Shown: positions 1-64,000, counted from the first letter of the stretch. The stretch is DNA of 64,000 nucleotides from Planctomycetota bacterium (GCA_003671275.1 QWPB01000024.1:62001-126000), one strand, 5' to 3'. A program made the numbers and translations. The notes: generated by a model from the letters alone, not told the origin.

Positions 1-1
1 T

Positions 2-874
2 GAACCGGCCAACCGGGACAACGCCAGCAACCTGAGCAAGGCGCTGGAGCGGTTCCGTCGGGAAGATCCGACCTTCCACGTGATGAGCGACCCGGAAACG
101 GGCGAAACGCTGATCGCAGGGATGGGCCAGCTGCACCTCGAAATCTACATCGAACGCATCAAGCGCGAGTACAAGTGCGATACCAAGGTGGGCCAGCCGA
201 AGGTTGCGTACAAGGAAACGCCGCAGAAGACGGTCGAGTTCAACTACAAGCACAAGAAGCAGACGGGTGGTTCGGGGCAGTACGCCCACGTGGTCGGGAA
301 GATCTTCCCGCTCCCCGAGGACAACACCAAGAACTACGAGTTCTTCAACAAGATCACGCAGGGCAAGATCCCTGGCCAGTTCATTCCGGCCATCGATTTC
401 GGCTTCCAGCGGGCCTTGGTGAAGGGACCGCTGTGCGAGTGCGAAGTGGTGCGGGTCGGTGCCGAAATCGTCGACGGTAGTTACCACGATGTCGACTCGT
501 CCGAACGTTCGTTCGAAACGTGTGCCTGGCACATCATGCGGGACAACCTGCAGTTGTCCGACATGGCTCTGCTGGAGCCGATCATGAAGCTCGAAATCGA
601 AGTGCCCGAGGAATACCAGGGAACCGTTTCCGGTCACCTGTCCTCGAAGCGCGGCGTGATCGGGCAGACCGGCACCAACATGGGTGTCGCGGTGATCAAC
701 GCCGAAGTCCCGCTGGCCAACATGTTCGACTACGCCAACGAACTGCGGTCGATGACCCAGGGCAAGGGCGGATTCAGCATGGAGTTCGCTTCGTACCAGA
801 AGGTGCCCAAGAACATCCAGGCCGAAGTCGTCGAACGCAGCCGCAAGGAAAAGGCCGAGAAGGCCAAGGGCTAA
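2..874 (+). CDS. fusA: Elongation factor G, C-terminal part (5' truncated by window edge)
   Basis: Open frame from base 2; EF-G domain III-V motifs (GETLIAGMGQLHLEIYIERIKREY, GKIPGQFIPAIDFGFQ, MTQGKGGFSMEFASYQKVP). Confidence 0.95.
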   Translation, partial: EPANRDNASNLSKALERFRREDPTFHVMSDPETGETLIAGMGQLHLEIYIERIKREYKCDTKVGQPKVAYKETPQKTVEFNYKHKKQTGGSGQYAHVVGKIFPLPEDNTKNYEFFNKITQGKIPGQFIPAIDFGFQRALVKGPLCECEVVRVGAEIVDGSYHDVDSSERSFETCAWHIMRDNLQLSDMALLEPIMKLEIEVPEEYQGTVSGHLSSKRGVIGQTGTNMGVAVINAEVPLANMFDYANELRSMTQGKGGFSMEFASYQKVPKNIQAEVVERSRKEKAEKAKG

Positions 875-882
875 GGGAGCTG

Positions 883-910
883 TCAGCGATCAGCCGTCAG
901 CGTTCAGCCA
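883..910. repeat. Four tandem 7-bp units TCAGCGA TCAGCCG TCAGCGT TCAGCCA
   Basis: Direct reading; exact 7-bp phase. Confidence 0.85.
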
Positions 911-950
911 AAGCCCAGGGATGCCCGCAAGGTGTGTCCCTGGGTTTTCT
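911..950 (+). terminator. Rho-independent-type terminator after EF-G gene
   Basis: Stem AAGCCCAGGGA / TCCCTGGGTTT followed by TTCT. Confidence 0.75.
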
Positions 951-960
951 TATAGAAGTG

Positions 961-1036
961 GTCCTTAGTCATTGGTCCTTAGTCATTCGTGGTTTTCACC
1001 AATGACCAAGGACTAAGGACCAATGACCAAGGACTT
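961..1036. repeat. 7-bp-phased near-inverted repeat element
   Basis: GTCCTTA GTCATTG GTCCTTA GTCATTC GTGGTTT TCACCAA TGACCAA GGACTAA GGACCAA TGACCAA GGACTTC. Confidence 0.85.
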
Positions 1037-1043
1037 CCCCCTT

Positions 1044-1943
1044 ATGGTCGACAATCTCCCCCTGCATTCGCTCACTCACGCTGGCATGACCATCGAAGGC
1101 TGGTCGCGCGCAGCGGTGCAGACTTACTGGCGCATCCCGGAACTCAAGATCGGGTTCGACATGGGGGGCAGCCCCTGGTCGTTCATGGGGACGCAGACCT
1201 TCTTCATTACGCATGCTCATCTGGATCATCTGGCTGCGTTGCCGGCCTTTGTCGCCCGTCGCAAGATGATGAAGATGGAGCCGCCGATCATTTATGTCCC
1301 GGAAGAGATCGTCGAGTTTGTCGACCGGATGCTGAAGTCGTGGCAGCGTCTCGATCGGGGCCGGATGCAGTGCGAATTGATTGGTGTCAAACCGGGGGAC
1401 GAGTTCGAGTTGTCTCGCGAACATCTCGTGACGGCTTTCGATACGAAGCACACTGTCCCGTCACGGGGCTATATCATCTGGGAACGACGGCGGAAGCTGA
1501 AGCCGGAGTTTGTGGGTCTCAGCGGGGATCAGATTCGCGACCTGCGGTACAGCGGGATTGATGTCAGTGGTGAGGTCCGCACCCCGCTTATCTGCTACTG
1601 TGGCGACACCGCCCCCGAGGGCCTCGACGCCGATCCGGCGATCTATCAGTCCAAGGTACTCATCACCGAGATGACCTTCTTTCGGCCCGAACACCGCCGT
1701 GACAAGATCCACAAGTTCGGCCACACACATCTGGACGATCTGGTCGAACGGGCTGACAAGTTTCAAAACGAGCTGGTCATTCTGGGCCACTTCAGCACGC
1801 GGTACAGTGATCGGCAGGCCAAATCAGCGATTGACAAACGGTTGCCTGACACGCTCCGGCCACGTGTCAAACTCTGGTGTACGGAAGGTTTGGACAAGCC
1901 TGAACGGAAGCCATCGCCGCCGGATAAGCCGAAGGGGAAGTAG
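1044..1943 (+). CDS. Metallo-beta-lactamase-fold hydrolase (RNase Z-like)
   Basis: [16 protein letters not shown] metal motif; ORF opens at 1023 but that ATG lies in the repeat, so 1044 is preferred. Confidence 0.8.
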
Positions 1944-2055
1944 GGCAGGAGGGATCGGGGAAGAGTGAAGCGACTCTTCACGGCAAACCACGGTCGCTGT
2001 GTTCGGCCCGACCTGCTAGATTCGAGACTCTTTCCGCCTTGTCTCTGATCGCGCC

Positions 2056-4485
2056 ATGTCGTTTCTTCATCCTGCTTTGATTGCTGGCCTGAGCCTGGCT
2101 GTTCTGCCGGTGATTCTGCATTTCCTGATGAAGCAGAAGCCGAAGCGGCTGATATTTCCCGCGCTCCGACTGATTCAGAAACAGCAGAAACAGAACACGC
2201 GCCGATTTCGGTTACGGCATTTCTGGTTGCTCTTTTTGCGAATGCTGGCCCTTGCATTGCTGGCGTTATGCCTGGCTCGACCATCTCTGCCACCCGCCAA
2301 CTACGCGTTCAGTGGCTGGGAGTGGGGAACATTGGGGCTCGTCGTCGGTGGGGGGCTGACCGCTTACTTCAGCCTGCTCCACCGCTGGAAAAATCAAGGC
2401 ATGGGAAGGGCCCAACTGCTCGAGCGCCGGACCAGCGCTCGACTCTGGACCACCATGGGGGTGCTGGCCTTACTGGCACTGACCGTGGGGTGGCCCTATC
2501 AGCGGAGGGTCTGGGGCGAGATCAAAGATCCGGCCCCTGTTGCCAATCTTCATTTGCCGGTGGCTGCTATTTGGCTGTTCGACACCAGTCAGAGCATGTC
2601 CTATACGCAGGAAGGCAAGACCCGCCTGGATGCCGCGCGGACGCTGGCGCTCAATCACCTGGGGGACATGCCCAGCGGCAGTCGACTGGCTGTGGCTGAC
2701 AGCTCCGCCGACAATCCGATCATCTTTCAGTCCACACTGAGTACCGCCCAGACCCGAGTCGAATCGCTGGAGCCACACTCAGTCTCATTGACCCTCAATG
2801 ACCGGCTGCGAGCCGCACTGCAGGCCCAGCTTGACGACCGCAATCGCACGCTGACCGAAAGCGGTGCCAGTGCCGAAGAAGCCCATCGTGATCGCTTCAT
2901 CCGACGGGTCTACATCTTCACCGACCTGGCCCGCAGTGCCTGGGGCGCGGGTGTATCTCAGGCACTCCGCAATGACCTGGACAAGCTGAAAGAGGTTGAT
3001 GTCTATCTGATTGATGTGGGCGAACTGCAGGCCCAGAACGTGGCCGTTACGCAGGTGGGGATCTCCCGCCAGCGGATTTCCCGCGGCGGCAGCCTCGACG
3101 TGCAAGCCACCATCAGCAGCGTCGGGGTCTCGGAAGAAGTCACCGTGAAACTTCAGCTGGCCGATGCCCGGGGCCAACTGATTTCACGTGGCGACCTGCG
3201 GGTTAAACTGGATGGATCACCCGTTCAGGTCGAGTTTCCCCGGTTGAAAGGGCTGACTGGCCCCGTAGTGCATGGTCTGGTGCAGGTCGATCGGGGGGAT
3301 CCTTTGATGATCGACAATACCCGGTACTTCACCACGATCGCCGGGCCACCGACGCGCGTTCTGATCGTGACGCCCGAATCGCTGCGAGCCAGCCAGATCC
3401 GGTTTGCTCTGGCGCCGTTTCTCGAAGGCGATGGTGAAGTCAATGTCTTCGCTCCCGAAATCATCACACCGCATCGGCTCACCGAAGATCTGATTCGCCA
3501 GTCGGAGATCATCTGGCTGCAGGATCTCCCTCAACTGTCAGATCTGCTATGGACCGCACTGGCGAAACATGTGGAGCAGGGACACGGACTGATCGTCACG
3601 CTGGGGGACGATCGGATCGATCCGGTCGCCTACAACCGGACTGCGGCTCAAGTCTGCCTGCCCGCGTCGCTCGATGTGTGGAAGCCCAAGTCCGTGTTCC
3701 ACCTGTTATTCCCGAATCGTGTTCACCCTTTGTTCGGAGAGTACCGCGAGCAGGATCAGAACTGGGCGGTCCTGGAAAGCGATATCCGCATTGCCCGCTT
3801 CTGGAAGGTGGTTCCCGCCGGTGGAGCGACCGTCATTGTGAACTACGATGACAAGGACCGTTCGCCCGCAGTACTCGAACGCCCCTTTGGCAAGGGACGC
3901 GTGCTGATGTTTACCTCGGGCACACATTTGCCGGACAACCCGTCACAGCGCTGGAACAATTTCCCGACACCGCTGGTCGGCTCCTGGATGTGGATCGCCT
4001 TCGTGCAGCAACTGGCCGATTATGGCTCGGGCGGCGGTGTGGAACTGTTCAACCATCAGGCTGGTGAAGAGGTCACGATCACGCTGCCAGCCAGCCCAGC
4101 CGAGCGTCAGGTCTGGTTGCAGGAACCTGGACTGCTCAAGAGCCCTCGAACCATTCCGCCCGATGGGACCACACTGACGGCGACTCGTACGGACGCTGTC
4201 GGCCATTACACCGTGCAGGAAGGGATTGACCAGCTGCGACCGGTGACGGGCTTCAGTGCGAATTTGCCACCCGCCGAGTCCGATCTGACGCGGTCCACTC
4301 CGGAGCAGCTCAATGAAATGCTGGGCGCGGACCGTTATCAACTGGCGCGGTCGATTGATGAATTGAAAGCCAATATCCGATCATCCGACCTGGGGCAGGA
4401 AGTCTTTCCGATCCTGCTGGTTGTCCTGATGGTGGTCTTTGGTGGCGAGCACCTGGTTGCGAATCGATTTTACGAAGAGACGTAG
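2056..4485 (+). CDS. BatA-domain / vWA-like membrane protein
   Basis: N-terminal MSFLHPALIAGLSLAVLPVILHFLMKQKPKRLIFPALRLI (BatA-type); DTSQSMSYTQEGKTRLDAAR vWA MIDAS-like; C-terminal TM. Confidence 0.85.
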   Translation: MSFLHPALIAGLSLAVLPVILHFLMKQKPKRLIFPALRLIQKQQKQNTRRFRLRHFWLLFLRMLALALLALCLARPSLPPANYAFSGWEWGTLGLVVGGGLTAYFSLLHRWKNQGMGRAQLLERRTSARLWTTMGVLALLALTVGWPYQRRVWGEIKDPAPVANLHLPVAAIWLFDTSQSMSYTQEGKTRLDAARTLALNHLGDMPSGSRLAVADSSADNPIIFQSTLSTAQTRVESLEPHSVSLTLNDRLRAALQAQLDDRNRTLTESGASAEEAHRDRFIRRVYIFTDLARSAWGAGVSQALRNDLDKLKEVDVYLIDVGELQAQNVAVTQVGISRQRISRGGSLDVQATISSVGVSEEVTVKLQLADARGQLISRGDLRVKLDGSPVQVEFPRLKGLTGPVVHGLVQVDRGDPLMIDNTRYFTTIAGPPTRVLIVTPESLRASQIRFALAPFLEGDGEVNVFAPEIITPHRLTEDLIRQSEIIWLQDLPQLSDLLWTALAKHVEQGHGLIVTLGDDRIDPVAYNRTAAQVCLPASLDVWKPKSVFHLLFPNRVHPLFGEYREQDQNWAVLESDIRIARFWKVVPAGGATVIVNYDDKDRSPAVLERPFGKGRVLMFTSGTHLPDNPSQRWNNFPTPLVGSWMWIAFVQQLADYGSGGGVELFNHQAGEEVTITLPASPAERQVWLQEPGLLKSPRTIPPDGTTLTATRTDAVGHYTVQEGIDQLRPVTGFSANLPPAESDLTRSTPEQLNEMLGADRYQLARSIDELKANIRSSDLGQEVFPILLVVLMVVFGGEHLVANRFYEET

Positions 4486-4495
4486 CTCGGGTGAA

Positions 4496-4633
4496 TCAAG
4501 ACTTGCTGCCGAATCGTGCGAAGTACCATGCCAAAATCACAATCGCCAAGGCGAACGCGGTGAAATCGCCAGTGGTGCTATTCGCCCAGCCTTGAGAAAT
4601 GACCGGCACAATTCGGTCGAGAAACTTGTCCAT
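4496..4633 (-). CDS. Small single-TM protein, 45 aa (not in ORF track)
   Basis: ATG..TGA translation MDKFLDRIVPVISQGWANSTTGDFTAFALAIVILAWYFARFGSKS; GGAG about 6 nt upstream of ATG. Confidence 0.6.
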   Translation of the reverse strand: MDKFLDRIVPVISQGWANSTTGDFTAFALAIVILAWYFARFGSKS

Positions 4634-4762
4634 GCTCACTCCGCAGTCGGGGGATGTTCCCCAAGACTAGTTCGCCCGGCCACATGTGCGTAAAAATCAA
4701 CACGCCGGCTGTCGAATCACGACAGCCGGCGATGGGTGGTAGGGATTGTAGGGGACTCGAAG

Positions 4763-5698
4763 CTACTTCCCCTTGGGGTCCAGGTTGGCATCCAGATCGC
4801 TGTCACTTACGTGGGATTCGATTCCGTGGGCCGGCACCTCTGCTTTCGCCAGCCAGACGATGCCATTCAGTACCACCTTACGGAAGTTCTCATTTCCCCA
4901 GTTGTCGTGGAAGTGGCCGCCGGTGAAGCCCAGACCTCGTCCGCCATCCTTCCGTTCGACCGTCCACATCATCGCCTCTGAGCGGCCAGCGTTCGCCTGG
5001 ATATGTGTGTACGGCCCCTTGGGGTAGACGTACGGACCATTACGCACAGCCTCACTGGGTGTTGCCACCAGAATCGGCTGGAACTTGACGTCCCCCGCCA
5101 TGGCTGCGGCGTTCCCCGGTAGATCCTCGACAAACCGCATGTTGAAATACCACTCATCCTTAATCTGAAACGGCTTCACGCCACGCGTAATCGGATGATC
5201 CGGGAAGTCAGAAAACTGTGGTTCCCAGATTGGATTGCACGAGAACATATTCTCGTAGTACCCCCCAATCCATTTTCTGAACTCGCCTCCCGCCTGATCA
5301 GCGACGACTTCGACGCCGTAATGCATACAGCCGATGCCAACACCGTTTCGGGTCCACTCCTCAGCCAGTTTAAGCCGTCGACCGTTCTCCAATACCAGTT
5401 CGTGCCGCCCACCGCCGTCCATGTAGAAGACGATTGCCGCTGCCCCGTCAAACACCGACTCGTCCTGTGGCCAGCCGTTTAATACCACCTCCACCTTCAC
5501 CAGTGGAGAGTCCTTCAAGCAGCGGGCGAGCAACTGGCTTCCGGCGTTGAACTCGTGCATCCGCTTGGGGTGAGAAGGCTTCCCGGCGACGATGACGACC
5601 TTTTTGAGGTCCTCGGCGGCCCAGACCGCTGAGCCGCACCAGAGTGCCGCCAGCGAGACGATCAGAGTTCGGAATACGACATGCATGGATGACCTCAT
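4763..5698 (-). CDS. ThuA-domain protein with signal peptide
   Basis: VVIVAGKPSHPKRMHEFNAG..., GIGCMHYGVE, GRGLGFTGGHFHDNWGNENFRK. Confidence 0.85.
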   Translation of the reverse strand: MRSSMHVVFRTLIVSLAALWCGSAVWAAEDLKKVVIVAGKPSHPKRMHEFNAGSQLLARCLKDSPLVKVEVVLNGWPQDESVFDGAAAIVFYMDGGGRHELVLENGRRLKLAEEWTRNGVGIGCMHYGVEVVADQAGGEFRKWIGGYYENMFSCNPIWEPQFSDFPDHPITRGVKPFQIKDEWYFNMRFVEDLPGNAAAMAGDVKFQPILVATPSEAVRNGPYVYPKGPYTHIQANAGRSEAMMWTVERKDGGRGLGFTGGHFHDNWGNENFRKVVLNGIVWLAKAEVPAHGIESHVSDSDLDANLDPKGK

Positions 5699-5776
5699 TC
5701 AGGGGGCGGCAATGGAATTCGCGAACCCGGATTCTGCTCACTAGCTTCGCCCGGGAGCAAGTCTGCCTGTTCAGAG

Positions 5777-6877
5777 TCAGACCGTCAACAACGCACCACG
5801 CCCAATCCGACCTAGGTCATGGCAGAGGGCCTCCAGACAGAGTGGAATCGGCATCGACGCACTCAGATTCATTTCCGCCGTCAGACATCGTTCCAGCATC
5901 AGCCCCCAGCGGTCATCGCAGATCAGGTCTCCTGCTGCGTTCTGGCGAACCGGGGTGATGAGTGCCGTCTCCGCCGTCGACCCCCCTGTATCGACTCCGA
6001 GCAATTGGCGGTAAAAGTCCACCATGAAGCGGACTAGCCACAGTGCGGAACGCCGCTGTGAAGCGGGATCACCGCCCAGTTCTTCCATCGTGGCCAACAA
6101 CAATGCGGCAGTTGCCTGTGAGTCGAGATCTTTCGCAGCCAGTTCCCGACAGACGCGCTCCCGCACCGACCGCCAGTCCCCGGACTGCAACTGGGATGCT
6201 GTTGCCAGGCTACCGTCGCTGAGGCTGGCTAGTAGTTGGGCTGCATCGCGATCCGGGGCAATCCCTTCCTGGAGGATCAGGTCAGTCAGGTCATTTGATG
6301 GCAATGGCGAGAACAGCACCTGATGACATCGGGAGCGAATCGTGGTCAATATCGACTCAGTCTCAGGGACGATTAGAAACATGACCGACCCGGAAGGCGG
6401 CTCCTCCAGTGTTTTGAGGAGGGCGTTGGCCCCCGCGTCGTTCATTGTTTCTGCATCGTCAATGATCGCCACCCGCCGCATGGCCGACATGGGTCGCAGT
6501 GCCAGATCATGGCACAGACCTTCTCTCCCGCGCCGGTCCGGGGCTCCGATCAGCAGATCAATCGGCAACTCGGCCCGCCCCTCCGGCTTGTTGACCAGCA
6601 TCAGGTCCGGATGCGAGTGGGCCAGGACTTGCTTGCAGGCGGGACATTCTCCGCAGGCTTGCAGGTCCTCCGGCGGATGTCGGGTACAAAACAGGCACTG
6701 GGTCACTCGTAAAGCAAACGTCCGCTTCCCAATTCCCGGCGGTCCCACCAGCAGAAAGGCGTGCGCCAGCCGGCCTCGACGAATGGCACGCCGAAACATT
6801 TCTACCTGACGGTGATGACCACGCAGGGATTCCCAGACCACAGAGACCTCAACGGGACAGACACAAACGCCGAACAT
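5777..6877 (-). CDS. holB: DNA polymerase III subunit delta'
   Basis: AHAFLLVGPPGIGKRTFA Walker A, zinc Cys cluster (CLFC...CGECPAC), DDAETMNDAGANALLKTLEEPP. Confidence 0.9.
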   Translation of the reverse strand: MFGVCVCPVEVSVVWESLRGHHRQVEMFRRAIRRGRLAHAFLLVGPPGIGKRTFALRVTQCLFCTRHPPEDLQACGECPACKQVLAHSHPDLMLVNKPEGRAELPIDLLIGAPDRRGREGLCHDLALRPMSAMRRVAIIDDAETMNDAGANALLKTLEEPPSGSVMFLIVPETESILTTIRSRCHQVLFSPLPSNDLTDLILQEGIAPDRDAAQLLASLSDGSLATASQLQSGDWRSVRERVCRELAAKDLDSQATAALLLATMEELGGDPASQRRSALWLVRFMVDFYRQLLGVDTGGSTAETALITPVRQNAAGDLICDDRWGLMLERCLTAEMNLSASMPIPLCLEALCHDLGRIGRGALLTV

Positions 6878-6944
6878 CGCTCCGGGGACACTCGAAACAT
6901 ACTGTCCCCCGGCTTATGAAACAATTGCGGCAAGCAGATTGGGA

Positions 6945-7008
6945 TGTCGCCGTAAAAAACACCCGCAGGATGGTCACCACTGGAAACGCCAGTGATTGAC
7001 ATCCTGCG
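6945..7008 (-). terminator. Rho-independent-type terminator for the minus-strand 7160-10206 genes
   Basis: CGCAGGATG(6964-6972)...CACTGG(6978-6983) AAACG CCAGTG(6989-6994)...CATCCTGCG(7000-7008); followed on minus strand by GGTGTTTTTTA. Confidence 0.7.
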
Positions 7009-7159
7009 ATCAGCACCCATTGCAAATCGAGATTTCGAGTTCGAGGAAGCGCTGGAGTTTGCTCGTGTCTGGTATCAACCAACGGAAAGTGTTTGGCCGC
7101 AGGATTTCACAACCCGGAGGTGAACCGACGAGGCTGCCTTCGTCCTCCCGGATGCCGCA

Positions 7160-7849
7160 CTAGACCTTAGAGCCGGGAGCTGCGGTATTCACCCGTTCCG
7201 TTTTGCGATTCGGGCTGTCGTCGGCTCCCAGGGGTTCTTCCGAGGGCAAGACTTGGGCGACGTCCACGCGATTCTCGTCCCCGCCAAAGGCCGTCAGATA
7301 GCCAAGGATCTCCTGGTAATGGCCATAGACCCGCATCGAGTCGAAGCGGGTGACGAACCGCGTGCGGTCGCGGCTGTTGAGGCGAGTCCAAGCCACGATG
7401 GCCTTGTCGATGGCCCCCGTGAGGACCAGGGCGTGAGTGCTCTTGAGTTTCAGCTGAGACTGCAGCGGGATGTCCGCATCGCTGCCATCGAGGGCGAACG
7501 GTAACGACAGCAGTCCGCCCGACTGGTTCTGGACATCGTCCCCGCCAAAGGGACGATCTCCGATGTCGAGTGTGGCCTTGGCGTCGATGGCCTTCTCGAT
7601 CTTGTCGCCCAGGGGCGCGTTGTCCGGGTTGTGCGTCACTCGCCGCCGCCAGCGATCACAGTAGACGAGCAACTTCACCAGATGATCGCGTGTCGGATTG
7701 TCGAATCCGCCGCGATCCGAGAGTTCGTCGTTCGCCAGCAGTTCTGCTCGCAATGTGAAGAGCGGCGAAAGAGCGGCGGCGATATGCAGGTTTCGCAGCG
7801 TGACAATCGCACGACGAAACTGTTCTTGACCAGGGTCACCGATGGGCAT
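7160..7849 (-). CDS. Hypothetical protein
   Basis: 229-aa ORF with no recognised motif; terminator downstream. Confidence 0.7.
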   Translation of the reverse strand: MPIGDPGQEQFRRAIVTLRNLHIAAALSPLFTLRAELLANDELSDRGGFDNPTRDHLVKLLVYCDRWRRRVTHNPDNAPLGDKIEKAIDAKATLDIGDRPFGGDDVQNQSGGLLSLPFALDGSDADIPLQSQLKLKSTHALVLTGAIDKAIVAWTRLNSRDRTRFVTRFDSMRVYGHYQEILGYLTAFGGDENRVDVAQVLPSEEPLGADDSPNRKTERVNTAAPGSKV

Positions 7850-7950
7850 GGGAAGGACTCATGGAGGATGAAGGGGGATTGGTCACTTAGTCTTTGGTTC
7901 AAATGTCAGTCGGGGTGAACTGAAGTTCGAATCCGCATCGACTCTGAGGA

Positions 7951-8418
7951 CTAGACCTTGGTCGTCAGAGGTGCGGCCTCGTCAACGCGCGAGTCGATGG
8001 CCGTCCGCACGCGATGGATCACTTGCCGCGTGCGGGAGTCGGGATCGTCTTTCAATTTGTCGAGTTCGTCGTCGAGGAACATGCCGCGGAGCGTATCAAG
8101 TGTTGCCACACGTCCCTCGGATTGGCGGAGTTCAAGTAGCTGATCTGCTTCATCCAGGTGGCGGGGAAACGGGGCGGTGGCCATCGAGGCCGCGCCTCCT
8201 GTCTGGAAATTGGTTCGCCCCCAGCGGCGTTTCACGATTTTCCAGATCAGCATCAGTCCCCAGCCGCCGACTCCTCCGCTCAATGCGGTGCCACCGATGA
8301 TTCCCAGGGAGGACAACACGGTCATCCACGTGGGAAGGCTCTCCACGATCCGTTCCACCCCAGTGGGCGAAGGCACGATGACACGTGGTACCCTTGTGGG
8401 CGGGCGGGGTGGTGTCAC
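7951..8418 (-). CDS. Hypothetical single-TM protein
   Basis: 155-aa ORF with one hydrophobic segment (WMTVLSSLGIIGGTALSGGVGGWGLMLIWKIV). Confidence 0.65.
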   Translation of the reverse strand: MTPPRPPTRVPRVIVPSPTGVERIVESLPTWMTVLSSLGIIGGTALSGGVGGWGLMLIWKIVKRRWGRTNFQTGGAASMATAPFPRHLDEADQLLELRQSEGRVATLDTLRGMFLDDELDKLKDDPDSRTRQVIHRVRTAIDSRVDEAAPLTTKV

Positions 8419-8432
8419 TGGCTGTGGGGCGG

Positions 8433-9533
8433 TTAACTGGACGGGGGGGCATGCACCGGGGTTGGCGGAGTCATTGTCAGGCCCAATTCACGTAACAGCC
8501 ACTCCGGTCCCTGATACCCCTCGATCCGCCGGGTATCCGCCAAGAACACCGGAACGGAAAGGATTCCGCTCTGTCCGGATTCGCGTGGCTGTTGATCGAT
8601 GTCCCGCATCACGATTCGGAAACGCTTTTCGAGTGTTTGACGAAAACCTGGATGCCGCTGGAGATCCTGCTGAAACGCCAGACAGGGACCACACCAACTG
8701 GCCGACCAGACCGTGAGCACAGGCCGCTCGCTCACCACGGGTCCGGCTTGGGGAAGCGGGTGATGCCAGGGGCACCCCACACAGTCACAAGTCGTCCCGA
8801 CACGCAGCCGCGACTGTTCCCAGTTTGTCCAGTCAGCCAACAATTGAGGCAACTCAACCTGGTAGACCGCGGGCAGTGACTGCGACAGCGGGCGTTCCGC
8901 TTGCTGGACTCGCAGCAGATCGGACCGGGGCCGCTGCAGCAACAGATACTCCACGAGCGAAAATCCTTCGGCGTATAGCTGCTGCGTGGATGTCGAAGAT
9001 GTCGGATAGCTCATGGCATCGATCGTCTCGGAGGTCAGTATCCGTCGCCGGGAGAGACGTAACTGGGATCGCAGCTGAGCGTGAGACGGGGCGGATTCCG
9101 CTACGGACGCGCATCCTTCATCCAGCCAGCGGGGCAGGGCCCGACGAACGAGCGACGCCCGTACGGCATGATCGACCTCATGGGGTAAGACATCCCGCAG
9201 CACCGTATTCCGGTCGCCAAGCACAGTCATCTGCCAGCCGAAGACTTCCCCCTCGGCCAGGCGATACCGGGTGACACCCTGACCGGATCTCTGTGACCCG
9301 GACCATTCAATCGGACAAGGCTGGTACCATGGCCCTGGAAGGGGATGTCCCGACCAGAAATTGGCCGATCGATCGCGGGCCACTTCCGCGGCATGCTGCA
9401 ATTCCAAGTCAGAGCAGATGAAGTTCTGAGCCCGAAGCGTCTGGGGATGCAGGCTGAGACCCAGCAGCAGAGCCCACCGCAACATGCGGGACAGCTGCGG
9501 GACAGCTTCCGGGCAAAGCGGCAAGGTAGTCAT
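8433..9533 (-). CDS. Secreted HExxH metallopeptidase-like domain fused to C-terminal thioredoxin domain
   Basis: VLPHEVDHAVRASLVRRALPRWLDEGCA (HExxH plus WLDEG) and VWSASWCGPCLAFQQDL; signal peptide; ORF opens at 9647, likely start 9533 or 9488. Confidence 0.75.
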   Translation of the reverse strand: MTTLPLCPEAVPQLSRMLRWALLLGLSLHPQTLRAQNFICSDLELQHAAEVARDRSANFWSGHPLPGPWYQPCPIEWSGSQRSGQGVTRYRLAEGEVFGWQMTVLGDRNTVLRDVLPHEVDHAVRASLVRRALPRWLDEGCASVAESAPSHAQLRSQLRLSRRRILTSETIDAMSYPTSSTSTQQLYAEGFSLVEYLLLQRPRSDLLRVQQAERPLSQSLPAVYQVELPQLLADWTNWEQSRLRVGTTCDCVGCPWHHPLPQAGPVVSERPVLTVWSASWCGPCLAFQQDLQRHPGFRQTLEKRFRIVMRDIDQQPRESGQSGILSVPVFLADTRRIEGYQGPEWLLRELGLTMTPPTPVHAPPSS

Positions 9534-10206
9534 CAGAACCCCTGTCCATGTCGGGCGCTGCCGGCCAGCGCACAATTCGTTCGTACTTTCCCAAGGCCAC
9601 CAGGGTGCGCAGCAGGCGCGCGGGGGAGTACCCGGAGGGGTTGGCATGGTTCATTCGATTCAGCCGCATCAAGACAGCGGCGATCAGTTCGGAGCAGAAC
9701 AGCGTCTGTAAGTTGGCACGGGGTAATAGCCCCAGCCATCGCAGTAAACGGGTGCCCGACAGCAAGGCGCCCTTCAAATCGTATTCCACTCCCTTCGCCA
9801 GGAGTCGGCGGAACAGCAGATCCCGCAGCAGTAACTGCTCATTCCCATCGAGGCGATGAATCGGATCCAGCCGATACAAATCGACATAACCTCCCATGGC
9901 CAGATAATCCTGCAGCCGGAGTTCAGGGTCGTGGGCCTGGCAACCGGAGACCATTCGCCCCTGAATTTCGCACGGGTGCAAGCATTGGGTTGTCGATTCC
10001 ACCCACAGCAGCCCGCGATCCGAAGCGGAAATGATGGCCACATGCGATGGTCCCAGCCATAGTCCGCAGGGACCCCTGGGGGCGGCAGTCACCCAGCGGA
10101 TGACCCGGCTTGACCAATCTGTCCCGTGACACGCGACAATATCACCGGGCATCCAGCGTGGAAGAACAATCACTGAAACGCTCCGCAATTCGAGGCGGCG
10201 CGACAA
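9409..10206 (-). CDS. YiiX/permuted NlpC-P60-like papain-fold protein
   Basis: GPSHVAIISASDRGLLWVEST (His) and LQTLFCSELIAAVL (Cys) in permuted order. Confidence 0.65.
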   Translation of the reverse strand: MSRRLELRSVSVIVLPRWMPGDIVACHGTDWSSRVIRWVTAAPRGPCGLWLGPSHVAIISASDRGLLWVESTTQCLHPCEIQGRMVSGCQAHDPELRLQDYLAMGGYVDLYRLDPIHRLDGNEQLLLRDLLFRRLLAKGVEYDLKGALLSGTRLLRWLGLLPRANLQTLFCSELIAAVLMRLNRMNHANPSGYSPARLLRTLVALGKYERIVRWPAAPDMDRGSDDYLAALPGSCPAAVPHVAVGSAAGSQPASPDASGSELHLL

Positions 10207-10255
10207 TCAGTCCGCCGTACGAATTATCGGGATGCGGTCGCGCAAGCGGCGACGA

Positions 10256-11251
10256 TCACTCATCCCGCACGGGCCGTCGCATCAGGGCGTCCGTCGCTTC
10301 ACGCGGGGGCAGATTCTCAAACAGCACGCGATAGACCTGTTCCGTAATGGGCATGTCAATTCCGATCCGCAGTGCAATGTCATGGACACTCCGGGCTGTA
10401 TTTACCCCTTCCGCGACGGCCGCCATGCTGGAAAGAATCTGGCTCAACGATTCACCGGCTCCCAGCCGTTTTCCCACCGAACGGTTCCGGCCATGAGGAC
10501 TGAAGCAAGTGGTCATCAGATCGCCCAGTCCTGCCAGTCCGGAAAACGTCTTCTCCTGGGCAGTGTGCATTACCCCAAAGCGGGTCATCTCGACGACTCC
10601 CCGCGTGACCAGTGCGGATTTCGCATTGTCCCCGTAACCCAAGCCGTCGCAGATCCCGGCTGCGATGGCAATCACATTCTTGAGAGCCCCCCCGAGTTCC
10701 ACACCCGCCAGATCCGAGTTGGTGTAGACGCGAAATCGGTCGGTGGCAAACAACCGCTGGGCCTGCTTGAGAAATGCGGGCTCGTGTCCCGCCAGGACCA
10801 CGCTGCACGGCATCCGGTGAGCCACTTCTTCGGCATGGCTGGGACCACTCAGCGCCACGATGGGGCGCGGTCCCAGCACCTGAGCCAGGATTTCGCTCGG
10901 ACGCAACAGGGTTTCGTTTTCGATTCCCTTAACCAGGCTGACCACGGGCACATGCGACTGGATGCAGGGGCTCAGCGTTTCGAGGGCCGATCGCAGGTAC
11001 TGCGTCGGAATGCCAACGATGTAGACCTCAGCCCCTCGGCAGGCCGCCTCGGCATCATTCGTAATGACCACTGACTCGGGCAACCGGATCCCCGGCAGCA
11101 AGCGGGAATTCTCGCGAGTCCGCGCGATCTCAGCGGTATGTGCGGCATCCCGGCCCCAAAGTGTCACCCGCACACCCGGCTGTGCGGCAAGCAGCACAGC
11201 ACAGGCTGTCGACATGGACCCGCTGCCAAGGATGGTGATCTGCTGAAGCAT
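10256..11251 (-). CDS. gpsA: NAD(P)+-dependent glycerol-3-phosphate dehydrogenase
   Basis: ITILGSGSMSTACAVLLA, VVSLVKGIE, LSGPSHAEEV, ELGGALKNVIAIAAGICDGLGYGDNAKSALVTRG. Confidence 0.95.
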   Translation of the reverse strand: MLQQITILGSGSMSTACAVLLAAQPGVRVTLWGRDAAHTAEIARTRENSRLLPGIRLPESVVITNDAEAACRGAEVYIVGIPTQYLRSALETLSPCIQSHVPVVSLVKGIENETLLRPSEILAQVLGPRPIVALSGPSHAEEVAHRMPCSVVLAGHEPAFLKQAQRLFATDRFRVYTNSDLAGVELGGALKNVIAIAAGICDGLGYGDNAKSALVTRGVVEMTRFGVMHTAQEKTFSGLAGLGDLMTTCFSPHGRNRSVGKRLGAGESLSQILSSMAAVAEGVNTARSVHDIALRIGIDMPITEQVYRVLFENLPPREATDALMRRPVRDE

Positions 11252-11451
11252 CAGTTTGGGAGGGAAATACGGGCAGGAAGGGAATGGTGACGGACGGCAG
11301 CAGTCGGCAGATTCGGCATAACCGGCAGTTACCCAATGTTCCCTCAGAGAGTGATCTGAGGTTCGACCTTCTGGCGAAATCCGTTTGCGTCGCCCACGGA
11401 ACGAATTAGGGTTACAGAACTTCTCACCGTCCAGACTGGAAGGTCAGCATA

Positions 11452-11700
11452 ATGCAAGCCACCCTTGAGCAACAGCCGTCCATTGCATCCATTCCGTTTG
11501 TTGATCGCCGCCGCGTTGCCGATTCTGGCAGCCAGGAAGTCCGCGAACGTCGTCAATTTCAAGACTCCCGGGCTGCGGGCCGCCCGGATGTCAATGAATT
11601 TGCCGAAGCCGTCGACCGCTACAAAGTGGCTCACCATCGCCGGTTCATCACATTCGAGGAACTCTATGATGTGATGGTTTCGCTGGGTTACCACAAGTAA
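11452..11700 (+). CDS. Small hypothetical protein
   Basis: 82-aa ORF preceded by GGAAGG; C-terminal RFITFEELYDVMVSLGYHK. Confidence 0.65.
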   Translation: MQATLEQQPSIASIPFVDRRRVADSGSQEVRERRQFQDSRAAGRPDVNEFAEAVDRYKVAHHRRFITFEELYDVMVSLGYHK

Positions 11701-11785
11701 GCGTCCCCCCACCCGTCCCAATGCGTGCAGCCTGTCGGAACATTCCGGCGGGCTGTTTGGCGTTGATGGCCACATCGGGACTGGA

Positions 11786-14476
11786 TCAATGGGCATCCAG
11801 CCAGTTGTCTCCCACTTTCGCATCCACCACGATCGGTACATTCAGGTCCAGGGCGTGCTCCATTTCATGCCGGGCCAGGGCGACCAACGAAGCCACCTCC
11901 GCTTCCGGGGCTTCAAAAACCAGTTCGTCGTGGATCTGCAGTAGCATCCTTCCGGGATGGTTTGCCGCTCGCATCGCCCGCTGCACATGCAGCATGGCCT
12001 GCTTGACTAGATCGGCAGCAGAACCCTGAATGACGGTATTCACGGCTTCTCGTTCCGGTTGATTCAAGCTGCGGAACCGCTTGGGGCGAATGCCATCGAT
12101 CGCCCGGCGGCGACCCAGGATTGTCTGCGTATAGCCCCGTTCCCGGACCTCTTCGAGCGTCCGGTTCATGAATTTCTCGACCTCGGCGTAACGTTGGAAA
12201 TACTCTTCGATGAAGGTGTTGGCGGCCCCCCGGTCGATGTCGAGGGCATTCGCCAGGCCGAACGCGGTCTGACCATAAATCACGCCGAAGTTGACCGCCT
12301 TGGCCACACGCCGTTGATCGGTGGTTACGGCCTCGGGGGCTATCCCAAAAACTTCCGCTGCCACCCGGCGGTGGATATCCTCGTTCTTCTGGAACGCCGC
12401 CAGCATGGCAGGATCCTGACAGAAGTGTGCCAGCATCCGCAGTTCAATCTGAGAGTAATCCAGGCAGATCAGCTTCCACCCCGGCTCGCTCGGTTCGAAG
12501 GCCCGCCGCACCGCCCGACCTTCCTCGGTACGGATCGGGATGTTCTGAAGATTGGGATCATTCGAGGCCAGTCGCCCGGTGGCCGCCGATACCTGACTGA
12601 AGGTGGTGTGGACCTTGCCGGTCTGGCGATTGATCATCAGTGGCAGCGAGTCGAGGTAGGTTCCCTTGAGCTTTGCCAGATGCCGGTGCTCCATCAACTG
12701 GGCGGGTAGCGGATGCTTGCTGGCCAGTTCGAGCAGTACGTCTTCATCGGTACTGGGGCCCGTCTTGGTCTTCTTGATGACGGGGAGATGCAGTTCATCA
12801 AACAAAATCGTCGCCAGTTGCTTGGGCGAATTGAGATTGAACTCCCGACCAGCCAGCTTGTGGCACTCGGCGGTCAGTTCACTCATCCGCTGTTCGGCGT
12901 GCTGGCTTTGGCGTTTGAGTTCGTCGGAGTTGATTCGGATTCCATGCGACTCCATCTCGGCCAGCGTGGCCATCAACGGTCGTTCGAGATTCCAGTACAG
13001 CTCCCACAGCCCCTGCTCCTTCAACTGGGGCTCGATGATCTTGGCCAACTTCCAGGTCACTTCGGCGGATTCACCCGCCTTGTCCGTAGCCTTGGTCTCG
13101 TCGACCTCAAACATCTGCAGTTGCTTTTTTCCCTTTGCCGCAGGCTCCTGGGTGGAACTCAACTCGCGATGCAAGTGTTTCCGGGAGAGCTCTCCCAGGT
13201 CATGGCTGCGGGCTCCCGCATCCAGCAAGTAATCCCCGATCATCGTGTCGAGGCCGAGGCTTTCCAACTGGACACCATGCCGCCGCAGCACCAGTAGATC
13301 GTACTTCAGATCCTGGTTGACGATTGTGTGAGTCAGCCCTTCGAGGACCGGCTTCAATGCTGTCAGAACCGCAGTTCCGGAAAGCGTTGTTGTCCCACGT
13401 GGACCATCGACGGGGAGGTAGTACCCCGCTTCGTTCTCCCAGCAGAACGACCAGCCGACAATTTCGGCGACCATGGCGTTCGGACTGGTCGTTTCCAGAT
13501 CGAGGCAGAATGTCGGCTGCTGTTTCAGCATCGACAGGAACGCTTCAAACTCGGCGATCGTCCGAATCACCCGCCAATCGCGGGCGACCGGCACCGCCTG
13601 GATCACCTGGGTCTGGGCCAGTTTTGTCTGAGCTTCATTCGCCGCCCGGCGAAAACCATAGTCCTTATACAACTCCAGAAGTTGGTCCCATTGGGGCTCC
13701 TTTAGCCGGGCCGTTTCCCAATCCAACTCGATCGGCAAGTCGCGGTTCAGTCGTACCAGTTCACGGCTCAGGTGGGCTTTGTCCGCGTAGAGCTTGAGGT
13801 TTTCCGAGACCTTTTTCCCCTTCACTTTGTCGGCGTTCGCCAGCACCTCCTCCAGCGTGCCGAACTCCTGCAGGAGGGCCGTGGCTGTCTTGGGGCCGAT
13901 CTGCGGAACACCCGGTACATTGTCCACGCTGTCGCCCACGAGTGACTGAAAATCAACCACTTGTTCGGGCCGCACCCCCCAATCTTTCATCAGATCGTCC
14001 GCATCGTACAACTGCTTCTTGCGGATGCTGTAAACCTTGATCTTGTCATTGAGCAGCTGGCGGGCATCCTTGTCGTTGGTGACCATCCGCACGTCCATCC
14101 CGGCAGCGGCCCCGCGAGTGGCCAGGGTGGCAATCACATCGTCCGCTTCCCATCCATCTACGGTCACTACGGGAATATTAAAGGCTCGAACCAGGTCCAG
14201 AACCAGCGGAATCTGCAGCTGCAGGTCCACCGGCGGGGCTTCGCGGTGGGCTTTATACTGGGAGTAAATTTCGTCACGTTTACCCGGCCCCTTCGAATCC
14301 ATCGCAAAGATCAGATGCGTTGGCTGTTTGTCTTTACGGAGGTGTTCGATGTCTGCGTTGATGCCAAACAGGGCGTTGGTAGGCTGTCCGCGAGTGCCGG
14401 TCATGGGCTGCCGGATGGCGTGAAAGACCTGAAATACCAGTGACAGGGTGTCGACGATGTAGAGCGTATCGCTCAT
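11786..14476 (-). CDS. polA: DNA polymerase I
   Basis: 5' nuclease, 3'-5' exonuclease (FCLDLETTSPN) and polymerase motifs (DYSQIELRMLAHF, RRVAKAVNFGVIYGQTAFGL, QIHDELVFE); start taken at MSDTLYIVD. Confidence 0.96.
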   Translation of the reverse strand: MSDTLYIVDTLSLVFQVFHAIRQPMTGTRGQPTNALFGINADIEHLRKDKQPTHLIFAMDSKGPGKRDEIYSQYKAHREAPPVDLQLQIPLVLDLVRAFNIPVVTVDGWEADDVIATLATRGAAAGMDVRMVTNDKDARQLLNDKIKVYSIRKKQLYDADDLMKDWGVRPEQVVDFQSLVGDSVDNVPGVPQIGPKTATALLQEFGTLEEVLANADKVKGKKVSENLKLYADKAHLSRELVRLNRDLPIELDWETARLKEPQWDQLLELYKDYGFRRAANEAQTKLAQTQVIQAVPVARDWRVIRTIAEFEAFLSMLKQQPTFCLDLETTSPNAMVAEIVGWSFCWENEAGYYLPVDGPRGTTTLSGTAVLTALKPVLEGLTHTIVNQDLKYDLLVLRRHGVQLESLGLDTMIGDYLLDAGARSHDLGELSRKHLHRELSSTQEPAAKGKKQLQMFEVDETKATDKAGESAEVTWKLAKIIEPQLKEQGLWELYWNLERPLMATLAEMESHGIRINSDELKRQSQHAEQRMSELTAECHKLAGREFNLNSPKQLATILFDELHLPVIKKTKTGPSTDEDVLLELASKHPLPAQLMEHRHLAKLKGTYLDSLPLMINRQTGKVHTTFSQVSAATGRLASNDPNLQNIPIRTEEGRAVRRAFEPSEPGWKLICLDYSQIELRMLAHFCQDPAMLAAFQKNEDIHRRVAAEVFGIAPEAVTTDQRRVAKAVNFGVIYGQTAFGLANALDIDRGAANTFIEEYFQRYAEVEKFMNRTLEEVRERGYTQTILGRRRAIDGIRPKRFRSLNQPEREAVNTVIQGSAADLVKQAMLHVQRAMRAANHPGRMLLQIHDELVFEAPEAEVASLVALARHEMEHALDLNVPIVVDAKVGDNWLDAH

Positions 14477-14703
14477 GACCACTCCGAAGGCGATTGGGGC
14501 CGAACAGCGGGGAAGGATAAACGATTGCCCCTGAGAAATGCGCCGATGGCGTCCTATCTTCCCTCGGAAGGAGCCATCCTCTAGCATCCCGGCTTCACAT
14601 CCTCCCCCACACACAAGCGGGACCGACGCCTTGGAGGAGCTTTCGATGCACCGCGACGTGGCGGTCGCGGTCCGGTCCCCACAGGTTCAGGAGTTTTTCC
14701 GAG

Positions 14704-15315
14704 ATGGCAGAGCAAAAGGCCACCAATATCACTTGGCACGACCACCGCGTGTCCAGCGCCGATCGTCAGACACTCAACGGCCACAAGGTCGCTGTGCTGT
14801 GGTTCACCGGTCTGAGCGCCGCAGGTAAGAGCACGGTTGCCAACACCGTCGATCACAAGCTGCACGCGCGCGGCATTCACACCTACATCCTGGATGGAGA
14901 CAACATCCGGATGGGTCTGAACAAGAATCTGGGCTTCAATGACGCGGACCGGACGGAAAACATCCGCCGTATCGGCGAAGTCGCCAAGCTGTTTTCTGAT
15001 GCCGGTCTGATCGCCCTGACCGCGTTCATCTCCCCGTTCAAGGCTGACCGAGATCAGGTTCGCTCCCTGTTCAAGAACGGCGAGTTCCACGAGATCTACG
15101 TCAACGCCTCGCTGGAGACCTGCGAGAAGCGCGATCCGAAGGGGCTGTACAAGAAGGCTCGCGCGGGCGAGATGAAGAACTTCACCGGGATCGATTCTCC
15201 GTACGAAGCTCCGGAAAATCCCGAACTGGTTCTCGATGCCAACACTCGCAGCATCGATGAACTGGCTGACGATGTGATCGCCTATCTGGCCAGCAAGGGC
15301 CTGTTGTCGGCGTAA
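14704..15315 (+). CDS. cysC: Adenylylsulfate kinase
   Basis: [47 protein letters not shown]. Confidence 0.95.
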
Positions 15316-15340
15316 GCCATTGCCATTCGAGTCTGCCACC

Positions 15341-15372
15341 AGGACCGGTTCGAAAGAGCCGGTCCTTTTTTA
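15341..15372 (+). terminator. Rho-independent terminator after cysC
   Basis: GGACCGGTTC-GAAA-GAGCCGGTCC then TTTTTT. Confidence 0.9.
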
Positions 15373-15541
15373 TGAGGTGACCCGAACTGCCGCACCGTTC
15401 AGAATTCGAGCATTGAATATCTGCCGTTGGCGACTACATACCTGATGGGACAGATCGGATGGGTCTGCCCGGCGATCAGGCTGGCTTTCGATAGCGTGTC
15501 CCGGCTGATTCGACGAACCCGATCGGAGACGTGACAGAGCT

Positions 15542-16882
15542 TTAGACCCCGGTGTACAGGGCGTCGATGACATCTCCGTTGAGGAGCCGGTTGGGACGCC
15601 CCAGCGGATCAAGCAACTCGGCATGTTCGTCCACGCCTAGCGCCTTGTAGATCGTGGTCAGCACATCGGCGGGAGTCCACGAACGGGACACCGGGTAGGC
15701 CGCCTGGGCATCAGACTGCCCCAGAACCTGTCCCCCACGCACACCGGCCCCAGCCATCAGCCCCGAGTAGACAAACGGCCAGTGGTCGCGACCCGGCACG
15801 GTCTGTCCTGGCAGGGTCGAGATTCGCGGTGTACGGCCAAATTCACCCATCACGACCACCAGCGTGTCTTTCAACCGTCCGCTGGCCTCGAGATCGGTCA
15901 TCAGGGCCTCCAGCCCCTGATCGAGTTGTGGCAACAGCTGGGTCTTGAGACGGCCCCAGTTGTCAACGTGCGTGTCCCAAGTTTGCACAATCCCCATCGC
16001 GGCCTGAATGATGGGGACACCGGCCTCGACGAGGCGGCGGGCCAGCAGGAGTGACTGGCCAAATTTCGAACGTCCATACCGATCGCGGGTCTCCGCCGAT
16101 TCACTGTGGATGTCGAATGCCTTGGTGACCTGGGCTGAGGTCAGCAGTGAAAATGCGAGCGACTGCTGTTCTTGAAACCCCGCCGCGCGGCCGCCCATCG
16201 GGTTTTCGCGTTCCAGCACCGAGGTCAGTTCCCGCCGCGATACCAGCCGCAAGGGCGACACCTCTGCCGGCAGAGTCAGGGCATCCACCTTGAACTGAGG
16301 ATCGTTGGGGTCCTGGTTGATTTGCCAGGGGTCGTGCTTCATCCCCAGAAAGCCGGCATACTGACCTGGCCAGGTCAACGGCCCCTCAATGAAATAATTC
16401 GGCAGCGAGACCCCGCTGGGGACTCCATCATTCCGCGGCTGCAGGTAGTCCAGTACCGAGGCCATGTTTGGAAAGTCACTTCGCGATTGCACACGATCCA
16501 GATCGCTGCCTCCACGCGGTACGGGGGTGGGACGCCCCGTCAGTGCGACGTGCGTCGCCAGCAGGTGGTTTCCTTCGACGTGTGTCAGCGTACGAATCAA
16601 TGACCAGCGGTTCATCATCCGAGCCAGACGCGGCATATGCTCACCGATCTGCACTCCCGGGATCGCGGTGTCGATCGCTCCAAACTCTCCTCGAATCACA
16701 TCGGGAGATTGCGGTTTGGGATCCCACATGTCGAGCTGGCTGGGCCCCCCGCTCAGATGAACCCAGATCACCGACTTCGCGGGGTGTGCCGACTCATTCG
16801 CCCGGAGCGTGGTGGGCAGAGCTGCTCCCAGAACCCCGGCGGCTCCCACTTTCATCAGTTCGCGTCGTCCGATCGAGAACAT
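15542..16882 (-). CDS. DUF1501 (sulfatase-like) protein
   Basis: RRELMKVGAAGVLGAALP, IWVHLSGGPSQLDMWDPKP, VVVMGEFGRTPRI, GRDHWPFVYSGLMAGAGVRGG. Confidence 0.9.
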   Translation of the reverse strand: MFSIGRRELMKVGAAGVLGAALPTTLRANESAHPAKSVIWVHLSGGPSQLDMWDPKPQSPDVIRGEFGAIDTAIPGVQIGEHMPRLARMMNRWSLIRTLTHVEGNHLLATHVALTGRPTPVPRGGSDLDRVQSRSDFPNMASVLDYLQPRNDGVPSGVSLPNYFIEGPLTWPGQYAGFLGMKHDPWQINQDPNDPQFKVDALTLPAEVSPLRLVSRRELTSVLERENPMGGRAAGFQEQQSLAFSLLTSAQVTKAFDIHSESAETRDRYGRSKFGQSLLLARRLVEAGVPIIQAAMGIVQTWDTHVDNWGRLKTQLLPQLDQGLEALMTDLEASGRLKDTLVVVMGEFGRTPRISTLPGQTVPGRDHWPFVYSGLMAGAGVRGGQVLGQSDAQAAYPVSRSWTPADVLTTIYKALGVDEHAELLDPLGRPNRLLNGDVIDALYTGV

Positions 16883-17078
16883 CCGCTCGCCCTCTCAAAT
16901 CCGCTGGTAATCTGTTGCAGGGACTCAGGTTGTCGCTTCTGCACCCTCCAGTTTAGCTCGACGAATCCAGGTCGGGAAAGGTCTAATGAGGGTTATCCAT
17001 CCATATCGGCTGATTTCTTCAGGGGATCCAGAACACCCCTCGATGGGCCGGTTAGGCGTACCGATCCGTAAAATGCAA

Positions 17079-17106
17079 CAGGGGAGCGTCTGGCGACTCT
17101 CCCCTG
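17079..17106 (-). terminator. Terminator-like hairpin after DUF4340 gene
   Basis: CAGGGGAG...CTCCCCTG, weak T tract on minus strand. Confidence 0.5.
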
Positions 17107-17134
17107 GATGCGTTTGCGGATAGGTACAGACGAC

Positions 17135-18877
17135 TCACTCGGACTTTGGTTCCGCAGGGGGCGCTGGCTTTTCCTCCGCAGGAGCTGGGGGCTCGGCGGG
17201 CTTGGCTCCGTCGGCGGGCGGGCTACCTTCCGCAGGCTTTTCGGCCTCGACGGGAGCCCCTTCTGCAGGCTTCGCAGGTTCAGCGGGCGTTTCCGGTGTG
17301 GCAGCTTTGCCGCCCTGAGGCTCTGCCTTCATGGGGAGTTTCGGAAGATTCGGCAACTCGGGCAGCGGTTCACCCGGAGCGGGCGTATTCGGCTCTTCCA
17401 AGTCTTCGGGTTTGACTCGCAAGTCCTCGAACAGATCTTCCGAGATGACGTAGTACCAGTCCGCGAACCGGGCATTCAGCCGTTTGGCTTTTTTCTCCCC
17501 TTCCGCGACCTTCTCGTCGTACTCCTGCTTCTTGATTTTGAAGACGCTCATCTGGAAGTTGTATTCCTCCAGAGCCTTGTCATAGGCTGCTTTGGGATCG
17601 GTCTTCGGGCCTTCGGCGGGTTTTTCGCCGTCGGCAGGCTTGTCGGCTTCCGGCACCGCGGTGGCATCTTCTTTTAGCGGCTCGGGCTTCACGGGCTCGA
17701 CCGGAGCTTCGCCAATCACTTCCGGGTTAAACTGAGCCGTGATGAATACAAAGCGATTCTTCTTGACGCCCTCGGCGGGCTCTCCCTGCGGGTTGTCGGC
17801 TTTGGGCGGACTGGCGGTGGCAGCTTCCTTTTCGCTTCCGATTTCCACTTCGACATCCGACCCGGTGAATACCGACCCGAAACGCAGAATGTAAGTCACC
17901 CCGTTGAAGGTTGAGACAATCAACTCACCTTCATTTGACAACAATCCTTTACCAGGAATGAAGTAATACCCGCGGGCGGCCAGACTATCGAGATCCGACT
18001 GAGTGACCTTGAGGGTATCGCTTTCTGACAAGCTGGCACTGAGTCCTTCGGGTTTCTTGCGAACCCCTACAATTTTCAGATCATCAAACGCCGTCAACAT
18101 CGAGTTGATGACGCTGGTCTTGGGCTTTTGGGATGTCGTATCGAGATCAGCGATCGTCCAATCCTCGGTGGCTGAATCGCGTTCGATCAGCGACTTCGGT
18201 CCATCGGCAAATTTCTTCTGAACGATATCGACAGAATATCGGTCCAGAACGATCGCTTTGACATCATCCCGTCGCAGGTCAAGCAGATCGGGCTCGATCC
18301 AGTCTCCGAACTTCGTGGACAGTTCGATCTTTAGTTCGGACAGGTAGAACCGCTCTTCGTCCGCACGACGAACGTAATAAGTATTTCCCGGACCGGCCTT
18401 TTTATTGCCGATGACGTAATCGACCAGGACTTTGTCCTTGTCTTTCAACGTGATCCGCTGGCCGCGACCTTCGGTGTCCCCTGCGGACTCATCCAGGGGG
18501 TCGAGCAGGTTATGCTCTTTGTGAGCCTCTTTGGTGCGTCCCGCGAGGCTGCCCCGGGTGATGCCAATGACGCTGGCTGCGGTCGTCTTCAGACGATCCT
18601 TACCATCGGCGGGGTAGTTGTTGTGCGACGGAATCCGCCACGTGCCATCCTTGAATTCCACGCTGAAGGTGCCGGTCTTGGCGGCTTTCTTGTCGAAGAC
18701 CGCCACCGAGAGCGAGGTCGCCTTGCCAGGATCCCGAAACTCGGGGAAGAACTCTTCCCCGATCCCCTGACTCCAGTCGACCTCTTTGGGACGGCTCGAC
18801 CAGTGCGTGAAACCCGCCACGCCGGCCGACAACACGGCGGCGACGAGGAAGACCAGTGTCCGTTGAATCGAAGTCAT
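17135..18877 (-). CDS. DUF4340 protein with Pro/Ala/Glu-rich C-terminus
   Basis: Downstream of GldG-like gene; N-terminal TM; start taken at MTSIQRTLVFLV. Confidence 0.75.
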   Translation of the reverse strand: MTSIQRTLVFLVAAVLSAGVAGFTHWSSRPKEVDWSQGIGEEFFPEFRDPGKATSLSVAVFDKKAAKTGTFSVEFKDGTWRIPSHNNYPADGKDRLKTTAASVIGITRGSLAGRTKEAHKEHNLLDPLDESAGDTEGRGQRITLKDKDKVLVDYVIGNKKAGPGNTYYVRRADEERFYLSELKIELSTKFGDWIEPDLLDLRRDDVKAIVLDRYSVDIVQKKFADGPKSLIERDSATEDWTIADLDTTSQKPKTSVINSMLTAFDDLKIVGVRKKPEGLSASLSESDTLKVTQSDLDSLAARGYYFIPGKGLLSNEGELIVSTFNGVTYILRFGSVFTGSDVEVEIGSEKEAATASPPKADNPQGEPAEGVKKNRFVFITAQFNPEVIGEAPVEPVKPEPLKEDATAVPEADKPADGEKPAEGPKTDPKAAYDKALEEYNFQMSVFKIKKQEYDEKVAEGEKKAKRLNARFADWYYVISEDLFEDLRVKPEDLEEPNTPAPGEPLPELPNLPKLPMKAEPQGGKAATPETPAEPAKPAEGAPVEAEKPAEGSPPADGAKPAEPPAPAEEKPAPPAEPKSE

Positions 18878-18940
18878 GGCTGGGACTCGACGAGTGAATG
18901 TAGGGGGCGAACGGTTTCCGAAGGGCACATACCGCTGGAT

Positions 18941-21679
18941 CTAGCGAGAAACCAGTCGGTCGCTGGAGATTCCGCTGTCTTCGTTCAGCACGCGATAGAT
19001 CAGCACAACCATCCCCATCAGAATGGCGGGCAGTGGGCAGAGCAGCATCAATCGCATCCAGACGCCATTCTCGATCGCTTTTTCCTTGTTGTTCGACTCA
19101 ATCCGGGCTGTCCGGATGGCTGAGGCTTTCGCCCGGTCGATTTCCTTTTGGGTCAACTCCAAGCGACGATTCTCGGCTGCCGCCCGTGTTTCAAGGATGG
19201 TGATCTTGGTGACTTCATCCAATTCTTTATTGTTCTTGATCTCTTCCAGCACCTTGTCGAGCGCGGCTTTCGCATCGGCCAGGCTCTTGTCTGCTGCCTT
19301 GTTGGCCTCTTGCTCACGGGACTTTCGGATCTTGTCGAAGTCCTGCTTCTGTTCGTCCACTTTGGCGAGCGGCGTTTTTACCGGTCGACGGTTCCGCAGT
19401 CTCACATAACCCTCTTCACCCGCCAGGGCATCAACACAGTTCATAACGAACAACGAATTGTCGATTTCCAGATTCAAGAGTTGCCGCTCCGCCACGTCAT
19501 ACATGATGCTGTGGACGAGATCTGTGTCCGCAACATAGATCACGTTCACGCCGTTCGTCTCTGTTCCCTTGATCCGGGCGGCCAAAACGTGTGATTCCTT
19601 GTCCGGTACGCGGAGGCCGTCCAGCTTGACCTGCGGCTGACCGAACATGGACGACTCCGTGGCGTCGCTCCACCCCTGCAAGCCGGTGTTGTCGGCAGCG
19701 GTCTTCAGTAATGGAGTGAACTCCACCTTCGCCCCGCTGGCTTTCTGGATCGTTCCCGCGAAGAACGCCAGCACTTCCTGCAGTCCTGCCGTGATGGGAT
19801 CCTGGGTGTTGATCCCTGATTTGCTCGCATCCGTGGCGGACTGTACATACAGAAGCTGTTTGTAGGGCAACTGCTCTTCCAGGGCCGGATGCGGATTGTG
19901 TTCGTCGAACACGACATCGTTTGGATCCCAGTCGATCCCAATCGCGTCGATCAGCGAGGTGGCCTTGCCGCCATCGGCCTTCGGTGCTCCAGGAGCCCCA
20001 CCCATCCCGAACATCCCACCGCCCTGTCCCGGCTTGTTCGGCATGTTCGGTGAGTTGTCCAGACCGGTGAATACCGGCACCGGATCATCAAAGATCAAAC
20101 AGGGAGCCCCGGTCTTCACGTAGTCAACCAGGTTCTTCATCTGTTCCTGAGTCAGCGATGAGGGCAACACAGCCACCAGCACGTCCACGGGATCGGCGGG
20201 GGGAGTTTCCTCGGCAGTGGGGTCCAACGATTCGCCGCTCTTGGGTGTTTCGGGCGGCTTGGCTCCCTTGACCGGAATCGGCTTGTCCGGACTCACTTCG
20301 ACGACTTTGTACTGCTGCTTCAGATCCGTCACCAGCCTCCACTCGGGGTTTGGTTGGAACGTCTGCATATTCATGCCGCCGAACACCTTGGCGTCGGTCG
20401 TCAGAATGCCCACCGTCAGTTTCTTAGCCTTGGAAACGGTGCCGATGGCGCGGGTGATTTCATACTCAACGGGTGTTCCCTTCTCGAAGTAAGGCACTAC
20501 CACCTGGTCAAAACCACTGCTGGCGACGACTCCGAGAAACACTTCTTCCAGAGAGAACCGGCCATCCTTTTCCGTCTGGGCCTGTCGCGGCTGAATGCCC
20601 CACTGGGAGGCTTCTTCCGCTTCCTTGCTCAGTGGCTGGACGGTGACCAGGCGGACATCCACTTGCGATCCGCCCATCTTGTCGAACTCTTTCAGGATCC
20701 CCTGAAGTTTCTTGCGAACCGGCAGGAATTCCTTGGGCACCTCTTCCGAGAGATATGCGGTAAGCATCACCGGACGCTTGGCGTCGATCTTGTTAATCAC
20801 GTCCCGCGACACCGGCGACAACGAGAACTGCGATCCTCGGGTTAGGTCAAGTCGACTGCCAATCACCGAGAAGGCATACGACAGACACACCGCCACAATT
20901 GTCAGGCAGATCGCCCGGACGGCGTACTGAATCCCATTACCCGTCGCCGTCGGAGAACCCTTCCAATGCCGCCGGGCAATCATCACCGCATTCAGGTACA
21001 GGAACACCGCCGTGATTGCGATGAAATAGATCGCTCCACCCAGCGGGATGATCCCTGACGAGAACTCGGCCAGATATCCCGACACTCCCAACGGCTCGCG
21101 AACCCCCAGGGATTCAAACCAGCTGCGAACCCCGCGCAGCTCATCCACGAAGACAAACAGCGAGGCCATCAGGGCGGCCAGTACGAACGCCACGGTCGAG
21201 GAATTCGTCAGTGAGGAGGCAAACATTCCGACCGCCAGCATTGCGGCCCCCGCCAGCCAGTAGCCGACATAGGTGGTCAGCAGCATGCCGTAATCCGGGC
21301 TGCCCAGGTATTCGAGCCCCAGGATCAGCGACCCGGTAAACATCAGTGAAATCGTGTAGACACCCAGCACAGCCCCGTACTTGCCCGCCAGGATTTCACT
21401 GTCCTTCGCAGGCAGTGTGAATAGCAATTCGTCCGTTCCCTGTTTCCGCTCATCCGCCCAAGCCGTCATCGTAATGGCCGGGACGATGAACAGCAGCAGC
21501 CAGTGAAAATTCGTACTCAGCCGATCAAGAGAACAGTCGTTCTCGGCAAAGAATCGTGTGTCCATGGCCAATGCCACAGCCAGCACGACAAACGCCGTGA
21601 TGAACAGATAGCCCAGCACTCCGGTGAAGTAGCTGGCGACATTCCGCTTGAGAACCGCAAGGATCACATGCAGCCGCAT
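18941..21679 (-). CDS. ABC-2 permease fused to GldG-like (ABC_transp_aux) domain
   Basis: N-terminal polytopic GldF-type segment followed by GldG-like extracytoplasmic region and terminal TM. Confidence 0.85.
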   Translation of the reverse strand: MRLHVILAVLKRNVASYFTGVLGYLFITAFVVLAVALAMDTRFFAENDCSLDRLSTNFHWLLLFIVPAITMTAWADERKQGTDELLFTLPAKDSEILAGKYGAVLGVYTISLMFTGSLILGLEYLGSPDYGMLLTTYVGYWLAGAAMLAVGMFASSLTNSSTVAFVLAALMASLFVFVDELRGVRSWFESLGVREPLGVSGYLAEFSSGIIPLGGAIYFIAITAVFLYLNAVMIARRHWKGSPTATGNGIQYAVRAICLTIVAVCLSYAFSVIGSRLDLTRGSQFSLSPVSRDVINKIDAKRPVMLTAYLSEEVPKEFLPVRKKLQGILKEFDKMGGSQVDVRLVTVQPLSKEAEEASQWGIQPRQAQTEKDGRFSLEEVFLGVVASSGFDQVVVPYFEKGTPVEYEITRAIGTVSKAKKLTVGILTTDAKVFGGMNMQTFQPNPEWRLVTDLKQQYKVVEVSPDKPIPVKGAKPPETPKSGESLDPTAEETPPADPVDVLVAVLPSSLTQEQMKNLVDYVKTGAPCLIFDDPVPVFTGLDNSPNMPNKPGQGGGMFGMGGAPGAPKADGGKATSLIDAIGIDWDPNDVVFDEHNPHPALEEQLPYKQLLYVQSATDASKSGINTQDPITAGLQEVLAFFAGTIQKASGAKVEFTPLLKTAADNTGLQGWSDATESSMFGQPQVKLDGLRVPDKESHVLAARIKGTETNGVNVIYVADTDLVHSIMYDVAERQLLNLEIDNSLFVMNCVDALAGEEGYVRLRNRRPVKTPLAKVDEQKQDFDKIRKSREQEANKAADKSLADAKAALDKVLEEIKNNKELDEVTKITILETRAAAENRRLELTQKEIDRAKASAIRTARIESNNKEKAIENGVWMRLMLLCPLPAILMGMVVLIYRVLNEDSGISSDRLVSR

Positions 21680-21794
21680 AGTCTTCGTCCGTTGCTTGAA
21701 TCGCAGAGCCCGTCCCGGTGGATCGGCACTCCGAAGTGTGAAGGATGTGTTGCCGCCAGGTCGTCATTCCGTAGAACGCCGCCTCGCGTCCCAA

Positions 21795-22529
21795 TCAGGC
21801 TGCCCCGCCGGTCAACTGGCGGAACCGCTTTTCCAGATCCGCTTCTTGAGCGGCCATGGCATCGACGGTGCCGTCAAAAACCAGCCTTCCGCCGTTAATC
21901 AGCAGAACGCGGTTACAGACCGCTTTGACCTCGCTCAGGATGTGTGTCGACAGCAGAATCGTTTTCGTCTTGGCCAAGTCGTGAATCAGCTCTCGCACCT
22001 GAAAGGTCTGATTCGGATCGAGCCCGCTGGTTGGTTCGTCAAGGATCAGAACCTTGGGGTCATGCAGCAGGGCCTGCGCCATGCCGACGCGTTGCCGATA
22101 CCCGCGCGAGAGCTTGCTGATCGGTTTGCCCCAGACTTCTTCCAGTGAACACCGCCGGGCCACGAAATCTAGCCGTTCCGCGAGCTGCCCTGCCCCCAGG
22201 CCGCGAACCTCGCCAAAGTACCGCAGTAGCCCCTTGGGCGTCATTTCCTGGTACAGCGGACCGTTTTCCGGCAGATAGCCCACCAGTTCTGCCGCTTCCA
22301 TCCGGTTTGTGGACACATCGTGCCCGCCAATCCGGGCAATTCCTTCGCTGGGGGTCAGAAACCCCGTCAGCAACTTCATGGTTGTGGACTTTCCGGCACC
22401 GTTCGGGCCGAGAAATGCCGCCACTTGCCCTTGGGGAATGGAAAAAGTCACATCCCGGGTCGCGGCAAAATTGCCGTAAAACTTGCTGAGGCCTTGTGCC
22501 TCGATCATCGCAGGTTGGCCGTTAGTCAT
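21795..22529 (-). CDS. ABC transporter ATP-binding protein (GldA/CcmA type)
   Basis: [49 protein letters not shown]. Confidence 0.93.
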
Positions 22530-22849
22530 CGGGCAGATCTCCCTTGCAGCCATTTTGGCAGTCGCTCCAGTGGGCAACCTCATTCACAAGCAACGGGCGT
22601 GCCGAAACGACACTCCCTCCAGTGGCGGAACCGCTGTTCGTCTCTCGGGACAGCTCAGTCACTATGTCAGGTCTCTTCGCAGACCTCAAGGAACCAATCC
22701 ATCGAGCCTGCTGAATGTGAACCGGCGATCTCCAATCATCACCGGGAATCGTCCGCTTCCAAGGGGTCCCCCGATTGACGGAATTCGTTTTCTCCCGATA
22801 TACCTGCGATCCCCCGGTGGGCAAGGTGTGTCGAACCGGGGTGTGGAAA

Positions 22850-22934
22850 ATTCGAAGTCCGAATCTCAAAATTCGAAACAAGGTCGGCAGCTCAACGGCC
22901 TTGTTCGAGTTTCGAGCGTCGAATTTTGGATTGA
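22850..22934. repeat. 7-bp-phased imperfect inverted repeat upstream of serC
   Basis: ATTCGAA GTCCGAA TCTCAAA ATTCGAA ACAAGGT ... TTGTTCG AGTTTCG AGCGTCG AATTTTG. Confidence 0.75.
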
Positions 22935-22965
22935 TTCCCCGCCCGCGTCTTTCGGAATCAGTGTG

Positions 22966-24054
22966 ATGGCTCAACGGATTTTCAACTTCTCCGCCGGTCC
23001 GGCGGTTCTTCCGGTTCCAGTTCTGGAGGAGGCCCGCGAGGCCCTGCTGTCGTTCGGGAATACCGGCATCGGTATTCTGGAGCATTCGCATCGCGGCAAG
23101 GCCTTCATCAAGGTTCTGGAAGATGTTGATGCCCGGTTCCGCGAGCTGGCGAACATTCCCTCGAATTACAAGATTCTGTTCCTAGGCGGCGGGGCATCGA
23201 CCCAGTTCTACCAGGTTCCCATGAACCTGCTGACCAAGGCCGACACCGCCGATTACCTGATTACGGGCTCCTGGGCGGAAAAGGCCAGTAAAGACGCCAA
23301 GCGGTTCGGCAAGGTCCACATCACCTGTTCCAGTGCGGATCGTAATTTTTCATACATCCCGGACACCGTCGCATACAGCGAGGCCCCCGCCTACGTCCAC
23401 TACACCTCGAACAACACCCTGTTCGGGACGCAGTTCAAGGCACCTCCAACGCCTCCCGCCGGCGTGCCGATGATCTGTGACATGAGCAGCGACATGTTTT
23501 GCCGCCCCGTCGACGTCTCGAAGTATGGCCTGATCTACGCCGGGGCTCAGAAGAACCTGGGACCAGCTGGGGTGACCGTCGTCATTATCCGCGACGACCT
23601 GATCGCCCGGGGAGCGGTCGATATCCCAGCCATGCTTCAGTACCGCACGCACGCGGAGAATGACTCCTGCTACAACACCCCGCCGTGCTTCTCGATCTAC
23701 GTGGTGGGCCTCGTGCTGAAGTGGATTCAGGCTCAGGGCGGACTGGCCGCCATGGAAGCCCGTAATGAGGCCAAGGCCGGTCAGCTATACGCCGCGCTCG
23801 ACAACAGCAAGCTGTTTAAGCCGACTGCCGCTAAGACGAGTCGGTCGCTGATGAATGTGACATTCGTGACCGGCAACGAGGAACTGGACAACAAGTTTGT
23901 GGCCTTCGCCAAGGAGCGCGGGATGGACGGCCTGAAAGGCCACCGCAGCGTCGGTGGCATGCGGGCCAGCATCTACAACGCCTTCCCGTCCGATGGGGTG
24001 GAGGCTCTCGTGGGCGCGATGGCTGAGTTTGAGGCTGCAAATCCCCCCGCATAA
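22966..24054 (+). CDS. serC: Phosphoserine aminotransferase
   Basis: [53 protein letters not shown]. Confidence 0.95.
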
Positions 24055-24076
24055 TGTCGTGCTGAGAGACACCCCG

Positions 24077-24118
24077 ACCGCAGCTGACTGAGCCATCAGA
24101 CAGCCTGCGGTATTTTTT
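24077..24118 (+). terminator. Rho-independent-type terminator after serC
   Basis: ACCGCAG...CTGCGGT followed by ATTTTTT. Confidence 0.8.
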
Positions 24119-24246
24119 CGGGGGGCACTCGATTCAGCTCGACATTCCCCATTCGGCGAAACCCGGAGTACCGGGAGCGGTCGACGAGGCGCTTACTCAC
24201 GGCTCACATCCCGATTCAGCGGGGCCCTTTGCAACGCACCGTGCGC

Positions 24247-25554
24247 CTACGGCTTTTTATTCCCCACGCAGAACAAGTGCTTTTCACCCCGTATCAGAAT
24301 GCGGTCGGCAGCGGGAACGGGAGAGCCAATGACTGACTCGCCCATGTTGTTTTCCGCCAGCAGTGCGAACTGGTCACCTGCCACGTTCGCCACAAAGACA
24401 ACGCCATCTTCGCGCGGGGCATAGAGTTTGTCGCCCGCAATTAAGGGTGACGCATAGTAGTTCGATCGGTGCTCGGGGAAACGTCCCTCCCAGACCGTTT
24501 TGCCGGTCACCGGATCGATGCTGGCGACCTCGCCCCGATCCCGAACCAGAATCACCCGGCCTTTGTAGACGATCGGAGTCGGGACAAACGTCCCTACATC
24601 GTCTCGCTGCCACACATGATTCGTCGCGGTGACATCCCCGTTACCGGTTAGTCGAACGCCATGCAATCGGGGAATTCCCCGGTCGTTACGACCATACGCC
24701 ACCACCACCATCTCGTTCACAATCACCGGCGTGGCAATGGCTGGCCACAGCTTGTTCCCCTCGGGATTGAAGTTTCCACAGGACCAGGTCACCTGACCAT
24801 CAGTGGTCCGATGGATGGTCAAATGCTCGGCCCCCCAGACCAGAATCGATTCCAGCCCCTGATGCTGAATGACCAGTGGTGTGGCGTATCCGTGATCACA
24901 CTCCACGGGCGTCGTGTAGTTGCGGGCGACTTTCCAGGCCATCTCGCCGGTCGCTTTGTTAAAGGCCGCCAGCCACGATTCTCCCTGATGCATGCGGACC
25001 ATGATGACATACTTTTCTGTCAGTACCGGCGAGGTGCCATGGTCCCAGAACAAGGTGTCTTTGCCAAACCGCTCCACGAGGTCGGTCGTCCACCGCACGG
25101 AACCGTCGAGTTCCACAGCGGCCAAGGTTCCACTCTTGAAGAAGACGAACACCGCCTTGCCATCCGTCACGGGCGAGGCATTGCTACCCGACCCGTTGCG
25201 GTGTTTACCGGCGTTTTCCGGGCCAAAGGCCGTGCGCCATTTCTCGGCCCCCCGTGTGTCGTAACACAGCAGGGCATCCTTCCCTTCGGTGGGCGAAGTC
25301 AGGTAGATCCGATCCTGCAGCAAGATCGGCGTCGAACATCCCTTGCCTGGCAAGGCTGTCCGCCATTGATAATTTTCCGCACCGAACTGATCCGGGTAAT
25401 GCCCCGTCTCAATACTGCCATGGTCCCGTGGTCCGCGCCATGATCGCCAGTCCGGAATCTCCGCAGCCCCACCCGATCGGGCCATCAGGAACAGCCCCAT
25501 CACCACTGTCAGTTGAATCATCTGCCGCATGGCTGTCGAGCCCCTGAGAGTCAT
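24247..25554 (-). CDS. PQQ-like beta-propeller (BamB-type) secreted protein
   Basis: Repeated blades (LLCYDTRGAEKWRTAF, VASIDPVTGKTVWEGRFPEH), signal peptide; start MTLRGSTAMRQM. Confidence 0.85.
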   Translation of the reverse strand: MTLRGSTAMRQMIQLTVVMGLFLMARSGGAAEIPDWRSWRGPRDHGSIETGHYPDQFGAENYQWRTALPGKGCSTPILLQDRIYLTSPTEGKDALLCYDTRGAEKWRTAFGPENAGKHRNGSGSNASPVTDGKAVFVFFKSGTLAAVELDGSVRWTTDLVERFGKDTLFWDHGTSPVLTEKYVIMVRMHQGESWLAAFNKATGEMAWKVARNYTTPVECDHGYATPLVIQHQGLESILVWGAEHLTIHRTTDGQVTWSCGNFNPEGNKLWPAIATPVIVNEMVVVAYGRNDRGIPRLHGVRLTGNGDVTATNHVWQRDDVGTFVPTPIVYKGRVILVRDRGEVASIDPVTGKTVWEGRFPEHRSNYYASPLIAGDKLYAPREDGVVFVANVAGDQFALLAENNMGESVIGSPVPAADRILIRGEKHLFCVGNKKP

Positions 25555-25707
25555 GAATGAAACCTCGCAAAACCAGTATATCTCGGTGGTACATCGTGCG
25601 GTACACCCCGGCCCGGGAGGTAGCTTTGAACGGATCACAGTGTCACGCTGATGGCCGGGTACACCAACCCGAGATGACTCCCTGAGACGGCCCAGTGGCC
25701 AGCCCCC

Positions 25708-29445
<3,738 letters not shown>

Positions 29446-29465
29446 GTCGAGTGGTCCTGATTGGA

Positions 29466-30008
29466 TTAAATACGTTGCAACTCAAACCGGACGACTGTGC
29501 CTGTGCCATTTGACAGATCTTCCCGAGTCACGCGGACCGCCTCTCGAAAATGACCAAAGCATCCGCGCAGCAGCCCCTCGGCCAGATCGCCCAGGGCCCG
29601 TTCCGACCGGTAGATTAAGACCAGCTGGTCGCCCCCTTTTCGGATATGGGTGAATTTGGGAAGCTGGGCGTCCGGATACAGCTTGCAGACCTCTGTGTGA
29701 ATCTCGCCATCCACGCTTTCGATCAACGAAAAGGCATCCGTCACGTGGGCGACCAGTTGGGCATAGGACCGAGCCAGAACCCCAAAGAGATGATGCACGA
29801 AGCTCAATAGCAACTCGCTCACCGAAAGGCCCGTACCGGTACTCAACTGACTCAGAATGGCCATCAGCTCACGATGGTCATACGTTCCCACGGCAGTGTA
29901 GGCCCCCCCGGTGGCCAGTTGGGAATTCATGATGGCCTGGTCCACTTGTGAGGCTCCGAATTTCAGCTCGCTGAATTCCAGGAATTCGGTAAACACGATT
30001 CCTTTCAT
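29466..30008 (-). CDS. H-NOX (heme NO/O2-binding) protein
   Basis: MKGIVFTEFLEFSELKFG, GAYTAVGTY, IHTEVCKLYPDAQLPKF (proximal His region), YRSER (YxSxR). Confidence 0.9.
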   Translation of the reverse strand: MKGIVFTEFLEFSELKFGASQVDQAIMNSQLATGGAYTAVGTYDHRELMAILSQLSTGTGLSVSELLLSFVHHLFGVLARSYAQLVAHVTDAFSLIESVDGEIHTEVCKLYPDAQLPKFTHIRKGGDQLVLIYRSERALGDLAEGLLRGCFGHFREAVRVTREDLSNGTGTVVRFELQRI

Positions 30009-30139
30009 GGCCCTCTTTCTGTGCTGGCAGTGTGTTCGGCATCATCCGTGTGAAGCCGCAGGCGAGCACCATAATCGATTGGCCACACTAGCGGGAATCC
30101 TGGTTGTCTCGCCTGCGAAGGTCGGGCAATGTCCGAAAT

Positions 30140-30670
30140 TCACGCCACTGTCCCCGCCGGGGGCTCCAGGGGCGATCTCGGCGTGGACTGCGGACTGGAG
30201 GGGGCCTTCCAGGGGTCGTTCTCTAACCGGCGGTTCCATTCCCGCAGCAGATCGCGAATCGACCGCACTGCCGACAGAAACCCCCCGGGACGGGGTTCGC
30301 TCTGCGAACGCGTGGCGAACGATTCGACAATCTCCAGGAGTCGTGACACTTCCTCGGTATTCGACTTGTCAAAGGCTCCATCGCAACCCGCGTTGACTAG
30401 CCGTTTGAGAGTCCCATTGTCCAGACGCGCCGAGAAGGCGACGATCAGGGCCTGCGAGTGCTCAGTTCGAATTGCCTCGGCCAGTTCCCCGGCCAGGGAC
30501 TTGCCATGAAAATCATTGTCGATGAAGTACATGTCGAAGTCACCGGTCACGCTCGGCGACAACCGCAACTCGATTTGCAGCTCCGGAAACCGTTGCTGTA
30601 ATTGAAACGCCAGCCATTCGGCGGCATCCTGGTCATCGTCGATGACGAGGGCTTTGAGAGTCTTGTTCAT
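30140..30670 (-). CDS. Receiver-domain protein with C-terminal extension
   Basis: ALVIDDDQD, MYFIDNDF, LIVAFSARLD, GAFDKSN. Confidence 0.8.
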   Translation of the reverse strand: MNKTLKALVIDDDQDAAEWLAFQLQQRFPELQIELRLSPSVTGDFDMYFIDNDFHGKSLAGELAEAIRTEHSQALIVAFSARLDNGTLKRLVNAGCDGAFDKSNTEEVSRLLEIVESFATRSQSEPRPGGFLSAVRSIRDLLREWNRRLENDPWKAPSSPQSTPRSPLEPPAGTVA

Positions 30671-30717
30671 GGGTGGTCTCCATTTGAAGGGAATGGCGGT
30701 GGGGCGATTGTGGAACG

Positions 30718-32943
30718 CTATGCGGTCAGGGTTCCGTGGGTGGATTCGGCCAGAGTACGGCGGAAGTCATCCACCAGAAGCGGATCACTCGACAGAGCCC
30801 CGTTGAAAACCGTCCATGCCCGATACGGGGCCAGACGGTTCAAATCCTTGAGTGACGGCTCCACGAAGCTGGGCAACTCACCGGCTGGCACAACACAAAG
30901 CACCTGATCGGCCAGGGCCACTCCCAGTCGCGCCGTCAATCGCTCGGGCAGGGGGCCCAGGTCGAGAATCACAAGATCACAGAGTGAACGCAGCTGATGC
31001 AGCAGCATTGCCAGGGGGCGATGCGAGACGTGAGCATCCGACAGTTGTTGACGGGCTCCAATAGGGAGTGTTCGCAATTCTCCCACAGCCGCTTCTTTCA
31101 AGGGGGCGGTCAGTTTGCCTTCCAGCAGGGCCTCCCGAACTCCAGGAGAGTGGATGGCCTCCAGGCGTTCCGTGATCTGCGGATTGTTAAAATCCGCATC
31201 GACCAGGATCGTCTTCATCGTGGCTTCCGAGAAGGCTTTCGCCAGCGCGATTGCCACGGTCGTACACCCGGAGCCGCGGCCAGCCCCGGTTACCGCCAGA
31301 ATCTGTCCCCCGGGAGTGGCTCCGGACAACAATTGCAGTTCGACTCGCAAGTGTTGAATCGCTCGCAGAAAATGAACTTCCACTTCCGGGAATTCACTGG
31401 AACTGGCGGGCAGAGCCCCTAACACGGGAACGCTGGAACTCAGTTCATCGCTGTAGCGATAGCGTCGAAAAACTAGTCCATAGAGCACGGTCAACGCGAC
31501 GCCTGCCAGCGAACCAAATACGCCGCCCGCTCCCGCAAAGGCCATTCGTTTGTCGGTTACAGGAGTGGCCGAGACATTCCCTCGCGACTTCACCTCCACG
31601 GTACCCGGCAGACTGTGTCGGCTTTCCACCCGGACCTGTTCCAGTGCCCGTCGTGTTTCATCCAGCAGGATACGGGACTCATCCCGCTCTTTGCGTAGAA
31701 ATTCCAACTGGACCAGACGCTCGTTCAGATCGCGGGCTTCTCGCTGCAGATCATCTCGCCGGGTGATGAACCGGCCACGCAATGACTTCAGGTCATCCAC
31801 GGTCTCCGCCTTGCCTCCACTGCCGCTGCTGGTCAGGGTTCCGGATGTTCCGAGGGTGGCCAGTTGCGATCGCCGGTCTTCAATCGCTGCGTCAATGACC
31901 TCAATACGGGCTTTCGTCTCTCGCACGGCATGATGTTCCAGAGCGTGCTGGGTTTTCAGCACTGCCAGATCGGCGGCGATCTTGCTGCGTTCAAACAACA
32001 TGTCGGCCATCGCATGGTCGAGTACCAGCAGGCGTTTTATCTCGGCGTCCCCGATGTCCACGTTATTGGCTGCATCCGCCGCTTCCTTCGTCGCAATGGT
32101 CAATTCAAGGTCGGAAATCCGCTGGTCGACTTCCTCCGCCTGGGAGATCTTGCGGGTGTGGGCCATCCCGATTGATCCGGTGCCGTACTCGCGTCCTACC
32201 TTGAGAACCTTCTCGTCAAAATCGTTAAGGCGTTTGATGAGTAAATGCTCTCGTTCGGTCAACTCCTTCTCTCGCACGACATCATTCTGTCGAAGCTGCT
32301 CATCGTGCAGTGTGGCGTATGCCTCCAGAACTGAGTTCAGCAGGACTGCTGCGACCACCGGGTTTTCGTCGGCGGCGGTGACGGTGATCAGTCCGCCCTT
32401 TTTGTCCACCGCCAGGGTTTTTTTCAGAGTGCCCGCTCCGACGACTCCCGTTGGCCATTCCAGATCCTGCATCATGGGCAGTTGTATGGCCCGTTCCATC
32501 ACGGGCATGCTGGTCAGGTATGCCAGCTCGGCAGCAACGAAGGCATCAAACAACCGTAATCTCGAATCATCGTTGTCGCTGTAAAGGATGTTCTGCTTAT
32601 TCGGAAAAACCTGGATCGTGCCTCCGCTGACATAGATCGGGTGTTTTGAGTGATACCCTCCGAGGGCTCCGGCCGCTGCCAGCAAAATGGCCAGCGGGAT
32701 GGCAAACTTCCAGCGTCCCCGCAAGGCACGCAGAACAATTTGAACGGGGTTCACGGCCTTGACCGGTTCCTCACCGTCCGGGCTCTCGGTCTGGTGATGG
32801 CGAATGGAATGATGCATCGGATCAACCGCCAGAACCGCAGTCCCGAGAGCGGGGTCGGATGTCGCATCAGGGCAGGGCATCACCGGAGAGGAATTCGACA
32901 TGGGGCTGGCGTCTAAAGCGGTTTCCGCGTTCGTCGTCTGCAA
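30718..32943 (-). CDS. Polysaccharide co-polymerase (Wzz-like) with BY-kinase-like ATPase domain
   Basis: Two TM segments flanking coiled coil; LAVTGAGRGSGCTTVAIALAKAF, TILVDADFNNPQ, LVILDLGPL. Confidence 0.85.
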   Translation of the reverse strand: MQTTNAETALDASPMSNSSPVMPCPDATSDPALGTAVLAVDPMHHSIRHHQTESPDGEEPVKAVNPVQIVLRALRGRWKFAIPLAILLAAAGALGGYHSKHPIYVSGGTIQVFPNKQNILYSDNDDSRLRLFDAFVAAELAYLTSMPVMERAIQLPMMQDLEWPTGVVGAGTLKKTLAVDKKGGLITVTAADENPVVAAVLLNSVLEAYATLHDEQLRQNDVVREKELTEREHLLIKRLNDFDEKVLKVGREYGTGSIGMAHTRKISQAEEVDQRISDLELTIATKEAADAANNVDIGDAEIKRLLVLDHAMADMLFERSKIAADLAVLKTQHALEHHAVRETKARIEVIDAAIEDRRSQLATLGTSGTLTSSGSGGKAETVDDLKSLRGRFITRRDDLQREARDLNERLVQLEFLRKERDESRILLDETRRALEQVRVESRHSLPGTVEVKSRGNVSATPVTDKRMAFAGAGGVFGSLAGVALTVLYGLVFRRYRYSDELSSSVPVLGALPASSSEFPEVEVHFLRAIQHLRVELQLLSGATPGGQILAVTGAGRGSGCTTVAIALAKAFSEATMKTILVDADFNNPQITERLEAIHSPGVREALLEGKLTAPLKEAAVGELRTLPIGARQQLSDAHVSHRPLAMLLHQLRSLCDLVILDLGPLPERLTARLGVALADQVLCVVPAGELPSFVEPSLKDLNRLAPYRAWTVFNGALSSDPLLVDDFRRTLAESTHGTLTA

Positions 32944-33021
32944 GGGCAGGCAGGTGGGAGAGCACTCAACGGGGGAGGTGTTTTAGTCGGTACATCGAGG
33001 TGGCATTCCTCGGAAACCAGT

Positions 33022-33966
33022 CTAGCAGTGGGGTTCCATGGTGCGGGAAGTCAGGTCCCGTTCCCAAGCCACGGAGCGATCAGCACCTGGCCGGGAACGC
33101 CACCATGTGAGCACCACCACAGCGGCATAGACCGGGGCTGCCAGCCACAACCACGGACGCACAGCGATCCGCATAACCAGTTGCCCTCGCGTTCCGACAG
33201 TGGGTTGCTTGAGTTCGGGAAACTTCTGGATCAACTCCCGCGTACCACGACGGCTACGAGTCTTGATACGAATCAGGTCGCCCAGCGTTCGCGGAGGCGT
33301 CACCTGGATCGTGGTTCCGGGGACGGTGGTCCGCTCCTGGTCCGAGAACTTGCGACGGACGTATTCGTCGTCGGCTGTGATGGGAGGGAACTCACCCAGC
33401 CGGGCGTGCCCCTCTTCACTGACCGCATAGAGTCCCGCTCCCAGTCGACCGTTGTCGAAGTACGGCTGCTGCTCCCAGACCGAATAGAACGCCCAGACAA
33501 ACCAGTTGCAGCGTCGCAAATCCCATTCAATCGCGGGAGAGGCGGCCAGGCAGGTCCCACTCCGCAACAGATCGGCGGTGCGACGCAGTGCCTCAATCGA
33601 GATCACCACATCGGCGTCCAGATAGAATCGGGGAAATCCTGTGGCCGCTCGATCTCCCTGGTTGAGCGCTGCAATCTTGGAAGAAGTCGTCGTTTCGACG
33701 ACCAGTACCTGACCGCCGAATGAGGAGGCGATTTCCGCAGTCCGATCGGTGCAGCCGTTACAGGCCACGATGATCTCCAGTTCATTGTCACGGGCCCCTC
33801 GGAGCAGGCTTTGCAGGCAGCGTCCGATGACGGCCTCTTCGTTGTGGGCCGGGATGACGATCGACATCTCCGGTTTTTCCGGAAGTTCGAGTGAGAACAT
33901 CGGCATTGTCTTCGCGAAGCGATCCACAACGGGCAGGGGCTCGGCTTTCAGGGTCTCAGCGGGCAT
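33022..33966 (-). CDS. Glycosyltransferase family 2
   Basis: MSIVIPAHNEEAVIGRCLQSLL, IIVACNGCTDRTAEIA, FYLDADVVIS; start MPAETLK. Confidence 0.88.
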   Translation of the reverse strand: MPAETLKAEPLPVVDRFAKTMPMFSLELPEKPEMSIVIPAHNEEAVIGRCLQSLLRGARDNELEIIVACNGCTDRTAEIASSFGGQVLVVETTTSSKIAALNQGDRAATGFPRFYLDADVVISIEALRRTADLLRSGTCLAASPAIEWDLRRCNWFVWAFYSVWEQQPYFDNGRLGAGLYAVSEEGHARLGEFPPITADDEYVRRKFSDQERTTVPGTTIQVTPPRTLGDLIRIKTRSRRGTRELIQKFPELKQPTVGTRGQLVMRIAVRPWLWLAAPVYAAVVVLTWWRSRPGADRSVAWERDLTSRTMEPHC

Positions 33967-34720
33967 GGTGGGTTTCCTCCGGGGTACCGTGGTTTGGTGT
34001 TTTTGCGGGTGACAACAGCTGGTCCAGTTCCGACCGTCGGGCCAGGACTTCAGACTGAGACAGATGCCACCAGTTCGAGGTGGCCAGGCGGGCGGCCACT
34101 TCGGGTGGGAATCGATCGCGCACCTTGCGGGCTGGTGCTCCGACCACAATTGCGAAATCCGGGACATCCCGTGTGACCACGGCTCCGGCTCCGATGACCG
34201 CGCCATGTCCAATTCGATGACACCCGGGAGTGACGATCACGTTGCATCCCATCCACACATCATGACCAATCACCAGGCTCCCTGGAGGCAGGTCTCCACT
34301 GGTGGCGACTCCGGGGGTGGTTTCATAGAAAAAGGGATGCGTGGACAGTCGATCGAGCGGATGGTTTTGGGTGAACAATCGCACGCCCCGAGCCATGGAC
34401 ACGTACCGGCCAATGGAAACTCCGGGCGGAACCAGGGCGGGATCAAAGCATTCGCCGTAGCTATACGCTCCAATCGTCACTCCGTGGTAATTCGCCAGGA
34501 AGGTCCGGGCCGTGGCCGATCGCATGGCTCCCCCTTCCAGCCGCATTGCCAGGGCGATCAGCACGCGGGCGACCCGCCAGCGCCGTTGACAGTTCAGCAC
34601 GCGATAAAGCCAAAGCAAGAACGGTGCCAATGACGACCGCCGCAGTTCTGAATTTGCCGCAGCGCTCTCGCGCGACGATTCGATACCCGTCAGCGGTGTG
34701 GGAATTACCGAGCCACTCAT
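33956..34720 (-). CDS. WcaF-like hexapeptide acyltransferase
   Basis: GAYSYGECFDPALVPPGVSIGRYVSMARGVRLFTQNHP, IGHDVWMGCNVIVTPGCHRIGHGAVIGAGAVVTRDVP. Confidence 0.88.
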   Translation of the reverse strand: MSGSVIPTPLTGIESSRESAAANSELRRSSLAPFLLWLYRVLNCQRRWRVARVLIALAMRLEGGAMRSATARTFLANYHGVTIGAYSYGECFDPALVPPGVSIGRYVSMARGVRLFTQNHPLDRLSTHPFFYETTPGVATSGDLPPGSLVIGHDVWMGCNVIVTPGCHRIGHGAVIGAGAVVTRDVPDFAIVVGAPARKVRDRFPPEVAARLATSNWWHLSQSEVLARRSELDQLLSPAKTPNHGTPEETHHAR

Positions 34721-35223
34721 GAGCGAGTCCTCTCGCGATCACGGCATACGGTCTCGATAAAACTCCGCAGATTGCCGATTAGCTCCGGTGAAGCTTCGGA
34801 CGAGATTCGATTCGCAGGGGTGGTACTCTCAAACTGATCGAGCAGAGTCGATAGCTCGGACTCATCTTGAGCGACCTGCACCATCCGTCGCGAACCAAAC
34901 CGGTTCGCCGTTGCCAGCTGGTGATCGTTGCGATGTTCTCCACAGCTGGCCTTTCTCGGCAGGACGAAGACGGGCTTTCCGATTTCCAGAGCTGAGAGAA
35001 TCGTCCCGATCCCGGCGTGAGCCACGACGAGGTCGCACTTCTCCAGGTGACGGCGAAACTCGGCGGGAGGCATCATTCGCTTCCAGTGAAGATGCTGGGG
35101 GACATAGCTTCCCTCTGCGATTTGAGCGACGATTTCGCCACGAGGGGCAATGGCCGCCCATTCATCGACCGCTCGAATCAATCGGTCAAACGGCAATTGA
35201 GTACCGACAGCGACGAAGATCAT
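34717..35223 (-). CDS. PssE/Alg13-like glycosyltransferase subunit
   Basis: MIFVAVGTQLPFDRLIRAVDEWA, CDLVVAHAGIGTILSALEIGKPVFVLPR. Confidence 0.87.
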   Translation of the reverse strand: MIFVAVGTQLPFDRLIRAVDEWAAIAPRGEIVAQIAEGSYVPQHLHWKRMMPPAEFRRHLEKCDLVVAHAGIGTILSALEIGKPVFVLPRKASCGEHRNDHQLATANRFGSRRMVQVAQDESELSTLLDQFESTTPANRISSEASPELIGNLRSFIETVCRDRERTRS

Positions 35224-35708
35224 ACGACGGCCCCCCAAAAGTGTGGTCCCGCAGGCGTGACGGGACCATGTACGACTTGGTGATTGGTGGCCAACTCCGC
35301 CCACTGCGTCAGCGTGACATCGGCGTGAGGAACCGCTAGCCGGGCGGAAAGCGATAGCTGTTCCGCATTTGCAATGCTGTCCAGAAAGATGGTTTTGGCT
35401 CCGATGAGCCTGCCAAAGCGAATGGCCCAGTATCCGGACGCCGCACCGGTGGTGATAACGATGTCTGGCTGAATTCGTAGAACAAGCCAGCCCACTCGCA
35501 CCAGGAGCCACAACATTCGCAGTGGAGTCTTGGCATTGGCGTCCGGGAGCAGCCGGACCTCAGCCGGGGCCACTCCCAAGCTGTCGCACGGACCGACCGT
35601 TGCGTAGGTCACGTGGTGCCCGGCGAAGGCCGATTGCAGACGCTGCATCTGAATCCAATGGCCTCCTCCCGAGGCGACTGCCAGTATTCGTGCGGTAGGC
35701 ATGTTCAT
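35220..35708 (-). CDS. PssD/Alg14-like glycosyltransferase subunit
   Basis: ILAVASGGGHWIQMQRLQSAF, DIVITTGAASGYWAIRFGRLIGAKTIFLDS. Confidence 0.87.
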   Translation of the reverse strand: MNMPTARILAVASGGGHWIQMQRLQSAFAGHHVTYATVGPCDSLGVAPAEVRLLPDANAKTPLRMLWLLVRVGWLVLRIQPDIVITTGAASGYWAIRFGRLIGAKTIFLDSIANAEQLSLSARLAVPHADVTLTQWAELATNHQVVHGPVTPAGPHFWGAVV

Positions 35709-36946
35709 CTCTCGGCTCCTGCAAGTTGTTCCGCGTGCGAGGCGATGACGTCGTGGTACAACTCCGTCATCCAGTGAATCTTGTTTTCCCAGAGTCCGAT
35801 GTCACAGGCCCGCTCGCGGGCTCCGGTTGACAGTCGAGCCAGTCGTTCTGGATCGTTTGCGAGTTGTCGGACGGCCACAGCCAGATCACGGGCCAGCTGT
35901 TGTGGTTCGTTCGCCGGAACGCGGATTCCCGAGTTCTGATCTACGACATATCCCGGTCCGCCCCGGTCCGTGGTGATCACCGGTAGACCATGCCCCATCG
36001 CTTCGAAAACGACGTTCCCACTGGGCTCCCGGAAGCTGGGAAAGAGGAAAATGTCCGCTTGGCAGTAGAAGCGTTCCACTTCGGCCCGCAGCTGACGACC
36101 GTGAAATCGCACACGATCTCCAAGTTGCAACTCGTGAGCCAGTCGACGACAGGCGTCCAGATCTTCCCCGGCACCGATGGCATCGAGCGTGACGTGAGGC
36201 AGATCCTTCAGCTGCGCCATCGCTCGAATTGCATCCCGCAGCCCCTTGGTTCTGACCACACGTCCCACATAAAGAAGCCTGATTCCAGAATGTTCGCGTG
36301 GTGCAAGCCGGGGCATGAGTTGATGGATTCCGGTCTCCGCCGCCATCTCAAACCGCTGAATAGGAATCGACCGCAGCAGGTCTGCCACATAAGGTGCCAC
36401 TCCGATCACAACATCCGCCTGGGCGTAACTCCTTCGCAGCCACGGGTCCATCCGCAGACGCAAGCGATCCATGTTGCGAAAGGAGGTGTACCAGGGGGCA
36501 CCCCGACATTCGTCGGTAAAGCCCATCGGGGTCTCCAGGCTGCCTGCCAGCGGCCCCAGGATGAACGGCACCCCCAGTCCCACCGCCGGACAGGGATAAC
36601 GCAAGGCCAGCGGTCCGATCTGATGAATCACATCAAACGAACGCCCCGCGTGCAGGGTCATTTTGATCCAGCGTCGAGCTTGTCGATAGAACCGCACATA
36701 ACCGGGTTTGAGCATGCTGGAGACACGCTCCATCCGCCCTCCCCAGTGCAGGTCGGGCCAGGAAACGACTTCAATATTCGGAAGCTGTTCCTGGATGGCC
36801 TGTCGCCCGGGCCGCTGAAGCGTCAGTAGTGTGACATCGCAGTGCCGGGCGAGCCCCCGGACCCACTGAAAGCAACTCCACGATTCGCCAACGTCCGTGC
36901 CATCGCATCCGGGGGCCAGGATCAGGATTGAGGGTCGACCGTTCAT
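35705..36946 (-). CDS. Glycosyltransferase family 4
   Basis: GIRLLYVGRVVRTKGLRDAIRAMAQL, LFPSFREPSGNVVFEAMGHGLPVITTDRGGP. Confidence 0.9.
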   Translation of the reverse strand: MNGRPSILILAPGCDGTDVGESWSCFQWVRGLARHCDVTLLTLQRPGRQAIQEQLPNIEVVSWPDLHWGGRMERVSSMLKPGYVRFYRQARRWIKMTLHAGRSFDVIHQIGPLALRYPCPAVGLGVPFILGPLAGSLETPMGFTDECRGAPWYTSFRNMDRLRLRMDPWLRRSYAQADVVIGVAPYVADLLRSIPIQRFEMAAETGIHQLMPRLAPREHSGIRLLYVGRVVRTKGLRDAIRAMAQLKDLPHVTLDAIGAGEDLDACRRLAHELQLGDRVRFHGRQLRAEVERFYCQADIFLFPSFREPSGNVVFEAMGHGLPVITTDRGGPGYVVDQNSGIRVPANEPQQLARDLAVAVRQLANDPERLARLSTGARERACDIGLWENKIHWMTELYHDVIASHAEQLAGAER

Positions 36947-37986
36947 CGTGCAAAGCTCTCCCGGATCGGCCACAGACTGCCAAAGTCGCGAACGACCCCG
37001 CCGAAATGATCCCGCCGTTTCCTCGCCGAAACGCTGCGTCCCACAAGGGAGGCCACGGCCCAGAACACCCAGCGAGTCATTTGAAAACTGGCCAGAATGA
37101 GCCACGCCAGCACAGCCGCCAGTCGTCCGCCATGCTTGCGATGCAGGCGGATCAAGCCATCGGTCAGCATCAGGTCACGACGATGACTGCACTGACGACT
37201 GCTCAGGCTGCCATAGTGTGTGATCGTGCCCACCGGCGAGAACCGCAGAATCCATCCGCCATTTGTAAACCGACGACACCAGTCGGTCTCTTCGCCATAA
37301 CAGAAGAAGCTTTCGTCCAGCATGCCGATGTCACGAATCGCTGCAGTTCGGCAGAACATGTAACAGCCGGTGATGGTCTCCACGTCCCGCTCGCTGTTCC
37401 GGTCCCAATCGAGCATCTGGTACCGCCCCAGGAAGGCTGGCCAGCGGCACCGAAACAGGCCGCTCGACAGCAGTACCAGGTTCCACAACGTCGGATATCG
37501 ACCACAGGTCAGCTGAACCGAGCCATCGCCATTCAACACTCGACAGCCCAGGGCCCCGACTTCAGGGGCCTGTTCCATGTATTCCCAGGATCTCCGCAGC
37601 ACCTGTTTGTGGATGACCGTATCCGGATTGAGCAGCAGGGTATACTGGCCCGTGGCCTGGGCGATGGCCTGGTTGTTGGCCGCCGCAAAGCCGACGTTGG
37701 TCGAATTGGCGATCAACCGGAACTGCGGAAATTCGTGGGCCACCATCTCCGGTGATCCGTCCGTCGACGCATTGTCGACAACGAATACCTCGGCCTTCAT
37801 CGCCCCCAGTCCGAGGGCCACCGACTGCAAACATTCGCGCAGCACATCCCGCGTGTTCCAGCTCACGATAATCACGGACAGATCGAGCACGGTCGGTATT
37901 CTCCCAAGGGGAAGAGTGCTGGTTCGCAACCGCTGATGAATGAGGTTCAGACTCTTCGGAACGGGGTAATGCAAACGCGGTGCCAC
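36943..37986 (-). CDS. Glycosyltransferase family 2 (rhamnosyltransferase-like)
   Basis: LSVIIVSWNTRDVLRECLQSV, VFVVDNASTDGSPEM, GCYMFCRTAAIRDIGMLDESFFCYGEETDWC. Confidence 0.9.
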   Translation of the reverse strand: MAPRLHYPVPKSLNLIHQRLRTSTLPLGRIPTVLDLSVIIVSWNTRDVLRECLQSVALGLGAMKAEVFVVDNASTDGSPEMVAHEFPQFRLIANSTNVGFAAANNQAIAQATGQYTLLLNPDTVIHKQVLRRSWEYMEQAPEVGALGCRVLNGDGSVQLTCGRYPTLWNLVLLSSGLFRCRWPAFLGRYQMLDWDRNSERDVETITGCYMFCRTAAIRDIGMLDESFFCYGEETDWCRRFTNGGWILRFSPVGTITHYGSLSSRQCSHRRDLMLTDGLIRLHRKHGGRLAAVLAWLILASFQMTRWVFWAVASLVGRSVSARKRRDHFGGVVRDFGSLWPIRESFAR

Positions 37987-38001
37987 TCGCAGAAAGAGGC
38001 A

Positions 38002-39327
38002 TTAACAGGGTTGCCAGCGTCTCGTGGGATGCCGCATGCCCCGTTCCTTCTCAAGTTGAGAAGCAGAACGAGAAGAGGGGACTGGCCGCTTTGTGGACTC
38101 GGGCAATGCCAGCCAGGCTCCGGAACCCAATAGAAAGGCAAACAGACAGAACAACGCGTTCCAGTAATGCACCGTCGACCCGGCAATGCTCAAACCGATC
38201 ATGCAGACCAGCCAGGCCGCCCGTGAGTTCTGCGTATCTTTCGACGGGTAATTCCTGTTCGACATGCTGACGGACAACCACAGCAACGCTCCCGCCAGAG
38301 CCAGAAACGCCGGTAGCCCGTACCGTACAGCGGTTGCTAACCAGAAGTTGTCCATGCTGCCACTGACCATCCACGATGGCCGCTCCCAATCACCCAGGCC
38401 AATCCCCAGCAGAGGGTGCCGGGCGATTTCCGCCGTCCCACAGTCAAAGATTCGAATCCGGTTGTACCCCGTCCCGGGGCTGAACGTGAAATAGGTCAGA
38501 AAGACCTTGATCGGGCTGCGATTAGAACTGAGGCTGATGACGGTCCAGATGGCGGCAAAGATCCCTCCCAGAATCGACCAGCGGCGACCGATATTGCGAG
38601 TCATCAGATCCCAGCCCACCAGAAAGATCTGAATCCCCAGTGCCGAAAACGCCCCGGCGGACAGCGAGAAGAACGTCCCTCCCAGAGTGAACATTGTCCG
38701 GGCCCACTTCGATCGAAACCGCTTGTGAGGTACGGTCAGGTAGAACGCCAGTGCAAAAGAAGACGCACAGAAGATTCCGAACAGGATCGGATGATCGAAC
38801 GACCCGTAGGCCCGGTGCAGTCCCATCCGCGGCTCAATCGGCACCAGTGATGGGCCACCGAGAATGGCTCGCGAAGTCTCTCGGATAAAATGTTTTCCCG
38901 TAACGGACTCGATCAGGGCAAACCCCGACATGATCACGACGATCATGAACATCAAGCGGCTCATCGCGGCGAAATCCGCAGAGTTCCGGATATAGCATCG
39001 GCCCAGCAGGTAGGCCCCGAGAGCCTCGATAAAGTAGATCCCGCCGGTCTCTAACCCCTGGCCAACACCGGCGTAGTTGATCAGTGCCAGCATTGACCAG
39101 AATGAGTGCAGGATGACGAGCCAGTCCGCACCATGAACGGAACCGACCTTACCCGAAAATAGCTTGCGGATGCTGGCAAGAAACGACAATAGCAGCACAA
39201 TTCGATACGCGGACAGCCTTAGCCCCCCCGCATTCACCGAGAGTTCCGGAGGCGTCGCCAGAGCCAGAATGAACAGTGCGGCAGGCCACGCCAGCCCCCC
39301 CAGTCCCGTTTTTTTATCCGAGGACAT
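38002..39327 (-). CDS. O-antigen polymerase/ligase-like membrane protein
   Basis: Polytopic protein with Wzy/ligase-like periplasmic region (RHPLLGIGLGDWERPSW). Confidence 0.8.
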   Translation of the reverse strand: MSSDKKTGLGGLAWPAALFILALATPPELSVNAGGLRLSAYRIVLLLSFLASIRKLFSGKVGSVHGADWLVILHSFWSMLALINYAGVGQGLETGGIYFIEALGAYLLGRCYIRNSADFAAMSRLMFMIVVIMSGFALIESVTGKHFIRETSRAILGGPSLVPIEPRMGLHRAYGSFDHPILFGIFCASSFALAFYLTVPHKRFRSKWARTMFTLGGTFFSLSAGAFSALGIQIFLVGWDLMTRNIGRRWSILGGIFAAIWTVISLSSNRSPIKVFLTYFTFSPGTGYNRIRIFDCGTAEIARHPLLGIGLGDWERPSWMVSGSMDNFWLATAVRYGLPAFLALAGALLWLSVSMSNRNYPSKDTQNSRAAWLVCMIGLSIAGSTVHYWNALFCLFAFLLGSGAWLALPESTKRPVPSSRSASQLEKERGMRHPTRRWQPC

Positions 39328-39330
39328 GGG

Positions 39331-40668
39331 CTAGACCTTTGTGAGACAATCCATCGGCTGCGAATTGGATTCACGGAGCCCCACCGCCGTTTCCAGCGGT
39401 GAACGCACGACGCGCTCGGGCTGATTTAGATGCCTTCGAAACACGCGTGAGATCGTTCCGGTGATCGATTGAATCCGTTCCCTCCAACTAAGCCGTCGCC
39501 ACCATGCGGCGAACAACTTCATCTGCCGATGTTTTGGAGCAGCGATCCCCGCGAACCAGGAAGCGGTGACGCGTCCCCAGATGGTTCCGCGAGTCCGCTG
39601 TAGATGTTGTTGTGAGGCGGCGAGAACCCAGGACTCGCGACGTTCCAGCTCAAGGTATCCCTGGGCCACTGCTTCCCGGACGAGTTGCCGTCCACGTTCC
39701 GTCCGGACCAGGACGAGTGAACGTCCCGGTTCACCGGGCTGCACGGGGCGATACCAGGGATCGCCGACCGACACGTCAGCCGACTCACCGGTATGATCGG
39801 CACAGACATGGCATCGCCACTGGCGAAATTTCTGAAGTGTGTTACCCCACCCGTCTGCATAGGAAACGGAGTTCGTCACGCTTTCGCCGGTCTCGGGGTC
39901 CCGCCAGCGGGCGGTGATCTCTCCCGGCCAGCCGTGGCCACGATAGCGAATCTCTTCAATCTGACCGGGGTCTTGAGCTCCCAGTCGCCGGGCCAGTTCG
40001 ATGGTCCCCTGCAACGATGGCGTGCCAGCGCAGAAGATCGCAATGGTCAGTCCCAGATTGCGATCCAGATCTGGACGCTCGGCCCGGGCCTTGGTGACGG
40101 CGGCCACATCGCAGGGCTTTCCGATGAAGACACACGGAGCGGAAGCCGCTTCAATCTGTCCAAGTTCTTCGCATGGACTGGCGGGGGAATACCGGGAACC
40201 GGCCCCACGAATGAGAGAGGCTCGGTTGTGACTGAGAACGGTCTCGTTCAGTAATGGTGCATCCTCGCGAGCCCGCACGTGCAAAGCCCCCGCCATTGCC
40301 CCCTGCTCCACGCAGTAGAGTGCCAGACCGGTGACCACCCCCCCACTTGACCCGCGGTAGCGAATCTCCGAGTCGATCGCGTTCCCTTCCCAGATCTCCA
40401 GAATCGGGCCCCATTCGTCGTACAGTTCGGGATGTCCCATGCTCGGGCGGGCGGGTGCGGCAGGCCACTCGATTCCCGGGCATAAAGCGACTGCGGCTTG
40501 CAGGGCGATGGTGTCGGACTCGGCGGACTCTATGGGTACAGGGCGGCGGGCCAGGTCGACCGTGTCGACCATCTGAAGCTTGTCAGGACACGCGAAAGCA
40601 CAGGCCCCGCATCCCATGCACAGATGCGATTGAACTATCTGCAGAATGTTGATTGGATTCGAACTCAT
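39331..40668 (-). CDS. Coenzyme F420 hydrogenase/dehydrogenase beta-subunit family protein
   Basis: Single 4Fe-4S motif CMGCGACAFACP; GSSGGVVTGLALYCVEQG, FIGKPCDVAAVTKA, CHVCADHTGESADVSVGDPWYR. Confidence 0.9.
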   Translation of the reverse strand: MSSNPINILQIVQSHLCMGCGACAFACPDKLQMVDTVDLARRPVPIESAESDTIALQAAVALCPGIEWPAAPARPSMGHPELYDEWGPILEIWEGNAIDSEIRYRGSSGGVVTGLALYCVEQGAMAGALHVRAREDAPLLNETVLSHNRASLIRGAGSRYSPASPCEELGQIEAASAPCVFIGKPCDVAAVTKARAERPDLDRNLGLTIAIFCAGTPSLQGTIELARRLGAQDPGQIEEIRYRGHGWPGEITARWRDPETGESVTNSVSYADGWGNTLQKFRQWRCHVCADHTGESADVSVGDPWYRPVQPGEPGRSLVLVRTERGRQLVREAVAQGYLELERRESWVLAASQQHLQRTRGTIWGRVTASWFAGIAAPKHRQMKLFAAWWRRLSWRERIQSITGTISRVFRRHLNQPERVVRSPLETAVGLRESNSQPMDCLTKV

Positions 40669-40671
40669 CGA

Positions 40672-42114
40672 TCAGTTTCCCGTTTTCACTAGAGCAGGGC
40701 ATCGTCCTGGTTCATGATGAACCATTGCCGCAAATCGCTGGCGAACCAATCCCCATCCCATTTGAACCAGGGTGAGCAGGGCGACGACGGCTAGAACCAG
40801 TCGTCCTGCCAGGGGCCAGTCGACTGCCTGGGTCGCTACTCCCGCACTCAACAATCCAATGGCAAACAATCCGCTCACCCGAATCAAAGGCTTGACCGAC
40901 AACGAGTGGCGATGCCGTAACAGCCCGATCGATCCGATCAGGGCCATCACCTCACCCCCGCAACCGCAAGCCGTAATCGCCTCCAGCCCTCCGCCGGACA
41001 TTCCAGCAACGGCAGCAGCGGCGATGCCCAGAAAGCGAAGCACATTCGATGCCAACGGATTGAAACTATCCGCCCGCGACAACGCGGCCAGGCTGGGTAC
41101 CGCCCGCAGGATGCGTAATCCTTGCATCACCCCCAGCGCACTCATCACGGCGACTGGTACTGGAAACTCCGGCCCATAGAGCATTTTGATGACCGGGTTT
41201 CCCAAGGTGAGAATCCCCAGCGAAAACACCAAACCCACTCCACCCAGTATTTTAGTGATCGATTCAAGACGCTGATCGAAGGTGACGGGATCACCCTGGC
41301 AGCGCGCGAGTGATGGCAGCCAGGCGGTGGATGCGATCCGTGAGATCAGCAGTGCGGGAACCATCGTCATCTGAAAAGCAACGGCATATCGCCCCAAGTC
41401 CGCAGCGGTCGCTGAAGCGAGGACCACCAGCCGGTCCCCTTGAAAAGCGCCAAACATGATGACGCCGTTGATGGCCAGCGGCCATCCGAATCGCAGCAGC
41501 CGTCCCGCGACATCACGTCCCATTCCCAGCCGGTAAGGCCGCTGCGCCACCCCGTGTGATACCCCCACCAGTACGACCGTCTGCAGGACGCTGACCCATA
41601 CCAGAACGGCGGCGCTCCTCATCCAGGGGGCTAGTAGGAATGCGGCTGCGGTCGCGGTGATCGCAGCTGACAACTCCACGATCATTGTGCGGTGAAAGTC
41701 GTGGTGCCGCTGGACCCGCTTGCTGTCGAGATGCAGGAGTCCTCGAACCAGCGGGACCACTCCCAGAGCCACCATCATTCCCACAGCATCGGGCCGATTC
41801 AAATAATAACCCACGGGCAACGCCAAACCCGCCAGCAGGACCGCTGAGAACAGCCCCCGGATGATCAGCATGGAATGGGCGGTCGACTGAAACTCTTCGC
41901 GATCCCCGTCTTCCGCTTGTACCAGCAACCGGTCCGGTCCGAAATCACTGATCATGTCCAACAGGCTGAGCGTCATCGTCAGTGCGACGGCGACACCCAT
42001 TTCCGACGGCCCCAAGGCCCGTGCGAGGAGAACATTCCGGACCAGCCCCAGCCCTTCGGCACCGGCCTGTGCGGCCGCCACGTAAATAGTCGGTCGGACA
42101 CGAGCCATGCTCAC
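40672..42114 (-). CDS. Wzx-like oligosaccharide flippase
   Basis: ARALGPSEMGVAVALTMTLSLLDMISDFGPDRLLVQ; multi-TM. Confidence 0.85.
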   Translation of the reverse strand: MSMARVRPTIYVAAAQAGAEGLGLVRNVLLARALGPSEMGVAVALTMTLSLLDMISDFGPDRLLVQAEDGDREEFQSTAHSMLIIRGLFSAVLLAGLALPVGYYLNRPDAVGMMVALGVVPLVRGLLHLDSKRVQRHHDFHRTMIVELSAAITATAAAFLLAPWMRSAAVLVWVSVLQTVVLVGVSHGVAQRPYRLGMGRDVAGRLLRFGWPLAINGVIMFGAFQGDRLVVLASATAADLGRYAVAFQMTMVPALLISRIASTAWLPSLARCQGDPVTFDQRLESITKILGGVGLVFSLGILTLGNPVIKMLYGPEFPVPVAVMSALGVMQGLRILRAVPSLAALSRADSFNPLASNVLRFLGIAAAAVAGMSGGGLEAITACGCGGEVMALIGSIGLLRHRHSLSVKPLIRVSGLFAIGLLSAGVATQAVDWPLAGRLVLAVVALLTLVQMGWGLVRQRFAAMVHHEPGRCPALVKTGN

Positions 42115-43442
42115 GAACTCCGGATCTGGCGCTTGTCGGTGGTGATCGATTGAAAAATCTCATCCAGCTGATTCCGGGCCATCCGGGTGACCGCCGGAAT
42201 CTGTTTCGCCAATAGCTCTCGATCCACCTGCCGCCTCAAGAACGAGGCTTTCAATGAGGCCAGAATCGCTGCGGTATCCTGATACCGCAACTCGAAGACC
42301 TGGTGTCCCTGACCGCAGGTGGCGAACACACCGCGTGTTTTCAAACTGTACGACACGGCAGCGGTGGGGACGCCGGAACCGAGTCCTGCGATGGTACTAT
42401 GCATACGAGTGCCGCAGAACCACGCGGTCTGGCCGATTAACCACTTCAGCTCGGACGGCGTCGATTCGGGTTCCGCGATGGCCACCCGTTGCTGATGCTC
42501 TGGGCTCAGTCGGTCATAAACTTTCTGAACGGCATCGGGATCCGATTCTACCTCTCCGGAACGGGTGGTCACATGCGGTACCAGAATCACCCGGACATCC
42601 GTGCTCTGAAGCAGCCAGTCGAGAAACTCATGGACCAGAAGCGGGTAGTTGGCTTTCAGTCCAAACTGCTCCGCGGCGGGAATCGGATCGTTGTAGATCA
42701 ACCCGCTGATGTTCAGACCGACCACTTCGTGTTGCCGACGTTCTTCCGGGGATAGCCACCATTGGATTTTGGGTGACAGATTCCTGGGGGGGATGGCGGG
42801 CAATGCGAATGCCATATCGACCCCCTGCCGATGGCGGGCGGGATCGAACGCGTCCCCCAGTAGTTCCTTGAGGGCGGCAAAGCTGTCCGCGTCACGGGCC
42901 CAGGCCATGCGGGATTGCCGCACAATCTTCTCGGCGGTGGCCCGGGCTTCCGGCGAGCGGAACGGACCGTAAGTTTGTGGCAACAGAACCAGCGGACGTC
43001 CGGCCTCCAGGGCAATCAGCTTCGGCAGAACCACGCTGCGAAATCGCCGCTCGCCGTACAGATCGGTGAAGCTGTCACCAGCACTGACATCGTATACCGC
43101 ATCGGCCTCGGAGATGTCGTGGGCTGCGGAGTTCCATCGGGAATTCAACCAGGTGGCCATGCGAATTGTCCACAGGCACTCGGTCCGATAGAGACGCCGC
43201 GAGTGGACAGCTCCCCGGAGGTTGACGGTGACCCGTTCGTTGCCGAATACCACTTGATCGGGTCGCTGACCACGACCATGATCAAACACCGTGATCTTAT
43301 TCACGTTGCGGGAGTGCAAATGCCAGATCACGGAGTGACACAGCGCGGTGACTCCTCGGTTACCCGTATCCGGGCTGGCCCCAAACAGACAGACATTTCG
43401 AACTTTAGAGATGGCTTGCATAATGCCAGTTTCGAAATGCAA
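42111..43442 (-). CDS. Polysaccharide pyruvyl transferase family protein
   Basis: CLFGASPDTGNRGVTALCHSVI, GRPLVLLPQTYGPF, RMHSTIAGLGSGVPTAAVSYSLK. Confidence 0.9.
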   Translation of the reverse strand: MHFETGIMQAISKVRNVCLFGASPDTGNRGVTALCHSVIWHLHSRNVNKITVFDHGRGQRPDQVVFGNERVTVNLRGAVHSRRLYRTECLWTIRMATWLNSRWNSAAHDISEADAVYDVSAGDSFTDLYGERRFRSVVLPKLIALEAGRPLVLLPQTYGPFRSPEARATAEKIVRQSRMAWARDADSFAALKELLGDAFDPARHRQGVDMAFALPAIPPRNLSPKIQWWLSPEERRQHEVVGLNISGLIYNDPIPAAEQFGLKANYPLLVHEFLDWLLQSTDVRVILVPHVTTRSGEVESDPDAVQKVYDRLSPEHQQRVAIAEPESTPSELKWLIGQTAWFCGTRMHSTIAGLGSGVPTAAVSYSLKTRGVFATCGQGHQVFELRYQDTAAILASLKASFLRRQVDRELLAKQIPAVTRMARNQLDEIFQSITTDKRQIRSS

Positions 43443-43847
43443 CTCCCGTGCCAGTGCCTGTGAAGACGACTGTTCCTGGATCTACTCGATCGATACCGTC
43501 GACAGGCAGTTTTCAAACTGCGGGATTTCTCAGGTTGATAGTTCGGCGATCATCAACTTGAGACGCTGGTCTATATCTCTCACTCAATACTGGTAGCCTT
43601 TGCGTCTTCGCGGGGAAGTCGCGGACAAAATATCGTCACTCACGATCGCAGCCAGTCCGGCGATGCCATGAAGTTCCTGTGAGCGGGTTGCCGCGATGGC
43701 GGGGCCGTGGAATTCGAATCGATTTCCACGGGGGATCGCCTCCCGGCACAAAGCTTGCATGAGGCACTGTCATCGTGGTCTTGAATGGACTACGAGCGAC
43801 GATGGTGACTTTGGAATCTCATCCTTCTCTTGTGACTGAGTGGGTTC

Positions 43848-44510
43848 ATGGCTTCGTTGGAATCTCTCACACTGCGTCTCTGGTATGTCGTGCAGCGTGT
43901 CGTGGCAACACTCATGCTCGTCGCTCTCTCTCCATTGCTGCTGGGGTTGTTTCTACTCGTTCGGATGACATCCCGCGGCCCGGCCCTCTACTCTCAGGAG
44001 CGGCCGGGCCTTTATGGACGCTCGATCCGGGTCTGGAAAATTCGGACCATGAAGCCTGGTTCTGACCGCGATCAATCCAAAGCCCGAGGCGTGCAGAGCA
44101 GCGATCCTCAGGTCACCCCGATTGGTCGCATCTTACGACAGCTCAAATTCGATGAACTGCCCCAGCTGTGGAACATCGTACGAGGAGAGATGGCCTTTGT
44201 CGGACCACGACCGATTGCCCGTTCATTGTATGAAGAGTTGTGCCGGGAGATCCCGGGCTTCAATGAGCGATTGTCCGTGCGTCCGGGGCTGACCAATGTG
44301 GGACAAGTCTGCATCGAGGAAAACGCACAACAGGACCGCGTTATTGACGACTGGAAACTGCGATTCGAGTCGGAGAAGCATTACTTCCGGGGACGTTCGC
44401 CGGGGTATGACTGCGTGGTGATTACGATGACGATGCTATACATCCTGCGGAAGTTGTTGCGGGCGGTCCCCTGTCCCCGCTTTCTGCGAACGGGCCCGGC
44501 GTCCATGTAA
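43848..44510 (+). CDS. Undecaprenyl-phosphate sugar transferase
   Basis: GPALYSQERPGLYGRSIRVWKIRTMKPGSD, LRQLKFDELPQLWNIVRGEMAFVGPRP. Confidence 0.93.
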   Translation: MASLESLTLRLWYVVQRVVATLMLVALSPLLLGLFLLVRMTSRGPALYSQERPGLYGRSIRVWKIRTMKPGSDRDQSKARGVQSSDPQVTPIGRILRQLKFDELPQLWNIVRGEMAFVGPRPIARSLYEELCREIPGFNERLSVRPGLTNVGQVCIEENAQQDRVIDDWKLRFESEKHYFRGRSPGYDCVVITMTMLYILRKLLRAVPCPRFLRTGPASM

Positions 44511-44776
44511 GCCCAGTTGGGGAGAGGGTGTCTGCTCGAACCGACTCCGTCACCCATTCGTACCGTCAGGAATGCCTGGGCCACGGATCGGTGGGACGGA
44601 TATTCCCGTCTGCACTTCTTGAAGACCAACTCCGGGAGCTTCCCGGAACTTCATGGCGCGAGGTTGCCCAAGAGACCGCGTGACACCTCGGCCTTTCCTT
44701 GGGTTCGGCCCGCGCGTGACCGTGGACCCGTCCCTGATCACAACATTCCGGGAAGAGACCATCTCTAAAATGGCTC

Positions 44777-44816
44777 TAAAAAACAAAGCGGGAGTGATTG
44801 GTATCACCCCCGCTTC
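44777..44816 (-). terminator. Rho-independent terminator for EF-hand gene
   Basis: 13-bp stem with one mismatch (44787-44799 / 44804-44816); minus-strand TTTGTTTTTTAG. Confidence 0.8.
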
Positions 44817-44858
44817 ATTCATTCAGATCGATATCAGGCCGTGCATCCCGGCGGAGAC

Positions 44859-46184
44859 CTATTCGGCGTCGGGACGACGCGGCCGGTCCCCCTCGCGGGG
44901 CTGATCGCCTTCCGGACGACGATTCCCAATGCGACGCTCAAACGACGCCCGCATCTCTTCTCGGTCGAGCTTGCCGTCCTTGTTGGTATCGTTTTCGCCA
45001 AAGTTGGCCTTCATCGGTTCCGGAGCTTCCTCTTTGGAGATTGTTCCATCGCCATCCTTGTCGAGCCGTTTCCACATCTCTTCCGGGTTGAATGCGCCGC
45101 GCTGTCCGTCGGGACGAGCCTCCGGAAAATGGTCTCCTTCGCGCCGCTCGCCCTCAGGACGCGGTCGGTCTCCTTCCCGCATCCGCTCACCATCTGGGCG
45201 ATCTCCCTCGGTGCGTCCGGGACCACGGCCTCCGAAGGCCGGCATTCCCATGATCTCTGAGGGATCGAGTTGCCCATCGCGGTTGCGATCCAGTTCACCA
45301 AAGTACGTTGCCGTCTGGGCGAACTCTTCTCGGCTCAGTCGACCGTTGTGATCCCTGTCGACCAAGCTCATCAGCGATGGCCCACCCGCCCCGGGACCAC
45401 CGGGGAAGCCACCGCCGAAGCCACGGCCATCGGGGCGGCCTTCCCCATCGCCTCGCGGGCGGTCCCCGTCCGGACGGGGACCGTCACCCTCAGGGCGGCG
45501 TTCACCCTCAGGACGCCCCAGTTTCTGAGCCAGTTGATCGGCCTTGCTCAAGTCGATTTCTTCGGTCCCGAGTTGCCGCAGCAGCCCCTCCAGTCGTTCC
45601 TTGCCATCGGCCGGGAACTCTTCGCGGGTCACCTTTCCATCCGCGTTCTTGTCGAGTCCCTTGAGGCGTTGCAGCATCTCGCCGCCGCCACCTCCCGCAC
45701 GGGCTCGCATCGATTCACCGACGGCACGCATCAACTCTTCGCGAGTCAGTTCTTCTTTTCCGACCTTTTCGAAGACCCGCATCACCTGTTGCCGGACCTC
45801 GGCGGGCATCTGATCGGGAATCTCGTTCTTCGAGACCTTGCCGTCCTTGTTCGCATCGAGCCGTTCAAACATCGCGCCGGGATCTCGCCCCCCGCGCCCT
45901 TCGCCGTTGCCGCCTGGCGGGGCTGCTTCCGGAGCCGCATCGGGCTTCATGGCAGCGGAAAACTCGTCCTTCGAAAGCGTCTGGTTGGAGTCTTTGTCAC
46001 CCCGACGGAGCAGCCGTTCAAAGTGCGATTTGTGTTCTTCCCCCGCTTCATCTGCGGTGACCTGACCATCCTGATTCTTGTCGAGTTTTGTGAACAGGTC
46101 TGCCGGGTTCTCTCCCTCGGCAAAGACACTGGAGGCACAGCACACAGTCAACAGGCCCCAGCGGGACCAACGCCACGGAATCAT
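44859..46184 (-). CDS. Secreted multi-EF-hand protein with Arg/Gly/Asp/Pro-rich segments
   Basis: About eight EF loops (DKNQDGQVTADE, DKDSNQTLSKDE, DANKDGKVSKNE, DKNADGKVTREE, DRDHNGRLSREE, DRNRDGQLDPSE, DKDGDGTISKEE, DTNKDGKLDREE). Confidence 0.9.
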   Translation of the reverse strand: MIPWRWSRWGLLTVCCASSVFAEGENPADLFTKLDKNQDGQVTADEAGEEHKSHFERLLRRGDKDSNQTLSKDEFSAAMKPDAAPEAAPPGGNGEGRGGRDPGAMFERLDANKDGKVSKNEIPDQMPAEVRQQVMRVFEKVGKEELTREELMRAVGESMRARAGGGGGEMLQRLKGLDKNADGKVTREEFPADGKERLEGLLRQLGTEEIDLSKADQLAQKLGRPEGERRPEGDGPRPDGDRPRGDGEGRPDGRGFGGGFPGGPGAGGPSLMSLVDRDHNGRLSREEFAQTATYFGELDRNRDGQLDPSEIMGMPAFGGRGPGRTEGDRPDGERMREGDRPRPEGERREGDHFPEARPDGQRGAFNPEEMWKRLDKDGDGTISKEEAPEPMKANFGENDTNKDGKLDREEMRASFERRIGNRRPEGDQPREGDRPRRPDAE

Positions 46185-46612
46185 GATTCGCTCCAGGAAA
46201 CAGGAAGATCGGGGAACGCGAGTCCCGCCATCCAGTGTGCATCACACTCATGGCCAGGTCGAGTCTCATGACTATGAAACACCGTTCCCGTTTCAAAGTG
46301 TCGCACAAAATGGAAAATAATCCGGACGCGACATCCCTCTATCACAGGAGAGAGGATCGCTGGATGTCAAGACAGAATCACGGTCAACGGACACCGAATT
46401 TGGCAACCAAATTTCCTCGATTGCCCTTTCGGCAGATGTTTTGCAGAATGCTCCCGCTCTTCACGAGTCTGTCATCGCTGACACGATCTGCGGAAGTCTC
46501 CTTCCGCCGTCAGGCGATGTTTCGTCGACAGGACGTCGAACTTCTTCGTTCGGACATGGATCGCGCTCACGACCATCTACCGGATCATCTCTTCGAGTCC
46601 ACGAGGCAGCAC

Positions 46613-46819
46613 ATGCAGGTAATCGAACGCGGCGTCGACGAAGCCATTGTCATTCAGGGCACCATCATCCGGGTCTTGGAAGTCCTTGATGGGGAAGTCC
46701 GACTGGCGATCTCGTCCCCGAACAATCCTCGCTATCAGGAAGTGACTCTCGTCTGTTCCCAGGAAGATGAGCAGTTCCACAACTACGACGCCATCGAAAA
46801 CGAGTCGCTGGCTCACTGA
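46613..46819 (+). CDS. CsrA-like small protein (divergent)
   Basis: MQVIERGVDEAIVIQGTIIRVLEVLDGEVRLAISSPNN resembles CsrA beta1-beta4; GAGG 6 nt before ATG; ORF open further upstream to 46235. Confidence 0.7.
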   Translation: MQVIERGVDEAIVIQGTIIRVLEVLDGEVRLAISSPNNPRYQEVTLVCSQEDEQFHNYDAIENESLAH

Positions 46820-46980
46820 GAACTGACTGGCAGGGTCTGCTCTCCGGCAGCTGGCATTCAGGAAGCTTGGTTCGTTGTGGAAGTGCTCTTAAAAGTACAT
46901 CGCCAGCGAAGCCCACTGCGAGGTGGGCCGCCGAGGCGTAGGCTGCGAACGGAAGTCAGAATCTGACTGATCGAGTTCGA

Positions 46981-47925
46981 TCAAGCCTCGGCGGTGGCCA
47001 TTAACCGGTCGCCGCCCTGGGCCAAAAGCAGCTGGGCCACGGCTCGTCCAATGGCTTCTGCGTGTGCGGATGGGGCGGTCGCCTGGGCGGCGATCCGCTC
47101 GCCGCCATCGCGGCTGAGTACCACGCCGTGGAGCGTCAACAGGTCGCTGGTCCATTCGGTCAGGACTCCAACGGGAGCGTGACATCCCGCGCGGAGTTCC
47201 GCCAGGCAAGCCCGCTCGGCCCGCACCTCACTCCACGTGGGGGAATCGCTGATCGCTGCCAGTCGAGTAATCATATCGGCATCATCCCAGCGGCATTCGA
47301 TCCCCAGTGCTGCTTGTCCGACCGCTGGGTAAACCTCAGGCGGGCTTAAGACACAACTGATGCGCTCGCTCCAACCCAGTCTTCGGAGCCCCGCCTCGGC
47401 GAGAATGACTGCGTCGTACTCACCTTCGTCCACTTTTCGCAAACGGGTTTCGACGTTGCCGCGAACCTCTTCGAGGAGTAGATCGGGACGCCGGTTGAGC
47501 AGCTGCGCTCGCCGTCGCAGGCTGCCAGTTCCGATCTTTGCACCGGGTTTCAGATCGGTCAGCGTTCCGGTTTTCCCCAGAGGCAGGACGAGCGCATCAA
47601 ACCGGGGAGCCCGTTCAGGGATTCCCGCCAGCGCCAGCCCTTCGGTCGGCAACGTCGGCAAGTCCTTGAGGCTATGGACCGCCAGATCGGCTCGGCATTC
47701 CAGTACCGCAGCCTGCACCTCTCGTGTAAAGACGCCTTGGCCGCCCATCTGACTCAGGGCTGAAAACCGGTCGCGATCACCCGTCGTGCTGACTTCCAGA
47801 ATCTCCACGACCACTGCGGGATCACCCGCTCGCAGCCGATCGGACACATAATGGGCTTGCCACAGTGCCAACTGCGAGGCGCGGGACGCGATTCGGATCG
47901 TACGAGAGGGAGTCGGAGCACTCAT
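46981..47925 (-). CDS. hemC: Porphobilinogen deaminase
   Basis: IRIASRASQLALWQAHYV, AVHSLKDLPT, IGTGSLRRRAQL, LRAGCHAPVGV. Confidence 0.95.
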   Translation of the reverse strand: MSAPTPSRTIRIASRASQLALWQAHYVSDRLRAGDPAVVVEILEVSTTGDRDRFSALSQMGGQGVFTREVQAAVLECRADLAVHSLKDLPTLPTEGLALAGIPERAPRFDALVLPLGKTGTLTDLKPGAKIGTGSLRRRAQLLNRRPDLLLEEVRGNVETRLRKVDEGEYDAVILAEAGLRRLGWSERISCVLSPPEVYPAVGQAALGIECRWDDADMITRLAAISDSPTWSEVRAERACLAELRAGCHAPVGVLTEWTSDLLTLHGVVLSRDGGERIAAQATAPSAHAEAIGRAVAQLLLAQGGDRLMATAEA

Positions 47926-48139
47926 CGAAAAATGGCAACCTGCTGACGTGACGGGGGACCGTTGACCAATCTTCAGACTGACCCGAACGGCGAATCGTCA
48001 TCTTCTCGACTGGAATGTCCTGAGAGCAAGGCTGGCGAACCATTACCGCATTCGAAGTGCGGGTGTCACAAACGCAGGCATCACTAGACTCTGAACCGGC
48101 AATGTGAGACAGAATCATTCGTCGACTACCCGGTCGGAT

Positions 48140-48676
48140 TCAATTTCCGGAAATGGTGCCCACGACGGTGGTCGTGTAGTCCCCTTCCTGCAGCGTGCCG
48201 GGGGCCCCTGTAATAAAGGTCACGGTCAGCCGCACCTTGGCCTCACCTACCCCGTTGGCACTGACCCGTACCCGAGCATTTTCATTCCCCCGACGGTAAT
48301 CGGTGGACGAACTCGCGGTCACGACACTCCATGTGGCGGGGCCCGAATCGACTTCGGTTACCACGTCCAGCTGGACATCGCGTTTGGAAGAGGGGGTCGT
48401 TGTGTGTACAAACGCTGTTTGCGTTTCCAGCAACACCGAACAGCCCAGCGGAGAGTTACACTCGGCCAGCCATGGCTGAGGAGCAAACACCACATTGGCC
48501 GTGCCCGAGCCCGGATAGGATTGAACCATGTCCCATGGGGGAGCTGTCAAAAACAGCTTCGGATTAATTAGCACCCGATAGACCTGAGTCTGGGTTTCCG
48601 ACCAGGTCGGTGAATCGACGAGAACGCCCATGAGCAACAGCAGGAGTGCAAGCCGCTTGAGCGTCGGAATTCCCAT
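48140..48676 (-). CDS. Small secreted protein A (paralogue of those at 52.4 and 53.0 kb)
   Basis: Signal peptide; GPATWSVVTASSSTD ... GVGEAKVRLTVTFITG ... LQEGDYTTTVVGTISGN. Confidence 0.75.
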   Translation of the reverse strand: MGIPTLKRLALLLLLMGVLVDSPTWSETQTQVYRVLINPKLFLTAPPWDMVQSYPGSGTANVVFAPQPWLAECNSPLGCSVLLETQTAFVHTTTPSSKRDVQLDVVTEVDSGPATWSVVTASSSTDYRRGNENARVRVSANGVGEAKVRLTVTFITGAPGTLQEGDYTTTVVGTISGN

Positions 48677-48927
48677 GCCGATTTCCTGAGAAAGGCCCCG
48701 AAGAACAGAATCAGGTTATTCTGCTCACCCCAAGGCTACTGCAGAATCGGGATGCCCGATGCCACAAATGGGGAATCAGTCTAAAAAACGCCGGAACGCG
48801 GTTCGTGTGTGCTGCTTTTAACGCTGTGTTCCGCGAACGCACGCCTCGGATGCAAGATCCCTCGGAGGATTCGAAACAGTTCTTGTTCAGTGAGCTTCCG
48901 GGTAATAAACCACTATTTTGTAGGCGG

Positions 48928-50610
48928 TTACGGCGTTTTCGTGGGATTTCCCAGGTCGAGTTCCAGGCGTTGTTCGAGGGGCTCTTTTCCTTCTCCCGTC
49001 GGAATGATCAGCCGCGCGGTGTAATGACCGGGAGCCAGATTCGCCGGGGGCTTAAACCGAATCGACTCGCTGCCCCCGGGAAGAACCCACTTTCCGAAGC
49101 CCCCACGCACCTCGTAGGGGCGGGCCGCCTCATCCCCCAGGATCAATAAACCGTTGATCGGGAAATGCATGGTTCCGCTGTTCTTGAGTTCCACGACGAA
49201 TGCGGGATTGATCTCGCGGGCATCCCAGGTCAGCGGACTGGCAGTCAGTTCCGGAATGGAGGAGGTGGATCGGCCCAGAGCTGCCACCAGCACGGGGGTG
49301 GTCTCCAGAGGGTCGGCCCCGGCACCCTGGGTTTTGAGCCGCAAATAGCTGTACCGATGGTTATCCACTTGGGTGGTGCCAGTGAAGCTCAGGGACACTT
49401 TGCGGCGAGTGCCCGGCGGCAACGTCACCGAATCGGGACGCACGACCACCCAGTCGGCGGGGATGCCATCGATGGACTCGGAGACCAGCTGAACATCCAC
49501 GGCAGCGGTTCCCGTATTCTCCAATTGAACGACGTGGGTGCGACTGCCTCCGCGTTGCAATGAAAGTTCCACCTGAGAGGGCGAAACCAGGAGTCCCGGG
49601 GCTGCCTGAACCGTGGCGATTCCTTGTGCGGGGAAATCCCCTTCCTGAACGATGACCGGGAACCCCACCTTGACCAACACCCGGTTGTCGCCCACCAAAG
49701 ACGATTCCATGTAGTATTCACCCGGAAAGACGGCGGCATTCAGCGGGCTGATCATGCGGATGCGGGCTCCTGCCAGAATCCGTCCGATGAATTTCTGCGG
49801 CTCTTCGGTATTACTACGAACGGGCATCCAGAGCGGAAACGTCGGTCGATTCTCGCTGTTTTCGGAATGTCGGATCTGCGCCCGTAATCCAAACTCGATG
49901 GGCCCCGCGGTGGGGTTTTCCACATAGACTTGAGCCATGGGGATGCCGTTCACTTCGATCAGCTCGGCCCGCGATACCTTTAACTTGGCGGCACTTTCGG
50001 ACCGTATCCCCTGGACCGTAATGTCGCAGCGAAGCAGATACTGCGTGACGAATCGGATTCCCACACGCGGGGTGTCGGACTTGGGAGCATTCGACGGATC
50101 GGTGAGCTGCCCCGCGTCACGCACCAGGATGCCAAAGGTGTGAAACGTCGATTGCGTGTTGGGGACGCGGACTCGCCCCCGGATCACGAACTTTTCAGTC
50201 GGTTGCAGCTCCACTGCCAACGGAGTCTGGATTTCCAGTTCCTCGGGGGGAGGGACTTTCGTGTTGGCGAAAATGGTCCCGTTTTCATCCTGCGTCAGAG
50301 CGACCCGCTGGATCTCCAGCTTGACAGGTTTGCTTTCGCAGGTGATTCCGAATTCGACGGGGATCGTGCGTCCCGGTCGGGTTTCGATTCGGTTTACGAT
50401 CGGATCAATCACAAAGGCGGGACGGACCGATTCGGTAATGGTGATATTCTGGCCAGCCCGCGGAGCCGCAGGGGCCGCAGGTTTGGCCGTTGTCCCTTGC
50501 GGGAGGGGATTTCCGGCTGCGTTTTGGGGGGGCTTCTGTCCAAAACCGGGACTCGCAGCTGACAGAAAACTTGCGATAACAATCAGGAGAGCCAAGGTGT
50601 TCCGGGACAT
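48928..50610 (-). CDS. Secreted Ig-like, pilus-chaperone-like protein
   Basis: Signal peptide; repeated Ig/NEW3-like blocks (LLVSPSQVELSLQRGGSRTHVVQLENTGTAAVDVQL). Confidence 0.65.
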   Translation of the reverse strand: MSRNTLALLIVIASFLSAASPGFGQKPPQNAAGNPLPQGTTAKPAAPAAPRAGQNITITESVRPAFVIDPIVNRIETRPGRTIPVEFGITCESKPVKLEIQRVALTQDENGTIFANTKVPPPEELEIQTPLAVELQPTEKFVIRGRVRVPNTQSTFHTFGILVRDAGQLTDPSNAPKSDTPRVGIRFVTQYLLRCDITVQGIRSESAAKLKVSRAELIEVNGIPMAQVYVENPTAGPIEFGLRAQIRHSENSENRPTFPLWMPVRSNTEEPQKFIGRILAGARIRMISPLNAAVFPGEYYMESSLVGDNRVLVKVGFPVIVQEGDFPAQGIATVQAAPGLLVSPSQVELSLQRGGSRTHVVQLENTGTAAVDVQLVSESIDGIPADWVVVRPDSVTLPPGTRRKVSLSFTGTTQVDNHRYSYLRLKTQGAGADPLETTPVLVAALGRSTSSIPELTASPLTWDAREINPAFVVELKNSGTMHFPINGLLILGDEAARPYEVRGGFGKWVLPGGSESIRFKPPANLAPGHYTARLIIPTGEGKEPLEQRLELDLGNPTKTP

Positions 50611-50671
50611 GATGAGCTTTCCGAGGTTCCCTCTCTGAAGACGCCGTCGATCCTCGACGGCAGAATCTGAA

Positions 50672-51976
50672 TCAGGAGGCAGGAACCACTCGCAACACGG
50701 GAACGACAGGACTCGTCTGTGGCAGTGAAGGTGGCGGGACAGGGGCTGGCACTTCGACCGGGGCGGGCTCCTGAGTCGGGGGAACCGAAGCCGGAACTGT
50801 GATCGGAACGGGGACGACGGCGGGCTCCATCCTGAGGGGGAGGGCCTGAGGGTGAACCGTGGCCGTTGGAATCACGATGCGGGGAGAGATGAAGATGGCC
50901 ACTTCGGCATCCTGCTCCTGCTTTTCGATCTTGCGAAAGGCCGACCCGATTCCTGGCAACCCACCGAGATAGGGAATCCGATTCTCGCGATCCACGGTTT
51001 GACGCTGAACCAGTCCTCCGATCACGACCGTCTGCTGGTCTTTGACCTGCACTGTGGTTGTGACCCGTCGGCGATTGATGATGGGGAAGGGGTTGTTACC
51101 CGTGGACTGTGACGAATCCAGCGAGCGAATGTCCTCACTGACTTCCGCCTTCTCGATCGCGATTTGAACGTTGTCCCCCCGGATGGACGGGGTCAGCATC
51201 AGGCTGATGCCGGACTCGACCTTCTCAATATCCTGTCGATAGAGAAACTGGTTGTTTCCCTGATTGATGCTGAAGAAGGTGTCGCGGGCGATGGAGATTT
51301 CGGCTTTCTCCCCATCCTTCGCCATGACACGCGGGGCCGCTCGAATCGTCACATACCCTTCTCTTGCGAGAAGCTTCACAAACGCGGATGTCACTGCAAA
51401 ATCATCGAACGCATTCTTCGCACCATAAGGACTGACCTGCCCCGTGAACGAGAGCCCCGAGAGTCCGATGTTTAGCCGGTCCAGTCCATTCACCTGCAAG
51501 CCGTGGTTCCAGTCCATGCCGAACTGCAACCCCTTCTCCGGGGCCACAACACAGACAATGACCTCAATCATGATCTGCGGAATCGGTTGGTCGGCGACTT
51601 CCAACTGCTGAAAGATCTGCCGGGCGGTTTCGCTGGGAGCCTCAATGATAATGATGTTTCGTTTGTCGACGATTCGGACAAACTGAGACTGTCGGGGAGG
51701 CAGGAGTGCCAGCAGTTCCTGTGTCGACAGGTTTTGCGGTTTGTATTCCATCGCCTCCGCGATGTGCGGGAACAGATTGGACGATGGATCGTTACTGCCG
51801 ATCAGGTAGAGACTGTCTTTCTTGCGATAGACCAATCCCAGGGGCAGCAGAATTCGGCGCAGGGCCGCCTCAAACGTCTCATTCTCAATCGTACAAGTCA
51901 CATCACCACGAGCGGTGTCGTCCAGCACGACCGAGACCCCCGCCTGGGAGGCCAGCGACTGGATCGCTTCACGCAC
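50672..51976 (-). CDS. Secretin (GspD/PilQ family), C-terminal frame of an apparently frameshifted gene
   Basis: REAIQSLASQAGVSVVLDD, secretin core (VTIRAAPRVMAKDGEKAEISIARDTFF, RRVTTTVQVKDQQTVVIGGLVQR). Confidence 0.88.
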   Translation of the reverse strand: MREAIQSLASQAGVSVVLDDTARGDVTCTIENETFEAALRRILLPLGLVYRKKDSLYLIGSNDPSSNLFPHIAEAMEYKPQNLSTQELLALLPPRQSQFVRIVDKRNIIIIEAPSETARQIFQQLEVADQPIPQIMIEVIVCVVAPEKGLQFGMDWNHGLQVNGLDRLNIGLSGLSFTGQVSPYGAKNAFDDFAVTSAFVKLLAREGYVTIRAAPRVMAKDGEKAEISIARDTFFSINQGNNQFLYRQDIEKVESGISLMLTPSIRGDNVQIAIEKAEVSEDIRSLDSSQSTGNNPFPIINRRRVTTTVQVKDQQTVVIGGLVQRQTVDRENRIPYLGGLPGIGSAFRKIEKQEQDAEVAIFISPRIVIPTATVHPQALPLRMEPAVVPVPITVPASVPPTQEPAPVEVPAPVPPPSLPQTSPVVPVLRVVPAS

Positions 51977-52428
51977 ACTGTTTCCGTAAAGATGTCGTTG
52001 ACCGGCTTTTCCGCAGTGGTTGAGGCCGGAATCACGCCTCCCGGTGTTCCGCTGGATTGCTGGTGACTGATCGGATTGACTGTCCCCGGAACCGATGGAG
52101 GAGCCACACCCTGAGTGCTGGCGGGAGTGGAGGGCCCGATCATCTCCACGGGCAGAGTCTCGAGCTCCATAGGAATCGGTGCGATCGGCCCCGGTACGGT
52201 CATGGGAACCGGAAGATACTCCGGCATCGTGGAAGGCGGAATCTGGGGATGATCCATGCCGAGGTTTGCTTCCGGTTTCGCCTTGAGCGCCTCCATGTAC
52301 AGTTCTTCAATGGATCGCTCTTTCGGTCCGGGAATGGTGCGACACCCCTCAAAACCCAAGAGAGCGCACATCCCAAGAACTAAAGTCCATTTTCCAGGGG
52401 TCCACCGGCAAGGCCCGCCGATTCTCAT
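51898..52428 (-). CDS. Lipoprotein-type N-terminus of the same secretin (frame shifts near 51977)
   Basis: LVLGMCALLGFEGC lipobox-like; ends NDIFTET just before the other frame resumes VREAIQSL. Confidence 0.7.
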   Translation of the reverse strand: MRIGGPCRWTPGKWTLVLGMCALLGFEGCRTIPGPKERSIEELYMEALKAKPEANLGMDHPQIPPSTMPEYLPVPMTVPGPIAPIPMELETLPVEMIGPSTPASTQGVAPPSVPGTVNPISHQQSSGTPGGVIPASTTAEKPVNDIFTETVCVKRSSRWPPRRGSRSCWTTPLVVM

Positions 52429-52952
52429 CAGAACCCCTCCGTGATGGTGCCGATGACTGTCGCCTCGTACTCACCAGCCGCCAGGAAGGGCTGCTCATGT
52501 CCTAAAAACGTCACCGTGATACCGGCTTCACCGTTCCCTCCGAGGGAGCCCGCAGCCACCTGAGCAGTCGTTCGACCATGCGAGAAGCTGGTTCGATCAT
52601 GGGGAATGATAATGTCCCAATCCGATTTCCGACCGCGTCCCCGGATCGACAGGTCCAATGCGGCATCGACCCGAGATTTCGGATCGGAAAGGCTCTGAAA
52701 GGGCTCCAGGCTCCAGACCGTAATCGTGGGGCCGAGCGGATTGGGGGCCACCAGTGTCCAGGGCTGTTCGGGAAATACCAGTGGTCTGGTTGGATCAATC
52801 ACGACCAGATGCTGAGGAGTCCCTTTCTCGCGGATCGCAGGAGGTTGTTGCGCCCCGAGTGTGCTAAACGCTCCCCACAAAAACAGAACAGCCCCTGCCA
52901 TCCCGAAGGATCGCATGGAGCTGAGACTGTGAGTGGTGAACCGGGTATCCAT
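52428..52952 (-). CDS. Small secreted protein B
   Basis: Signal peptide; GNGEAGITVTFLGHEQPFLAAGEYEATVIGTITEGF. Confidence 0.75.
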   Translation of the reverse strand: MDTRFTTHSLSSMRSFGMAGAVLFLWGAFSTLGAQQPPAIREKGTPQHLVVIDPTRPLVFPEQPWTLVAPNPLGPTITVWSLEPFQSLSDPKSRVDAALDLSIRGRGRKSDWDIIIPHDRTSFSHGRTTAQVAAGSLGGNGEAGITVTFLGHEQPFLAAGEYEATVIGTITEGF

Positions 52953-52983
52953 ACTCTGCGTGGCATCCTTGCCATTCGGGTGA

Positions 52984-53556
52984 TTAGTTCTCGGTGATCG
53001 TACCACTGACCGTGGTCACGTATTCCCCTTCCACCACAGCGTTGATGTCGGATGCCAGGAAAGTGACCGTCACGTCGAAAGTCGCTTGTCCCACGCCATC
53101 CGAGGAGAACTGAACTGCGGCATTCCGGGCAGCGGGATCAACATTCGCAGCGTCCGTGTCCGCAGAGCCGGAAGCACTTTCCAGGGTCCAGGTCGCAGGA
53201 CCATTCTGAGTCACCTTGGAAACGGCCAGACGCCCATCCTGTGTGATGTTGTCTGTCGGGTAGTCCATGTTCAGGAACGGGGCCATTCCGAAATCGACCG
53301 TCACTCCATCCTTGACATTCCCCTTGACGGCCCAGGTTTGGGCCGTGAATGCGTAGGTGTCGTCCGTTACGGCTTCCGCAGCTTCGAGATCGGCCACCGT
53401 GTACGTTTTGAGCATTGGCTCTGTAGGAGCCACGATGTTCACGTTTTTGCCGACACTCACCGTGTACTGTTGCGAGCCCGTCGTTGCTGTATAGGCGAAT
53501 TGAGCCCCTACAACGAATGCTCCCACACCGCACAGACTCCACAGGAACTTCTTCAT
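52984..53556 (-). CDS. Small secreted protein C
   Basis: Signal peptide MKKFLWSLCGVGAFVVGAQFAYT; GPATWTLESASGSAD ... GVGQATFDVTVTFLASDINAVVEGEYVTTVSGTITEN. Confidence 0.8.
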   Translation of the reverse strand: MKKFLWSLCGVGAFVVGAQFAYTATTGSQQYTVSVGKNVNIVAPTEPMLKTYTVADLEAAEAVTDDTYAFTAQTWAVKGNVKDGVTVDFGMAPFLNMDYPTDNITQDGRLAVSKVTQNGPATWTLESASGSADTDAANVDPAARNAAVQFSSDGVGQATFDVTVTFLASDINAVVEGEYVTTVSGTITEN

Positions 53557-53953
53557 TATCTGCTCTCTCTCTCTGGTGCCCCCTTTGCTGATTTGACAGG
53601 TCGATTGAGAAGTTCCCGCTTCTCGGTATCGGCATGCAGACTCAGCCAAGGCCAGCAAATCGTCAGAACCCGTAAATTTTGCCTATTCCGCGGAGCCCTC
53701 GCTCTCACACAAGGGTTGTTCGCAGAATGGTGTGATTCCCGCTCACGGGTCAAACCTAGGTCGCAGTCAACAGTGTGCAAATGATTTATCAGGGAAATTG
53801 TGCAAAACACTCATCAAGACATTACAACACGAATACTCGCCTTGTTTTCGCTCGCTTTCTGTGGCCTCCGGCATAGGATGCCGATTCGAGTGGCACGGGT
53901 TTTGTCGGCAGCGACAGGCAGATGACACTCACCTCTGCCGGGAAATCCCTCGC

Positions 53954-56158
53954 ATGTCATCGCCGACCCACCCGTCAAACGAATTATCACGTCCGGCGAA
54001 CCGATTGCTGGCTGAAACCAGTCCGTACCTGCGGCAGCATTCGCACAACCCAGTCGACTGGTATCCGTGGGGTGAAGAGGCCCTGGCCCGCGCGAAGACC
54101 GAGGGTAAGCCGATCTTCCTGTCGATCGGGTACAGCGCGTGTCACTGGTGCCACGTGATGGAGCACGAGAGCTTTGAGGACCCCAGCATCGCAGCCTTGA
54201 TGAATGAGCACTTCATCAACATCAAGGTCGACCGCGAGGAACGTCCCGATCTCGACCAGATCTACATGGCTGCGGTCCAGCTGATCACTCGCCGCGGTGG
54301 ATGGCCGATGTCGGTCTTTTTGACACCGGACGGCAAGCCGTTCTACGGCGGAACTTATTGGCCACCGACTTCGCGGATGGGGATGCGTGGGTTTCGCGAG
54401 ATTCTGCTGCTCATGCACGACTTCTGGGTCAATCGCCGGCCGGAGGTCGTCGAATCGTCCGAGAGTCTGGTCGGGGCCATTGGTCGCTTCACCTCACCCA
54501 CCTTCGACCAGACGGAGCTGGACGAGGGAATGTTGCGGCGGGCCGAACAGGAGCTGCTCTCGTCGCTGGATCGAGTGCATGGCGGCTTCGGGGGAGCCCC
54601 CAAGTTCCCGCACCCGATGGACCTGCGAGTCCTGCTGCGGACCTGGAAACGATTCGGCAACCCCGCAGCTCTGGAAGCCGTGGTCCTTACGCTCGAGAAG
54701 ATGGCAGCGGGCGGGATCTACGATCATCTGGGCGGTGGCTTCCATCGTTACTCGACCGATGCGCACTGGCTGGTGCCGCACTTCGAGAAGATGCTGTACG
54801 ACAACGCGCTGCTGGTCCCGGTTTACCTGGAGGCCTACCAGGCCACGGGTCGCGAGGACTTCCAGCGAATCGCCCGCGAGACGCTCGACTACGTGCTGCG
54901 TGAGATGACCTCGCCCGAGGGCGGGTTCTACTCGACACAGGATGCCGACAGTGAAGGGGTCGAGGGGAAGTTCTTCGTCTGGACTCCCGAAGAGATCGCT
55001 GAAGTCCTGGGAGTGGGCGAAGCGAAGGTCTTCTGTGCGGCGTACGATGTCACCCCCGGTGGCAATTGGGAGGGGCACTCGATCCTGAACCGCCCCAAGC
55101 CATTGAATGAAGTCGCGAAGCAACTTCGCATGCCGCTGGAAGAGATGGCCGCCACGCTGGAGTGGGCCAAACAGAAGCTGTTGGAGCGGCGGGCTACGCG
55201 AATCGCCCCCGGACGCGACGAGAAAGTCCTGGCAGCCTGGAACGGGATGATGATCACCGCCATGGCACGCGGGGCCCAGGTGCTGCGCGAGCCGAAGTAC
55301 CTGCAGGCGGCGCAGAATGCGGCGGAGTTTGTGCTGGAGAAGATGAGACGAGAGACGAGAGACGAGGGAAGAGAGCCAGAGGGGAGAGGGGAGCCGGATG
55401 TTGCTTCTGGCCAATCGCCATCTGCCATCCGCCATCAGCCCTCTGCAGTCCCTCACCCCTCAACCCTCAACTCTCAACCCCTCCTCCACAGCTACAAAGA
55501 CGGCACCGCGAAGCTCAACGCTTACCTGGACGACTATGCCTGCCTGATCGACGGGCTGATCGATCTCTATCAGACCGACTTCGATCCCCGCTGGCTGGAC
55601 CAGGCACAATCACTCGTCCGGCATGTGCGGCAGCACTTCGCCGACCCGGAGACCGGGATCTTCTTCTATACGAGCGATGACCACGAGGCCCTGATCAGCC
55701 GCACCAAAGAAGTCCAGGACAACGCAACCCCCGCCGCTCACAGTGTGCTGGCCTCGGCCCTGCTGCGGCTCAGCACACTGACCGGGCGAACAGATGATAC
55801 CAGCGGATGGGACGCGCTGGTTGCGGTGTCGGGGCTGATGTCCGACCACTCGCGCGGAGCTTCGCAGGCCCTGATCGCCCTCGACTACGCACTCGGGCCG
55901 ACACCGGAGCTGCTGCTGCTCGAAGGCGGTCAACCCGAGAAAGCCGATCAGCTGCTGGCAACGTTTCACCGCCGGTTCGTGCCCGGCTTTGCTTTGTCGA
56001 GATACGAGAACTCCGGAGAAGACGGGCAGTTCCGCCACTTGTTGCTCGAAGGCTACCCGCCGGCCGAGGTCGTCACGCTCTACATCTGCCACCAGGGAGC
56101 CTGCCAGGCTCCCGCCGTCGGGTACGAGACAGCCAATATGGCGATCCGGATGGCCTAG
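53954..56158 (+). CDS. DUF255 / YyaL-type thioredoxin-domain protein
   Basis: [61 protein letters not shown]. Confidence 0.93.
55345..55487. repeat. Composite 7-bp-phased repeat insertion inside the DUF255 gene
   Basis: GAGACGA x3, AGGGGAG x2, CCATCTG CCATCCG CCATCAG, TCAACCC TCAACTC TCAACCC. Confidence 0.85.
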
Positions 56159-56190
56159 CGCCGATTCAGAATCGGTCTTCTGAACGTACT

Positions 56191-56254
56191 GTTAGGAATG
56201 TCTATGCCACAGGAAAGGCCAGTGCCACTGGACCAGTGCCGCCACATTCCTAAC
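56191..56254. repeat. 64-nt element bounded by perfect 11-bp inverted repeats
   Basis: GTTAGGAATGT (56191-56201) ... ACATTCCTAAC (56244-56254); internal CCAGTG-C-CACTGG-A-CCAGTG. Confidence 0.75.
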
Positions 56255-56356
56255 TGCTGGGCCTGATTCCAATCCTAAAACGGCTCTCACGTTCGGAGAG
56301 TCTGTCATCATTGATTAGAATGCAGCCGTCTCTGATTTCACTTCGGGAGAAAGAAG

Positions 56357-57277
56357 ATGCCTCGTCTGTGGCCTGTGCTGAGTCTGTTGTGTGGTTGGGT
56401 GCCGTCGCTGTTGTTGGCTGCGGATGCCGCTCCCAAAACGATCGATGTGGGTAAAAGCCCGGAGAGTGTCTGTCGGGGTTTTGGTGGCAAGCTGTACGTC
56501 ACGATGATTAACGGGGATGAACCGGGCGATGGCACGATCGTCTCGGTGGATGGCGAAACCGTGGAAGTCTTTGCTAAGGGGTTCAATTCTCCCAAAGGGC
56601 TCGTGTTTGTGGCCCAGCAGCTGATCACCGCCGACGAGACTACTCTCTGGAAAGTCGACAGACAGGGTCACGTCACCAAGCTCGCCGCAGCTCAGGACTT
56701 TCCGCAGCCGATCGAGTTCCTGAACGATGTCACCGTGGGCAAAGACGGTGAAAGCGTCTATGTGTCCGAAATGAGTAATCCGCAGCCGATGTTCGATCCC
56801 AGTGGCGAACGGAAGCTATGGGGATTGGACAGCCCGGAAGCCCAGAAGTTGCCGAACAAGGGGTGTGTCTACAAGGTCACTTTGGCCGGGCAGATCAGCG
56901 TGGCCATTCCGGCGGGCAATCCCGCTCTGCGTTTTCCCAATGGAGTGTACGCCGGGGGCACCAAGGAAAAAGAACGGCTGTTCGCCGGAGACTTCTTCGC
57001 GGGCGAAATCATCAGCTACCAGAACGGCAAGTATCAGTCACTGGCCAGTGGCCTGCGCGGGATCGATGGTCTGACCGTGACCAAGGATCGGTTTTATGCT
57101 TCCAGCTGGACGGAGGGCAAAGTCTGGAGCGTTGACCGCAAAACCCGTGAGGTCAAAGTCCTGCACGAGGGACTGCAAACCGCCGCTGACTTCTTTTTCG
57201 ACGCCAAGCACAAGCAGCTGATTATCCCGGACATGGTGGCTGGCAAGCTGATCTTTCTGCCACTGGAGTTGCCCTGA
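56357..57277 (+). CDS. SMP-30/gluconolactonase-like beta-propeller secreted protein
   Basis: Signal peptide; LRFPNGVYAGG..., GLRGIDGLTVTKDRFYASSWTEGKVWSVD. Confidence 0.75.
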   Translation: MPRLWPVLSLLCGWVPSLLLAADAAPKTIDVGKSPESVCRGFGGKLYVTMINGDEPGDGTIVSVDGETVEVFAKGFNSPKGLVFVAQQLITADETTLWKVDRQGHVTKLAAAQDFPQPIEFLNDVTVGKDGESVYVSEMSNPQPMFDPSGERKLWGLDSPEAQKLPNKGCVYKVTLAGQISVAIPAGNPALRFPNGVYAGGTKEKERLFAGDFFAGEIISYQNGKYQSLASGLRGIDGLTVTKDRFYASSWTEGKVWSVDRKTREVKVLHEGLQTAADFFFDAKHKQLIIPDMVAGKLIFLPLELP

Positions 57278-57293
57278 TCGCAGCGATGGGTGG

Positions 57294-58133
57294 TCAGATC
57301 TCAGTTTCCAGAATTCGCTGGCACCAGAGATACGCCACGATATTCAGGAGCCCTGCGGCCACCAGCACCAGCTGTCCCGGGGGCTCAACGAACAGTCGTT
57401 CGACCGCAGCCGGGTCCAGGAATGCCCAGTAAAGAAACAGGATCACCGCGGGAGCCAGCGTCATATAAAAAGACGACCGGCGGGCCTGGGCCGTCTCGGC
57501 AAGGATCTTGCGTTCGAGCCGGTGCAGTTCACGAACGGAGATAGCAATTCGTTCGACGACCTCATTGAGCCGACCTCCGCTCTGGCGGCTGGCTTCCAGG
57601 GCGGCGGCGAACAACGCAAAGTTCTCACTTCGCAGCCGCTCTCGGGCTTCTTTGAGGCAGATATCCAGCGTCTTTCCCAACTGGTACTCTCCGTGAATCT
57701 GCTGGAACTCCTCGCGGATGGGCCGGGGGCACTGCATGGCCAAAACTTCCAGGGCCTGCGGTAAAGATAAGCCCGCACGGATCGCACTGGACAATGACAC
57801 CATGGCATCGGCCAGCTGATCTTCAATCCGGTCGCGTCGCCTCTGGACCAGCGTTCGCAAGACCCACGTGGGGATCGTCAACAATCCCAGAACCGCGGTG
57901 ATCGCAAAAACCGGAGCCCCAAACCCCGCCCACAGTAACCCCCCGACCGCCGCTGTGATGCTGAGCCAGCAGATCAGGTAAGTCCGCAATCGCAAGGGAG
58001 ACAACCGAATACGCCGCAGCTGAGCGGACCATCGGGATTCCAGCTGATCGAGCCAACCCTGTTGCGCCCCGATCAGAGCCCAGCCCCCCGCTGCAAAGGC
58101 GAGTCCGATCAGAATGGAGGCCAGCCAATCCAT
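57294..58133 (-). CDS. Type II secretion system F-family (TadB/TadC-like) membrane protein
   Basis: DQLADAMVSLSSAIRAGLSLPQALEVLA, EASRQSGGRLNEVVERIA; TM segments. Confidence 0.82.
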   Translation of the reverse strand: MDWLASILIGLAFAAGGWALIGAQQGWLDQLESRWSAQLRRIRLSPLRLRTYLICWLSITAAVGGLLWAGFGAPVFAITAVLGLLTIPTWVLRTLVQRRRDRIEDQLADAMVSLSSAIRAGLSLPQALEVLAMQCPRPIREEFQQIHGEYQLGKTLDICLKEARERLRSENFALFAAALEASRQSGGRLNEVVERIAISVRELHRLERKILAETAQARRSSFYMTLAPAVILFLYWAFLDPAAVERLFVEPPGQLVLVAAGLLNIVAYLWCQRILETEI

Positions 58134-58236
58134 GGAAGGGAGAGTCCTGCAAGGCGGAGAGTGACAAAACTCATCGTAAGCCGATCCTGGGCGGACTGCG
58201 AGCGAGCCTTGCCTTTCGGATCGACTTCTACCCCTG

Positions 58237-59592
58237 TCAATCCGCCCAGACCTGCCCGGATTTGCTGGCAGGTAGTTTGGGGGCTTGTATCCGCTGAGTC
58301 GTGTTTGAGATTACCGCATCCGCGTTTAACTCGACGCCGCCAGTGAGCCCGACAATGGTCCGTCCCACACGATTGGTCGCGGCGACGGACTCGACCCCGG
58401 TCGGAACCGGGTAAGTCGGTGTGGACCATCGCGCCGCATCCCCCAGCATTTCCGGCTGCCAACCGACCGACTGGTCTAGTTGCAGTCGGCGAATCAAAGT
58501 GCAGGTTACCAGCAGATCGAACAGATTCTGCAGCTCTGCAAACGCGGGATGAGCTGCCGCCAGTTCGGGAACATGATCCGTGAACTGGCGGGCAAACTTG
58601 TCGGTTGCAAGCTTGTTCGTTGGAGCCGTTGAGCGTTCACCTTGCAGGTTGGTGAACTCGTCCTGAGCCAGTAGTTGTAGACGCTGGCCCGTCAGATGAA
58701 AGACGCTCCGGTCCGCATCCGTGTCCAGAGGTTCATAAAGGGGCATGAACCACCAGCGGCTGTAGGAATTGTCCCCAGCCCGGGTCATCGACAACTGGCT
58801 GGTCACGCCCCGAACCCGTGACGGATCTTTGCCTAGCGCGATCCGTTTCATTCGCAAGTCCGCCTCCACCAGAACCATCGCCCAATGCGAGTCGCCAGGA
58901 ACCCCCGTGACCTGTACCGTCTGTGTCCCCAACTTCATCGCCATCGTGTCGAATAGCTGCCCCACCTGATTGGGCGTGACCGACTGAGGCTGGCTGACGA
59001 AAGCGTTATAGGCGGCCAGTCCCTCTTGCGTGGGGTCGATCGAACAGGTCACGACCGTCGTGCCGCCATAGACGGTCCGCCACGCCACCAGCAGGTCTTC
59101 TAATAAGAACACAGGCCGACCACTGGCGGTCCCGCGCATGCGCCCCTGGGAATCTGGAGCAAACCCTTCGGCGGGCCCCACGATGGCCAGATCGCCCGCT
59201 TCCCGGTCAGCGACGATGTAATCAATCCGCGTTATCCCGGCGAGACATCGCTGCTCCAGGGGAAGCTCCCGACCCGCCTGCGCGGCGGCGGACATCTCCC
59301 GGTCCAGTTGTCGCAAGGAGACACGTCGCAGTTCACTGGGAACAGCCAGTCCCTCGGGCAGGTTCTCCTTGAGGAATGCCTGCTGACGCTTTCGTACGAG
59401 GGCCGCAGCTTCCGGGGGGCCAGCGATCGTTGAAACAATTCCGGCGGCATCAATGCGAATGCCTCCCACGTTGCCATTGTTGCCGTTGTTCCCATTATTC
59501 TGGGCCTCGGCACGGGCGACGAAGCCAACGACAAGGGCCAGTACCAACATTGCCTGTCGTGATACGCTGCTCGCCATGGGGCTCTCCGTCAT
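58237..59592 (-). CDS. DUF1598-like secreted protein
   Basis: Signal peptide; planctomycete-type DUF1598 pattern (GITRIDYIVADREAGDLAIVGPAEGF, WWFMPLYEPL). Confidence 0.75.
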   Translation of the reverse strand: MTESPMASSVSRQAMLVLALVVGFVARAEAQNNGNNGNNGNVGGIRIDAAGIVSTIAGPPEAAALVRKRQQAFLKENLPEGLAVPSELRRVSLRQLDREMSAAAQAGRELPLEQRCLAGITRIDYIVADREAGDLAIVGPAEGFAPDSQGRMRGTASGRPVFLLEDLLVAWRTVYGGTTVVTCSIDPTQEGLAAYNAFVSQPQSVTPNQVGQLFDTMAMKLGTQTVQVTGVPGDSHWAMVLVEADLRMKRIALGKDPSRVRGVTSQLSMTRAGDNSYSRWWFMPLYEPLDTDADRSVFHLTGQRLQLLAQDEFTNLQGERSTAPTNKLATDKFARQFTDHVPELAAAHPAFAELQNLFDLLVTCTLIRRLQLDQSVGWQPEMLGDAARWSTPTYPVPTGVESVAATNRVGRTIVGLTGGVELNADAVISNTTQRIQAPKLPASKSGQVWAD

Positions 59593-59620
59593 CGTTTTTA
59601 CAGGGCATCTGATTCTGATT

Positions 59621-61183
59621 CTACAGTCCGTGCAACAGCTTCAGGGCCTGCTTTTCAAAGATCGCCTGCCACTCAGGAGCCAGCAGGGTATCGCAGTCTT
59701 CCTGGGCAGCACCGGGATTCCGCAACTGCTCTGCCGTGGGAGCATAGTAGATGTAGCCATTGGAGTAGCCAGCAATGAATGTGTGGGGTTGCGGTGCGGC
59801 AGCCTTGAGATTCAGTCCGATCTCGACCGTCAATTCCCCGGGAAAGGTCAACAGCTTGAATTCGCCCACTCGCAGGCCCACCATTTCGACCTCCAGTGTC
59901 CGGCTGCCCGCTGCCAGGTTCTGGGTCTGATGCATTTTGAGTAATCGCAGGTTGGTCTGGACCCGCGTCAGCTCTTCCATCGCCAGAATATTTGCCCGAT
60001 AGGCTTCGACGTTTTTCTGGTTCTGGGTGTCATGACTCTCGTAGTCCGCTCGCGGAACCCCGCGCTCATGCCAATAACGTGCGGCATCCGCTGAGGGGAA
60101 TTCTTTCGAGATTCCAGCCTGGCTGGAAAGTGTCAGAAACGTTTTCAGATTCAGGCTCGTTCCACCCAATGAGGACACCAGTCGTTCCTGTTCCGCCGAC
60201 AGTTGATCGATCCGCTCGGCAAAGTCAGCGCGGGGCAATGCCAGTTGCTGGCTGACGATGCGCAGGTCGGAAGACTCAACAGTCTGAATCTTTTTGGCAC
60301 ACCGCATCGTGCTGATCCCCAGGAGGCTGCCCAGTGTTTCCGCGTTCCGGGGATGAGCGGTGTCCTTGTAAAGCACGGGGTTGAGATCACCCCCACAGCC
60401 CTGCACGAACAAAGCGATGGTGTCAGAACCAAAGCTGTCTTCGACGACCTGCGATGCGAAGCCGGACAGGTCCGCAGTATTAGCCCCGTTGGGAACACCT
60501 TGAATCGGATGGACCGCGAAGTTGTACACGACCGCCAGAGTGGAGCCGTCGTAGCGGTCCAGACGCAGCACCCCAATCTCGGGGTCGATGGGCCCGGCTC
60601 CCACCACTTCAGCGTCGGCGGGTAGCGAGTAGGCATGCCGGACATCGGCGGTCTTCCCATTCTTCAGCGGGAGTCGACGGTTCTCCGAAACACGGTTTTC
60701 CAGCCCGGTCCCGGTCCCGATTCGTACCGGTACTCGCTGGGTCCAGGCCGCCTTCACACACTGCACCGTGCGGATATCGATGTCGCGGCAGACCTTGCCG
60801 TGACAATGGCTGGTATTCACAATCAGATGATCCGGCGGAATTCCCAAATCGGCCTGCAGTGGCCCCCGGATCTTCTCCATAAAGTCATTCGGAATCGTAC
60901 CAATCATGCCGATCGACACGGCGTCGATCGTGATGAGAACTGCCGTGGTGGTCTCGCTCTGTATTACCAACGCCTTGACATACAGGGGATCGTTTACGGG
61001 CCCTGCATCAAGGTCCGCAATTTCGACCTTGGCGGCCCCGGCCCGCAACCCGGCAGCTTGAACCTCCAGCCCGCCGAGCAGCAGACCGAACAGACTCCAC
61101 ACCACTCCCCAGGATCCCGCCCGGACACCCCGGACCGTTGGAAACCACCGCTTGTCCACCCAGTTCATCGCACGCCCCTTCAA
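59621..61183 (-). CDS. Neutral/alkaline ceramidase N-terminal-like protein
   Basis: LRAGAAKVEIADLDAG, HLIVNTSHCHGKVC, LFVQGCGGDLNPV. Confidence 0.78.
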   Translation of the reverse strand: MKGRAMNWVDKRWFPTVRGVRAGSWGVVWSLFGLLLGGLEVQAAGLRAGAAKVEIADLDAGPVNDPLYVKALVIQSETTTAVLITIDAVSIGMIGTIPNDFMEKIRGPLQADLGIPPDHLIVNTSHCHGKVCRDIDIRTVQCVKAAWTQRVPVRIGTGTGLENRVSENRRLPLKNGKTADVRHAYSLPADAEVVGAGPIDPEIGVLRLDRYDGSTLAVVYNFAVHPIQGVPNGANTADLSGFASQVVEDSFGSDTIALFVQGCGGDLNPVLYKDTAHPRNAETLGSLLGISTMRCAKKIQTVESSDLRIVSQQLALPRADFAERIDQLSAEQERLVSSLGGTSLNLKTFLTLSSQAGISKEFPSADAARYWHERGVPRADYESHDTQNQKNVEAYRANILAMEELTRVQTNLRLLKMHQTQNLAAGSRTLEVEMVGLRVGEFKLLTFPGELTVEIGLNLKAAAPQPHTFIAGYSNGYIYYAPTAEQLRNPGAAQEDCDTLLAPEWQAIFEKQALKLLHGL

Positions 61184-61210
61184 GAGCTGATTTGCAAGAT
61201 GCCACGAACC

Positions 61211-63568
61211 TCACACCGCAGCTGGACGGTGATCTAAGAGTTGCAATGTGGTCTCAACATCACGTAACTCTTCCGTCGAAAGCGGCTCTCCGCCGAATCG
61301 CACTGTGTAAAACGACTCCACCAGTCGTCTCACCCCCCCCGCTAGCCCCGCCCCTGCGAGGCTGGACTCCCACTGTTTCTCGACGGATGCCGCGAGTTCC
61401 CGAGGGGTCTGCGCGGGATCGTCGACCATGCCGGACTTCTTCAGGATGAGCAGCAGTCGTTCATAAAACTCGATCGTTGCGGAGCGTCGACGCTGGATGT
61501 CGCGACTGCGTTTCATTCCCGTCCACCGCTTCCAGAGTTTGCGCCCCATCCCCACCGCGAGGGCGATCGATCCCAGCAACAGCCCCAGTAGCAACGCCCC
61601 GGCCCCACTGGACCAGTCCTGGGGAGAAGTGAGTACCGACTTCATCTGGTTGAGGATGGGCAGATTGCCATCCATTAACCCTTCGAAATTTTGTCGCACC
61701 AGGAGACCAGCCTGTCGGAGCGGGCCGTAGACGAGTTGCTCCTGCTGGGTTTGCGAATAACTCATGCCGAAGAACCAGGCGCCGCGGGTCTGCTCCACGA
61801 GCGAGTTCTGTGCCATCCGGGCTTTCTCGGCCACCTGGGATTCCCGCTCGGGAGGGGTGGCGTCGAAGATCACCCACCCTCCGTTGACATATCCCTCCAC
61901 CCACGCATGGGCGTGCAGTGCGCGGACTTCGAATTTCCCGGACTTCTCATTGTATTCCGCCCCCTTGAAGCCACTGACCAGTCGCGAGGGAATCCCCACC
62001 CCGCGCAGCATCAGGGCCAGTGCCGAAGCAAAGTATTCGCAGTGCCCCCGTTTCCGGTTAAACAGGAAGTCCTCCACTGGATCAATCGACGGGTCATCCC
62101 GCGAATTGTCCAGGGTATAGCTGAACTCCGGCGAATCACGCAGGTAGGATTCCAGCCGACGAGCGACCGCATCGGGATCTCGCAGAGGTTCACCGGCCTC
62201 AATCTGGCAAATCTCCCGTGCCCACCGGGCCACCCGCTCATTAGTATTCTTCAGGCAGCTTCGCAGGTTCGCATTCAACCCCTGCATCCGGTCGGCACCC
62301 CACCGAACATCGCGCCACAATTGGCGCCAGTCCTGAGACTGGTCCAGAATAATCATCCGATAGTCAAACGGTTGTTCGAGTCCCGCTCCCACGGGACGTT
62401 CGAGGGAATACCGTTCTTCATTGAAGTGAATTTCCTCGGTTTCCTCGGTACCCCCCACGCGGAGCGTTCGTTCGTGGAGAAACAAAACGGGAGATCCGGT
62501 CGGCTGGACTCGAATCTTCAATAACACCATGTTGTCGCGTGTCCAGTTCAAGCGGGTTCGAAACGGCTCCCAGACCACCCCTTGAGGATTAAAGGACCAT
62601 TGTCCCTCGGGTTGATACGTATTCAGGTATGTTCCGCGAAAGTAGGGGTCCGTCCCGAGAAACTCGACCAGTCGCTGTGGAGGAACAGGGGTCTGATTCT
62701 CGATCTCGACGCCCTCAATCTGCATGACCAGTTCGTCACTCTCGGTGATCCGTCCCACGTCCCCCAGGCGGACCGTTTCGGTAAAACCCGTCCGGGCAGC
62801 CCCCCGGCGTCCGCCGTCCGACAAGGGGTTGGTGGACCCGATCCAGACACGCGGGGTCAGGACAAAAAACAGCACCCCGACAACGATTGCTCCCAGGAAT
62901 GTCAGTACGACCCCACCCAAAAATCGCGGAGTCACCCATCGTCCACGATCATCCACTCGAAAACCGTTGCGAGAACTGGATCGATCCCGAATACGCACAA
63001 TCGGCACCAGGGACTCTTGATCCTCACGTTCCCACATCTGTCGATTGGCCAGCCAGGCGGCGCGGGCCAGGCTTAACAGCGACATCGTCCAGATCGTCAT
63101 GACCGTATACAGAAACATTGCCGCCCCGAACCAGGGCTGGATCGTCAATACCGCTGCCACGGCCACCTGCAGGATGGACAATGCAAACATCCACCACATT
63201 CGGCGCAGCTCTTTGGGCTGCAGCAGGAAGGTCCACTGGATGTAGACCAGCAGATGGGCCCCCGCCAAGATGCGGGACTCGCCGCCCCGGCCAAACTCCT
63301 GGTAGGCCGCCGCCAGTCCTGCCAGTGCGGCCACGTTCAGAATCCAGGGGGTGGGGCGAACCCAGCGGGCCAGATCGACGACGACCAGTGACAACAGTGC
63401 CAGTGGGATGGTGCCGAATGCCAGCGGCCCTTCCTCGGCAGCCGCCAGAATTCCCGCCGACAGGCAGACCTGAGCTGCGAGGCTGATCAACAACGTGATG
63501 CGGAGGGTGTTCACGCGATCTCCTGCCACCAGTAACCCCCTACGAGCATACCGGGAACCCGCTGGCAA
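61211..63568 (-). CDS. TgpA-type transglutaminase (DUF3488-transglutaminase-DUF4129)
   Basis: Multi-TM N-terminus; RGHCEYFASALALMLRGVGIPSRLVSGF; HAHAWVEGYVNGGWVIFDATP. Confidence 0.92.
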   Translation of the reverse strand: MPAGSRYARRGLLVAGDRVNTLRITLLISLAAQVCLSAGILAAAEEGPLAFGTIPLALLSLVVVDLARWVRPTPWILNVAALAGLAAAYQEFGRGGESRILAGAHLLVYIQWTFLLQPKELRRMWWMFALSILQVAVAAVLTIQPWFGAAMFLYTVMTIWTMSLLSLARAAWLANRQMWEREDQESLVPIVRIRDRSSSRNGFRVDDRGRWVTPRFLGGVVLTFLGAIVVGVLFFVLTPRVWIGSTNPLSDGGRRGAARTGFTETVRLGDVGRITESDELVMQIEGVEIENQTPVPPQRLVEFLGTDPYFRGTYLNTYQPEGQWSFNPQGVVWEPFRTRLNWTRDNMVLLKIRVQPTGSPVLFLHERTLRVGGTEETEEIHFNEERYSLERPVGAGLEQPFDYRMIILDQSQDWRQLWRDVRWGADRMQGLNANLRSCLKNTNERVARWAREICQIEAGEPLRDPDAVARRLESYLRDSPEFSYTLDNSRDDPSIDPVEDFLFNRKRGHCEYFASALALMLRGVGIPSRLVSGFKGAEYNEKSGKFEVRALHAHAWVEGYVNGGWVIFDATPPERESQVAEKARMAQNSLVEQTRGAWFFGMSYSQTQQEQLVYGPLRQAGLLVRQNFEGLMDGNLPILNQMKSVLTSPQDWSSGAGALLLGLLLGSIALAVGMGRKLWKRWTGMKRSRDIQRRRSATIEFYERLLLILKKSGMVDDPAQTPRELAASVEKQWESSLAGAGLAGGVRRLVESFYTVRFGGEPLSTEELRDVETTLQLLDHRPAAV

Positions 63569-63662
63569 CGGCTAGGAACTCGGAGAACGGAATGCTCCGG
63601 TGGTCTGTGTTACGCACTTCCTGTCAAACGGCCCATCTCCTCTGTAATCGGGTGACTGCCGA

Positions 63663-64000
63663 TCAGTACCCCGGTGCGGGGGGCTCCCCCAAAGCACTAC
63701 TGGCACCGCGCGACATCGTGGCGGTCTCCAGCGAGTTAATCTCTTCCCGGCGGGCGGGCCAGCTGAGGAGGAATCGGGCCCCTGAACTGGGGCGGCTTTC
63801 AACGGTGATCTCACCGCCGTGTTCTTTCATGATCTTCTGACTGGCAGCCAGCCCCAGTCCGGTCCCGGCCGCGCCTTTGCTCGATTCGAACAGGTTGAAC
63901 ACTTTGGGCATTTCCACGGGATCGATTCCGGGCCCGTTATCCAGCACTTCGATCCGGGCCCGGTCGTTCCGTTCCTCGTAACTGGTGAGGACTTCGATCT
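63663..64000 (-). CDS. Sensor histidine kinase, C-terminal HATPase part (truncated by window edge)
   Basis: LDNGPGIDPVEMPKVFNLFESSKGAAGTGLGLAASQKIMKEHGGEITVESRPSSGARFLLSWP. Confidence 0.88.
   Translation of the reverse strand, partial: IEVLTSYEERNDRARIEVLDNGPGIDPVEMPKVFNLFESSKGAAGTGLGLAASQKIMKEHGGEITVESRPSSGARFLLSWPARREEINSLETATMSRGASSALGEPPAPGY

What the first reader, a model, noticed from the sequence alone, without database searches (positions are those of the whole stretch)
48140..53556. Candidate undescribed export/surface-fibre system: secretin, chaperone-like Ig protein and three related small secreted subunits
Seen: minus-strand cluster in order small protein C, small protein B, lipoprotein/secretin, large Ig-like secreted protein, small protein A. 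B stop and secretin start overlap. All products have signal peptides. Established: chaperone-usher systems pair a PapD-like Ig chaperone with beta-sandwich subunits and an usher; secretins serve T2SS, T4P and T3SS. Inference: here a secretin may play the outer-membrane pore role for a chaperone-dependent set of beta-rich subunits. I saw no usher, no secretion ATPase and no type IV prepilin signal nearby.
Basis: partly seen in the sequence, partly recalled or inferred. Interest (0 to 1): 0.75.

Follow-up and report, generated by a model that had tools for sequence, protein, structure and literature searches.

The report
Secretin with chaperone-like surface-subunit operon
A conserved, apparently undescribed planctomycete operon pairs a dedicated outer-membrane gate (a secretin) with small secreted beta-sandwich proteins and a chaperone-like partner, suggesting a chaperone-assisted way to put fibres or protein coats on the cell surface without the usual usher.

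Summary
The cluster is real and conserved. In transcription order on the minus strand it is: small protein S1 (52984-53556), small protein S2 (52428-52952), a liposecretin (50672-52428, split by a frameshift near 51980 that two sister species lack) and a 560-aa all-beta Ig protein (48928-50610). The third small protein, S3 (48140-48676), is a paralogue of scattered 'orphan' genes and not core. The secretin-Ig pair with small proteins holds in 13 of 14 family genomes, in six genomes of two other families and, reordered, in divergent planctomycetes. Module secretins form one clade, apart from the other secretins of the same genomes. The Ig protein appears to be two WxLIP/PapD-like two-domain units. 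S1-type proteins share a strand-like N-terminal extension that all eight S2-type proteins lack. S1's weak structure matches are largely pilins. No usher exists in 12 such genomes and no secretion ATPase lies near. A chaperone-assisted, secretin-gated export system for beta-sandwich surface subunits is my best reading; fibre formation, donor-strand exchange and energy source are untested. I found no description in the literature available here.

The parts
52984..53556 (-). S1: small secreted beta-sandwich protein (190 aa), A-type, with a conserved N-terminal extension (QxFxVxV) after the signal peptide
   Evidence: ORF and sequence; homologues first in the operon in relatives; AF2 model, first strand at residue 38; extension shared by 23 of 23 non-B members
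52428..52952 (-). S2: small secreted protein (174 aa), B-type, lacking the N-terminal extension; stop overlaps the secretin start
   Evidence: B-type clade support 0.975, extension absent in 8 of 8
50672..52428 (-). Secretin gene with lipoprotein-like N-terminus, linker, N0 (STN-like), N1-like region and secretin barrel; interrupted by a frameshift near 51980 in this assembly
   Evidence: PF00263 E 2.4e-37; frames; intact in sisters L014 and L015; own clade in the secretin tree
48928..50610 (-). Ig protein (560 aa): signal peptide and four tandem beta domains; N-half WxLIP/PapD-like, C-half ASH-type domains also related to the WxLIP-like unit
   Evidence: AF2 and Foldseek; Pfam; profile alignments
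48140..48676 (-). S3: third small secreted protein (178 aa), an orphan-type paralogue, probably not part of the core operon
   Evidence: grouping with unlinked paralogues and absence downstream of Ig in sister L014

Best explanation
The operon encodes a chaperone-assisted, secretin-gated export system for small beta-sandwich surface proteins. S1 and S2 leave the cytoplasm by Sec (inferred from signal peptides). In the periplasm the Ig protein, built from WxLIP/PapD-like units, binds and completes or protects the incomplete S1/S2 sandwiches (inferred). The lipid-anchored secretin forms the outer-membrane channel through which they pass (inferred from its family). Outside, the N-terminal extension of each S1 completes the next subunit, giving a thin fibre, with S2, which lacks the extension, at the tip or start (inferred; the weakest step). 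Shown here: gene content, conserved linkage, the dedicated secretin clade, the domain relationships, the S1/S2 N-terminal difference, and the absence of an usher or a linked ATPase.
For: Conserved small-(small)-secretin-Ig layout in 13 of 14 family genomes, in two other families and, reordered, across the phylum. One dedicated secretin clade, one member per genome in the four genomes tested. Ig fold matches WxLIP, CfaA, CsuC, CupB2, EcpB, YadV and FimC; WxLIP is the top PDB sequence match of the family profile; WxLIP_PGBD above cut-off in relative L120, which aligns end to end with the window family. WxLIP is predicted to complete the WxL sandwich with a strand (PMC10599100). S1 matches CfaB, CS17, Fim pilins and archaeal pili, weakly. 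N-terminal extension in 23 of 23 non-B and 0 of 8 B-type proteins, unpaired in the S1 model. No usher.
Against: No complex prediction or experiment. The S1 model is of moderate confidence (pLDDT 75) and its matches are weak (best E 0.0016). Many Ig-fold proteins match PapD by fold, and the top Foldseek matches are ciliary ASH domains. No energy source is known; N0 domains usually dock on inner-membrane partners. In G007 the Ig gene is not next to the secretin. Three-gene modules have a single small protein, so S2 is not essential.
Confidence: 0.42

Rival explanations
1. A diderm analogue of the Gram-positive WxL cluster: S1/S2 and the Ig protein form a stable, non-polymeric adhesive or binding complex at the surface, and the secretin only lets the parts through the outer membrane. 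The Ig protein is then a structural partner, not a transient chaperone.
For: WxLIP is the closest relative by sequence; WxL clusters likewise pair small secreted proteins with WxLIP (PMC10599100); ASH-type domains are scaffold domains.
Against: No WxL domain was matched in any of 18 small proteins. The Ig protein ends without the C-terminal transmembrane helix of WxLIP. Small-protein structure matches are pilins, not WxL.
Confidence: 0.25
2. The secretin works with a T2SS- or T4P-type inner-membrane motor encoded elsewhere in the genome; S1/S2 are ordinary substrates or surface accessories and the Ig protein is an adaptor to the secretin N0 domain.
For: All eight genomes tested have several T2SSE ATPases; the secretin keeps N0/N1-type domains.
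Against: No ATPase within 100 kb on the module contigs (some contigs are short) and the module secretin is a separate clade from the other secretins.
Confidence: 0.2
3. An envelope scaffold: the secretin ring, Ig protein and small proteins form a structural element of the planctomycete cell wall rather than an export route.
For: ASH-type domains are common scaffold domains; pore function is not shown here.
Against: Patchy presence argues against a general envelope part; characterised secretins are export or assembly channels (own knowledge).
Confidence: 0.1

Closest known systems
Chaperone-usher pili, especially class 5 (CfaA/CfaB) and archaic Csu (CsuC with CsuA/B)
   Same: Small beta-sandwich subunits with an N-terminal extension plus a PapD-like periplasmic protein in one operon; fold matches to CfaA, CsuC and CfaB.
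   Different: No usher; a secretin in its place; the Ig protein is about twice as long (four domains); subunit homology is not shown by sequence.
WxL gene clusters of Gram-positive bacteria (WxL proteins with WxLIP, DUF916-DUF3324)
   Same: WxLIP is the closest sequence and structure relative of the Ig family; small secreted beta proteins in the same cluster.
   Different: No WxL domain, no C-terminal transmembrane helix, and an added secretin.
T2SS / type IV pilus / Tad / filamentous-phage secretins (GspD, PilQ, RcpA, pIV)
   Same: Secretin barrel with N0 and N1-type regions; pIV-like plan (PHROG match over residues 2-368); probable lipid anchor as in known liposecretins.
   Different: Separate clade; no linked ATPase, platform protein or prepilin; scores below the curated GspD, PilQ and MshL cut-offs.
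Deinococcus plasmid cluster (CP058536.1, NZ_CP140100.1)
   Same: A two-domain homologue of the Ig unit beside small secreted proteins.
   Different: A 1018-1090-aa secreted protein with SdrD_B/CarboxypepD_reg-type domains where the planctomycetes have a secretin; its nature is untested.

Membership tests
Chaperone-usher pathway | Usher (PF00577) in the genome | tested here: not met
   0 of 12 module-bearing genomes; the E. coli control matched
Chaperone-usher pathway | PapD-like periplasmic chaperone | tested here: inconclusive
   Fold matches to PapD-type chaperones; PapD_N only sub-threshold in 3 of 10 family members, best E 0.009
Chaperone-usher pathway | Incomplete Ig-fold subunits with a donor-strand N-terminal extension | tested here: inconclusive
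   Extension conserved and unpaired in the model; pilin matches weak; no complex modelled
WxL cluster | WxLIP (DUF916/DUF3324) protein | tested here: inconclusive
   Window protein below Pfam detection; divergent relative L120 above the WxLIP_PGBD cut-off; profile match to WxLIP structures E 0.002
WxL cluster | WxL domain in the small proteins | tested here: not met
   No WxL match among 18 members at E up to 10
Type II secretion system / type IV pilus | Secretin domain | tested here: met
   PF00263 E 2.4e-37
Type II secretion system / type IV pilus | Linked secretion ATPase (PF00437) | tested here: not met
   None within 100 kb on the module contigs in eight genomes, some contigs short
Type IV pilus / Tad pilus | Type IV prepilin signal in the subunits | tested here: not met
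   N-termini of the aligned small proteins look like ordinary signal peptides by inspection
Any fibre or pilus system | Subunits polymerise at the cell surface | not testable with these tools
   needs complex prediction, EM or proteomics

The most novel reading that the evidence does not exclude
A chaperone-secretin pathway: a secretin has taken the usher's place and, without an ATPase of its own, exports donor-strand-exchanging subunits held by a double WxLIP/PapD-like chaperone to build surface fibres in Planctomycetota, while in Deinococcus the same subunit-chaperone core is paired with a different large secreted or outer-membrane protein.
Probability: 0.27. Interest if true: 0.88.

Novelty: new variant of a known kind. 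Interest (0 to 1): 0.62.

Why it matters
If the reading holds, it is a new pairing of outer-membrane gate and chaperone for surface assembly, and it links Gram-positive WxL clusters, chaperone-usher pili and secretin systems. Planctomycetes carry conspicuous 12-nm and 6-nm pili-like fibres; the main paper describing them contains none of the words secretin, usher or type IV (PMC5394234). The module is too patchy to make all such fibres, but it gives a defined four-gene candidate that can be tested. It also shows a secretin in an operon without any linked T2SS, T4P or T3SS gene, so annotation by the secretin domain alone misleads.

Tried and rejected
Two separate genes (lipoprotein plus short secretin): rejected, sisters have one frame. 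Ancient pseudogene: unlikely, the downstream half is under purifying selection. S3 as a core subunit: rejected. Inovirus remnant, suggested by the pIV match: rejected on tree-like, phylum-wide conservation and no match of S1 in the phage collection; no phage genes noticed around. Link to a Tad system through the T2SSF gene at 57294-58133: rejected, no ATPase lies on this contig and no such gene was noticed beside the module elsewhere. Profile search of the small proteins in PDB gave only a C-type lectin at E 0.02, taken as chance. Promoter and terminator scans were at chance level. Deinococcus large protein as an outer-membrane barrel: a simple alternation test did not support it, left open. 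Literature searches for orphan secretins, planctomycete chaperone-usher systems and secretin plus PapD-like found nothing describing this.

Full report
What is there. The window lies on contig C163 of a 5.03-Mb, 198-contig planctomycete assembly; the relatives found by name are MAGs labelled Planctomycetota, Planctomycetaceae or Planctomicrobium. On the minus strand, in transcription order, lie S1 (53556-52984), S2 (52952-52428), a secretin (52428-50672), the Ig protein (50610-48928) and S3 (48676-48140).

The secretin frameshift. In this assembly the lipoprotein-like N-half and the secretin C-half are in different frames, joining near 51980. Both same-genus genomes have a single 668-aa frame across this point. 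S1, S2, Ig and the secretin C-half all show dN well below dS against the sister (dS is saturated). The break is therefore recent or a sequence error, and intact copies exist in relatives.

Conservation. The Ig protein was found in 14 of 150 family genomes, the window's own included. In 13 of these 14 a secretin of the same kind lies directly next to it, with small proteins upstream wherever the contig reaches; in G007 the Ig gene is on another contig beside an unrelated gene. A class-wide search with the small proteins led to six more genomes in two other families with a three-gene form, small-secretin-Ig. Phylum searches with the Ig family led to divergent members in which Ig and secretin are again close together, with small secreted proteins, in the orders Ig-secretin, secretin-small-small-Ig, small-small-Ig-secretin and small-Ig-secretin. 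Some of these also have a TPR protein next door. The module is thus old, variable in order and patchy.

A dedicated secretin. Twenty module secretins separate from 15 other secretins of four module-bearing genomes (support 0.92; 0.998 for the 18 without L120 and L122). Each of those four genomes has exactly one secretin of this clade, in its module. The plan is lipid anchor, linker, N0, one N1-type region and barrel. Matches to PilQ, GspD, pIV and RcpA structures are about equal, and scores are below the NCBIfam cut-offs for GspD, PilQ and MshL. Twelve module-bearing genomes lack PF00577 ushers. All eight genomes tested have several T2SSE ATPases, but none within 100 kb on the module contig, some of which are short; another secretin of the window genome (C146) does sit next to one.

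The Ig protein. AlphaFold2 gives four tandem beta domains (pLDDT 78). Foldseek finds ciliary ASH-domain proteins first, then Enterococcus WxLIP (E about 1e-8), then many PapD-type chaperones (E about 1e-7). By sequence the window protein matches only Cep192/HYDIN-type Ig domains, but a profile of the broader family has WxLIP as its best match in all of PDB (E 0.002, N-terminal half), and relative L120 exceeds the Pfam cut-off for WxLIP_PGBD. Class-level and divergent Ig proteins align end to end (probability 99.6%; N-half alone 97%). A two-domain Deinococcus homologue aligns to both halves of L120 (E 6e-19 and 6e-11) and to the C-half of the class family (96.7%); the direct half-to-half alignment of the class family is weaker (45%, E 2e-4). 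I read the protein as two WxLIP/PapD-like units in one chain, with the duplication as the less certain part. Unrelated window proteins used as controls gave nothing. Family-invariant residues include R74, R78, T189, Y191, L193 and R194; their position recalls the two basic anchor residues of PapD chaperones, which is a lead from memory, not a test.

The small proteins. S1 and S2 belong to one family without a convincing Pfam match. The S1 model is a beta sandwich of moderate confidence whose first assigned strand is at residue 38; the conserved alternating stretch before it is unpaired. Foldseek matches are weak (best E 0.0016), but CfaB, CS17, Fim pilins and archaeal pili and cannulae are prominent in the top of the list. 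B-type proteins form a clade (0.975), and all eight lack the extension carried by all 23 other members examined. That is what a non-donating tip subunit and strand-donating shaft subunits would look like, but it is an inference. S3 belongs to a set of unlinked paralogues.

A comparative clue. On Deinococcus plasmids a homologue of the Ig unit lies between small secreted proteins and a 1018-1090-aa secreted protein with SdrD_B/CarboxypepD_reg-type domains. I suspect an outer-membrane barrel there, but a simple alternation test did not support it, so this stays a lead.

Mechanism. Best reading: Sec export, periplasmic capture by the Ig protein, passage through the secretin, assembly at the surface. 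Rivals are a WxL-like non-polymeric complex, use of a T2SS/T4P motor in trans, and an envelope scaffold. A published AlphaFold2 study reports that a WxLIP strand completes the WxL sandwich (PMC10599100), which makes strand complementation between the Ig protein and S1/S2 plausible without proving it.

Novelty. Searches of the open literature found no description; subscription papers and preprints could not be searched. The parts are of known kinds; their combination appears new.

Noticed in passing
window 57294-58133 minus: A T2SSF-domain (TadB/TadC-like) protein without other Tad genes noticed beside it.
   Followed up: partly
window 58237-59592 minus: A DUF1598 protein (E 1.3e-23) next to the T2SSF gene; function unknown.
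   Followed up: no
window 30718-44510: A run of genes that read as an exopolysaccharide locus (Wzz/tyrosine-kinase-like, glycosyltransferases, ligase-like, flippase-like, polysaccharide pyruvyl transferase-like, sugar transferase), judged by sequence only.
   Followed up: no
L107 5892-6767 (G069): An orphan small-family protein lying close to Tad-like genes; no secretin or Ig partner there.
   Followed up: partly
L066 1563-2822 (G152): The module secretin of this MAG is also split into two frames; whether this is error or real is unknown.
   Followed up: no
L171 4969-10571 and L172 4848-10533 (Deinococcus plasmids): WxLIP-like unit beside small secreted proteins and a 1018-1090-aa secreted protein with SdrD_B/CarboxypepD_reg domains; possibly an undescribed chaperone-usher-like cluster.
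   Followed up: partly
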